Source of the DNA: Candidatus Schekmanbacteria bacterium
GTDB lineage: Bacteria; CSSED10-310; JACPHN01
Direction: 5' to 3'
Assembly: GCA_016188575.1 (NCBI GenBank)
Contig: JACPHN010000077.1
Coordinates: forward strand, 1-39,106
Length of the DNA: 39,106 bases
Shown: positions 1 to 39,106 of the stretch, piece after piece
Layout: each line of letters begins with the position of its first letter
Numbering within the stretch: the first letter of the stretch is position 1
Notes under the pieces: model-generated
The model's database searches: none
What the model was told of the DNA's origin: nothing
What the model saw: the letters and a program-made list of their open reading frames with translations, nothing else
Made by a program: the position numbers and the translations under genes

Positions 1-179
1 AAGACTGGGCGTAGCGAAGATGATTGGATAGATCCGAGCGGGTTGGAGGCCCGCCCCGAGGGACCTGACGAGTCGACCGCAAGGTCGCTGAACCTGGTCT
101 GGTCCCGGCGAGATCAAGCTCGTTTCTTCCGAGTGAATCCACTTGTCGATTCACCACGGCAAAATTGGCCAGGACGGTC
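1..179. other. window edge, no gene seen
   Basis: I see no convincing coding region here. The stretch is the leader upstream of the propeller-protein gene that starts at 180. No clear promoter or terminator could be assigned. Confidence 0.5.
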
Positions 180-1625
180 ATGAAACGCGACCTGCAAGCT
201 CCGGCTCCGCGAAAAGCGATCTCCAGGGCAGCCGCGGCGCTCACCCTCGCCTGCGGCAGCCTCGGTGTCGCCGTGGTCGCCGCGCAGCCCGCATCGAGCG
301 TCATCGAGATCACCGGCACCATCTCGCTTCACGGCGCTTCGCCAGGCGGGAGCATTGTGGTGCTTGACCTCATGAGCAGTGTGCCGGCGCTGCCCGTGGC
401 CGGCGCCCTCACGGCACTGGCGCTGGTCGCGGCATTCCTGCACCGCCGCCAGCGGCGCTTCGGCGTCCCGCTGCTGGTCGCGGCCGCCGCTCTGGCAGGC
501 GGATTCGCGCTCGCGCAGTGGCAAGCCGAGACGGGTGACGACGGTTCGTTCGTCCTTCGCAACGGCGGCGCCGCCTTTCCGGCCGGCAGCTACAGCATCG
601 GGTTTCAGCACCCTGGATACATCAGCAAGTCGCGCGAGCTCGAGGTTCCGTCTCTTGGATCCGGGTCTCTGGATGTTGGGGCGATAGAGCTTTTCCGGGA
701 GCCGCCCCAGACACCCCAGTGCGCCAAGCCGCCCCATACCCGGGTCGACGCGCACACACCGAGCTCGGCCGCCCCGGACTGGGGCCAGCCCGTTCGTCTG
801 GGCGCGGCCGTCAACACGCCCTGCCCCGAGGACGCCATCGAGATCTCCGGCGACGGGCAGCGTCTCTACTTTCTGTTTACCACCGACGTCCTGGAGAACC
901 TCACGCCCGAGGGGATACTGTCCCCCGACAACAGCACCTACGTTTCGACGCGGGGCGCGGGTCCCGCCGATTGGGGGACACCGGCGCTGTTCGACCTCGG
1001 CCGGGGCGTCGACCAATCTCTCGACGGAGAGGTCAGCTTCTCGCCCGACGGGAATATGGTCTATTTTCATTCGCTGCGAGCGACCAACACCGGCTATACG
1101 CAAGATCCGCCTCTGGACGACATCCTGGACGTCTACGCCGCTGACGTCGTCGGCGGCGTCCCAGGACCGGGAAGCAACCTGGGCGCGCCGCCGAATTCCG
1201 AATACCTCGACGGCGAGCAAGCAATCCATCCCGATGGCGTCACGCTCTACTTCGCCTCCACGCGGCCCGGCGGCGAGGGTGGCTACGACCTCTGGTCTTC
1301 GCGCCGGGAGGGCAGCGCCTGGAACGTTCCGGTCGCGGTGGGCCCGCCCATCAACAGCTACGCTACCGAAATCCAGCCGACCTTCTCGGCTGATGGCACG
1401 GCCATGTACTTCTCCTCGGATCGTGGCGGCCCTGCCGAAGGCATGGCAATCTATCGATCGGCCCTCGAGGACGGCGCCTGGAGCGCTCCGGAGCTGGTGA
1501 TCCGCGGGATCGCGGGCGAGCCCGCGCTCACGAGCGATGGAGCCTACCTCTACTTTGTCCACGTGCTCACCGATCCGGAGGGCACGTTTGACGCGGACAT
1601 CTGGTACAGCGCTCGGGTGCCTTGA
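180..1625 (+). CDS. membrane-anchored PD40 (TolB/WD40-like) beta-propeller protein
   Basis: About 481 aa. The ATG at 180 is preferred over the in-frame TTG at 165. The N-terminus is a signal-like hydrophobic stretch (residues 15-35). Next is the first strand of a carboxypeptidase-regulatory/Ig-like fold (EITGTISLHG). Two membrane segments follow (about residues 68-115, starting VPALPVAG and with an RRQRR stop between them), and the Ig-like fold then seems to resume (DDGSFVLRNGG...PAGSYSIGF). From about residue 200 there are at least five PD40 blades of the pattern S-x-D-G-x-x-x-Y-F (SGDGQRLYFLF, SPDGNMVYFHS, HPDGVTLYFAS, SADGTAMYFSS, TSDGAYLYFVH). Such propellers usually act as extracytoplasmic binding scaffolds. 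The ligand is unknown. The gene converges on the ABC permease gene with only 43 bp between them, and no clear terminator was seen. Confidence 0.85.
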   Translation: MKRDLQAPAPRKAISRAAAALTLACGSLGVAVVAAQPASSVIEITGTISLHGASPGGSIVVLDLMSSVPALPVAGALTALALVAAFLHRRQRRFGVPLLVAAAALAGGFALAQWQAETGDDGSFVLRNGGAAFPAGSYSIGFQHPGYISKSRELEVPSLGSGSLDVGAIELFREPPQTPQCAKPPHTRVDAHTPSSAAPDWGQPVRLGAAVNTPCPEDAIEISGDGQRLYFLFTTDVLENLTPEGILSPDNSTYVSTRGAGPADWGTPALFDLGRGVDQSLDGEVSFSPDGNMVYFHSLRATNTGYTQDPPLDDILDVYAADVVGGVPGPGSNLGAPPNSEYLDGEQAIHPDGVTLYFASTRPGGEGGYDLWSSRREGSAWNVPVAVGPPINSYATEIQPTFSADGTAMYFSSDRGGPAEGMAIYRSALEDGAWSAPELVIRGIAGEPALTSDGAYLYFVHVLTDPEGTFDADIWYSARVP

Positions 1626-1668
1626 TTTTTCCGCAGCGCGCGAGGCGCCCGCGACGCCGTCTCGCCGC

Positions 1669-2490
1669 CTACTTCACCAGCCGCCGGAGCATCAGCCGCA
1701 GCGCCAACAAAACCGTCACTGGAGTGACCACGGCAAGGTACCCCACGCTCCCCAGCCAAAACGGCGGCAGCACTCCCAGGCACGCTCCCCGGATCAACGA
1801 GCACACGTGCGTGAGGGGGAGCGTCATGGCCACCGCCAGTGCCCACGGCGGGAGGATGTCGAGCGGGAAAAATGTCCCGCTGAACAGGAACATCGGGAAG
1901 ATGAGCACGAACATCGGCAGGTTGAACGCGTCGATCTTGGGGACGAGCGCGGTGGCGACCAGCCCGAGGGCGGAGAACACACAGCCGCACGCGAAGACCA
2001 GCGGCACGACCAGGATGCCGCTCGGCCAGGCCACCAGCCCGAACAGCGACAGCATGAGCAGCATGATCGTCCCGGCGATTACCGACTTGGTCGCGCCCCA
2101 TAGCCATTCGCCGGCAATGACGTCCTCGACCAGCAGCGGGGTCGAGATGATGGCGTCAAAGGTCCGCTGATAATACATCCGCACGAAGGAACCGAAGGTG
2201 GTCTCGAAGTAGGACCAGAACATGGCCGCCACGGCGATGACACCCGGCGCCATGAACGGCAGATAGTCGATGGTGCCGCCCTTGTATGGCACCGTCCTCA
2301 CCAGGCTTCCAAGACCGAAGCCAAACGCGAGGACGTAGAAAACAGGTTCGAGCAGCGGCGGAATGAAGCTCGTCAGCCAGGTGGCACGGAACACGTCAAA
2401 GTTGCGCTGCCATACTCGACGGGCGCGCCGGGACACGTTGCGGAAGGCAGGGGCTAGTCGTGGCGCCGGTGTCGGCTCCTGGTCGGTCAT
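1669..2490 (-). CDS. ABC-2 type transporter permease
   Basis: 273 aa. Membrane subunit of an ABC exporter of the NodJ/DrrB (ABC-2) type. The start overlaps the end of the ATPase gene by 4 bp, so the two are translationally coupled and should form one transporter. A cytoplasmic N-terminal tail (to about residue 30) is followed by about six hydrophobic segments. They include WLTSFIPPLLEPVFYVLAFGFGLG and the conserved ABC-2 C-terminal section (FPMFLFSGTFFPLDILPPWA), then a last helix and a basic tail ending RLMLRRLVK. NodJ-like permeases export lipid-linked sugars, drugs or polyketides, but the substrate here cannot be read from sequence. It is the last gene of a four-gene minus-strand operon whose first gene encodes a VIT/VWA surface protein. 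Confidence 0.92.
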   Translation of the reverse strand: MTDQEPTPAPRLAPAFRNVSRRARRVWQRNFDVFRATWLTSFIPPLLEPVFYVLAFGFGLGSLVRTVPYKGGTIDYLPFMAPGVIAVAAMFWSYFETTFGSFVRMYYQRTFDAIISTPLLVEDVIAGEWLWGATKSVIAGTIMLLMLSLFGLVAWPSGILVVPLVFACGCVFSALGLVATALVPKIDAFNLPMFVLIFPMFLFSGTFFPLDILPPWALAVAMTLPLTHVCSLIRGACLGVLPPFWLGSVGYLAVVTPVTVLLALRLMLRRLVK

Positions 2491-3401
2491 TCTCGCAGAG
2501 TCCTCCCGGTGCGCAGCAGAAAAACGTCTTCGAGCGTCGCGTGCCGCATCAGGTGCTCCTGGCCCGGGAAGTGCTCGGTGAGTCGCGCGGTAACGGCTCC
2601 ACCGGAGTCGGCATAGACATAGATGCGGTCTTCGACTTGCTCCGTTCGCCAGGCGTTTTCCGCAACGAAACGGCGGACCTCGTCCGCGACGTTCCAGATC
2701 TCGACGACCTCACGCCCGACCTCCTGAGCGACCAGGCGAGCTGGTGGTCCATCCAGGAGAATGCGCCCGCCGTCCATGAGGATGACGCGATCGCAGAGCT
2801 GCGCCGCCTCTTCCATGTAGTGCGTGGTCAGCAGCACCGAAACCCCCTGGCCCTTGAGCTGCCGCACGCGGTTCCAGAGCAGGTGCCGCGCCTGTGGGTC
2901 GAGGCCCGTGGTGGGCTCGTCGAGCAGGAGGAGGCGCGGCTCGTTGATGAGCGCGCGCGCCAGGATCAACCTGCGCTTCATGCCCCCGGAAAGCTCGGGG
3001 ATCAAGGCATCGGCCCTGTCGGTAAGCTGAACGAAGGCGAGCAGCTCATCGGCGCGCCGCCGCGCTTCCGCGCGCGGGATATCATAGTAGCGCGCAAACA
3101 CCAGCAGGTTGCGGCGCACCGAAAAGTCGGGGTCAAGGTTGTCCTCCTGCGGACAGATGCCGAGGAAGGCCTTGACCTCGCGCGGCTTGGAGGCGACGTC
3201 GAGGCCGAAAACGCGGGCGCATCCCGACGTAATCGGAGTGAAGCACGCAATCATGCGCACGGTGGTGGTTTTCCCGGCGCCATTGGGGCCAAGCAGCCCC
3301 AGGCACTCGCCCTGGCTCATCTCAAAGCGGATGGCGTCGACAGCGAGCATGGATCCGTACCGCTTGGTCAAGTCTGTGACTTGTATCGGCAGCGCGCTCA
3401 A
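2487..3401 (-). CDS. ABC transporter ATP-binding protein (NodI/DrrA/CcmA-like)
   Basis: 304 aa, normal length for this family. It powers export through the permease encoded immediately downstream. Walker A GPNGAGKT is at residues 38-45, the Q-loop is in GICPQEDNL near 84, the signature LSGGMKRR is at 137-144, Walker B LLLLDEPTTGLD is at about 157-168, and the H-loop is in LLTTHYMEEA. The DEPTTGLDP form and the C-terminal extension after the nucleotide-binding domain (ending ATLEDVFLLRTGRTL) are typical of the NodI/DrrA drug-exporter class. Its start overlaps the previous gene by 4 bp and its end overlaps the permease start by 4 bp, so all three proteins are probably made in step. All catalytic motifs look intact. 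Confidence 0.95.
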   Translation of the reverse strand: MSALPIQVTDLTKRYGSMLAVDAIRFEMSQGECLGLLGPNGAGKTTTVRMIACFTPITSGCARVFGLDVASKPREVKAFLGICPQEDNLDPDFSVRRNLLVFARYYDIPRAEARRRADELLAFVQLTDRADALIPELSGGMKRRLILARALINEPRLLLLDEPTTGLDPQARHLLWNRVRQLKGQGVSVLLTTHYMEEAAQLCDRVILMDGGRILLDGPPARLVAQEVGREVVEIWNVADEVRRFVAENAWRTEQVEDRIYVYADSGGAVTARLTEHFPGQEHLMRHATLEDVFLLRTGRTLRE

Positions 3402-4642
3402 CGTTCAGGATTTCCCCTGCGGGCAGTGGTGGTGGCGGCGGTGTTCGAGTGCCGCAGACTCTCGTAGGCTTCCAACAGATCGGTGAGCTCGGCGGTCGGG
3501 CCCCGGCTCTCGGTGGCGGCGCTGAGGAGCAGATGCGCGCGCGGCACGTCGGGGCCATCCTGGCCGAGCGAATCGAGCAGGCGGTCGAGCTCGCCATCGA
3601 TCTCGGCAACGGCGCAGAGCACGTCTGCCAGGACCTCCGGATGTTCCTGTGCGCCCGGGGCCGGGCTGCCCGCCACGGCCGCCGCCGCGGCCGCGGAGGC
3701 GAGCGCGGCGGCTTCCTCGCGCGCCCCGACGAGCTCGAGCTGCGCGGCCATTCTCCCGTAGGTGCCCTCAAGCCGCGCGAGAAGGTGATCGACGTCGGCG
3801 ATCTGAGCGCCGGGAGAGAAGTCGGGGCCGAGATAGGGATTGCCGGAGAACGGGGCGGCGATCGCCGCGACGTCGCTGCGCGCGGCCGCCAGTCCGGACA
3901 CGAACGAGCGGGTGGCCTTGCTGGCGATGGCAATCGCTTGGAGCCGCGGCGCCCCCGGGTGAGCGGGGCGCGAGACCGCCGCGAGAAGAGCGTCCGGGCG
4001 CCGCTGAAGTAGGCCGGAGACGACCTGCTCGCAGCGCTTGCGAATCAGCAGCGCGGCGGCCGAATCCAGAATCTGCCGGGTCGCGGCGAGGTGGCGCTGG
4101 ACGTCGGCCACGGCCTCTTCCTGTTGCGCGAGCAATGCGGGGTCGCCGGCGACGACAGGTCCCGCGAGGAGTTTGTCCCGCATTCTTTCCAGCTCGGCAA
4201 GCGCGGCCGTGGCGCGGGCAACGGCAGTTTCCAGGCCGAGAATCTCGTGGTCGGGGCCCGGCACCGCGGCGGCCGCCGGCGCGCGGGCCAGGGCACCGAA
4301 AGGCGCGAGAACCAGCGTGAACGCCACCAACCCACCGGTACCCGCGAGCAGCACTCTGAGCCCGAAGCGTAGCGCCGGTCCGACGACTGCTCCGGCCGCT
4401 TCGAATGAGGTCGGCGTGAGCTCGAAGCCGGCGCCGAGCGCCAGCGCGACCACCATTCCCGACCACGCCGCGGCCTGTCGCGGCCTGGCCAGCGCGTCTG
4501 CCCGCCGCAAGCGGTCCAGCAGCGGGCGCCGAAAGATCCACGCCAACGATCCCGCCGCCAGCGCCGACACCCCGATCGCAAGCACCTCGAGGCCGCTGGC
4601 GGCGGTTCCGAGCAGGTGCCCGAAAAGCTCGACGGCAATCAC
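3398..4642 (-). CDS. unknown membrane protein with helical cytoplasmic domain
   Basis: 414 aa when started at the GTG at 4642, whose GTGA overlaps the stop of the upstream gene. A longer frame exists upstream but lies inside that gene and encodes Arg/Gly-rich junk. Not assignable to a named family. Three hydrophobic segments occupy the first 120 residues: VLAIGVSALAAGSLAWIF, WSGMVVALALGAGFEL and LRVLLAGTGGLVAFTLVLAPFG. The remaining 290 residues are Ala/Leu/Glu-rich and look mostly helical, with an alanine run (SAAAAAAAVAG) near the end. It ends by a 4-bp overlap with the ABC ATPase. Its place between a VIT/VWA protein and an ABC exporter suggests an accessory or coupling role at the inner membrane. 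This is an inference from position only. Confidence 0.7.
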   Translation of the reverse strand: MIAVELFGHLLGTAASGLEVLAIGVSALAAGSLAWIFRRPLLDRLRRADALARPRQAAAWSGMVVALALGAGFELTPTSFEAAGAVVGPALRFGLRVLLAGTGGLVAFTLVLAPFGALARAPAAAAVPGPDHEILGLETAVARATAALAELERMRDKLLAGPVVAGDPALLAQQEEAVADVQRHLAATRQILDSAAALLIRKRCEQVVSGLLQRRPDALLAAVSRPAHPGAPRLQAIAIASKATRSFVSGLAAARSDVAAIAAPFSGNPYLGPDFSPGAQIADVDHLLARLEGTYGRMAAQLELVGAREEAAALASAAAAAAVAGSPAPGAQEHPEVLADVLCAVAEIDGELDRLLDSLGQDGPDVPRAHLLLSAATESRGPTAELTDLLEAYESLRHSNTAATTTARRGNPER

Positions 4643-7600
4643 GACAGGCGCTCCCCGACGCGGACGCGATCGGCGCCCAGCGCCTGCTCTTCCACCCGAA
4701 TAGAGAATCGAGAGCCGTCCCACTGGATGCGGTGCACGCGCACAGGCACTTGCCCCTGCTCCGCTCCGGGAAGGCGTTCGGCCGTCACGGCGGTGGCTGC
4801 CGCGGAGCCCGCGGGGAGGAACGCGGCGGCGAGCCCGACTTGCGGCGCATCCACGGTTTCACCGACGCTGCCGCCGCCGTCGGCCTGCGCCGGGTCCAGA
4901 CGCAGGCCGGCGAAGAGATTCTCCCAGGTGACGATGACGACCGTGGACGGCCCGCGGAACACGTCGAGCTCCTTGAGCTTTCGTTCGAGCTGTTCCTGAA
5001 GGCGCTTGTTCGCCTCCGCGGGCGCCGCTGGCCGGCCGCCGCCGGTGGCGGGAGCCGCGATCATCGCGGCGAGTCTCGCCGCCGAGGCGAGTCGCGCCCA
5101 CCGTCGCGGATCCTCGGGACCCGGTGAACCGGGCGCCAACGCCACGCCCCGTTCGATCCGCAGCGCCTCATCGACGCGGCCGGCGCCGGCCGCCGCCGCC
5201 GCGAGGCGCAGTGCATCCTGGGCGGCGGCCCCAGTTCTGCCGGAGTTGACGGCGACGCCGGTGCCGGCGCCGCTCGCCGGGTCCGCCAGCGCCGCATACT
5301 GGCGATATGCAGCGTCATACCAGCCATGAGCCAGCAGCGTGTCGCCCAGAAGGCGGCGCGACTCGGCACTGTCGGGATCGAACTCGACGATCTCCGAGTA
5401 GGTCCGGATCGCGTTCCTGGTCTCGTTTTTCCCCGCCAACACATCCCCGAGCGCGCGCGCTACGCGCGGCGTGAGCAGGCCGTCGCCTTCGAGCCGCCGC
5501 CCCAGGAGCAGCGCTTCGTCCGCTCTCCCGGCGGCGGCGAGCGCGCGAATAAGGCGATATGCCCCTTCGGGGCTGTCGGGCGCGGCCTCTACCACGGCGC
5601 GCAGGCGAGCGACGCGCTTTTCCGCGTCGGGTTCGCGCGCCAGGTCGGCGTCGAGCTGGGTCCAGTCCACGACCTTGCCCGCGACCGCGCGATCCACGAT
5701 CGACATCAGCTCGTCGTCGACGGCGTGGCGGGCGAGCCGCCCGGCCAGGTAGCGGAGAGCGGTCGGGTTGTTTCCGAAGTAGGTCAGCAGACTTGCCGCC
5801 ACTGCGGCGTCATCGATGCGACGTTCAATCAGGCGCAGGAACGCCGATTCGGCGCTCCAGTCGGACAGCTCGCAGTGGTCACGCGCCGCTTCGTACGCCG
5901 CGATCAGGTCTCTTCCGGTCGGGGACCAGCCCAATCGTGACCGCCACAGTCGCACGCGCTCGAGCAGCGGTCGTTGCGAAGCGTCACTACAGGGCAGCAA
6001 GCTCGCCTGTGCCCGCGTTTCCTGCCGGCGCTCGCGCACCACGTCCGCCGCGCTCGACGCCGTTCCCGCGGCGGTGATGTAGCCGAGCTCGCGCCCCGCC
6101 TCGACTTTCTTTGCGCCAATCGCGTCCTTGTCGTCGGCCCGGCCCGACGCCAGTGATGCCGGCGCCATTTGCGTCGCGGCTTCCTCGGCGTCCTGCGGCA
6201 TTGGCTCGTCGGCTGCGAGCTGGTGCAGCGCCTCTGTCCTCACCGGCGCGGTCGCCGGCATCGGAGCTTCGGCCGCGCGTTTCTCCGCGGGCGCCGCCAG
6301 CTCCTGAATCAAGTCGCTGAACATTCCCTCCGACTTTGATTTGGCCGAAACTGCGCTGTTTCGCCGAGGCTCCTGCGCCTGGCCGAGCCGGACGTCGCTG
6401 GCTTGCGAGCCCGGGCGCGCGCCGGCGCGGCGGGGCGCGCCGGGAACCGCGAGGAGACTCGTGAATGGGGTCATCAACCCGTATTCGAGGCCGAGCTTGA
6501 CGATGTGACCCCGGGTGCTGCGCAGATCTTCGGTGGCCAGCAGCGCCCGGAGCTGCTCCCGAGCCCACAGCCGTGCGACGAATGGCCCGAGCTCCTGGGA
6601 TTCATAGTGGACGGCGTAGGAGCGATCGACAGGTGCTCCGGCGATCTTGCCGGTCACGCGCACGGCGTCCGGAATCGGGTGATGCGAGCGCGCCAGCAAC
6701 ACCACTTCGTCGCCCTGCGAAACTTTCCCGGCCGCGCTGAGAAACACTTCATCGAGGCCAGCACCCGCATCGAGAGCGAAGTCTGTGAGCGCCGGTGTTT
6801 TCATGGCCGCAGAGAGGCGCAGTGCCACGTCGGTAGCATCCTCGCCGGAGCTCAGCGCATAGGCCCGCCCCCCGCCGGCGCGCGCGAGCGCCTCCAGCAA
6901 CGGTTGATTCACCTCCGTGCCCACCCCGACCGTATAAAACCTCGCCACCGACGCCGCAACCGCGCGCCGCAGCCGCTCCACGAGCTGATCGCCGCGCAGC
7001 TCTCCCGACGTCGGCACCCCGTCGCCCAGATAGACGACTGCCGCCTGTTCGCCCCCGTGGATGCGCCCGAGGGCCTCACCGAACAGCGCTGTCAGGTCCG
7101 TAGCGCCGCCATTGCCGTGATCCGTCAGCGCCTCGAGCGCACGGGAAATCTCCTCGTCCGTCGCCGCCGCCACTCCGGCCGCAGGATGAAGCACCGTCGC
7201 CTCGACATCGAGCGCCACGAGGCAAAACCGGTCCTGCGCCGACAGCGACCGCAGAATCGCTTCTGCGAGCGCGGTGCGCTGCTGGCGTGCCGGCGTGGAT
7301 CCACCTGCCGAAGTGTCGACCACAACCGCGACAGTCAGACCCGGGGCGGTCGCCGCCTCCCAACTCATGTCAGGCGTGTAGCGGACCATCACGTAGTCGG
7401 CCGTGTCGCTGCCGCTGGCGGCCCGCGCAACGCGAATGGCCGGCGGCGGCGTCTTGTACGTCGCTTCGAGCAGGAAGTCCGCCTGCGGCGTGAACCCGGA
7501 GCGGCGCATCGACACCAGCCGCCCTCCCTGCTCCAGGCGCGCCTCGGCCAGGGTCGCCAGCGTCATCTGGTCCGCCTCCGGGCCCAAGTCGACGGTGAGC

Positions 7601-8748
7601 GAGAGCTCGCCGATCTTGGCCGGTAGCGGCGAACGCATGGGGTAGAGGTAGCGAATGCGACCATCCGCGAGGTGCAGCAGCTCCATATAGCGCAGGACGA
7701 CGCGGCGAGATGCCGCCGGCGCGATCGGGTAAATCCTGGCGCGAAACGTCGTGCCATCGATCCACTCGAGGAGCGCCGGGGCGTCGCCTCGGGCGACGCC
7801 GCGCGCGTAGCCGGTTGCCGCAGCTTCGCGTTCGACGAGCTGCGCGGGGATCATCTCACCGCCGAATTCGACGGCAAAGCTGGTGACCGCGGCTCCCTCT
7901 GGCACGCTGAACCAGTACCACCCCTCGATCGGCTGAGTGCCCGGGTTGTAGAAGGTCTGGTCGACCTCGGTCTCGGCGAGCCCCGAGCGAATGGTTGCGT
8001 GCACCGCCTGTCGGCTGAGGGTCAGCGGCAGCGCGGGTGTGCCCGGCGGGGCGGTAAGGTCGATGCCGTAGATGGTGCCGGCGCCCGCCGCGGAGGCCGC
8101 CGAGGCGGTCGGTCGATCCGCCATGCCACCGGTCCAGTCGTCCCAAAACGCCACCGGAGAGACCGCGGGCGCGTTGCTACCGCTCACGGCGGCGCGCTCC
8201 CCGGCATGCACCTCCACGCGCCCACCCGCTGCTGTCACGACCGCCAGCCCACGCGCGACATACACGTCGGTGGTTTCGGCAGTCCGTTGTACCGAGATCC
8301 CCGCGTCCGAGGCGCTGAGGGCGGTCGCCCCGAGGCGGTAGGTCAGAGGCTCGCGGTCGATTGCCGGGATATCGAGCCACGCCTGGCCCTCGTCGATTTC
8401 CACCGCGTCGTGCCGCAAGGTCAAGGTCGAGCCGCCGTTGAGGAAAACGCCGGCGCCGTCCGCGAGGCGAACGAGTGCTCGCGATCCGACCGTCGCCGCG
8501 ACGTGGTCTCCCGGAAACAGTGCGGCTCCCGAGGAGACGCGCTGTTCCCCCGCGGCACCCGTGACCAGAACGCGCCCTGCCGCCAGCTCCAGGCGCGCCT
8601 GGATCGGCGCCGCCGCCACCAGGGCGGGGGGCTGTCGGTGCCAGATGACGGCAATCGCCGCGGCCGCCGCCAGAAAGACGGCCAATGCCTTGAATTGCCA
8701 TCTCGCGTGCCGTGCTGCAGAGACGAAAATGAACGGCCGGATGACCAT
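4639..8748 (-). CDS. FecR-VIT-VWA-TPR membrane-anchored surface protein
   Basis: 1369 aa from the ATG at 8748, which has an AGGAGG at 8755-8760 six bases upstream. A longer frame to 8886 lacks such a site. Domain order: a membrane anchor (about residues 18-36, LAVFLAAAAAIAVIW); a FecR-like fold (about 50-195, GDHVAATVGSRALVRLADGAGVFLNGGS); a VIT domain (about 230-375); a von Willebrand factor A domain (about 470-650, with VAVVVDTSAGGS, GGATDLTALF and VYLGDGVPTSG); a low-complexity linker; and TPR-like helical repeats in the last third (GAYRLIRALAAAGRADEALLLG, then two more). VIT plus VWA recalls inter-alpha-trypsin-inhibitor heavy chains and the bacterial sortase-target family. The metal-binding MIDAS reads D-T-S-A-G rather than D-x-S-x-S, so metal binding is doubtful. 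First gene of the four-gene operon. Confidence 0.9.
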   Translation of the reverse strand: MVIRPFIFVSAARHARWQFKALAVFLAAAAAIAVIWHRQPPALVAAAPIQARLELAAGRVLVTGAAGEQRVSSGAALFPGDHVAATVGSRALVRLADGAGVFLNGGSTLTLRHDAVEIDEGQAWLDIPAIDREPLTYRLGATALSASDAGISVQRTAETTDVYVARGLAVVTAAGGRVEVHAGERAAVSGSNAPAVSPVAFWDDWTGGMADRPTASAASAAGAGTIYGIDLTAPPGTPALPLTLSRQAVHATIRSGLAETEVDQTFYNPGTQPIEGWYWFSVPEGAAVTSFAVEFGGEMIPAQLVEREAAATGYARGVARGDAPALLEWIDGTTFRARIYPIAPAASRRVVLRYMELLHLADGRIRYLYPMRSPLPAKIGELSLTVDLGPEADQMTLATLAEARLEQGGRLVSMRRSGFTPQADFLLEATYKTPPPAIRVARAASGSDTADYVMVRYTPDMSWEAATAPGLTVAVVVDTSAGGSTPARQQRTALAEAILRSLSAQDRFCLVALDVEATVLHPAAGVAAATDEEISRALEALTDHGNGGATDLTALFGEALGRIHGGEQAAVVYLGDGVPTSGELRGDQLVERLRRAVAASVARFYTVGVGTEVNQPLLEALARAGGGRAYALSSGEDATDVALRLSAAMKTPALTDFALDAGAGLDEVFLSAAGKVSQGDEVVLLARSHHPIPDAVRVTGKIAGAPVDRSYAVHYESQELGPFVARLWAREQLRALLATEDLRSTRGHIVKLGLEYGLMTPFTSLLAVPGAPRRAGARPGSQASDVRLGQAQEPRRNSAVSAKSKSEGMFSDLIQELAAPAEKRAAEAPMPATAPVRTEALHQLAADEPMPQDAEEAATQMAPASLASGRADDKDAIGAKKVEAGRELGYITAAGTASSAADVVRERRQETRAQASLLPCSDASQRPLLERVRLWRSRLGWSPTGRDLIAAYEAARDHCELSDWSAESAFLRLIERRIDDAAVAASLLTYFGNNPTALRYLAGRLARHAVDDELMSIVDRAVAGKVVDWTQLDADLAREPDAEKRVARLRAVVEAAPDSPEGAYRLIRALAAAGRADEALLLGRRLEGDGLLTPRVARALGDVLAGKNETRNAIRTYSEIVEFDPDSAESRRLLGDTLLAHGWYDAAYRQYAALADPASGAGTGVAVNSGRTGAAAQDALRLAAAAAGAGRVDEALRIERGVALAPGSPGPEDPRRWARLASAARLAAMIAAPATGGGRPAAPAEANKRLQEQLERKLKELDVFRGPSTVVIVTWENLFAGLRLDPAQADGGGSVGETVDAPQVGLAAAFLPAGSAAATAVTAERLPGAEQGQVPVRVHRIQWDGSRFSIRVEEQALGADRVRVGERLS

Positions 8749-8874
8749 GTCTACCCTCCTTTGGGCAATATCGGTTCGGCGCGTAACCGGCGCCGCGCTG
8801 GCAGTACTGCCCACGTTGGACAGCGGTTGGGGGCGCCGGTTCCCACGGCGCCGGGCGCCGCGGCCGTGGAGCTC

Positions 8875-8902
8875 GTGACGCGGCATACGCTCGTTCTACA
8901 CT
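8875..8902 (+). promoter_or_regulatory. putative sigma70-type promoter (distal)
   Basis: GTGACG and TACACT separated by 16 bp on the plus strand, about 230 bp upstream of the lipoprotein start. The CTACACT core recurs at 9040-9046 and 17234-17240. This is an inference from pattern; no start site is known. Confidence 0.35.
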
Positions 8903-9017
8903 CCGCCGTGCCGGGCGACAAGAGGCGGGGCGGCACGGTTCGCCTCTCCCCACCCCAACCCGTGCCCCGTGAGCGGCGCGAGGAACGAGCTCAGGTGCGG
9001 CGCGCTCGCCACCCACC

Positions 9018-9046
9018 GTGAAAATCGCCATGGTTCGCTCTACACT
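9018..9046 (+). promoter_or_regulatory. putative sigma70-type promoter for the lipoprotein/cdd operon
   Basis: GTGAAA and TACACT separated by 17 bp, about 85 bp upstream of the lipoprotein ATG. It shares CTCTACACT with the promoter-like site in front of the polyphosphate phosphotransferase gene. Apart from promoter-like sites and a pyrimidine-rich stretch near 8940-8962, the intergenic region 8749-9130 shows nothing gene-like. Confidence 0.45.
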
Positions 9047-9130
9047 GGGTTGTAAGCGGCTCCGGGGAGCTCCAGGACGGTCGCGCCCGGGAGCGAGGTC
9101 GTAACTTTGTACGGGAACGGACGATCGCAC

Positions 9131-9490
9131 ATGAAAAACCTGTCTGTTTGCTTGCTGGCTCTCATCCCGTTCGTTGTTGCCATTTCGTGCGACGAGGTGG
9201 AAGAAGTCGTCGATGATAATCACGATATCATCGTCCGCAACAATAGCGATGGCCGGCTATGGATCGCCATAGACGGCAGCCAACGCGGATCGGTGGACAA
9301 CAACGGGCTCGCGGAAACTCTGTGGGACGGGATCGGCGACGGTACGCACACGTTGCGAGCATATCGCAATGAGAGCTATACCGATCAGTATTGTTTTGTG
9401 GAGACGACCGACCTGGATGGTAGAGAGGATTTTTACTGGTATATTCTCGAAGACGACAAGTTCGAAGGAACAAAGAAGGGCGATTGCTAG
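9131..9490 (+). CDS. small lipoprotein
   Basis: 119 aa from the ATG at 9131. An in-frame TTG at 9107 would only add eight polar residues before the signal peptide. The N-terminus is a classic export signal: MKNLS, then a hydrophobic core, then VVAISC, with Cys22 as the likely lipidated residue. The -3 position is Ala rather than Leu, so the lipobox is slightly off consensus. The mature part is acidic (CDEVEEVVDDNHD) and then reads like a compact beta sandwich (IIVRNNSDGRLWIAIDGSQRGSVDNNGLAETLW). Two more cysteines (in QYCFVE and at the very end, KKGDC) could form a disulphide. No family recognised. It is the first gene of a plus-strand operon, and the next start codon is 3 bp after its stop. 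Confidence 0.75.
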   Translation: MKNLSVCLLALIPFVVAISCDEVEEVVDDNHDIIVRNNSDGRLWIAIDGSQRGSVDNNGLAETLWDGIGDGTHTLRAYRNESYTDQYCFVETTDLDGREDFYWYILEDDKFEGTKKGDC

Positions 9491-9493
9491 ATC

Positions 9494-10210
9494 ATGGCGC
9501 GATTTATTCCAGAGGATGTATCGATCACGGATGTCGCAACGCTTGCGGATGAGGTAATCGCCTGTCTGGATCATCATGGTCAGGTACTCGATTGCTTTGT
9601 AGCGCCCAAGATCGGCCCGAACTGGCAACTCCGCTTGAAGGCGCTGCGCGGGTCCTTGGAGCAGGCCATCGCCGATGTCGTCACGGAGGCCGTCGCCCTG
9701 GACGGTGGCGAGGCGCCCGCAGCGACCACCGAGCTGACGCGGTGGAAGCGCCACGTCCTGAGCGTCGCGCAGATCGCCTTCGAGGAGCATCCGCACCGTG
9801 AGAAACTGCTCCGCGACCTGGGCCGGGGCGTGGTTCTGGACGTGAGCACCCCGCGGCTGGCCGCAGACTACCTGGTGGCCGTGTTGCCGCACGTGCGCCT
9901 TCATCGCGAGGCGCTGCTCGCGGCCGGTGCCGAGGCGCGGGATCTCGACCGCGCCGCCGTCTGGCTGGCGGAGCTCGGTGCGGCGGAGGGAGCCGGCGAG
10001 CACGAGCCGGAACGTCGAGCCGTCATCGCCGCTGCCGATCGCGCGCGGCATGATCTGATTCAGGCGCTGAACTGGGTCATCGCCGCCGCCAATGCCGCCG
10101 CGTATCATCATGCCGCGGCCGAAACGGCGATTTCCTCGGCATTGACGCGGGGTCATCAGGCGTTGCACGCGCGCAAGCGCGCCGCTGATCCGGCGCTTGC
10201 CGCCGGTTGA
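9494..10210 (+). CDS. uncharacterised helical protein
   Basis: 238 aa, starting 3 bp after the lipoprotein gene. No recognised family or catalytic motif. It has no signal peptide and no membrane segment, so it is likely cytoplasmic. Composition is Ala/Leu/Arg/Glu-rich throughout with almost no Gly/Pro, which suggests a helical bundle. Histidines cluster in three places (CLDHHGQ, FEEHPHREK, AAYHHAAAE), and the last falls in a long Ala-rich helix near the C-terminus (NWVIAAANAAAYHHAAAETAI). The following DHH phosphoesterase gene starts 40 bp later, so the two are probably co-transcribed. Whether the histidines bind metal cannot be judged from sequence alone. It is a real gene by position, coding bias and tight spacing, but its function is unknown. 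Confidence 0.7.
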   Translation: MARFIPEDVSITDVATLADEVIACLDHHGQVLDCFVAPKIGPNWQLRLKALRGSLEQAIADVVTEAVALDGGEAPAATTELTRWKRHVLSVAQIAFEEHPHREKLLRDLGRGVVLDVSTPRLAADYLVAVLPHVRLHREALLAAGAEARDLDRAAVWLAELGAAEGAGEHEPERRAVIAAADRARHDLIQALNWVIAAANAAAYHHAAAETAISSALTRGHQALHARKRAADPALAAG

Positions 10211-10250
10211 ACCGCGCGCGCCCTACTTCCAGGCGAAGGATAGCACCGTC

Positions 10251-11597
10251 ATGAGCTGGGAATACTGGTCGGCGTTGGGTGTCCTCGCGATCGCTCAGCT
10301 TGTCGTGTGGCGGGGCGTCGTGGCACGCGCGAAAGCCACTGGCGCGTGGCAATCCATGTTCGCGTTTGCGTCGTCGGGTTCGGATGGCGTCACCCGCATG
10401 GCGTTCTCGGGTCTCGATCCCGTCCAGCTTTTCGTCGATCAGTCCATGGTCGAGCTGCACGGCGGCGGCGTGACCGCTGATCTGGAACAGACCGTGATCA
10501 CGGCCCCCAACCTGGCGAGCGACTCTTCCCGTCTCGAACAGGTCGCGGGGCTCACGGACGTGATTCTCAGCCGCTGGGACTTTGACGGTTTCGTCTCGAC
10601 CGCGCTGCTTCGGCGCAAGCTGACCGGTGCCACGGTCCGCTACCTCTCGCCGTCGCGCCTCGCCGTCGAGCTCACCCGTCTGGCGAACGATCCGCTCTCG
10701 AGCCCTCCCGACCGCATCGTGATTGCTGACCTGGGCGTCAGCGGCATGGCGCGCTCCCAGGAGCTGGACCAGCTCGAAACCGCGCTGGAGGCGCTGCTGA
10801 AGAATGGCACCGCGATCTACTGGTATGATCACCACCTCTGGGCAGACGAGGCCTTCTATGTCGCTCGTGATCGCTGTCAGGACCTGGTCGTCGACGAGGA
10901 GCACGCGAGTGCGGCGGCGATCATCGCGGCGCGGCACTTCCCGGGAGACGAGGCTGCGGACTTTGTCGTGCGCATGGTGGAGCACCGTCTGACTGCTGGC
11001 CCCGAGCAGGCCCTGGGCGATCGCTGGATGACGGTGCTGGAGCAGTTGCTGAGGCAGTCCGCACCCGAGCTGCGAGAGGAGGTGCTGGAACGGCTCGCAA
11101 CCAACGCCCCGCTATCGCTGACCGAGCGAGCGATTTTGCGCCGCTCCGAGCGTCGTACGCGTCGTGTGGAGGCGCTGGCGCGGCTGACCTATCGCCGCGA
11201 GCTCACCAGTCGCGGTCGCAGTTTCCTCGTATTGGACTTCCGGCCACGGCGCATCGAGCTGGACGCGGCCGGCCATCGTCTCCACACGATCATGCTCGGC
11301 GCGGCGCCCCACGACCTGGGACCGCGCGCCGCGCGGCGCGCCGGCGTCGATTTCTTTCTGGTCGCCGCCGCGGATGCTTACTACGGGCTCTATCGGACGT
11401 CAGGCGGCGGGGTTTCCTTTTCACGCCTCTTCGATCTCTACCGACTCGGGGCGCACTGGGTGCGGTTCGAAGGTCACGACTATGGCTGCGGGATTCATCT
11501 CAGCGGTGGCGCTCGCCGGCCTTTGCGGCGCCTGTGGGACTGGCGTCTGCCGGCGGAGGCAGAGGAGCTCATCGCGATCCTGAAGGAGCGATTCTGA
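10251..11597 (+). CDS. membrane-tethered DHH-family phosphoesterase
   Basis: 448 aa from the ATG at 10251; the longer frame begins inside the previous gene. DHH phosphoesterases (RecJ, NrnA, GdpP-type) are Mn2+-dependent and cleave nucleotides, oligonucleotides or inorganic phosphates. The motifs are visible in order. The first is SRWDFDGF with Asp110 and Asp112, in place of the usual D-x-D-G. Asp160 follows in VIADLG, then the signature WYDHH at 191-195. The glycine-rich DHHA1-like end is GHDYGCGIHLSGG near residue 420. A hydrophobic N-terminal helix (YWSALGVLAIAQLVVW, residues 5-20) would hold it at the membrane, with no GGDEF or PAS domain between, so it is not a plain GdpP. Its stop overlaps the cytidine deaminase start (TGATG), which suggests a nucleotide-turnover role. 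The exact substrate is unknown. Confidence 0.8.
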   Translation: MSWEYWSALGVLAIAQLVVWRGVVARAKATGAWQSMFAFASSGSDGVTRMAFSGLDPVQLFVDQSMVELHGGGVTADLEQTVITAPNLASDSSRLEQVAGLTDVILSRWDFDGFVSTALLRRKLTGATVRYLSPSRLAVELTRLANDPLSSPPDRIVIADLGVSGMARSQELDQLETALEALLKNGTAIYWYDHHLWADEAFYVARDRCQDLVVDEEHASAAAIIAARHFPGDEAADFVVRMVEHRLTAGPEQALGDRWMTVLEQLLRQSAPELREEVLERLATNAPLSLTERAILRRSERRTRRVEALARLTYRRELTSRGRSFLVLDFRPRRIELDAAGHRLHTIMLGAAPHDLGPRAARRAGVDFFLVAAADAYYGLYRTSGGGVSFSRLFDLYRLGAHWVRFEGHDYGCGIHLSGGARRPLRRLWDWRLPAEAEELIAILKERF

Positions 11598-12016
11598 TGG
11601 GGTATCTCCTCACCGAGGAAAAGCGCAAAGAGCTGGTGGCTGCTGCAGTTGCGGCCAAGGCGGGAGCGTACTGCAAGTATTCGCAGTTCAGAGTAGGCGC
11701 GGCGCTGCTGACGACCGACGGCGAGATCATTACGGGCGCCAACGTCGAGAATGCCTCCTACGGACTGACGATCTGCGCCGAGCGCACGGCGGTGTTTACC
11801 GCGGTGACCGCGCTTCCCGCGAAGCCGCGGCCGTTCGCGGCGATGGCGATCGCCGCCGACGTCGATCCGCCGGTGTCCCCGTGCGGCGCGTGCCGGCAAG
11901 TCCTGGCCGAGCTCGGCACGGCGGAGCTCGAAGTGATCATGGTCGGAGCGGACGGGACGACGGTGTGCAGGACACTCGGCGAGCTCCTGCCGCTCTCGTT
12001 CTCCCTGAGTCGCTGA
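11597..12016 (+). CDS. cdd: cytidine deaminase
   Basis: 139 aa. It hydrolytically deaminates cytidine and deoxycytidine to uridine and deoxyuridine in pyrimidine salvage, in the cytosol. The length is that of the small homotetrameric class. The zinc site is complete: Cys60-Ala-Glu62 in NVENASYGLTICAERTA, and Cys96 and Cys99 in PCGACRQVL. Glu62 is the proton shuttle. The substrate-binding FRVGAAL and NVENASY segments are also present. The start is the ATG at 11597, which overlaps the stop of the DHH phosphoesterase gene by one base. The longer frame from 11534 lies inside that gene. The pairing with a phosphoesterase that may release nucleotides fits salvage. It converges on the HMG-CoA reductase gene with 18 bp between them and no obvious terminator. 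Confidence 0.95.
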   Translation: MGYLLTEEKRKELVAAAVAAKAGAYCKYSQFRVGAALLTTDGEIITGANVENASYGLTICAERTAVFTAVTALPAKPRPFAAMAIAADVDPPVSPCGACRQVLAELGTAELEVIMVGADGTTVCRTLGELLPLSFSLSR

Positions 12017-12034
12017 CGTCGTCTCGCGGCGCGG

Positions 12035-13297
12035 CTATTTCGTTTGCACGCCGCGAGCCAGGGCGAGGTGCGCGTTCGCGAGGTCGCTCGAGGCGAGGGC
12101 GGAGAGCAGCGACAGCTCACCGGCGAGCACAGCGGCGCCCAGAATCTCGGCGAGAGCCAGCGCGCTTTCACCGGGAGCCCGCCCGCTGCTCGCAGGGTCG
12201 ACGCCGAGCAGGCGAAGCGCCGCTTTCTGAGTGGCCAGACCGGTGCCACCGCCGATCGCTGCGAGCGGCACGTCCGGCATCTGAACCGCCACGTACGCGC
12301 CATCCGGTTCCCGCCGCTCGACGATGGTGATGCCGAGGGCACCCTCGGACACGTGCGCGGCATCTTGCCCCGTTGCGAGAAAAAATGCCGCCACGACATT
12401 GGCGAAATGAGCGTTGAAGCCGAGCGCTCCGGCGGCGATGGATCCGAGAAGAATCTTGCGAGCATGAACCTCGAGCAGGGCCGCTGTGGTCGTCTTGAGG
12501 ACCTCGCGCACGATTTCCCCGCTCAGCGTGACCTCGGCGCTTATGCGCCTGCCGCGCCCGCGCAGAATGTTCAGCATGGCGGGTTTCTTGTCCACGCAGA
12601 AGTTCCCCGAAAGGGCCAGGCACGGCGCACCCGTCTCGGGAGAAATCACGTCCCGCACCATGCGGTCGCAGGCGATCGTCGCCATGTTCATGCCCATGGC
12701 GTCGCCGGTGTCGAAGATGAAGCGCAGGTAGACCGTCGTGCCCATGATGTGCGGTTCGACGTCGATGAGCCGCAGGAAGGGGTCACTTTTCCGCGCGACG
12801 TCGGCGAGGCGATCGAAGTTCTTCCGCACCCACGCGACGAGGGCATGGGATTCCGCGATCCCCGCGGTCCTGAAGGCGGGGGCGCGCGTTATCCCCGCGT
12901 TCTCGGCCAGCGCCGTCACGCCGCCGGCGCGACGCAGAGCCGCGCAGCCGCGATTGACGCTGGCCACGAGAGCGCCCTCGGTCGTCGCCAGCGGGATGTA
13001 GAAGTCGCCGGCCGCGAAGCGCCCTTTGACGGGCAGCGGGCCGGCGACGCCGATGGGTATGTGGGCCGCGCCGACGAAGTTTTCGCAGTGTCGGGTCGAC
13101 GCCGTTGCTGCCGAGAAAGAGTACGTTCCCAGACTGGTCAGGTCGGCGCCGGTGATTTCCTCCAGGGCGAGCCGTCGAATCCGCGCCGCCTCGTCCGCCG
13201 CGAGGTCGCCGGGCAGCTCATGCAACCGGCGCTCGCCCGCTACCAGAGCCCGGACGAGCGGCTCGAAAGTGTCCTTTTCGGGTGTTTCTTTGGTCAT
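12035..13297 (-). CDS. hmgA: HMG-CoA reductase, class I-like (NADPH)
   Basis: 420 aa from the ATG at 13297, which has a GGAG five bases upstream. It reduces HMG-CoA to mevalonate and CoA, the committed step of the mevalonate route to isoprenoids. The class I landmarks are all visible: [18 protein letters not shown], the catalytic Glu in [15 protein letters not shown], the dinucleotide-binding [10 protein letters not shown] with the catalytic Asp, the Lys in [34 protein letters not shown], and a C-terminal His in [10 protein letters not shown]. It lacks the membrane domain of eukaryotic enzymes, as is usual for bacterial and archaeal ones. It is downstream of fadN and a thiolase gene on the same strand. 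No HMG-CoA synthase gene is in the window, so the rest of the pathway must lie elsewhere if it exists. Confidence 0.95.
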
Positions 13298-13322
13298 AAG
13301 GGCTCCACGCGCCGCATCGTCC

Positions 13323-13362
13323 GCCCCCACCCTGACCCTCCCCCCACAAGCGGGAGGAGGGG
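13323..13362. repeat. REP-like intergenic hairpin, copy 1
   Basis: A pyrimidine-rich arm (CCCCCACCCTGACCCTCC) and a purine-rich arm (GCGGGAGGAGGGG) flank a CACAA loop. It sits between the HMG-CoA reductase start and the thiolase stop. It matches the general form of a widespread intergenic repeat (CCCTCACCC...CTCCC-GCAAG-GGGAG) and recurs at 17120 and 26103. Confidence 0.6.
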
Positions 13363-13369
13363 CGAGCGG

Positions 13370-14542
13370 TCATGCCGCGCGCAACAACGCGGCGGCTCCC
13401 ATGCCGCCGCCAATGCACATCGTAACGACGCCGTACGTCCCGCCGCGCCGCTTGAGCTCCCGCAGAATCGTCGCCGTGAGCCGCGTTCCCGTGACCCCGA
13501 GCGGGTGCCCCAGGGCAATCGCTCCGCCGTTCGGGTTGACGCGTTCCGGGTCGAGCCCGAGCTCGCGAATGCAATACACGGCTTGTGCCGCAAACGCCTC
13601 GTTGAGCTCGAAAACGTCGACGTCGCCAACCGCGAGGTGATTCTTCGCGAGGAGCTTGCGGACCGCCGGGACGGGCCCGGTCCCCATGATCTCCGGGGGG
13701 ACGCCGGCAACCTGAAAGTCGACGAAATACCCGAGGGGCGCCACGCCGAGTGCCGCGGCGCGTTCCTCGCTCATCACGACGGCGGCGCCCGCCCCATCGG
13801 TAAGAGGCGATGCGTTTCCCGCCGTGACCGTGCCGCCGATGGGGCGGAATGCCGGCCGCAGGGCCTGCAGAGCTTCCAGGGTGGTATCGGGCCGCAGAAT
13901 GGTGTCGCGCGCCAGGGCTATCTCCCTGGCGCGCCCGGCCGCGTCGAAGACGCGCACCGTCACCGGGAAGATCTCGTCGCTGAATTTCCCGGCGCCACTT
14001 GCGGCCGCCGCGCGCCGCTGGCTCTCGTGCGCGAAGCGGTCCTGTTCGTCACGCGAGACGCCGAACGTCGCCGCCACGATCTCGGCGGTCGCGCCCATGG
14101 AGGTGTAGACCTCCGGAGCGGTGCTCATGATGCCAGGATTGGCGCTCGGCTTGTTGCCACCCATCGGCACCATGGTCATCGACTCCGTGCCGCCCGCAAC
14201 CGCGATTTCTGTCGTGCCCGCCACAATGGCCTGCGCCGCCAGCGCGATCGACTGCACGCCGGATGAGCAGAACCGATTGACCGTCATGGCCGGAACCGAG
14301 CTCGGCAGGCCCGCCAGCAGGGCCGCGATGCGCGCGACGTTCATGCCCTGCTCGCCCTCCGGCATGGCGCAACCGACAATCACGTCGTCGATATCCCTGG
14401 CTTCGAGCCCCGGGACGCGGGCGATGGCCTCCTTGATCGCCCACGCCGCCATGGTGTCCGGGCGGGTATCCTTGAGCTCCCCTTTGTGCGACCGCGTGAA
14501 CGGAGTGCGGACGGCGCTCGCTATGACTACTCTTCGAGACAT
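13370..14542 (-). CDS. fadA: acetyl-CoA acyltransferase (thiolase)
   Basis: 390 aa from the ATG at 14542, with an AGGAG seven bases upstream. It performs the last step of beta-oxidation, the thiolytic cleavage of 3-ketoacyl-CoA to acetyl-CoA and a shortened acyl-CoA. The reverse reaction would condense two acetyl-CoA. All three catalytic segments are intact: Cys92 in NRFCSSGVQ, His346 in [14 protein letters not shown], and Cys376 in [12 protein letters not shown]. The SAVRTPF N-terminus and the [10 protein letters not shown] block are thiolase hallmarks. It is 26 bp downstream of fadN and on the same strand, the usual fadN-fadA pairing. It could supply acetoacetyl-CoA to the HMG-CoA reductase branch encoded next, but that link is inferred from gene order only. 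Confidence 0.95.
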
Positions 14543-14568
14543 GGTGGATCTCCTCTCTGCCGAGCCGG

Positions 14569-16962
14569 CTAGTTGCGCAGGGGTTTGCCCGTCTGCAGCA
14601 TGTGGGCGATGCGAGCGTGCGTCTTCTCTTCGCCGCACAGGCTCAGGAAGCATTCCTTTTCGATCTCGAGCAGCTTTTCCTCGGACACGGGCAGGGACGA
14701 AGAGGTGTCACCTCCCGTGAGCACGGTCGCCAGCTTGGCGCCGATGAGCCGATCGTGCCCGGAAATCTGCCGGTTCAGCTCCATATCGTACAGCATCATG
14801 TCGATGGTCGCCTTACCACTTGGGCCCGGCAGGAAAAATGCGGTCGGCCGCGGCGGGCGGAATCCGGACTCGGCCATGCCGATGACGCGCGCCTTGGCGT
14901 CGCCGAGGACGAAGTCGGGGTTGAGGCTGATGCCGTCGCTGGCGCTCAGAAAGCCCATCGCTCGCGCTTCCTCTGCCGAGGTCGAGACCTTGCCCATGCC
15001 CACGGCCATGAACACTTTCTGGATGAATGGCATGGCGTCGAAGGCGCGATCGGCGGCGAAGGGTCCATAGACGTTGCGCAGCAGTTGCAGGTTGCCCGCG
15101 CCCCCGGGAATGAGCCCGACGCCGGCCTCTACGAGGCCCATATAGAGCTCGGCGCCGGCCTGCACGGCGTTTCCGCCCATGGTGACCTCGGCGCCGCCGC
15201 CGAGCGTCAGGCCGTGCGGCGCCGTCACCACCGGGACGAGACTGTAGCGCAGGCGCTGATTCGCGGCCTGGAACCCGTCGATCATCCTGGCGATGACGTC
15301 GTACTGGCCCTGCTTGGCGGCGCCCAGCAGAAAAAAGATGTTGGCGCCAGCCGAGAACGCTTCGGCCTCGTTGCCGATGACCAGCCCGCGGCAGTCGCGT
15401 TCGGCGGTGTCGACGGCCTGATGCAGCATCGAGATGATGTCGGTGTCGATGGCGTTCATCTTGGTGTGAAACTCGAGCAGGGCAACGCCGTCGCCCATGT
15501 CCCACAGCGAGGCGCTCATATTTCCGGCCAGGCGGCTTGTGCCCTGCTTGAGACCGTGGAGCGAGAGCGCGCGGCGGCTCACAGGAACCGCTGCCGGCAC
15601 GGCCGTGTCGCGGCTCCAGAACGTCGTCGCCTGGCCATCCTCGGCGTAAAACGAGGTGCGCCCGGCCGCCACCATGTCGCGCACCCAGGGCGCGGGCGCG
15701 ATGCCAAGCGCGGCCATGCGGTCAAGACCGCGTTGCACGCCGATCGCATCCCAGGTCTGGAACGGCCCGAGCTCCCAGCCGAATCCCCAGCACAGCGCGC
15801 GGTCGACGTTCACGACGTCGTCCGCGATCTCCGGAATCCGCCGGGACGCGTATGCCAGAGTGTGCAGCGTGACCTTCTCGGCGATTTTCGCCGCCGCATC
15901 GGTGCCCCCAAGCACGGCGGCGATGCGCGCGCCGGTCGTGGTCGCCTTGCGGGCGGCGCCGAGGGATTCGAACCGCGCGCTCTTTTGCTCGCCGTATTCC
16001 ATCGTTTCCAGATTCAAGCTCAGGATCACGCGCTCACCGCGGCTGTCCTCGCTCTTCTTGTAGAAGCCCTTGCCGGCCTTGTCGCCGAGCAACCCGCGCT
16101 CCAGCATCGTCGCCACGAAGCCGGGGAGCCTGAAGACCTCGCGCTCCTCATCGTCTACCAGCGTGTCGTGGCAGTTGCGAGCGACGTGCGCGAACGTGTC
16201 CAGCCCGACGACGTCCGCGGTGCGAAAGACCGCGGATTTCGGTCGCCCCAGAGCGGGGCCGAAAACGGCGTCGACCTCCTCGACGCCGAATCCCGCCGCC
16301 GCCATTTCCTGCATCACCTTCATCATGCCGTAGGTGCCGATGCGGTTGGCTATGAAGTTGGTCGTATCCTTGCCGAACACGATGCCCTTGCCGAGGGTCT
16401 CTTCACCGAATCGCCGCATCGCGGCCAGCACCGCGGGCGCGGTCTCGACACCAGCAACCAGCTCCAGAAGGCGCATGTAGCGCACGGGATTGAAGAAATG
16501 CGTGACCAGAAAATGCTTCTTGAAGCTGTCGCCGCGCCCCTCGGTCATCCCCTGGACCGACAGACCGGACGTGTTTGAGCTGATGATGGCGTCCGGCTTC
16601 GCGTGCTGCTCGACTGCGGCGAACAGTTTCTGCTTGATCGCCAGGTCCTCGGTGACCGCCTCGACGATCCAGTCGCAGCCGGCGATCTTCGCCATGTCGT
16701 CCTCGAAGTTGCCGGTCTCGATCATGCCGATGAGCGCGTCGGCGAAGAGCGGCGCCGGTTTTTGTCTGGCGAGCCGGGCGAGCGCACCGGCGGCAAATTT
16801 GTTGCGAAAAGCGGGGGCTGCCGGATCCTCGCCCGTGCCAACCCTGGGCGGAACCATGTCGAGCAGGACAACGGGAATACCGGCATTTGCCACGTGCGCA
16901 GCGATACCGCTACCCATGACCCCAGCACCGAGAACAGCTACTTTCCGAATTGCGAGATTCAT
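14569..16962 (-). CDS. fadN: 3-hydroxyacyl-CoA dehydrogenase / enoyl-CoA hydratase (FadN-type)
   Basis: 797 aa from the ATG at 16962, with a GAGGAT just upstream; the longer frame adds 55 residues of non-conserved sequence. It is a bifunctional beta-oxidation enzyme that hydrates enoyl-CoA and oxidises 3-hydroxyacyl-CoA with NAD+. The domain order is that of Bacillus FadN, the reverse of E. coli FadB. The NAD-binding dehydrogenase domain comes first ([17 protein letters not shown] at residues 12-28; [28 protein letters not shown]). The C-terminal dehydrogenase domain follows ([25 protein letters not shown]), and the enoyl-CoA hydratase domain is last (about 510-720, with [17 protein letters not shown] and [14 protein letters not shown]). 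The tail [15 protein letters not shown] is a family signature. First gene of the fadN-thiolase-HMGR set. Confidence 0.96.
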
Positions 16963-17119
16963 GGCAATCCTCTTCGGTCCGTCGGGAGGTGGTGACTGGA
17001 AGGCCCGCAGCGCGGCGAGGCGCTGCCGGGCGTAAGCAGAGCCGATTGTAACGCCGTGACGCAAGGGGTCAAGGGCCGGGGGGCGAGCTTGATCCACCGC
17101 TGGTTCGACGGCAAGAAGA

Positions 17120-17166
17120 CCCCTCACCTCACCTCCTCCCGCAACCGGGGGGAGGGACGGAAGGGG
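17120..17166. repeat. REP-like intergenic hairpin, copy 2
   Basis: A pyrimidine arm (CCCCTCACCTCACCTCCTCC) and a purine arm (CCGGGGGGAGGGACGG) lie around GCAA. CACCTCACCTCC is shared exactly with copy 3 at 26103. It could form a stable hairpin between two divergent genes. Confidence 0.6.
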
Positions 17167-17211
17167 GCGCCGTGGCGTCGACGCCAGGTCGGCGGTAGAT
17201 TGGGGAGCGAG

Positions 17212-17240
17212 TTGCCGCGCCCGTTCGAGGCCTCTACACT
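17212..17240 (+). promoter_or_regulatory. putative sigma70-type promoter of pap
   Basis: TTGCCG (17212-17217), a 17-bp spacer, and TACACT (17235-17240). Transcription would start near 17247 and give a leader of about 35 bp. The CTCTACACT core matches that at 9038-9046. This is the best promoter match in the window. Confidence 0.55.
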
Positions 17241-17281
17241 AGGTGACCGGCTGATCGGCACAAGAGGAAGGTGGGGATGCC

Positions 17282-18769
17282 ATGTTCGCATCCGCGGAGC
17301 TTGGACACAAGATCGACAAGGAGACCTACGATGCGGAGGAGCCGGGGCTACGCGCGGCGTTGCTCGATGCGCAGTTCGATCTGGCGCAGCAGTGTCGGTT
17401 TCCCGTGGTCATTCTGGTGGGTGGCGTCGACGGCGCCGGCAAGGGCGATACCGTCAACCTCCTCAACGCCTGGATGGACCCGCGTCACATCGCGGTGAAC
17501 GGCCTCGGCGCGCCGGCCGAGGAGGAGCGCATGCGCCCGGAGATGTGGCGATTCTGGCGGTTGCTGCCGCCGAAGGGCCGTATCGGCATCTTTCTCGGGT
17601 CCTGGTATACCCAGCCGATCATTGGGCGGGTGATGGACGGCGGTTCGGCCGACCAACTGGACAGCGCCATCGACCGCATCGTTCGCTTCGAGCAGATGCT
17701 GATCGACGAGGGGGTTCTCCTCGTGAAGTTTTGGTTTCACATGTCCAAGGAAGACCAGTATCGCCGGCTGAAACGCCTCCAGGGCAATCCTGCGGCGCGC
17801 TGGCGGGTCACCCGCACGGACTGGGCGCGCTTTCGGCGCTACGCTGACTTCCGCACCGTATCTGCGCATACCTTGCGGATGACGAGCTCGGCCGCGGCGC
17901 CGTGGATCGTGCTCGAGGGCACGGACGAGCGTTACCGCAACCTGACGGTGGGTAAGATGCTGTTGGCCGCGATGCGCAAGCGGCTGGATAGCGCCGATGG
18001 CAAGGCGGGGCGCGCCACTACGGCACCGCTGCCGCCGCACCTGGACCGCCGTAACGTCCTGGCGTCGCTCGACCTCGCGAGCAGCCTGACCAAGAAGGCC
18101 TATGAGAGGAAGCTGGAAAAGTGGCAGGGTCGGCTGAATCTGCTGAGCCGCGACCGCCGCTTCCGGAAGCGCTCGCTGGTCGTGGTGTTCGAGGGCACGG
18201 ACGCGGCGGGGAAAGGCGGCGGCATCCGCCGCATTACCGGCGCGCTCGACGCTCGCCAGTATCGCCTCGTGCCGATCGCCGCGCCCACCGAGGAAGAACG
18301 GGCGCAGCCGTACCTGTGGCGCTTCTGGCGGCACATCCCACGGCACGGGAACATCACGATCTTCGACCGCTCGTGGTACGGGCGGGTGCTCGTCGAGCGG
18401 GTGGAGGGATACTGTTCCGAGTCGGACTGGCAACGCGCCTATGGCGAAATCAACGACTTCGAATGGCAGCTCGCCGACGGCGGGGTGGTGCTCGTCAAGT
18501 TCTGGCTGGCGATCTCGAAGGAAGAGCAGCTCGCGCGCTTCAAGCAGCGGGAGGAGGTGTCGTTCAAGCGCTTCAAGTTGACGCCGGAGGATTGGCGGAA
18601 CCGCGAGAAATGGGACCAGTACGAGGAAGCCGTGTGCGACACGGTCGACCGGACGTCGACAGAAATCGCACCCTGGACGCTGGTGCCGGGGAATTCCCGG
18701 TACCATGCCCGGATCATGATGCTGCGGACCGTCGTGCGCCGCCTCGAACGCGTGCTCGCGGAAGTGTAG
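17282..18769 (+). CDS. pap: polyphosphate:AMP phosphotransferase (double PPK2 domain)
   Basis: 495 aa, the normal length of the two-domain class II PPK2 enzymes. It uses polyphosphate to phosphorylate AMP to ADP. The N-terminal PPK2 domain has Walker A GGVDGAGKGD near residue 47 but GSWYT where an active lid would read DRSWY, so it is probably non-catalytic, as is known for this family. The C-terminal domain has Walker A EGTDAAGKGG near 305, the complete FDRSWYGRVLVERVEG near 360, and the lysine/arginine-rich lid (KQREEVSFKRFKLTPEDWRNREKW). A good promoter lies 41 bp upstream. It is followed after 64 bp by an antiporter gene on the same strand. No polyphosphate kinase 1 gene is in the window. 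Confidence 0.95.
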   Translation: MFASAELGHKIDKETYDAEEPGLRAALLDAQFDLAQQCRFPVVILVGGVDGAGKGDTVNLLNAWMDPRHIAVNGLGAPAEEERMRPEMWRFWRLLPPKGRIGIFLGSWYTQPIIGRVMDGGSADQLDSAIDRIVRFEQMLIDEGVLLVKFWFHMSKEDQYRRLKRLQGNPAARWRVTRTDWARFRRYADFRTVSAHTLRMTSSAAAPWIVLEGTDERYRNLTVGKMLLAAMRKRLDSADGKAGRATTAPLPPHLDRRNVLASLDLASSLTKKAYERKLEKWQGRLNLLSRDRRFRKRSLVVVFEGTDAAGKGGGIRRITGALDARQYRLVPIAAPTEEERAQPYLWRFWRHIPRHGNITIFDRSWYGRVLVERVEGYCSESDWQRAYGEINDFEWQLADGGVVLVKFWLAISKEEQLARFKQREEVSFKRFKLTPEDWRNREKWDQYEEAVCDTVDRTSTEIAPWTLVPGNSRYHARIMMLRTVVRRLERVLAEV

Positions 18770-18833
18770 TGAGCCCGCGGACCGCGCGGCGTGACCGCGG
18801 CGCGAGTCGTCTCGATGCACCTGGAGAAAGCCT

Positions 18834-19931
18834 ATGCAACCTGCGTTGAGCCTGATGTATCTCGTGGCGGGTCTGGTCATGCTCACAATCGGAGCGGAGC
18901 TGCTGGTGCGCGGCGCCAGCCGTCTCGCGGCGGCGGTCGGGGTGTCCTCCCTGATCGTCGGCCTTACCGTGGTCGCTTTCGGCACCAGCGCGCCGGAGCT
19001 CGCGGTGAGCATCCGGGCCGGATTGGCGGGGCAACCGGATATCGCTATCGGTAACGCCCTTGGCAGCAACGTATTCAACGTGCTGGCGATTCTGGGCCTG
19101 TCGGCGTTGGTCGCGCCGCTCGTGGTATCGCGGCAGCTCGTGCTGCTCGACGTGCCGGTGCTGATCGCCGTATCGCTTTTTTCCTGGATGCTGGCGGCCG
19201 ACGGCAACGTCAGCCGCGCGGACGGGCTCGTGCTGCTGTCGCTGCTCGCCGCGTACACGGGTTTTTTGGTGCACTCGGGGCGTCAGGAAATGGCGAACGC
19301 GGCGGCGGCGGTGGAGAATGAGAATCGCTCGGCGCAAGAAAAGGCGGAGCCTCGGCGGCTCACCATGAACCTTGTCCTGGTAGTGGCGGGCCTGGCCCTG
19401 TTGGTCTCCGGCGCCGATCTGTTCGTGGGCGGCGCGGTAGCGATCGCCAGGGTCCTGGGCGTGACCGAGCTCGTGATCGGGTTGACGGTCATCGCCGCGG
19501 GGACCTCGCTGCCCGAAATGGCGACCTCCGTGGTGGCGAGCATGCGCGGCGAGCGCGACATCGCCGTCGGCAACATCGTCGGGAGCAGTATCTTCAACCT
19601 GCTCGCGGTGATGGGCGGCGCTGCCGCCGTGGCGCCGGCGGGCATTGCCGTGTCCGACGCATCGATTACCTTTGACTTCCCAGTGGCCATCGCGGTAGCG
19701 GTAGCATGCCTGCCCGTATTTTTTACCGGGCACCTCATCAGCCGGTGGGAGGGCGGGACGTTCCTGGCGTATTACTTTGCCTATTTGACGTATCTTTTTC
19801 TCGCGGCGACGGGGAACGCAGCGGCTCCGGCGATGGCAACGGCGATGATGTACTTCGTGCTGCCGCTCACCGTGCTGACGCTTGGCGTCATCGCCGCCCG
19901 GGCGTGGCATGCGGGGAAGGCGCTCTCGTGA
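18834..19931 (+). CDS. yrbG: calcium/sodium antiporter (CaCA family, YrbG-like)
   Basis: 365 aa. An inner-membrane cation/Ca2+ exchanger of the CaCA superfamily. The two inverted alpha repeats that form the ion path are clear: GLTVVAFGTSAPELAVS followed by GNALGSNVFNVLAILG (about residues 43-86), and GLTVIAAGTSLPEMATS followed by GNIVGSSIFNLLAVMG (about residues 215-260). The acidic residues in the two PE motifs are the expected ion ligands. About ten hydrophobic segments flank a short hydrophilic loop (ENENRSAQEKAEPRR) between the two halves. The start has GGAGAAAG just upstream. A strong GC-rich hairpin follows the stop codon. It may be co-transcribed with pap, since no terminator lies in the 64 bp between them. 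Confidence 0.95.
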   Translation: MQPALSLMYLVAGLVMLTIGAELLVRGASRLAAAVGVSSLIVGLTVVAFGTSAPELAVSIRAGLAGQPDIAIGNALGSNVFNVLAILGLSALVAPLVVSRQLVLLDVPVLIAVSLFSWMLAADGNVSRADGLVLLSLLAAYTGFLVHSGRQEMANAAAAVENENRSAQEKAEPRRLTMNLVLVVAGLALLVSGADLFVGGAVAIARVLGVTELVIGLTVIAAGTSLPEMATSVVASMRGERDIAVGNIVGSSIFNLLAVMGGAAAVAPAGIAVSDASITFDFPVAIAVAVACLPVFFTGHLISRWEGGTFLAYYFAYLTYLFLAATGNAAAPAMATAMMYFVLPLTVLTLGVIAARAWHAGKALS

Positions 19932-19960
19932 GGTTGATCAGGCGGACGGGGCACGACGAA

Positions 19961-19984
19961 CGGGGCGCGGCGAGGCGCGCCCCG
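19961..19984 (+). terminator. probable rho-independent terminator after the antiporter gene
   Basis: A 9-bp perfect stem CGGGGCGCG / CGCGCCCCG with a 6-base loop, 30 bp after the stop codon. It is followed by a short run containing CTTTT rather than a full T tract. The hairpin is clear; the terminator role is inferred. Confidence 0.5.
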
Positions 19985-20068
19985 GCTTGACTTTTGTGCG
20001 TAGCGATTACAGAACTACGGCAGCGACGGTCCACTGTCACTGACGCGCTTGTAGAGGAGAATCCACCG

Positions 20069-20782
20069 ATGCCCTATCATCTCAGAGCCAGCTTGAAGCT
20101 TGAAGATCAGGAAGAATACTGCAGCGCCGTGGTTGCCGGTCTGGAGGCGCTGGTCGAGCTGCCGGCGGCAGGAGAGCCGTGGGAGGTGGCGCCCGCCATC
20201 GAGCCGTGGACCCGGCAGCGCCAGGAGTTGCGGGCGGAACGCGACGCGCGCGATGAGGCGCGTTTTCAGCGCGCGCGCAAGGGGGCCGCGGTCCACGTTG
20301 CGGATACCGTTCACGACGCGGCCTCGAAGCACTTCGCCGGAGTCGTCTTGCTGGCGTCGGGCCGCAGCACGTCGGAGTCTCCGTATCGGGACCTGTACGG
20401 GACGGCCGCGGCAGGCGAGGTCAACCGTCTGGGCGCGGACCGGGAGGTGACGGCGTCGCGGGTCATCGTGGAGAAGGCCCGGGCCCTGGGCAACCCCGCG
20501 ATCGGGGAAGCGCTGGCCGCGTACGCGGCGGCGACGGAGCGGCTGGAGCGCGCTGCCGCCGAGCGGGAGGGGGCGGAGGTGGCGCTGCGGCCCTTCGAGA
20601 TCCGGCGGGTGGAAATGGTAGAGAAAATCGAACGGCTGATCGAGAAGACGGAAGCGCGGCTGCGCTCCAGCTTCCCCGGGAACACCGCGCTGGTGCGCGC
20701 CGTGCTCGGCCCGGACGGGGGCAGGAAGCGGGCCGCGAACACCGCGGCGGAGGCGGAGCCACCCACGGATGCGGGTGCCTGA
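20069..20782 (+). CDS. uncharacterised helical protein
   Basis: 237 aa from the ATG at 20069, with GAGGAG about eight bases upstream; an in-frame longer start at 19994 lacks such a site. No family recognised. There is no signal peptide or membrane segment. The central part (about 115-215) is rich in Ala, Arg and Glu with heptad-like spacing (ALAAYAAATERLERAAAEREGAEVAL, then VEMVEKIERLIEKTEARL), which suggests a coiled coil. The N-terminal 30 residues (MPYHLRASLKLEDQEEYCSA) look like a small separate fold. The C-terminal tail is charged and low in complexity (GRKRAANTAAEAEPP). No partner gene can be named. It is separated from its upstream neighbour by a probable terminator and from the downstream one by 383 bp, so it is likely monocistronic. 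Confidence 0.65.
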   Translation: MPYHLRASLKLEDQEEYCSAVVAGLEALVELPAAGEPWEVAPAIEPWTRQRQELRAERDARDEARFQRARKGAAVHVADTVHDAASKHFAGVVLLASGRSTSESPYRDLYGTAAAGEVNRLGADREVTASRVIVEKARALGNPAIGEALAAYAAATERLERAAAEREGAEVALRPFEIRRVEMVEKIERLIEKTEARLRSSFPGNTALVRAVLGPDGGRKRAANTAAEAEPPTDAGA

Positions 20783-21165
20783 AGCGGCGCGCGCCGCGGC
20801 GGGCACCGCGGGCTCCGCGGGCACCTCTGGCGGTAGCGCCGGCGGCACCGACGGGGGCCGTGGTAGGCGTCGGGAGCGCCCATGGCGGCGGCCGCGGGCG
20901 CCGCGGCGGGCACGGTGGCGAGCCGCGGTGCCGGCCGCGGACCGGGTATTCTGGACCGCGGTGACCCACGGCGGCGACCGCAGCCCGTGTCGCACGCACC
21001 GGGGGGCGCCGAGGTGCCGGCTGCGGTGGGTGAGCGGCGGCGAAGCTTCCGCGCGTTCGCCCGCGCGGGCGGCAACATCGATGCCAAAACGGAGAGTCGG
21101 AAAGATGCACGCGCGGGATACGAAGCGGCCAGCCTCCGGTCATCGGCGATGAGCGAGCAACCTCC
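20783..21165. other. GC-rich intergenic region without a supported gene
   Basis: The first half is low-complexity and extremely GC-rich, with repeats of GCGGGC/GGCGGC. One frame would read a Gly/Ala/Ser/Thr-rich string (AAGTAGSAGTSGGSAGG), but it then turns into Arg-rich sequence with no start site. All frames on both strands are open because of base composition, and none looks like a protein. No promoter could be assigned for the ATPase gene that follows. Confidence 0.5.
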
Positions 21166-23020
21166 ATGCTGACGCGGCTCCGGGTGGCGAGCTTCAAGCT
21201 CTTTGACCAGGTGGACATCGAGCTCGGCGAACGAGTGATGTTCGTCGGACCGAACAATTGCGGCAAGACGTCGGCGCTCCAGGCGTTGGCGCTCTGGAGC
21301 ATCGGCGTTCGCTGCTGGGTGGAGAGGCGTGGGGCTGGCATCGTCCCGAAGGAACGCCCCGGCGTCACCATCAATCGCCGCGATCTCGTTGCCTTGCCGG
21401 TGCCTGCCGCCAACCTGCTCTGGCGCGATTTGCACCTCCGCGAAGGTTACAAGGCGAACGGCAGGCCGAAAACCCGCAACATCCCAATCGAGATCGACGT
21501 CGATGGCGTGGATTCTGCAAGGCGCTGGGCCACCTGCCTGGAGCTCGATTATGCAAACGAAGAGTCCTTCTACTGCCGTTCGCGGTTGGGTGCGGACGGC
21601 GCTCGGCTCGAGGTTCCTGTGGAGGCGGCGGCAGTGCGCATCGCTTACCTGCCACCGATGTCCGGGCTTGCCGCCAACGAGACGCGTCTGGACGAAGGAG
21701 CCATCGCCGTTCGCATCGGCGAGGGCCGCACCGCCGAGGTGTTACGCAACGTGTGCTGGCAGGTGCTCCAGAGGTCTACCGAAAGCTGGACGCATCTCGT
21801 CGAGCGCATGCAGGCGCTTTTCGCGATCCAGCTCGAGCCCCCTGAGTACATCAAGGAGCGCGGTGAGATCACGATGTCGTTCCGCACGTCGCGCGGGGTG
21901 CGGCTCGACCTGTCCGCAAGCGGCCGCGGCCAGCAGCAGACCTTGCTGCTGCTGGCGCACATGTCGGCCAACCCGGGCGCGGTGTTGTTGCTCGACGAGC
22001 CCGACGCCCACCTCGAGATCCTGCGCCAACGGCAGATCTATCAGGTTCTCTCCCAGGTCGCGTCCAGGACGGGAAACCAGATCATCGCGGCCAGCCATTC
22101 GGAAGTGATCCTCAACGAGGCGGCCGAGCGCGACATGGTCGTGGCGTTCATTGGCTCGCCGCATCGCCTCCGGGATCGCGGAGGTCAGCTCGCCAAGGCG
22201 CTCACGGAGCTGGGATTCGAGCACTACGTTCAGGCAGAGGAAACGGGCTGGGTTTTGTACCTGGAAGGATCGACGGACCTCGCTATCCTCCAGGCCTTTG
22301 CCGCGAGACTGGACCACCCCGCCTGCAAAGCTCTGGAACGCCCGTTCGTGCGCTACGTCGCCAACCAGCCGGCGCAGGCGCGGCGCCACTTCCATGCGCT
22401 CCGCGAGGCGAAGCCCGATCTGCTAGCAATCGCGCTCTACGACCGACTGGACAGCGGGCTACCGGCGGATCCGAGCCTGGCGCATCTAATAGGAAACTCG
22501 AGTTGCGAGGCCGTCCGTTTCATCCGGCGCGGGTCGGCGTAGCCGGTGGAAAACTAATAGGAAACTCGAGTTGCGAGGTCGTCCGTTTCATCCGGCGCGG
22601 GTCGGCGTAGCCGGTGGAAAACTGATGTGGAAGCGCCGCGAGATCGAGAGCTACCTTTGCACCCGGACGACGCTCCTCGCGTTCGCCGAGGCTCGCGCCG
22701 GCGAGCAGCAGGGGCCGCTGTTCGCGGCCTCGTGGCGCGCGGCGATGGAGGAATCCATCCGCGAGATCGAGGCGGCACTCACCGCTCTCGACAAGCCCGA
22801 CCCCTGGGGGCCCGACCTGAAGGTGAGCGATGAATTTCTCGATCCGTTGCTGAGGAAATTCTTCCAAAAGCTCCGGCGGTTCAGCGCGCTGGGCAAGACG
22901 GACTTCTACCTGCTCGTGCCGCTTGTCCCGGTAGCCGAGATCGATGGCGAGGTACGCGAGAAGCTCGATGCCATCGCCGGCGTTGCGGCCCGAGCGGTAC
23001 CACGAGGTGGCTGCGCCTGA
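21166..23020 (+). pseudogene. OLD-like AAA ATPase/TOPRIM gene split by a 136-bp insertion
   Basis: The frame opens at 21166 and now stops at 22540-22542. The C-terminal part continues in another frame from 22622 to 23020. Removing exactly 22486-22621 joins PSLAH to LMWKRREIESYL in frame and gives a protein of about 572 aa. Visible parts: Walker A GPNNCGKT (residues 28-35), LSASGRGQQQ, Walker B VLLLDEPDAHLE, and ASHSEVIL. The TOPRIM-like part has Glu367 in YLEGSTD, with Asp426 and Asp429 in YDRLD. Then comes RREIESYL, the match to the RREIENY box common in OLD-family proteins. OLD-type proteins are ATP-driven nucleases, often in phage defence. The split product loses its last 132 residues, so function is doubtful. 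Downstream translation from the second copy could make only a fragment. Confidence 0.8.
22486..22621. repeat. two tandem 68-bp units inserted in the OLD-like gene
   Basis: Copy 1 is 22486-22553 and copy 2 is 22554-22621. They differ at one base (C at 22511, T at 22579). Each unit starts CTAATAGGAAACTCGAG, contains the 10-bp palindrome AACTCGAGTT and a CCGGC...GCCGG inverted pair, and ends GGTGGAAAA. The unit was not noticed elsewhere in the window. Only removal of both copies restores the reading frame. Confidence 0.9.
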
Positions 23021-23111
23021 TCGCGGCCGACGCATGCTGCCCGCCGATGCCGCCCGCAAATCGGCGACTGCCGAATGTGGTTTACACTTGCCGGAAGTTG
23101 AAGGCGGTGCG

Positions 23112-23184
23112 ACACCCAGGTGTGGCCGAAACCGCTCCTGACGGCGCCGGGATTTTTTTCTCCCGGGTCGGCGCACCCAGGTGC
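23112..23184. repeat. pair of CACCCAGGTG palindromes
   Basis: ACACCCAGGTGT (23112-23123) and GCACCCAGGTGC (23173-23184) are two perfect 5-bp inverted repeats around CA. They lie 61 bp apart between the convergent OLD-like and cyclase genes. A hairpin CCGGGA/TCCCGG with a T-rich loop (23147-23166) sits between them. Possible protein-binding sites or a bidirectional end signal; the role is unknown. Confidence 0.45.
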
Positions 23185-23210
23185 GGGCGCAACCATGGAC
23201 GAGGCCCCGG

Positions 23211-26024
23211 CTACGCCAGCGATTGCGCGTGGGCGATCTCCGCGCGACACGCCGCGGCCAGGGTGGGATTGGAGATACGCTCGGCCTGCGCGCACGCCTC
23301 CCGGGCTTCCGCCAAGGCGCCGGCGGCGTCACCGCATGCCGCCAGGACGTCGCGAGCCAGCGCGAGTCGCACGCGAATCGCTGCTTCCGTGGCGGGCACA
23401 AGCAGGCTGAGGGCGTCGCGATACAGGCGCTCCGCCTGCACCGGAGCGTACGCGGCGGCGGCTTGCAAGGCGGCGCTGCAGTAGCAGCTCGCCGCCCGGG
23501 ACGGGTCGCCGGCGTGCCGCCAGTGGTCGGCCAGGCCGGCCTTCTCGGCGACGGAGCTCGTGCGGTCGAGCTGCTCCAGGGCGAGCGCGGCGAGAGTATG
23601 CAACCGCCGCGCCTCAGATGGCGACAGCAGCCCGAGCGCCGCTTCGCGCAGCATGCCGTTGCGGAAGCTCCAGGCGGCCTCGCCGGACGGCACGACGATG
23701 CGCTCTCGCTCCGCCATCTCCAGGCACTCTGCGAGGTTCTCGGAAAGCGGCCAGAGCATACGCTGCAGGACGTCGCTGGTAAAGCGCGGGCCGAGGATTG
23801 CCGCGGCCTGTGTCACGCGGCGCACGGGTTTGGGCAAGCGGTCGAGTCGGGCCACGAGAAGGCCGGCGGCGCGCTCCGGGAGCATCCCGTGGGCCACGTC
23901 GGGGAGCTGCTCGGGGGCGCGTGCGCCGAGCTCGCCGCTCTGGCGCACCAGCGCGAGGATCTCCTCGGCGAAAAGCGGGTTTCCACCGCTGCGGTGTTGC
24001 AGGTCGTCGACCAGAGTCTCGGGCACCGCGCTGCCGATGGCCGCCGCCGCCATGCGGCGCAGCCCCTCGCGTGATAGCGGCGTCAGATTCAGGCGCAGGC
24101 CCGGCAGGTCCGCGCCGACGGCGGCGGTTTGCGCGGAGCCGTCGTCGGCGTTGCGGGCGATGAGCACCAGCGCGATCGGCAGGTCGGCGCCCGTGCGGCA
24201 AAGCTCCCGTGCGGCAGCCAGCGAGTCGCCGTCGAGCCAATGAGCGTTCTCGAGCTCGATGACGACGAGCGGGTGAACGGTGGCCTCTGCCCGAATCCAG
24301 GTCGTGATCGCGAGCAGCGTGCTCTCGTGGCTCCGGCGCTGCGCCATCTCGGCGACCTCGCGTACCCCCGGCGGCTGCAGCCCCGCCAGCGTTGCCAGAT
24401 ACGGCGCGGCGCGGCGCAGCTCGGCCCGCAGCGCTGCGTCGGCGAGCGCGAGCTTGCCGGCAAGCGCGTCCAGCGAAAGGCGAAAAGACAGCGCGTTGGC
24501 CGCTTCATCCTTGCGCGGGGACTGGCGAAAGTGGATGCGAATGGCGTGCTCGAACGGATTGAACGGGTGCCTGAAAGTGCCGTCGCACGGCGCTGCGAAC
24601 CACAGGAATCCGGCCGGGCCAAGCCGCGAGGCCAGAGCGCGGCGGGTAGCCGCGACCAAGTAGCTCTTGCCGATGCCGAGGTCGCCGGTAACGTGCAGGA
24701 CCCGGAGGTGGCGCTGGGCGTCTGCGCTGGACAGTTCCGACAGCAAGGCGGCCAGCTCGCGATCCCGATCGCAGAGCGGGGGCTCGAGTGCGGGCCGCCG
24801 CGGGGAACGAAGCCGCAACCGCTTGCGCCGGACAGCGAAGACCGGTACTGATTCCTCGAACCCCTTGAACGCGAAGCGGCCGACGCGGCTCAGGAAGTAG
24901 CCGTGAGCATCGTCGCCAAACAGCTCGCGATCGCACCAGACGGCACCCCAAGGTGCGGTGGACAGCAGCCGTGCCGCGAGGTTTGTGGCCTTGCCGAGGC
25001 AGGCGAGCTCCAAGCGGTTCGTGCCGCCGTTGAACCCGACGTAGCGCACGCCGCGCGAGATGCCGGCGCGCACCTCGAGGGGCGCCGGCGCGGTGTCCCG
25101 AATGTCGATCGCGAAGTCTACGGCGCGCTCGCGGTCGTTTTCCCAGGAGCGCGGAGCGCCGAACGGAACCAGGCAGTTGCCCCCCTTGTCACCGAAGTCG
25201 ATGCGCACGAACGTGCCCCCGTAGGCGGCGCACTTGGCGGCGAGCCAGCGGGTGAGCTCCGGGAGGTCCGGCGCGTTGCGGAACCCGACGAAGGCGGTCG
25301 TGACCATGCGAAACTCGCCGCCCTGAGGCACCTCTTCAGCCCCAAGCGGCACGAAGCGGCAGTTGGCCGGAACGGCGAGCGGCGTCGCGGCCCGCCCGTC
25401 TGGGGCGCGAAACGTAGGGGGGCCGGAGCGGGCATGCTGAGCAGCGGCAATGGCCTGTTGCCACCGCTCCGCCAGCCGCGGGCAGCGCGCGGCCAGGGAC
25501 GCATGAAACACCACCTCACCGGGCGCCGCTCGCTGCTCGGCGCTCGCGCACGCATCGATGCACTCTCCCTGCACGAGGTAAGTGGCGCGCCCGTCGCCGA
25601 TCTCGACGATGTCCCAGGCGACGTCACCGAACGCGACACCGATTCGCGCCGAAAATGCGAACTGCCCGAGGAGGTTCTCATAGCTCGGATGGCAGCGAAA
25701 AAGCTCGCGGCATTGGGCCGCGACGTGCATGACGGAGTCGATCTCAGCACTGGAGGAGCTCTCCGGAAAGACGGCAGTAAAGGCGTCTCCGGCGAACCCG
25801 GCGACGAAGCCGCCGGCCCCATGCACCGCGTCTACCAGCGGATCGAAGTAGAATCGCAGCGCTTCGGCCAGCGCTTCCGCGCCCGCCTTGCCGCCGGCCT
25901 GGTGAAGCTCGGTCAGCGCCGTGAAACCGGTGATGTCGACAAAGAGGCTCGCGGCGCGAAAACCTCCGGAGCGCACGCCCGCGGCGTCGAGCTCGGCGAT
26001 GAGCTGAGGGACGAAAGGATTCAT
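23211..26024 (-). CDS. soluble adenylyl cyclase-like protein (two cyclase domains, AAA ATPase, helical repeats)
   Basis: 937 aa. The architecture is that of soluble adenylyl cyclase (ADCY10): C1, C2, then a large P-loop NTPase module. C1 (about 1-200) has the metal-binding aspartates in LFVDITGFTAL (Asp30) and FAGDAFTAVF (Asp80). C2 (about 235-400) has diverged metal positions (TTAFVGFRNA, FGDKGGNCL) but keeps the LGKATNLAARLL segment that supplies the catalytic Asn and Arg. So the two domains look like a complementary pair. The ATPase has Walker A GDLGIGKS near 446-453 and a Walker B-like LVVIELENAHWLD. The last third is helical-repeat-like (GLADHWRHAGDPSRAASCYCSAALQAA). There is no membrane segment, so it is cytosolic. 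Bicarbonate or Ca2+ response is known for some relatives but cannot be read here. Confidence 0.88.
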   Translation of the reverse strand: MNPFVPQLIAELDAAGVRSGGFRAASLFVDITGFTALTELHQAGGKAGAEALAEALRFYFDPLVDAVHGAGGFVAGFAGDAFTAVFPESSSSAEIDSVMHVAAQCRELFRCHPSYENLLGQFAFSARIGVAFGDVAWDIVEIGDGRATYLVQGECIDACASAEQRAAPGEVVFHASLAARCPRLAERWQQAIAAAQHARSGPPTFRAPDGRAATPLAVPANCRFVPLGAEEVPQGGEFRMVTTAFVGFRNAPDLPELTRWLAAKCAAYGGTFVRIDFGDKGGNCLVPFGAPRSWENDRERAVDFAIDIRDTAPAPLEVRAGISRGVRYVGFNGGTNRLELACLGKATNLAARLLSTAPWGAVWCDRELFGDDAHGYFLSRVGRFAFKGFEESVPVFAVRRKRLRLRSPRRPALEPPLCDRDRELAALLSELSSADAQRHLRVLHVTGDLGIGKSYLVAATRRALASRLGPAGFLWFAAPCDGTFRHPFNPFEHAIRIHFRQSPRKDEAANALSFRLSLDALAGKLALADAALRAELRRAAPYLATLAGLQPPGVREVAEMAQRRSHESTLLAITTWIRAEATVHPLVVIELENAHWLDGDSLAAARELCRTGADLPIALVLIARNADDGSAQTAAVGADLPGLRLNLTPLSREGLRRMAAAAIGSAVPETLVDDLQHRSGGNPLFAEEILALVRQSGELGARAPEQLPDVAHGMLPERAAGLLVARLDRLPKPVRRVTQAAAILGPRFTSDVLQRMLWPLSENLAECLEMAERERIVVPSGEAAWSFRNGMLREAALGLLSPSEARRLHTLAALALEQLDRTSSVAEKAGLADHWRHAGDPSRAASCYCSAALQAAAAYAPVQAERLYRDALSLLVPATEAAIRVRLALARDVLAACGDAAGALAEAREACAQAERISNPTLAAACRAEIAHAQSLA

Positions 26025-26102
26025 TTGGCACGGCCATGAATGGCAACTGGGCTGAAGTAGTCCTATCCGCCGGCGGCGGTTCTCGCAAGGCCGGCGCCGG
26101 GC

Positions 26103-26135
26103 TCCCCCACCTCACCTCCCCTGCGGTGGGAGGAA
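26103..26135. repeat. REP-like intergenic hairpin, copy 3
   Basis: TCCCCCACCTCACCTCCCC and GGTGGGAGGAAC around TGC. It shares CACCTCACCTCC with copy 2, and lies just upstream of the start of the cyclase gene. Confidence 0.55.
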
Positions 26136-26209
26136 CACGCACCATGCACGCTCGGATAAGCCCATGGGTGGCGCAACCGGGGGTGCTGTTGCCGTCTGAA
26201 ATGGCGGGT

Positions 26210-26524
26210 TCATGCCATGTTACACCCGCGCGCGCGGTCGCCAAACCAGTCCCCGTTTCCCGGCGGCCCGAAGCTGCCCAGCCACTCGGCGGTGGGTGCC
26301 TGCTGGACCGTAGCCCGGGAGCGGATCACCTCCCCGCGCCGGCGGCCCGCATAGCCGGGGGCGCAGATTCGCGTCCGACGCCGGCGGGCTTTGGGTCGGT
26401 GCTCATCTTCGACCACGTGCCGCAAGCGACATCCTTTGCGGGTGCCATCGATGTCCAAGAGCAGATGCCGGTCCCCGCGTCGGTCCCGCAGACTGCCAAT
26501 CTCCTCGCCCGCTCTCGGGAGCAC
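26210..26524 (-). pseudogene. transposase remnant
   Basis: A minus-strand frame of about 104 codons reads LLLDIDGTRKGCRLRHVV, then CAPGYAGRRRGEVIRSRATV, then QQAPTAEWLGSFGPPGNGDW. These blocks resemble the conserved middle of a DDE-type transposase family in which PGYxGRKRGEVVRTRTTVLQAHT is typical. This is recalled from the family and was not searched. The flanks show neither a full-length transposase nor terminal inverted repeats, so it is a fragment. It sits next to an integrase stub and the cassette array, consistent with repeated insertion and decay at this site. The plus-strand frame over the same bases has no coding character. Confidence 0.5.
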
Positions 26525-26625
26525 CGATGTCCGTCCGCTTTCAACCCCCTCAAACCCCAGATCTCCAAAGCCGCGCTCCCAGGGCGCCTTTCACTGGCGC
26601 TCCTCAGATCTCGTTGCGCAACCCG

Positions 26626-26739
26626 TGGGTAAAGACTACCATGATCTACACCCATGTCCTCAACCGTGGGCCGGCTGGTGTCCGCAGCCCGTTGACGGAC
26701 TTTGAGGCACTGAGGAGGTTGTTACGCGGATCCGCATAA
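26626..26739 (+). pseudogene. 3' stub of an integron integrase gene
   Basis: The last 38 codons of a tyrosine recombinase. VKTTMIYTHVLNRGPAGVRSP contains the catalytic tyrosine (TMIYTHV), and the LNRG-x-x-GVRSP tail is characteristic of integron integrases (IntI) rather than XerC/XerD. The sequence before Trp-Val-Lys (26605-26628) is unrelated, so the break is sharp. All other catalytic residues are absent and the stub cannot recombine. It ends in TAA at 26737-26739, inside a palindrome. It is on the same strand as the cassette genes, with its 3' end facing them; in most integrons intI is divergent from the array. This may be a rearranged or reverse-type integron. Confidence 0.75.
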
Positions 26740-26851
26740 GATGGCAGGCAGGCCAGACCACGACGCGCGCGTGCCTGATTGCAGCGATTACCCTGATGAA
26801 TCGGTACCCTGTTATGCGGACAGGAACGGCAGGTTTTTCAGCTTATGCGGA
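26722..26851. repeat. cluster of TTATGCGGA repeats
   Basis: The near-palindrome TTACGCGGATCCGCATAA is at 26722-26739, with direct copies of TTATGCGGA at 26812-26820 and 26843-26851 (the last followed by TCCG). They begin at the integrase stop codon and end just before the hairpins. This may be a recombination site or element end associated with the lost recombinase. That role is inferred. Confidence 0.6.
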
Positions 26852-26865
26852 TCCGTCCAATTGTT

Positions 26866-26894
26866 GTTCTTCCGACGCTGCGCGTCGGAAGAAC
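26866..26894. repeat. perfect 13-bp-stem hairpin
   Basis: GTTCTTCCGACGC and its exact reverse complement GCGTCGGAAGAAC, separated by TGC. The arms begin with GTTC and end with GAAC, as do those of the next hairpin and the attC-like site, so this may be a tiny gene-less cassette end. Confidence 0.8.
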
Positions 26895-26909
26895 GGGGCG
26901 CCGGGCAAA

Positions 26910-26955
26910 ACCCGGTTGTTCCGCCGCGCTGATCCGCGCGGCAGAACAACCGGGT
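26910..26955. repeat. 20-bp-stem hairpin with one mismatch
   Basis: The left arm 26910-26929 and right arm 26936-26955 pair over 20 bp with one mismatch (at 26943) around the loop TGATCC. The inner 12 bp read GTTCCGCCGCGC and GCGCGGCAGAAC. The right arm overlaps the R'' box of the attC-like site that follows. Confidence 0.8.
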
Positions 26956-27024
26956 GCAGCGGACAGCGCCCTGCGGTAGTAAGCTACCTCCGAGCGCTGC
27001 CGCTGACCCGGCGCCCCGTTCTAC
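26941..27024 (+). other. attC-like recombination site (upstream border of cassette A)
   Basis: 84 bp. The boxes GCAGAAC and GTTCTAC flank two arms, GGGTGCAGCGGACAGCGC and GCGCTGCCGCTGACCC. The arms pair with an unpaired A and G on the left arm, the extra-helical-base pattern of attC sites. A GGTAG/CTACC hairpin fills the end. The core TGCAGCGGAC is shared with the sites at 31679 and 38940. The boxes are off the usual GTTRRRY consensus. Confidence 0.68.
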
Positions 27025-27390
27025 AGCGCACGAAGACGACGAGCCAAATCGTTACGGCCAAATGGCTGCTATGTAGCTGAACTGAGTGGTTCGAGCGAGA
27101 GATGCCACGTGGTAGGAAGGAAGGCTCTCGGCCCAGCTCGAGTGTGATCAGCAAGCAATCCAGGACGAGAGAATATTGTGACGCCAGAGCCAGCCCTCTG
27201 AAGGTCGCTCCGGAAGGGTTCAAGCGAATTCCAGACGGTGGGGTCACACTCGTTGAATCGTCGCTTCCTGACGTGCTAGAAAGTCGAAGCAGCATGCCCT
27301 GCGGCTGACCTTCCCCCTAGCGGGACCCAACCGTCGGGTGAACGCGACATCCCGGAATTCGTAGTCACTCTATTCCGCCGATTAAGGTTC
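27025..27390. other. leader of cassette A
   Basis: 365 bp with no supported gene. A 68-codon plus-strand frame (27102-27308) has a weak GAG before its ATG and no recognisable similarity. The stretch presumably carries the promoter of the nuclease operon, but no convincing -35/-10 pair could be fixed. Confidence 0.4.
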
Positions 27391-28551
27391 ATGACACACG
27401 GTCATCCCGGCACACCAAAAGATTCCCTGCCTTCGTTGCGGCAGATCCCACCAGCCGACCAAGGCGGACGGATTAGCCGACAAGGATTCGATTACCAAGA
27501 TCATGTCGGGGCGGCATTCTGCCTCGCGATGCATCGAGCCCCAGCCCTTCAAGAGATTTGGTTCGAGTCCCACGACGACCTCGTAATCTGCTGGAATGAC
27601 CAGCAAGCCACCGAGGTGTTTGAGTTCGTGCAAGTAAAGAACGAGAATCTTCGTTCGCGATACTCCGTCGCGGCGATCTCCCGAAGAGAACAGGGAGCCG
27701 TTGGTACATCATTGGCCGAGCGGTCGCTGAACAGAAGTCGATGCCGCGAGCGCACCCAGTTCCGGCTCGTGACCAGCTACGATACTGACGACGAGTTGGA
27801 ACCACTGAAGGTGCCGCTGGCCGACCGAGCCGAGCCGTCCAACGCCAAAAGACTAGGCGTCCTGAAGCAGGCGCTCTTGGAGAAGCTATCCGACGCGTCG
27901 CCCTCACAAGACGGCACCACGATCGATGCCTGGCTAGACCGCTGTCTCTGGGATAAACGTCCGGACACCATCGACGCGCTACGTGCTCTGAACTTGCTGG
28001 AATTGGAGGCGCTTCTTCAATCTGCCGGGCACGACCTGCCGCCCGACATGCGAGACGAACTCTACAGCCGGCTCCTCGCGCTGGTGAAGCAGATGTCGGG
28101 GCCTGGCGGCGCCAACGACTTTCGACTCTCGCGGCAAGCCCTCCTCACCTGGATGGAACAAGCGATTGCTAACCTACGAGAGGGACCTGCGACTCTGTCG
28201 AAACTTGCCGCCAAACTAGAGGCGGCGGGTCTGCGGGAAACATTTGGGAACGCCTCCGACCTTTATTGGGCGTACCGGCGGGAACGCCTCAGCCCCCGAT
28301 ATTCGGATCCTCGCTCGCTGATGCGAGTCGAGCAAGATGTCACTGCAGAGCTCAATCTATTGAAAAGCAGGCTCGATATAGGGCGCATCCAAGGCGGCCC
28401 CGCTTTCCACAATGCCTGCTTGGAAGCCCTGGAACAGCTTCGCGCTCGCGAGGAGCATGCAGGCCAGAAGGTATCCTTCGCGTACTTACAAGGCTATATG
28501 TACTTTCGGACGAACCGTTGTGTTCACCGATTTATGGAAGCACGGCCATGA
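27391..28551 (+). CDS. DUF4297/Cap4-like nuclease, effector of an ABC-3C-type system
   Basis: 386 aa, with AAGG five bases before the ATG. The N-terminal 100 residues match the DUF4297 (Cap4-type) PD-(D/E)XK nuclease fold. GGRISRQGFDYQDHVGAAFCL is the conserved entry segment, followed by the acidic pair Asp62-Asp63 in ESHDDLVI and the Gln-x-Lys motif VQVKNENL (Gln81, Lys83). These would form the DNA-cutting site. The remaining 280 residues are helical and unassigned. They probably hold the interaction part that binds the ATPase partner. The stop overlaps the next start by 4 bp (ATGA). In ABC-3C systems, described bioinformatically as phage-conflict modules, the variable first gene is a nuclease or other effector, held in check by the other two. 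The phage-defence role here is inferred. Confidence 0.75.
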   Translation: MTHGHPGTPKDSLPSLRQIPPADQGGRISRQGFDYQDHVGAAFCLAMHRAPALQEIWFESHDDLVICWNDQQATEVFEFVQVKNENLRSRYSVAAISRREQGAVGTSLAERSLNRSRCRERTQFRLVTSYDTDDELEPLKVPLADRAEPSNAKRLGVLKQALLEKLSDASPSQDGTTIDAWLDRCLWDKRPDTIDALRALNLLELEALLQSAGHDLPPDMRDELYSRLLALVKQMSGPGGANDFRLSRQALLTWMEQAIANLREGPATLSKLAAKLEAAGLRETFGNASDLYWAYRRERLSPRYSDPRSLMRVEQDVTAELNLLKSRLDIGRIQGGPAFHNACLEALEQLRAREEHAGQKVSFAYLQGYMYFRTNRCVHRFMEARP

Positions 28552-29120
28552 GATCGATCCGAAATCTCTCCGCCGTCCCCGCGGGAAGCGCCATCGCTTC
28601 AGACGATCTCCTCGAATACCATGCGGCCCGGATACTTCTCCTCCTTCTCATATGTGGAGCCAATGACGTCGCATCCAGGAGACGTCGGATAGACGGATTG
28701 ACAAAACTTGCGAAGCTCGACTTCTTTGCCCGTTACCCGGATTTTTTCTACCGTATAGCTCGAGAGCTCGGCCAGCATGTCGAGCTTCAACCCGTGACGC
28801 CCGAGGCCAAAATGGTTCGATACCACTACGGTCCATGGGATAAACGCTACTATCAGGTTCTCCCATATTTAGAGGCTCGAGGCTTGCTTGAAGTAAAGAA
28901 AGACGCAACTCGGAACCAGTTCTTATTTTACCTTACTCCTGCAGGTCAGACGATAGCGTCGGATCTCAAAGCCAAGCCCCAGTTTTCTAAACTGGCTTCT
29001 CATATGGCCAGAATTAAATCCGTTGTAGGTGGGAAGTCTGGAAATCAGCTAAAAAATATGATCTATAAGACCTTCGATCGGGAAGTGGCCAATCTTCGTC
29101 TCGGTGAGGTGATCGAGTAA
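28548..29120 (+). CDS. winged-helix middle component of the ABC-3C-type system
   Basis: 190 aa from the ATG at 28548, coupled to the nuclease gene by a 4-bp overlap; the longer frame lies inside that gene. The protein is small and basic-hydrophobic, with a winged-helix look. The helix RRRIDGLTKLAKLDFFARYPDF is the conserved entry of ABC-3C middle components. GPWDKRYYQVLPYLEARGLLEV and FLFYLTPAGQTIASDL give the recognition helix and wing typical of PadR-like folds. A hydrophobic stretch at residues 25-35 (AARILLLLLICG) is part of the fold rather than a membrane anchor. Such components are thought to link the ATPase to the effector and may sense DNA. It ends 1 bp before the ATPase gene starts. 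Confidence 0.72.
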   Translation: MRSIRNLSAVPAGSAIASDDLLEYHAARILLLLLICGANDVASRRRRIDGLTKLAKLDFFARYPDFFYRIARELGQHVELQPVTPEAKMVRYHYGPWDKRYYQVLPYLEARGLLEVKKDATRNQFLFYLTPAGQTIASDLKAKPQFSKLASHMARIKSVVGGKSGNQLKNMIYKTFDREVANLRLGEVIE

Positions 29121-29121
29121 A

Positions 29122-31026
29122 ATGGCTAGAACGCTAATAATCAAGACACTCAGCCGCGAGCGCGGCGACGGCGGCCATGAATCCCTTACGTTCTCCAAGG
29201 GCGTGAATCTCATCGTTGGCCCGCCGAATTCGGGGAAGTCGGCCTGGCTTAAGATGCTGGATTACTTATTTGGGGATCCAGATCCTCCTCAAGACGCCTT
29301 TACATCTGAGCTAGCAGAGAAATACGTCGCTGTCTCGGCAGATATGCAAATTGGTGACAAAGCACTGACACTACAGCGCCGGTGGGATCAACAAGGCTTC
29401 CGATCAAAAATTCTCGTCAATGGTGATGCCATTAGTGTAGACGATCTTTCGGACTTGATTCTAAACCACCTGGACATGCCCAATTTGCATTTTCCGAAGG
29501 GCAACCCCTACTCTGAACGAACGTGGCCTCGCCTCAGTTGGCGTATTCTCATGAGACACATTTATCGACGGGAGCGATTTTGGGCCGACATCGCCGATCG
29601 CCAACCCGAGTCGGAGCAACATGCTGCTTTGGTCATGTTCCTCGGACTAGCTCGACAATTGTTTCCGCCGGAATGGAATCAAGTCATTCAGGCGCGCAAA
29701 GACTTGACGAAACTCCAGGCCAAGCGCGAGCAGTTTGAAGAAGTCGCTGACCATATATCTCGGGAGGTCATTCCTAGCAACCTTCCCATGGCGCAGCTCA
29801 ATCCTATATCGCTGCTAGAGCGCATTCGGATTATCGAGCAACAGATCAGCCAAAATCTTTCTGCGCGCGAACGGATGCTCACACGACTGGCTGAGACGGA
29901 GTCACTGAGTACGACGCCACAAGCGCTTGAACTCTCGACCCAACGGGCCCAAACCATTTCATCTCTCATCAAAGTGCGGGCGAACTGGGAACGTGCAAAC
30001 GCTCGTTCCGAAGAGATAAACGATCTCTACACTACAGTACAATCAGAGCTAGAGCGACTCGAGCGGGCGATGGTCGCCGGGCAGATGCTGGCTGACCTTA
30101 AGATTACCCACTGTCCCGCGTGCGACCAAGAAATCAATAGTCAGCATGCGCCGGAGGGCGTATGCTTCCTCTGCCACCAGCATCTCCCAAGCACACGTGC
30201 TAGTGATCGCCTAGAGTTTGAGTTGGAGCAACTTCGCAAAGAACAGGCGGAACTAGGCCAACTGCGTGAGTCACTTCGAGCAGAACTTGTAACTCTCGCA
30301 CGTGAAGAAAAGGCCCTCCAAGAACGCGTTGAGCAAATAGACGGAGACTTACGACCGTTGCAGAGCAAATTTTCAGCTCTTTTCAATACTCAACTAGGAG
30401 TAATTGACTCGACCAGAGGTGCGCTGCAAGAACAACTTCGTTTGCTGGGACGGATCAAGACCCTTCTGGCCTACCGTGACCAACTAGATCGCGACATAGA
30501 CGCTGCGGCATCGAAGGTCGCCCAACTCGAATCGCTGGTCAACGACTTAATGGCTTCGGTGAGGTTTACGAGCACAAGCAGTGACATCGAAGATTCAATG
30601 CATCACTTCTTTGATGCCCTAAATCAGGGTATCTCCAAGTATGGCATCTCCAGCTCGTTTAGATGGTCTGGTAGTAGGGTTTCTCTTGATCTAAAAGAGC
30701 GGGGATTTCTTTTCAGGATTTCGGGTCGGAAATGGTCCAGCCAGCTTGGAGCGACAGCGGTGGTCCACTTCCTCTTGGCCTATCACTACGCGTTACTGTG
30801 CTTGACGCCCGATGAAGCGAGAAGGTACCCGGGTTTTCTAATTTTGGACTTCCCTGCTGAATTATTGGACGCAAAGACCATCGGCGATAAAGAAAATTAC
30901 TTGATAGAGCCCTTCGTTAATCTGTGTAAGGATACAACCACTCCGCTCCAAGTTATTATTGCGGGGCGCTCATTTCAAGAGATAGAAGATTGCCGGCGGA
31001 TTGAATTCAACCATGTTTGGCGATAG
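29122..31026 (+). CDS. Rad50-like ABC ATPase with zinc hook (ABC-3C-type system)
   Basis: 634 aa. An SMC/Rad50-type ATPase. Walker A is GPPNSGKS (residues 33-40). The first coiled-coil arm runs from about 195. The zinc hook is Cys331-PA-Cys334 ... Cys348-FL-Cys351. The returning arm is Leu/Glu/Arg-rich (FELEQLRKEQAELGQLRESLRAEL). The C-terminal half of the nucleotide-binding domain has a degenerate signature (GATAVVHFLLAYHYALL) and the Walker B-like FLILDFPAEL near 572. The coiled coil is much shorter than in Rad50, as usual for this class, which carries DUF3732-like sequence. It probably senses DNA ends or phage DNA and releases the nuclease encoded two genes upstream. All key motifs are intact. 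It ends 60 bp before the attC of this cassette. Confidence 0.8.
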   Translation: MARTLIIKTLSRERGDGGHESLTFSKGVNLIVGPPNSGKSAWLKMLDYLFGDPDPPQDAFTSELAEKYVAVSADMQIGDKALTLQRRWDQQGFRSKILVNGDAISVDDLSDLILNHLDMPNLHFPKGNPYSERTWPRLSWRILMRHIYRRERFWADIADRQPESEQHAALVMFLGLARQLFPPEWNQVIQARKDLTKLQAKREQFEEVADHISREVIPSNLPMAQLNPISLLERIRIIEQQISQNLSARERMLTRLAETESLSTTPQALELSTQRAQTISSLIKVRANWERANARSEEINDLYTTVQSELERLERAMVAGQMLADLKITHCPACDQEINSQHAPEGVCFLCHQHLPSTRASDRLEFELEQLRKEQAELGQLRESLRAELVTLAREEKALQERVEQIDGDLRPLQSKFSALFNTQLGVIDSTRGALQEQLRLLGRIKTLLAYRDQLDRDIDAAASKVAQLESLVNDLMASVRFTSTSSDIEDSMHHFFDALNQGISKYGISSSFRWSGSRVSLDLKERGFLFRISGRKWSSQLGATAVVHFLLAYHYALLCLTPDEARRYPGFLILDFPAELLDAKTIGDKENYLIEPFVNLCKDTTTPLQVIIAGRSFQEIEDCRRIEFNHVWR

Positions 31027-31085
31027 GTGGAGCGTTAGCCGTCATTTAGTCTGCACAGCCCGGTAGGCCGGAGCTCCAGAGCGCT

Positions 31086-31146
31086 GTAGAACAATGCCAT
31101 GGACTTGACGCTCGCAAGCTCGCGCAAGTCATGGCAGACGTTAGCT
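31086..31146 (+). other. attC site 1 (end of cassette A)
   Basis: R'' GTAGAAC (31086-31092) and R' GTTAGCT (31140-31146). The arms GCCATGGACTTG and CAAGTCATGGC pair with one extra-helical G, the hallmark of an attC. The R'' side is complementary over 12 bp to the start of the same cassette at 27018-27029. Confidence 0.85.
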
Positions 31147-31732
31147 GCACTGAAGAAAGGCAAGGACCATGTCAGACTGGCCGGCAGAATTCCGACGACG
31201 GATGCACCACTTCGGTGCGGTCCACCAGCCTGCACCCGGGGAGACGGCGGTCTCCATCAAGGTTCGGGTTCAGTCCGGGTGCTTCCATCGTGAGCACTCA
31301 CCACGAGCCTATGCCATCATCGACAGGCATCTAGACGAACTCGCACCCGAGGATCTTGAACGCACGTCCTTCGAAGAGCATGAGAGCGGTCCGGAGCTTC
31401 TGGTGTGGCTTGCCGTGGCCACGGCCGGTCTGACGCTCGCCAAGAGCATCGTGGATCTCGTGACGGCCATCATCAAAGCTCGATCAGAGGGTGTGAAGCA
31501 GGGTGACCATCCGTCAGAGCCGCTCGAGCTGATCGTGCGGCGCGTTGGCAATCGTGATGAGCTTCGCGAGGAGGCGATCTTACGAATAGGCCACAACGAG
31601 CCGGTAGCTCCCAAGGAAATCGAGGCGGCACTTGAGCGCGCGCTGGAAAAGTTGCTTCGAGACACTGAGGAGCAAGGCAGCTAACAAGCCGATGCAGCGG
31701 ACGGCGCTGCGCGCCGCCGCTGATGCTGAGCG
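31141..31732 (+). mobile_element. integron gene cassette B (single small gene)
   Basis: 592 bp, a normal cassette. Its start GTTAGCTGC (31140-31148) is the exact reverse complement of GCAGCTAAC (31677-31685) at its own attC, so the rebuilt R boxes match over 9 bp. It carries one gene in the usual orientation. Confidence 0.85.
31169..31684 (+). CDS. small cassette-encoded protein with a central membrane helix
   Basis: 171 aa, starting at an ATG with AAGGA close upstream and only 28 bp after the cassette border. Its TAA stop (31682-31684) lies inside the R'' box of the attC, a common layout in integron cassettes. No named family recognised. The first 65 residues are soluble and polar. About residues 74-100 (LLVWLAVATAGLTLAKSIVDLVTAIIKAR) form one long hydrophobic-to-basic helix that could enter the membrane. 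The last 70 residues are charged (LELIVRRVGNRDELREEAIL, then ALERALEKLLRD). A soluble-helix-soluble layout recalls small effector-associated proteins of conflict systems, but that is a resemblance only. Its place between two defence cassettes makes a defence role plausible, not shown. Confidence 0.75.
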   Translation: MSDWPAEFRRRMHHFGAVHQPAPGETAVSIKVRVQSGCFHREHSPRAYAIIDRHLDELAPEDLERTSFEEHESGPELLVWLAVATAGLTLAKSIVDLVTAIIKARSEGVKQGDHPSEPLELIVRRVGNRDELREEAILRIGHNEPVAPKEIEAALERALEKLLRDTEEQGS

Positions 31733-31738
31733 TTAGAC
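31679..31738 (+). other. attC site 2 (end of cassette B)
   Basis: R'' AGCTAAC (31679-31685) and R' GTTAGAC (31732-31738, a perfect GTTRRRY). The arms GCAGCGGACGGCGC and GCGCCGCCGCTG pair with one extra-helical A around a TGC loop. This is the clearest attC in the window. Confidence 0.92.
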
Positions 31739-31780
31739 CCCTCTGACACGGAACGTGGCGGGTACCGATAAAGGGATGCA

Positions 31781-34700
31781 TTGACGACGTACGACTCAAC
31801 CACCAAGAACCTCCAGCTCGGAGACGTCGTCGCTGGTCTTGAGCCCGGCGAGCTCGTCGCGGTTCAGAGGGTCGAGCCCTTCGGCAGCAAGGTGCTCGTC
31901 GAGGGGATCGGCGCGACGACGCGCCGGCAGATCCGCTGGCCGCTGAGCCTCGAGGAGCTCGGTGCCCTCTCGAAGGTTCGAGGCGCCACGCACAGCTTCG
32001 ACGGCGACCCGAAGACCTCTCTGCTCGGCGCCGAGGCGGAGCGCATCCGCATCGCGCACCAGTTCGACCCGCTCTTCGCGGTCAACTCGAGCATCGTCGA
32101 TCCGCTGCCGCACCAGGTGGAGGCCGTCTACCGCTATCTCCTGCCCCTGCCGCGGATCCGCTTCCTGCTCGCCGACGACACGGGCGCCGGCAAGACGATC
32201 ATGACGGGGCTCCTCATCAAGGAGCTGCTGTTCCGCGGCGTCATCCAGAAGATCCTGGTCGTGACGCCTGGCGGGCTCACGAAGCAGTGGGCCGAGGAGG
32301 AGCTGCTCGGCAAGTTCGGGCTCTACGCGCCGATCGTCAACCGCGCCTCGTTCGACGCCGACCCTTCGCAGTTCTCGCGCGTCGACGAGGGCATCTTCGT
32401 CACGTCCGTCGACTTCATGGCGCGCAACGAGGCCTGCCTCAGCGCCGCCGCGCATGTGCCCTGGGACCTCATCGTCGTGGACGAGGCGCACAAGCTGTCC
32501 GCGTACGAGTACGGCTCCAAGATCGCGGAGAGCGCCCGCTACAAGGCGCTCAAGGAGCTGTCCCGCCGCGTGGACCACCTGCTGTTCCTCACCGCGACGC
32601 CGCACCGGGGCCGCAAGGACACCTTCAGGCGGCTTCTGCTGCTCCTGGACGAAGACCTCTTCCGGAAGGACGAGCATGTCGCCGACCGCGTGCGGGAGCA
32701 GACGGCCAGCTACCCTGACCCGGGGGCGGGCGACAAGTCGATCACCCGCGCGCGCAACCGCTTCTTCCTCCGGCGCCTCAAAGAGGAGATGGTCGACTGG
32801 GAGGGCGGCGCGCTCTTCAAGCCGCGGCACACGAAGACGGTCGGCTACGACCTGACGTCCGAGGAGAAGCAGCTCTACGACGCGGTCACACAGTACGTGC
32901 GGTCGAAGCGGCGAGAGGCCAAGGCGCGCAAGAATCGCCACGTCGAGCTGACGCTGCCCGTCATGCAGCGGCGACTCGCCAGCAGCATCTTCGCAATTAC
33001 GCGAACGCTGGAGAATCGGCTCCGCGCGCTGAACGAGGTGCTCGCCATCCTCCGCGACCCGAATCGCTCGGCCGCGGAGAAGAAGCGGCTCTTCGGCGGC
33101 GCCACCGATGCAGACGCCCCTCGCGACATCGGCGAGTACGAGGAGCTGAGCGAGGAGGAGCGGGACGAGATCGATCGCCGCATCTTCCGCCAAGTCCTCA
33201 CGTCGGACCCGGAGAAGGTCGAGCAGGAGCGCGACGAGATCGATCGCCTCTGCCGAACGGCGAGCGCCCTCAAGCACCACAACGAGGCGAAGCTCGTCGA
33301 GCTGCTGAGGGTCCTCGACTCCTCGGACGTGATCCGCGCCGAGGACGAGAAGCTCCTCAGCTTCACGGAGCACAAGGACACCCTGCGCAGCCTCGAGGAG
33401 CGCCTCACGAAGCGCGGCTACTCGGTGGCGACCATCCACGGGAGCCTGGACGTCGAGGCGCGGAAGCAGGCCCAGCGCGAGCTCCGGACCGCCGCGAAGG
33501 TGATGGTCGCGACCGACGCCGCCGGCGAGGGGATCAATCTCCAGTTCTGCCGCTACCTCATCAACTGGGACATCCCGTGGAACCCAAACCGCCTTGAACA
33601 GCGGATGGGGCGCATCCACCGGAACGGCCAGCAGGACGACGTCTGGGTCTACGACCTCGTCGCCCAGAACACGCGCGAGGGCGCCGTGCTGCAGCGCGTG
33701 CTCACCAAGATGGACGTCATGCGGGACCAGTTGGGCGACGACCGGGTCTACGACGTCATCGACGAATGGCTCGAAGGAGTCCCGCTGGTCGCGTTGATGG
33801 AGATGGCGATCGATGCCGAGGCCCCGGACGAAGGCGGAGCGGAGACAGACGAGGCGCTCAAGCAGGCCACGCAGGAGCGTGCCGAAGATCTCCTAGGGCT
33901 CCAGAAGAGCACGTCGTTGGCCTCCCGGCTCGATCTGCGCGCGGCCCGCGAGCTCCGGGACGCTTCGGACGAACGTCGCCTCCAGCCGCTGTTCGTCCAG
34001 CGCTTCTTCGCGCGGGCGTGGGCCGCCGCCGGCGGCACGATGCAGCGGGACGAGCACTTCCCGGTCTGGCAGTTGAGCGCCACGCCAACGGCGCTGCTCG
34101 ACCTCGCCCGCGAGCGGAAGGCTGCCGTCCCCGACCGGCTGGACACGCCCGTCCTCTTCGACAAGCAGCTCGTCAGCGTGGCGAGCAAGGTCCGCGTGCC
34201 CGAGCGCACGAAGCTCCTCGGTCCCGGGCACGCGCTCTTTGACACGCTCATCGAATGGGCGATCCGCGAGGCGCGGGCAGCGGGCCCTCGAAGAGCAGCG
34301 CCGGCTGTTCTACGTGGCGATCACTCGGGCGCGCCCGACGTTGGTGCTGTCCAGCGTGACGCGTCTCCCGCGTGCGGACGCGTGCCGGTTGGGGGCACGC
34401 GTCCAGGGGCACAGCAACCATGCCCCCACCGTCACGTCCCGCTTCCTGAACGACCTTGGCCCGTCGCGGCCTGCCGCGATATCCGGCGCCGCGATCCTCG
34501 CGCCAGCGGCAGCAGCCAGTGGAGGATCCCCGTGAGCACCGACTACTGCCCGCGGCTCATCGAAGCCTCGAATGACATGCCGGGTTCAATCGCCGACAGG
34601 GATTATCGACGGGCGCTACTGACCTATCTCGCGTTCTGGATCGACGGCGTCGCCGTATTCGGAAACTCGATGTGCCGCTGGAACGCAGCAAGGGAGGCGA

Positions 34701-35407
34701 TCCAGAAGGCGGTTGGCGAGGCCGTTCACCGTTTCTGGAGCTACGGCTTCCGCGGCGCCGACCTGATCGTCTCGAGCTACGGTCCGGCCGTCGGGGTCTT
34801 CGGCAAGTACGAGCGCGTCGAGCGCGCCGATGGCACGCCGGTCGCGGTACCCGAGCTTCTGGACTTCGCGCGCCAGGCCGCCCGCGACGCCATCGCCGGC
34901 GAGTTCCGCGGCGACAACCTCTCCACGCTCTACTACGTCTGGGCGAACCTCTACGGAGCCGCGGAGCAATCGTGGGACGACGCGCGGCTGGTCGTGCAGA
35001 TCGGCGGTGAGGCCGAGAGCGCCATGGACGTCGCCCGGCGCGACGGGGTCTTCGTCATTGATGGCCCGAAGTGCCGGCGCGCCTTACTCGCGGACCGAGC
35101 GGACCGGCGTGGGCTCGGGGTCGATCCCAACCCGCCGCTGATCGACGCCCTCCATCGCGCGATGCTGCTGTGGAAGAATGAGCAGCGGGGCGAGCTCGTC
35201 GGATACCTCGCGGAGCGCGGGCTGCTGGATGAAACCCGCTTCTGGATGCTCGCGCAGGCTCTCTTCGAGGTCCTCCCGCGCGACCGCGAGGACTCGAAGC
35301 TGGTGAGCGCGCTCCTCGGTGAGCGCGACACGTTGAGGAGCGGGGCCAAGCGCTCGGCTACGCCCAAAGCCCAACGGAGCTTCTTCGAGACAGGACACGG
35401 GAGATGA
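31781..35407 (+). CDS. SNF2-like helicase, open in frame into a DUF1156 fragment (chimera)
   Basis: 1208-aa open frame with a TTG start and AAGGGA just upstream. Residues 1 to about 832 are an SF2/SNF2-family helicase of the kind found with DUF1156 and DUF499 genes and similar to DrmD. The LGDVV entry is followed by motif I DDTGAGKT near 132-139, motif II DEAH at 234-237, LFLTATPHRG, then the C-terminal lobe HGSLDVEARKQAQ, ATDAAGEGINLQ and QRMGRIHRNGQQ. The homology stops near 34278 (IEWAIREAR). Next come about 85 residues of meaningless sequence, which is a UvrD-like fragment read in the wrong frame. From about 34532 the same frame is the DUF1156 remnant. The helicase motifs are intact but its C-terminal domain is missing. 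It starts 43 bp after attC 2. Confidence 0.82.
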   Translation: MTTYDSTTKNLQLGDVVAGLEPGELVAVQRVEPFGSKVLVEGIGATTRRQIRWPLSLEELGALSKVRGATHSFDGDPKTSLLGAEAERIRIAHQFDPLFAVNSSIVDPLPHQVEAVYRYLLPLPRIRFLLADDTGAGKTIMTGLLIKELLFRGVIQKILVVTPGGLTKQWAEEELLGKFGLYAPIVNRASFDADPSQFSRVDEGIFVTSVDFMARNEACLSAAAHVPWDLIVVDEAHKLSAYEYGSKIAESARYKALKELSRRVDHLLFLTATPHRGRKDTFRRLLLLLDEDLFRKDEHVADRVREQTASYPDPGAGDKSITRARNRFFLRRLKEEMVDWEGGALFKPRHTKTVGYDLTSEEKQLYDAVTQYVRSKRREAKARKNRHVELTLPVMQRRLASSIFAITRTLENRLRALNEVLAILRDPNRSAAEKKRLFGGATDADAPRDIGEYEELSEEERDEIDRRIFRQVLTSDPEKVEQERDEIDRLCRTASALKHHNEAKLVELLRVLDSSDVIRAEDEKLLSFTEHKDTLRSLEERLTKRGYSVATIHGSLDVEARKQAQRELRTAAKVMVATDAAGEGINLQFCRYLINWDIPWNPNRLEQRMGRIHRNGQQDDVWVYDLVAQNTREGAVLQRVLTKMDVMRDQLGDDRVYDVIDEWLEGVPLVALMEMAIDAEAPDEGGAETDEALKQATQERAEDLLGLQKSTSLASRLDLRAARELRDASDERRLQPLFVQRFFARAWAAAGGTMQRDEHFPVWQLSATPTALLDLARERKAAVPDRLDTPVLFDKQLVSVASKVRVPERTKLLGPGHALFDTLIEWAIREARAAGPRRAAPAVLRGDHSGAPDVGAVQRDASPACGRVPVGGTRPGAQQPCPHRHVPLPERPWPVAACRDIRRRDPRASGSSQWRIPVSTDYCPRLIEASNDMPGSIADRDYRRALLTYLAFWIDGVAVFGNSMCRWNAAREAIQKAVGEAVHRFWSYGFRGADLIVSSYGPAVGVFGKYERVERADGTPVAVPELLDFARQAARDAIAGEFRGDNLSTLYYVWANLYGAAEQSWDDARLVVQIGGEAESAMDVARRDGVFVIDGPKCRRALLADRADRRGLGVDPNPPLIDALHRAMLLWKNEQRGELVGYLAERGLLDETRFWMLAQALFEVLPRDREDSKLVSALLGERDTLRSGAKRSATPKAQRSFFETGHGR
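34281..34535 (+). pseudogene. C-terminal fragment of a UvrD/PcrA-like helicase
   Basis: It lies in a different frame from the helicase above. ALEEQRRLFYVAITRARPTL is motif VI of superfamily 1 helicases (RRLFYVAITRAR), followed by a family-like tail with TSRFLNDLGPSRP. It stops at the TGA at 34533-34535. Nothing upstream of Ala-Leu-Glu-Glu in this frame is helicase-like. So a junction near 34278 has joined the SNF2-like gene to the last 85 codons of a second helicase gene. The stop overlaps the GTG start of the DUF1156 remnant, which suggests these two were once neighbouring, coupled genes. Confidence 0.72.
34532..35407 (+). CDS. DUF1156-family protein lacking the methylase core
   Basis: 291 aa if it starts at the GTG at 34532, which has GGAGGA six bases upstream and overlaps the preceding stop (GTGA). 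DUF1156 proteins (COG1743) are large adenine-specific DNA methylases, several times longer than this. The piece keeps a short N-terminus (CPRLIEAS), then YRRALLTYLAFWIDGVAVFGNSMCRW, and the C-terminal region (GADLIVSSYGPAVGVFGKYERV, STLYYVWANLYG, LIDALHRAMLLWKNEQRGEL). No catalytic NPPF or DPPY motif occurs anywhere in it. So the catalytic middle is deleted and it cannot methylate DNA by itself. It may be translated separately or as the tail of the 1208-aa frame. It belongs to the defence module completed by DUF499 downstream. Confidence 0.65.
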   Translation: MSTDYCPRLIEASNDMPGSIADRDYRRALLTYLAFWIDGVAVFGNSMCRWNAAREAIQKAVGEAVHRFWSYGFRGADLIVSSYGPAVGVFGKYERVERADGTPVAVPELLDFARQAARDAIAGEFRGDNLSTLYYVWANLYGAAEQSWDDARLVVQIGGEAESAMDVARRDGVFVIDGPKCRRALLADRADRRGLGVDPNPPLIDALHRAMLLWKNEQRGELVGYLAERGLLDETRFWMLAQALFEVLPRDREDSKLVSALLGERDTLRSGAKRSATPKAQRSFFETGHGR

Positions 35408-35464
35408 TCAGCGATCCCCTCCTGGAACGTGTCAGAGAGATCGCAGAAAGAGGAGTCACCCTCT

Positions 35465-35785
35465 ATGGATGAGGAAACCCAACAGGTCGTTCGTGAATAC
35501 CGCGAAGGTCTTGAGAGTCTGTTCGGTGACCAGCTTGTCGGCATAACCCTCTACGGTTCCTTCGCCCGGGGAGAAGGGCGCGAGGGTTCAGATATCGACA
35601 TCTTGTGCGTCCTCGACGGCCCGTTCGACTACGGAGAGGCCATCCGGAGATCCTCCGAGCTGACCGCGAATCTGAGCCTGGCGCATGACGTCGTTCTGTC
35701 GCGGGTCTTCGTATCGGAGGCGGATTTCAAGACCCGCAACCTGCCATTCCTCATGAACGTCCGACGCGAAGGGGTGCCGGCGTGA
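35465..35785 (+). CDS. MNT-type nucleotidyltransferase (antitoxin-like)
   Basis: 106 aa from the ATG at 35465, with AGAGGAG about ten bases upstream; an in-frame GTG at 35429 is less likely. It is a minimal nucleotidyltransferase of the MntA/MJ0435 class. The signature GSFARGEGREGSDIDILCVL gives GSF at 31-33 and the metal-binding Asp43 and Asp45. MntA-type proteins can transfer AMP to their HEPN partner and silence it. The stop overlaps the HEPN start (GTGA), a typical two-gene toxin-antitoxin arrangement. All motif residues are intact, unlike the surrounding decayed genes. It sits between the DUF1156 remnant and the DUF499 gene, so it could guard or regulate that module. This is an inference. 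Confidence 0.85.
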   Translation: MDEETQQVVREYREGLESLFGDQLVGITLYGSFARGEGREGSDIDILCVLDGPFDYGEAIRRSSELTANLSLAHDVVLSRVFVSEADFKTRNLPFLMNVRREGVPA

Positions 35786-36186
35786 ACGAAGACCTCGAGT
35801 TGCTCATGACGAAGGCGCAGGAGAGCGTTTCGGCCGCGACGCTTCTCCTCGATCAAGGGTACCACGGTTTCGCCGCCTCCCGGGCTTACTACGCGATGTT
35901 CTACGTCGCCGAGGCGCTTCTGGCTTCTCTCGGGAAGTCGTACAGCAGTCACGCTGGCGTGCTCGGCGCCTTCGGACAGGAGTTTGCCAAGACCGGGAAA
36001 CTGGATGTCAAGTTTCATCGCTGGCTGATCGATGGGCAGGACATCCGGAATGTGGGCGACTACGGGGTGGGGACCGAGGTATCCAGAGAGCAGACCGTCG
36101 AGGTGATCTCCCGGGCTGAAGAGCTCATCGGGGTTGCCCAGACACACCTTCGTGGCGAGGGAGGGACCGAACATGACCGGTCTTAG
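35782..36186 (+). CDS. HEPN-domain protein (toxin-like partner of MNT)
   Basis: 134 aa from the GTG at 35782, coupled to the nucleotidyltransferase gene by a 4-bp overlap. It is a HEPN fold of the PF05168 type: HGFAASRAYYAMFYVAEALL is the core helix with Arg34, followed by SSHAGVLGAFGQEFAKTG and a C-terminal helix (SREQTVEVISRAEELIGVAQTHL). Toxic HEPN RNases carry an R-x4-6-H motif. Here the residues after Arg34 are AYYAMFYVAEA with no histidine in range, so RNase activity is uncertain and the protein may be a non-catalytic partner. Its 3' end overlaps the start of the DUF499 gene by 14 bp. It looks intact. Confidence 0.82.
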   Translation: MNEDLELLMTKAQESVSAATLLLDQGYHGFAASRAYYAMFYVAEALLASLGKSYSSHAGVLGAFGQEFAKTGKLDVKFHRWLIDGQDIRNVGDYGVGTEVSREQTVEVISRAEELIGVAQTHLRGEGGTEHDRS

Positions 36187-38945
36187 ACCCTGGTACGCAG
36201 TCGCCACGCCGCACGAGGACATCCGCAAGGGCAGGCTAAGCGAGGCCGTCTTCGCCGCCAACGTCTGGGCCGTCGTCCAAGGAACGGCCCCGGAGGTCTA
36301 CCTCGATCCCGAGGAGTTCTTCCGCAAGAGTACATGACCAACGGCCTCGCGACGATGCTCTCCCACGTGGCGCGAGCGCTCTCGGGGTCCAAGGACGCCG
36401 GCGACCGTGTCATCAGCCTCCAAACCTCGTTCGGCGGCGGAAAAGCGCACACGCTAGTCGCCCTCTGGCACCTGGCCAGCACACAGACGCCATCCGGACC
36501 TCGCCGGCCTGTGCGGCCGTGCGCCGAGCTGTCGGCGGCGAGCTGCCCGCCGGGCTCAAGGCCGTGGCCGTCTTCACAAACCGGACCTGCGATGCGACGC
36601 AGGGCCGCCGCACGCCCGACGGGATTCAAACCCGTACGCTCTGGGGCGAGCTCGCCGCTCAGCTCGGAGGGCAGGAGCTCTACGAGAAGGTGCGCGCCAA
36701 CGACGAGACGCAGCGCACGACTCAGGGCCTGTTCGCTGACGTGCTCCAGGCGGCCGCTCCCTGCCTGATCCTCCTCGACGAGCTCGCCGACTACTGCGTG
36801 GGGGCCGCCGCCGTCCCAGTAGGCGACAGCACCCTCGGCGACCAGACGATCTGCTTCATCCAGGAGCTGACCGAGGCCGTGCAGGAGGTTTCCGGCGCCG
36901 TCGTCGTCGCCACGCTGCCGGCCAGCAAGATGGAGGTGGCCCAGAGCGAGAAGGGGCAGGAAGCCTTCGTTACGCTGGAGAAGCGGTTCTATCGGCTCGG
37001 TGCCGACGTGAAGCCGGTAGCCGACGAGGAGATCTACGACGTCGTCCGCACCCGCCTGTTCGAGTCCGTCAGGCCGCAGGGCGATCCCGACTACCCCAAG
37101 AAGGTCGCTGCCGCCTACCAGAGCATGTACACGGATCACGAGCGCGAGGTGCCCTCCGAGGTGTGCAAGGCGAGCTACCGAGAGGACATCGAGCGCGCGT
37201 ACCCGTTTCACCCCGCGCTCATGGACGCGCTCTACAAGCGCTGGGGGAGCCACCCGGACTTCCAGCGGACGCGCGGCGTGCTCCGGCTGCTAGCCACCAT
37301 CGTCGGCGACCTGTGGCACCGCCGCGATGCGACGACCCAGTCTCAGCCCCTCATCCAGCCGTGCCACGTGCAGTGGGGCCTGGATCCCCTGGGCGCGGCG
37401 CTGACGCGCCTTTGGGGCCAGGCCTACCAGTCGGTCGGCGCGGCCGACATCGTCGGCGAGAAGTCGAACGCCGGCATCTTCGACGAGGAGCGCGGGGACG
37501 AGTACCGGCGCGAGGATATCGGCCGGGGGATCGCGTCGGCGATCTTGCTCGGATCCTTCGGGGGCCAAGGGGATCGCTCGGGCTCCAGCGCCAAGGACGT
37601 CAAGGTCGCCTGTTCGCGCCTTGGGCTGAACTGGAGCTACACGGACGGCGCCCTGCTCGAGTTGGAGAACCGCTGCTTCTACCTGCACACGGCCTCGGCC
37701 GGAAACCTCGGGAAGCGCTACTGGTTCGGCACCAAGCCCACGCTGAACAAGCTCGTCGTGCAGTACCGCCAGCGCGTCGCCGCGGAGGATTTCGAGCAGG
37801 AGATCATCGAGAGCCTGAACGAGCGCATCCGCTCGCTGAGCCGCCAAGCTGCGACCTGGCGGGTGGTCGTGGATCCAAACGTGGAGCTGCCCGAGCAAAA
37901 GAGCCTCGCGCTCCTGCTCCTGCCGCCGGCGCTGGCCTACGGCGACGACCAGGCATCCCAGAAGCCGGTCCGGGACAGGGTCATGGAGATCAGCCAACGC
38001 TGCGGGGGCAAGGACCGCCACTACCGGAACACGCTCGTGTTCCTCGCCGCGAGCAGCCGGGGCGTGTCCAAGCTCAGGCGTGCATTCCGGGAGCGAGAAG
38101 CGCTCCTTGGAGTGCGCCGCGACTACTCCGAGCAGCTCGCCGAGGACCAGCGGGAGGATCTCCGGAAGCGGCTCGATGAGGCCGAGCGCATGGCGATCGA
38201 GACGCTCGGCCCCCGGTACGTCGTGGCGCTCCGCGTCCACCGCCAGGAAGTCGAGGTCGCCACCCTCACGGACGCTCGTGCCGCCCTCGACGACCACCTG
38301 GAGTACCTGTGGACCGCGCTCGTGGATGACGAGGAGTGGATCCTCCGCCGCGTCGGCGGCGTCACTCTGGAAAAGGCCGGGCTCGTGCCGAAAGAGGGTG
38401 CGTTTCGCGTCAAGGACGCGGTGGACGCGTTCCGCCGGTTCACGGACAAGCCGCTCGTCGCCTCGAAGGAGGCCGTCATCAACGGGCTGACCCACGCATG
38501 TGCGGACGGGCTCATCGGCATAGCTCGCGGTCCGAGCGCGACAACCCCACAGGCGCGCTACTGCCGCACGTCCGTGTCCATCGACCCCAGTGAGGACGGG
38601 GTGTGGATCATCCCCCCGTTCACGGAGGAGACGAAGCCGGCGACGACGTGCGGGAGGGACACCGTCACGCCGCAGCGCCCAGCGCCACCCGTCCGGCGCG
38701 TCCGGATCGAGGGAGCTCTCCTCCTGGAGAGCTACAACGAGCTCTTCCGCTGCTTCGTCGCACCCGCGGCCCGCATGAACCTCAAGCGGCTGACGCTGGG
38801 TGTCCAGTTCCGCCTCGAGGCACGGGACTCCGCGCCGCTTGACCCCAACGACCCCGCCCTCAAGGCGATGCGGGAGGCTGCTCGACAGCTCGGATTGGAT
38901 CTCCAGGTGGAGATCGAGACGGATGAGAACCAGAGAGGGGTCTAA
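36173..38945 (+). pseudogene. DUF499 AAA-type ATPase (COG1483) with two frameshifts
   Basis: Three frames together give one DUF499-like protein of about 920 aa. Frame 1 (36173-36337) reads LRPWYAVATPHEDIRKGRLSEAVFAANVW and ends after PEEFFRKST. Frame 2, from about 36331, reads YMTNGLATML and then the P-loop region LQTSFGGGKAHTLVALWHLA. Frame 3 takes over at about 36480-36486 (HTDAIRTSPAC) and is open to 38945. It includes CLILLDELADYC (Walker B) and EKRFYRLGADVKPV. Each shift is explained by loss of one base. So either the gene is decayed or the contig has two base-calling errors within about 160 bp. The longest piece, starting at the GTG at 36519, would lack the P-loop. In this family the ATPase works with the DUF1156 methylase and helicase. 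The stop codon lies in the R'' box of the last attC. Confidence 0.78.
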
Positions 38946-39007
38946 CATCGCGATGCAGCGGACGGTCCGTTTCGCGGGGGTGTCCGTCCGGAATGTGGGA
39001 CTTAGCC
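38940..39007 (+). other. attC site 3, degenerate (end of cassette C)
   Basis: R'' GTCTAAC (38940-38946) is perfect and is followed by ATCGCGATGCAGCGGACGG, the same arm as in the other sites. The right half pairs only over CGGACGG/CCGTCCG, and the R' reads CTTAGCC (39001-39007) instead of GTTAGCC. The left half is certain, the right half weak. The next cassette would begin at 39002. Confidence 0.6.
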
Positions 39008-39106
39008 GTCTTGACCCATTGGCACAATATTGGCAGGCGTCCATCGGGGTGGTCTTGCCTTCTCGTCCACGGTAAATGGGCGTTGGAATCGGGGCAGAAG
39101 CTCCCG
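39008..39106. other. window end, possible start of another cassette
   Basis: Too short to hold a gene. If the site at 39001 is a crossover, this is the leader of the next cassette. Confidence 0.3.

What the first reader, a model, noticed from the sequence alone, without database searches (positions are those of the whole stretch)
22486..22621. OLD-like defence gene broken by exactly two copies of a 68-bp unit
Excising both copies (136 bp) restores SLAH-LMWKRREIESYL in frame, while removing one does not. The copies differ at one base. Each contains the AACTCGAGTT palindrome and a CCGGC/GCCGG pair. A tandem insertion that fits the gene so precisely suggests a small mobile or site-specific repeat, or a reversible switch.
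Basis: partly seen in the sequence, partly recalled or inferred. Interest (0 to 1): 0.65.

Follow-up and report, generated by a model that had tools for sequence, protein, structure and literature searches.

The report
Tandem mini-IS110 elements splitting defence gene
A probable anti-phage gene is cut in two by two head-to-tail copies of a 68-bp jumping element, one of about 33 copies in this genome, which looks like a stripped-down IS110 insertion sequence that must borrow its enzyme and probably its guide RNA from full-length relatives.

Summary
Two copies of a 68-bp unit, differing at one base, interrupt an AAA-ATPase/OLD-like gene. Homologues up to 73% identical run across the point without a gap, so the 136 bp is an insertion. 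The unit is not unique to this gene: 33 copies lie at 31 places in this genome and none in about 385 other genomes searched.

Copies have no inverted repeats and no target duplication. They sit directly after a YATYAG target, and their own right end (CYATYAG) imitates that target. Three copies are identical at unrelated places, so the family moved recently.

The unit joins the first 42 bp and last 26 bp of an IS110-family element in the same genome. It lacks the transposase gene and the roughly 200-nt non-coding region where IS110 elements keep their bridge RNA. Best reading: a non-autonomous IS110 derivative moved in trans. The tandem arises because the element's end is itself a target; 4 of 31 places show such head-to-tail neighbours.

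A reversible switch is possible, since IS110 elements excise precisely, but nothing shows it. The gene is best called disrupted. Trans-mobilisation and the bridge RNA are inferred. I found no described IS110-derived miniature element in the papers searched.

The parts
22486..22553 (-). Copy A of the 68-bp element. In element (minus-strand) orientation it starts TTTTCCACCGGC at 22553 and ends TTTCCTATTAG at 22486
   Evidence: 102.8 bits against the family model
22554..22621 (-). Copy B of the 68-bp element, next to the chromosomal target; differs from A only at 22579
   Evidence: 105 bits
22622..22629 (-). Chromosomal target CACATCAG (minus strand), inside the interrupted gene; the AG next to the element is present in 30 of 30 logo copies
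22512..22553 (-). Left-end (LE) part of copy A, element positions 1-42; positions 15-42 match the left end of the IS110 derivative at C162 at 27 of 28 bases of the family consensus (same segment 22580-22621 in copy B)
22486..22511 (-). Right-end (RE) part of copy A, element positions 43-68; the last 19-20 bp match the end of the IS110 element at and just after its transposase stop codon (same segment 22554-22579 in copy B)
22486..22492 (-). Target-like terminus CTATTAG at the right end; the same sequence at 22554-22560 is the junction where copy A follows copy B
21166..22485 (+). N-terminal 440 codons of the interrupted AAA_21/AAA_15 ATPase (AriA/GajA/OLD-like); the ORF now runs 18 codons into the element and stops at 22542
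22622..23020 (+). C-terminal 132 codons of the same gene (LMWKRREIESYLC...), cut off from the N-terminal part

Best explanation
The 136 bp is two head-to-tail copies of a 68-bp non-autonomous IS110-family insertion element. Shown: each copy is LE 1-42 joined to the last 26 bp of RE of an IS110-type element of this genome; it carries no transposase and none of the roughly 200-nt non-coding region between them; copies insert directly 3' of a YATYAG target without duplicating it; the element's own right end repeats that target motif. Inferred: a full-length IS110 copy supplies recombinase and bridge/seek RNA in trans; the RE-LE junction of an excised circle recombines at a YATYAG core; the right end of a resident copy can serve as the next target, which gives tandem pairs. 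In the window one copy entered at CATCAG inside an OLD-like defence gene, and a second followed at the first one's end (or a dimer entered, or the copy duplicated). The gene is now split after codon 440 and probably inactive.
For: Dispersed family: 33 strong matches at 31 places in one genome. Logo of 30 copies: sharp ends, left flank CNCATYAG (AG 30/30), element end CYATYAG, right flank without information. Left flank and right end are independent (148 of 248 matching positions, shuffle mean 152, p 0.84), and the right end tracks the element body (Mantel p 0.03) while the left flank does not (p 0.20), so the left flank is target and the right end belongs to the element, with no target duplication. 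Three identical copies at unrelated places: recent movement. Empty site confirmed by homologues. Parent: IS110 transposase C-termini (PF02371) at C273 and C198 are followed at once by CTCGAGTTTCC(TACT/TGCC)AG. The C162 derivative has LE from element position 12, 248 nt of leader, MELLYPRCAG (compare MQVVHPICAGIDVHK in L065), then KEAA-stop and the same RE. Head-to-tail neighbours at 4 of 31 places: window, L009, L010, L012. The leader holds ATTAG twice and a 14/15 copy of the RE-LE junction (0 of 300 shuffles reach 14). A mini-IS with only LE 29 bp and RE 16 bp moves with transposase and seekRNA in trans (ISEc21, PMC11187229).
Against: No intact full-length parent is assembled: the C162 and C273 contigs end inside the IS, so parent LE positions 1-11 and most of the transposase are not seen, and PF01548 was not found in this particular element. 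The target is informative on one side only, whereas known IS110 targets usually have two halves. The leader RNA has no unusual folding energy (z 0.49) and no Rfam match; the 68-bp unit shows no compensatory changes. No movement, circle or RNA was observed.
Confidence: 0.8

Rival explanations
1. Reversible switch: the tandem copies are cut out precisely by an IS110 recombinase in trans, turning the defence gene back on in part of the population, as IS492 does for an exopolysaccharide gene (the IS492 phenotype is from my own knowledge).
For: IS110 recombinases excise scarlessly and form circles (PMC11208160); precise excision of IS492 is cited there and in PMC11208158. The junctions are intact and both flanks still encode the complete homologous protein.
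Against: No reads; no recombinase in the element; no intact parent seen; most copies lie outside predicted genes, which suggests a general mobile element and not a dedicated switch.
Confidence: 0.07
2. PATE/REP-like element moved by an IS200/IS605-type Y1 transposase, which also inserts 3' of a short one-sided target without duplication.
For: One-sided target without duplication; 8 Y1_Tnp genes in the genome.
Against: None of the Y1 genes has a family copy next to it (positions). Both ends of the unit are found on IS110-type elements instead. No supported hairpin covariation.
Confidence: 0.06
3. The tandem state arose by replication slippage or unequal recombination of one inserted copy, or is an assembly effect; only the single insertion is transpositional.
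For: The two copies differ at one base and are each other's nearest relatives.
Against: L009 holds a tandem of two clearly different copies, and L010 and L012 hold a 68-bp copy abutting an IS110 end, so end-to-end insertion happens in this genome. This rival changes only the last step.
Confidence: 0.3
4. The 112-bp segment starting at ATTTCCAC (L010 4071-4182) is the true complete IS110 derivative with a short left end, and the 68-bp family only shares its right end.
For: A CTATTAG/ATTTCCAC junction-like sequence lies about 50 nt before the ATG.
Against: C213 and C162 stay 96% identical for about 100 nt upstream of that point, so it is not an element boundary; element positions 15-42 are found at the head of the longer leader; a left end this short would leave no room for the usual upstream non-coding region.
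Confidence: 0.1

Closest known systems
IS110-family insertion sequences with bridge RNA / seekRNA (IS621, ISEc21; PMC11208160, PMC11187229)
   Same: No inverted repeats, no target duplication, sequence-specific target, transposase with PF02371, longer non-coding leader upstream of the transposase gene, very short right end, right end resembling the target
   Different: The 68-bp element carries neither transposase nor leader RNA; target information lies on the left side only; full-length parent not assembled
MITEs (reviewed in PMC10969869)
   Same: Short, non-coding, multi-copy internal-deletion derivative that shares its ends with an IS of the same genome and mostly lies between genes
   Different: No terminal inverted repeats and no target duplication. 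The review mentions neither IS110 nor an IS110-derived MITE; its only IS1111 passage has the IS inserting into a MITE
IS492 of Pseudoalteromonas atlantica (IS110 family; precise excision)
   Same: IS110-type element interrupting a gene, in principle removable without a scar
   Different: IS492 carries its own transposase; excision here is not shown
OLD/GajA/AriA-type ATPases (anti-phage)
   Same: N-terminal AAA_21/AAA_15 ATPase; PADLOC profiles AriA, GajA and Old match; lies near other defence genes
   Different: No assignable complete system; the C-terminal fragment matches no Pfam family; the gene is split

Membership tests
IS110 family (claimed parent) | Transposase with C-terminal PF02371 domain | tested here: met
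   C273 and C198 genes ending at the shared RE match PF02371 at 2e-18 and 2.2e-20
[quoted passage not shown]
   Contigs end inside the gene; the C162 and C213 derivatives keep only MELLYPRCAG. PF01548 was found in other IS110 copies of the genome
IS110 family | No terminal inverted repeats and no target duplication | tested here: met
   Logo and independence test
IS110 family | Sequence-specific target flanking the element | tested here: met
   CNCATYAG left flank, AG 30/30; right flank without information
IS110 family | Long non-coding region upstream of the transposase gene (IS110 type) | tested here: met
   In the C162 derivative: 248 nt held plus 11 nt of LE missing at the contig end, before ATGGAGCTACTG
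IS110 family | Leader transcribed into bridge/seek RNA; circular intermediate | not testable with these tools
   Candidate guide-like segments only; no RNA or read data
MITE | Short, no ORF, multi-copy, ends shared with an autonomous IS | tested here: met
MITE | Terminal inverted repeats and target duplication | tested here: not met
   so it works like a MITE but is not one in the strict sense
IS200/IS605 PATE | Ends shared with a Y1-transposase element | tested here: not met
   8 Y1_Tnp genes, none next to a family copy
Phase-variable switch (IS492-like) | 0-copy and n-copy states in the same population | not testable with these tools
   No reads available
OLD-family nuclease | SMC/ABC-like ATPase plus TOPRIM domain | tested here: inconclusive
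   ATPase met (AAA_21 7e-18, AAA_15 5e-15); TOPRIM not recognised by Pfam in either fragment

The most novel reading that the evidence does not exclude
The tandem mini-IS110 is an off/on switch of an anti-phage gene: the bridge-RNA-guided recombinase of a full-length relative removes and re-inserts it in trans, so defence is phase-variable by RNA-guided recombination.
Probability: 0.06. Interest if true: 0.8.

Novelty: new variant of a known kind. Interest (0 to 1): 0.5.

Why it matters
IS110 elements became prominent because their bridge RNA directs recombination. A natural family of 68-bp derivatives that keeps only the two ends would show that these elements are parasitised in trans, as MITEs parasitise other transposases. 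It would define a minimal natural donor (42 + 26 bp) and show that an element's own end can act as a target, so that tandem arrays build up. It also gives a concrete case of a defence gene broken by such an element.

Tried and rejected
Structured-RNA reading of the unit: fold z-scores -0.1 to -0.8 and no compensatory pair among 31 copies; no Rfam match. CRISPR-like or regulatory array: copies are mostly single and carry a transposition-type logo. Spread to other genomes: none convincing in 386 genomes (only a 38-bp 87% match in G036, inside what looks like coding sequence), none in viral contigs for one exact 32-bp pattern, none in plasmids. AACTCGAGTT palindrome as a functional site: only 7 of 31 copies keep it. 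Full-length IS110 parent elsewhere: nearest transposases are about 50% identical with unrelated ends. An early reading, that the C162 derivative starts at ATTTCCAC, was dropped.

Full report
WHAT WAS CLAIMED AND WHETHER IT IS THERE. The window holds one tandem array, 22486-22623, period 68. Two full units (22486-22553, 22554-22621) differ at one base. The ATPase ORF beginning at 21166 is in frame for 440 codons to 22485; the remaining 132 codons start at 22622. Homologues in other genomes, up to 73% identical, align on both sides of this point. In L079 (572 aa) the alignment closes without a gap, and 440 + 132 also makes 572. The 136 bp is therefore an insertion that splits the gene.

WHAT THE UNIT IS. 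The unit occurs 33 times at 31 places in the same 9.2-Mb genome (BLAST; covariance model) and in none of about 385 other genomes, including seven of the same phylum. The family has sharp edges. In element orientation (minus strand of the window) the left flank reads CNCATYAG, with AG in 30 of 30 copies. The element reads TTTTCCACCGGCWHCGCCGACCCGCGCCGGATGAAACGGACGACCTCGYAACNYGAGTTTCCYATYAG. The right flank carries no information. The left flank varies independently of the element's right end, and the right end follows the body of the element. So the left YATYAG is target and the right YATYAG is part of the element; no target sequence is duplicated. Mean pairwise divergence is 14%, yet three copies at unrelated places are identical: an old family with recent movement. 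Most copies lie outside predicted genes (rough gene calls); the window copy pair is the only one clearly inside a gene.

THE PARENT. Two IS110-family transposase genes (PF02371) end in this genome with the element's right end: stop codon, then CTCGAGTTTCC-TACTAG (C273, L012, followed at once by a 68-bp copy) or CTCGAGTTTCC-TGCCAG (C198, L040). At the end of contig C162 lies a longer derivative. It begins, where the contig breaks off, with element positions 12-42 (27 of 28 identical over positions 15-42), continues with about 200 nt of non-coding leader, then ATG GAG CTA CTG TAC CCG CGC TGT GCG (MELLYPRCA, resembling the MQVVHPICAGIDVHK start of another IS110 in the genome), then directly the last codons KEAA-stop and the same right end. 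The 68-bp unit is thus left end 1-42 joined to the last 26 bp of the right end, with leader and transposase gene missing. Its position 42/43 junction lies where similarity to the left end stops and similarity to the right end begins. Contigs break inside these elements, as expected if full-length copies are repeated, so the intact parent is not seen.

HOW IT MOST LIKELY WORKS. IS110 elements excise as circles and insert at specific targets under a bridge or seek RNA encoded in the leader, without target duplication (PMC11208160; PMC11187229). For ISEc21 a mini-IS with 29 bp of left end and 16 bp of right end moves when transposase and seekRNA are supplied separately. The natural 42 + 26 bp unit exceeds that minimum. 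I infer that a full-length copy acts in trans. The leader contains ATTAG twice and a 14-of-15 match to the RE-LE junction (no shuffle of 300 reaches 14), a plausible trace of guide function; its fold is not unusual and I could not test it. The repeated target motif at the element's right end explains the tandems. Head-to-tail neighbours occur at 4 of 31 places: window (68+68), L009 (two different 68s), L010 (IS110 derivative + 68), L012 (IS110 + 68). Random insertion would almost never produce such exact abutment. In the window the second copy could also have come from slippage, since the two are each other's closest relatives.

THE SWITCH. Precise excision is a property of this family (IS492 precedent, cited in PMC11208158 and PMC11208160). 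The locus is compatible with it, but no data here show a second state. I hold it at 6-7%.

THE GENE. The N-terminal part matches AAA_21/AAA_15 and PADLOC profiles NsnB, AriA, GajA and Old. The C-terminal part matches nothing in Pfam. Downstream genes match Lamassu (LmuA/HamA-type nuclease, LmuC, LmuB) and Hma (HmaA helicase, HmaC ATPase) profiles, so the interrupted gene lies next to a defence island.

NOVELTY. MITEs are well known, but strict MITEs have inverted repeats; this family has none. A 2024 review of prokaryotic MITEs mentions no IS110-derived one. My searches for IS110 with MITE, miniature or non-autonomous gave no description; the paper library is partial, and of the papers listed I looked inside only a few. 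I therefore call it a new variant of a known kind.

Noticed in passing
27391-31026 (+): Lamassu-like operon: Cap4/LmuA-HamA-type nuclease, LmuC and LmuB matches, downstream of the interrupted gene
   Followed up: partly
31781-38945 (+): Hma-type genes: SNF2 helicase HmaA (1.8e-157), a PDC-S09 candidate defence protein at 35429-35785, and DUF499/HmaC ATPase; with the above, a defence island
   Followed up: partly
L009:3996-4131, L010:4003-4380, L012:4014-4556: Other head-to-tail arrangements of the family: two different 68-bp copies; IS110 derivative + 68; IS110 transposase end + 68
   Followed up: yes
L010:4071-4380 and L039 from 4071: Two internally deleted IS110 derivatives that keep leader sequence, the first ten codons and the last codons; in L039 (C213) the distal left end is replaced by other sequence next to another transposase-like ORF
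   Followed up: partly
22571 (+), inside copy B: A TTG with an AGGA about 8 nt upstream would let the C-terminal fragment start inside the element; TTG is not conserved among copies (GTTGCG or GTTACG)
   Followed up: no
element positions 13-14 and 53-54 (family alignment A1): Two dinucleotides vary far more than most of the element body; the reason is unknown
   Followed up: no
L016 around 4120-4150; L050: A REP-like palindrome CCCCGGCCTGAAGGCCGGCATCC occurs at two places; the genome has 8 Y1_Tnp genes, so a separate REP/RAYT-type system may exist
   Followed up: no

Follow-up and report, generated by a model that had tools for sequence, protein, structure and literature searches.

An integron cassette array with multi-gene defence modules in a Candidatus Schekmanbacteria genome

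Genes and features of the locus

The window analysed, a stretch of 39,106 nucleotides, contains an attI region followed by four segments: a gene-less segment, a Lamassu operon, a single small gene and a Hma-like module that runs into a repeated mobile-element end (Table 1). Rfam at gathering thresholds gave no match in the window, and no tRNA was found there.

Table 1. Coordinates of the annotated features in the window
Feature	Position	Strand	Evidence
intI 3' remnant (IntI residues 291-313 of TIGR02249)	26629-26697	+ (cassette direction)	TIGR02249 match, 27.4 bits
attI region, ends AATTGTTG/TT	26720-26866	+	common to contigs C140 and C159
Gene-less cassette, 152 bp, attC only, 3-nt loop between R' start and R''	26867-27018	+	own-end match 13 bp
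attC part of gene-less cassette	26941-27024	+	R1 45.2 bits; circle -86.0 vs array -74.1 kcal/mol
Cassette 1, Lamassu operon, 4122 bp	27019-31140	+	own-end match 12 bp; attC 31086-31146
LmuA-like effector, Cap4 dsDNA endonuclease domain	27391-28551	+	PF14130 E 1.8e-21; PADLOC HamA/LmuA models
LmuC-like protein	28548-29120	+	PADLOC LmuC E 1.3e-16; start overlaps lmuA stop
LmuB-like SMC ATPase	29122-31026	+	PADLOC LmuB E 1.7e-40; Walker A GPPNSGKS
attC of cassette 1	31086-31146	+	R1 61.5 bits; circle -28.6 vs array -17.2 kcal/mol
Cassette 2, 592 bp	31141-31732	+	own-end match 9 bp; attC 31679-31738
171-aa protein	31169-31684	+	no family match; stop codon inside R''
attC of cassette 2	31679-31738	+	R1 62.1 bits; circle -26.2 vs array -19.8 kcal/mol
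Cassette 3, Hma-like module, at least 7.24 kb	31733-38974	+	own-end match 13 bp; right end lost to mobile-element end
HmaA-like SNF2 helicase	31781-35407	+	PADLOC HmaA E 1.8e-157
MNT nucleotidyltransferase	35429-35785	+	PF01909 E 5.2e-12
HEPN protein, MNT partner	35782-36186	+	PF05168 E 4.8e-14
HmaC-like DUF499 ATPase	36174-38945	+	PADLOC HmaC E 2e-90 on 36519-38945; stop codon inside R''
Half attC of cassette 3, R'' and L'' only	38934-38974	+	13-bp match; no covariance-model match
Repeated mobile-element end, insertion-sequence-like	38975-39106		copies on C29 (98%) and C43 (97%); contig ends within

The integrase gene beside attI is represented by a 3' stub only, so we class the locus as a cassette array with attI and not as a complete integron. 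Two intact intI genes were found on other contigs (C140, 476.7 bits, and C88, 424.2 bits, against TIGR02249), together with several broken copies and with attI copies on several contigs. The DNA that follows the C140 intI shares 92% identity with positions 26640-26880 of the window. After one and the same attI, C197, C140 and C159 each have a different first cassette, with the exchange point at the same G/TT in all of them, and a diverged copy of attI occurs on C115. Among seven other genomes of the phylum, one has an intact intI.

All three Lamassu components, the LmuA nuclease, the LmuB SMC ATPase and LmuC, are present in one operon, which is presumably active. The LmuA-like protein also scores best to HamA models. 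Full-length plasmid homologues of the LmuB-like protein were found with up to 38% identity, and no solved structure was found for it by sequence. About 370 bp upstream of lmuA contain no recognised gene. The Lamassu cassette DNA occurs once in the genome, with no other match apart from attC similarity. For the 171-aa protein of cassette 2 there was no match in Pfam, PADLOC or NCBIfam and no plasmid or viral relative.

The initial annotation had described the contents as two multi-gene defence modules and one small gene; the Lamassu operon is intact, whereas the Hma-like module is probably not functional. Of a full Hma system (HmaA, the HmaB methylase and HmaC), HmaA is present and the HmaC-like gene carries two frameshifts, near 36336 and 36500, where the frame moves twice at the N-terminus. 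No match to HmaB was found among the open reading frames examined between HmaA and HmaC, and the MNT/HEPN pair is located there.

Cassette ends and attC sites

Three segments had been proposed to begin just after the G of a GTT and to end in an attC whose R'' side is the reverse complement of the segment's own first bases. All three matches are exact: 27018-27029 with 31081-31092 (12 bp), 31140-31148 with 31677-31685 (9 bp) and 31732-31744 with 38934-38946 (13 bp). The same end rule holds for a fourth segment that had gone unlisted, the gene-less first cassette, in which 26866-26878 pairs with 26882-26894 over 13 bp. Inverted pairs as such are common in this GC-rich region, with thirty-two unanchored exact 12-bp pairs, of which 21 span over 400 bp. 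Just two GTT-starting 12-mers pair with a sequence at a distance above 200 bp, and both belong to the claimed pairs. GTT-anchored 9-mers with a pairing partner number six in the region, and the 9-bp pair is therefore unconvincing by itself, its support coming from the attC of cassette 2; the 9-bp matches, of this cassette and of a CRISPR-Cas cassette described below, are weaker than those of 12-13 bp. Genome-wide, 14 of 25 cassettes start with bases that match their own attC, compared to 12 of 552 mismatched pairs, and an 11-bp own-end match following the same rule was found in one unrelated genome. The end matches of 12, 9 and 13 bp mark real integron cassettes.

Fifteen attCs of this genome served to build an attC covariance model (R1). 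Two of the three claimed attC sites score strongly at about 62 bits, while the third has lost one half and gave no match to the model at 38940-39007. The attC part of the gene-less cassette was also recovered; elsewhere in the window nothing exceeded 13.2 bits, and cassette 1 has no internal attC or attC remnant above that score. The ACTTAGCC near 39000 was rejected as an R' box, since the sequence from about 38975 onwards belongs to a repeated mobile element, of which it forms the end. The sites in the window have the conserved R/L structure with unpaired bases in one arm only, and 44 cells changed on both sides compared to 14.2 in shuffles, a value reached by none of 500 shuffles. In other organisms R1 gave 40 matches, distributed over 19 of 43 independent intI loci; the majority lie on the intI strand, 3' of the gene. 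The genome itself contains at least about 68 attC sites, such counts being lower bounds. When the circular attCs of cassettes 1 and 2 and the gene-less cassette were rebuilt and folded, they were 6 to 12 kcal/mol more stable than the array forms.

Gene-less and large cassettes elsewhere in the genome

The gene-less cassette adjoins attI as the first cassette of the array, and about seventeen full copies of it occur in the genome, in many contexts, with unrelated flanks and sharp G/TT edges. Such attC-only cassettes are 102-153 bp long and multicopy; the R' start and R'' form one hairpin, and most of them have a side hairpin placed between R'' and L''. Several contigs end at or beside them, the draft assembly being broken at these repeats. 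The same layout with a different sequence was observed in three other genomes, and the DNA of the cassette itself had no match in a pattern scan of a named genome collection or in 78 other genomes. The unit is most likely a non-autonomous hitchhiker, whose spread would be explained by its consisting of hardly anything but a very stable attC.

A second large defence cassette was found on C43, where a five-gene type III-D-like CRISPR-Cas module of 9.4 kb has a 9-bp own-end match at the exact R''. Its genes encode Cas10, a Csx10-like Cas5/Cas7, a Csm3/Csx7-like protein, a TIGR03986 protein (185 bits, above the cut-off) and a CARF-HEPN protein, so that Cas10 is accompanied by the Cas7/Cas5 RAMP proteins of a type III effector. 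Cas1 is located on other contigs, and no CRISPR array was found in the loci retrieved from the genome. To judge from their ends, both this module and the intact three-gene Lamassu operon (4.1 kb) behave as one cassette each. Two other stretches, C102:149886-159276 (type I restriction genes, PDC-M23B helicase) and C56:80626-86750 (Avs2, viperin-like), fail the end test and were rejected as proven large cassettes; some of the large stretches between attCs in this genome are thus composite.

Interpretation and comparison with known integrons

We interpret the segment as an integron cassette array starting from attI in which each unit is a true cassette and on which intact intI genes elsewhere could act in trans (probability about 0.93). 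The array reads, from attI, gene-less attC-only cassette, Lamassu operon, small gene and Hma-like module; on this reading the first bases of each cassette (TT...) and the R'' of its own attC derive from either side of a single R' box carried by the excised circle. The defence cassettes of 4-9 kb were presumably moved by IntI as single circles. With the local intI reduced to its stub, intact IntI from elsewhere in the genome could supply the activity in trans, and a mobile element has cut the attC of the Hma-like cassette. The cassette boundaries, the structure and covariation of attC, the attI and the many contexts of the gene-less copies can all be read in the DNA itself. The covariance model, the comparison of own with mismatched ends and the attI with its different first cassettes agree with the claim of the initial annotation that the segments are true cassettes, and separation at the G/TT points is seen in the three different cassettes that follow attI and in the contexts of the gene-less unit. 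Neither the Lamassu nor the Hma cassette was found anywhere else, and no excised circle or rearranged relative of either was seen. This, the local intI stub and the breaking of the draft assembly at repeats count against the array reading.

Chance inverted repeats in GC-rich DNA with no integron would account for the thirty-two unanchored pairs, but the covariance model and the control with mismatched pairs refute this reading, and the GTT anchoring, the genome-wide statistics and the attI copies leave them a negligible probability. It is improbable, too, that the large segments are fused cassettes or ordinary defence-island stretches left between attCs after loss of internal attCs, and never one mobile unit. 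Fusion by attC loss is known (PMC4670013), and the C102 and C56 stretches have defence genes between attCs. A fusion, however, puts the attC of one cassette behind the first bases of a different one and so destroys the own-end match, which is still present in the Lamassu (12 bp), the Hma (13 bp) and the CRISPR (9 bp) segment; the window also lacks any internal attC remnant above 13.2 bits. Somewhat less improbable, though still unlikely, is a small existing cassette that was enlarged in place when a defence operon entered by another mechanism, and that has not moved since. This route would preserve the own-end match, and the gene-free DNA before lmuA and the MNT/HEPN pair at the position expected for HmaB are in line with it, but it would be needed separately for three unrelated modules of such size in one genome, and in cassettes 2 and 3 the final gene has its stop codon within R''.

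For the gene-less cassettes the competition is closer. That homologous recombination spread them as copies, or that they have a regulatory role as promoter or insulator cassettes, is a sizeable minority possibility, against which stand the absence of DNA beyond attC (3 nt only between the R' start and R''), a sigma-70-like promoter scan that found no site (a weak test), the sharp edges amid unrelated flanks and the recurrence of the layout with different sequences. We tentatively propose, at a little under even odds, that attC-only cassettes are a class of non-autonomous integron parasites that multiply through arrays as MITEs do with transposases, having the same layout and different sequences in several lineages, and that some integrons, in parallel, move entire defence operons, type III CRISPR-Cas among them, as one cassette each, at sizes of up to 9.4 kb.

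Integron cassettes are regarded as small, mostly single-gene units. Most of the closest intI relatives (56-76% identity), such as those at Nitrospira and Synechococcus loci, belong to chromosomal integrons with the integrase in cassette direction; these likewise have attI 3' of intI and attC downstream on the intI strand, whereas the window has the intI stub only and the intact, broken and attI copies of this genome are distributed over its contigs. Anti-phage genes as attC cassettes are known from chromosomal and mobile integrons of Vibrio, but those cassettes are small (PMC12409362), whereas here a three-gene Lamassu and a five-gene type III-D-like CRISPR-Cas module have the ends of cassettes. 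Lamassu type II/DdmABC resembles our operon in that a single transcription-unit-like gene cluster, an operon, encodes a Cap4-nuclease protein, an SMC-like ATPase and a small third protein, the published example being on a genomic island and ours in a cassette (PMC12409362). Gene-less cassettes of Vibrio and Treponema likewise have no open reading frame and lie within arrays or in first position, but they carry DNA beyond attC with promoter activity, with size controls of 450-650 bp (PMC11014356, PMC6557892), in contrast to the bare attCs found here.

If the proposal is true, hardly any integron-mobile element could be smaller than an attC-only cassette. At the other extreme of size, defence systems with more than two genes, among them CRISPR-Cas, have been reported absent from integrons, and recombination is said to force integron-borne defence systems to be streamlined (PMC12409362). 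Lamassu and type III CRISPR-Cas cassettes of 4-9 kb would contradict this limit and make it testable.

End matches and attC sites

Three inverted end pairs of 12, 9 and 13 bp, each joining a cassette start to the R'' side of the attC of that cassette, had been reported in the initial annotation, and all three were confirmed as exact. That a cassette start complements the R'' box of the attC belonging to the same cassette is a textbook feature of integrons, and the reasoning is sound though not new. Match length alone is weak evidence since inverted 12-mers are common by chance, with 32 exact pairs in the GC-rich array region, 21 of them spaced more than 400 bp apart. Among the 12-mers of this region beginning with GTT, the two claimed ones alone pair at a distance above 200 bp, and this GTT anchoring, not length, is the deciding evidence for the pairs as cassette ends. 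The 9-bp pair of cassette 2 is one of six GTT-anchored 9-mers and carries weight because an attC is present at that place. Genome-wide, the first bases matched the cassette's own R'' (threshold, 8 bp) in 14 of 25 cassettes, gene-less units being left out, against 12 of 552 mismatched pairings. The same rule is obeyed, with 11 bp, by a cassette of a different organism in the JPNA_maxbin.176 genome.

A simple AAC...stem...GTT search found many similar sites across the genome. Fifteen short ones, including those of cassettes 1 and 2, formed the training alignment of our attC covariance model (R1), which has the classical R and L pairing and leaves two bases of the left arm unpaired. Pairing cells amounted to 89.5% in this alignment versus 71.3% in shuffles, and cells altered on both sides of pairs to 44 versus 14.2; no slid version of the R/L pairing approached the actual register. 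Two sites of the initial annotation scored 61.5 and 62.1 bits and the attC of the gene-less cassette 45.2 bits, whereas the proposed site at 38940-39007 remained unscored; nothing else in the window exceeded 13.2 bits. Since both 62-bit sites trained the model, independent support for it is provided by the integrase loci of other organisms, where it found 40 sites at 19 of 43 loci, mainly on the intI strand and 3' of the gene. The source genome contains at least about 68 R1 sites.

Bottom-strand DNA folding was compared between each attC joined to its own cassette start (circle) and the array form with its neighbour. Own-start circles folded better in all three cassettes folded: cassette 1 (-28.6 versus -17.2 kcal/mol), cassette 2 (-26.2 versus -19.8) and the gene-less cassette (-86.0 versus -74.1). 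Loss of an attC yields fused cassettes (PMC4670013), but fusion by this route would destroy the own-end match, contrary to the matches observed here. By sequence, the window carries an integron cassette array with an attI; no excised circle was seen.

Features of the window and of related loci (C, contigs of the source genome; L, fetched loci)
Feature	Position	Remarks
intI remnant	26629-26697	IntI residues 291-313; sole intI part in window
Gene-less cassette	26867-27018	own-end match 13 bp
attC, gene-less cassette	26941-27024	R1 45.2 bits
attC, cassette 1	31086-31146	R1 61.5 bits; in training set
attC, cassette 2	31679-31738	R1 62.1 bits; in training set
Repeated-element end	38975-39106; C43:46728-46856; C29:63-191	sequence GTGTCCGTCCGGAATGTGGGAC...
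Type III-D-like CRISPR-Cas effector module	C43:49393-58808 (L176)	9.4 kb, five genes; a cassette by the tests used here
Type I restriction HsdS, HsdR, PDC-M23B helicase, 125-aa HsdM fragment	C102:149886-159276 (L032)	flanked by two gene-less cassettes
Avs2-like 1393-aa protein, viperin-like radical SAM protein	C56:80626-86750 (L031)	between attC sites
Gene-less units elsewhere	L082:7125-7254; L083:7126-7254; L080:2763-2915, 1857-2007, 5139-5241	layout scan

The attI site and the cassettes of the window

The sequence up to 26866 is common to the window, C140 and C159, with AATTGTTG|TT as the shared point at which each runs on into a different cassette. One attI with differing cassettes is direct evidence for the G|TT exchange point. 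A diverged attI copy lies on C115, and a second attI type is common to C88 and C177. Of the intI genes elsewhere in the genome, those of C140 (476.7 bits) and C88 (424.2 bits) are intact, and C177 and C7 carry broken copies. Since only residues 291-313 remain in the window, the most fitting name for the locus is an attI-bearing cassette array whose intI is truncated. An inverted repeat (CGGATCCGCATAAG / CTTATGCGGATCCG) frames the attI region (26727-26855) and is retained in the C140 copy; motifs like TTATGCCGA occur behind intI in a further genome from this phylum (L187). The truncated intI is adjoined by a gene (23211-26024, minus strand) for a 937-aa protein with class III cyclase and AAA_16 ATPase domains and weak PycC-like PADLOC matches.

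The three segments had been described as carrying two defence modules and one small gene. Cassette 1 is one intact Lamassu operon of LmuA (Cap4 nuclease domain), LmuC and LmuB, the last aligning over its full length to plasmid homologues (identity up to 38%), and cassette 2 encodes a 171-aa protein without a known family. The Hma-like module of cassette 3 (HmaA, an MNT/HEPN pair, HmaC) has an HmaC whose N-terminus spans three reading frames; the module is probably inactive, although an assembly error may account for the frame changes. The source assembly is a draft in 275 contigs, with a completeness of 93.8% and a contamination of 3.7%. The MNT/HEPN toxin-antitoxin-like pair (35429-36186) occupies the expected place of HmaB. 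Neither the Lamassu nor the Hma cassette was found at a further site.

Only the first half of the third attC proposed initially is present (R'' GTCTAAC, L'' ATGCAGCGGACGG). From about 38975 onwards the sequence belongs to the terminal part of a repeated element whose copies on C43 and C29 are 97-98% identical, so the cassette 3 attC is interrupted; the contig terminates within this element. The 13-mer ATCCGGAATGTGG, near-identical to the element's terminus, also occurs within the HEPN gene near 36045.

Other large cassettes in the genome

The C43 module encodes Cas10, Csx10-like Cas5/Cas7, Csm3/Csx7-like, TIGR03986 RAMP and CARF/Csm6-like proteins. It is preceded by a gene-less cassette and ends in an attC scoring 44.6 bits, and the R'' of this attC pairs with the start of the cassette over 9 bp at the exact position. 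Four near-full Cas1 matches were found on other contigs (C200, C228, C158 and C174); given Cas1 elsewhere in the genome, crRNAs for this module could be supplied in trans. The C102 and C56 segments were rejected as proven large cassettes, as they have no own-end match despite flanking attCs.

Gene-less cassettes

The gene-less cassette consists of an attC only, with the R' start and R'' as the two arms of one hairpin and a loop of 3 nt. The genome holds about 17 full copies (roughly 86-97% identity) with unrelated neighbours and sharp G/TT edges. Of 49 pairs compared across these copies and two from Nitrospira, 13 carry two-sided changes. A scan of fetched loci found the same layout with different sequences in Nitrospira nzgw278 (L080), JPNA_maxbin.176 (L082) and Syntrophaceae UBA6255 (L083), and gave no matches in shuffled sequence (2.86 Mb) or in a further 90 kb of source-genome DNA. 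The L082 and L083 units begin about 180 bp past intI, that is, at attI, and the units are multicopy in Nitrospira nzgw278 and JPNA_maxbin.176; some contigs terminate at or close to units of this kind. Compared with shuffles, gene-less units folded more stably by 9.5 to 10.8 standard deviations (for the window unit, the top strand of its first 108 nt).

The known promoter-bearing gene-less cassettes (PMC11014356; PMC6557892) hold DNA beyond the attC, whereas the window unit is attC only; a scan for sigma-70-like promoters, a weak test, found none. We infer that the gene-less unit spreads as a bare, very stable attC, the minimum requirement of the integrase.
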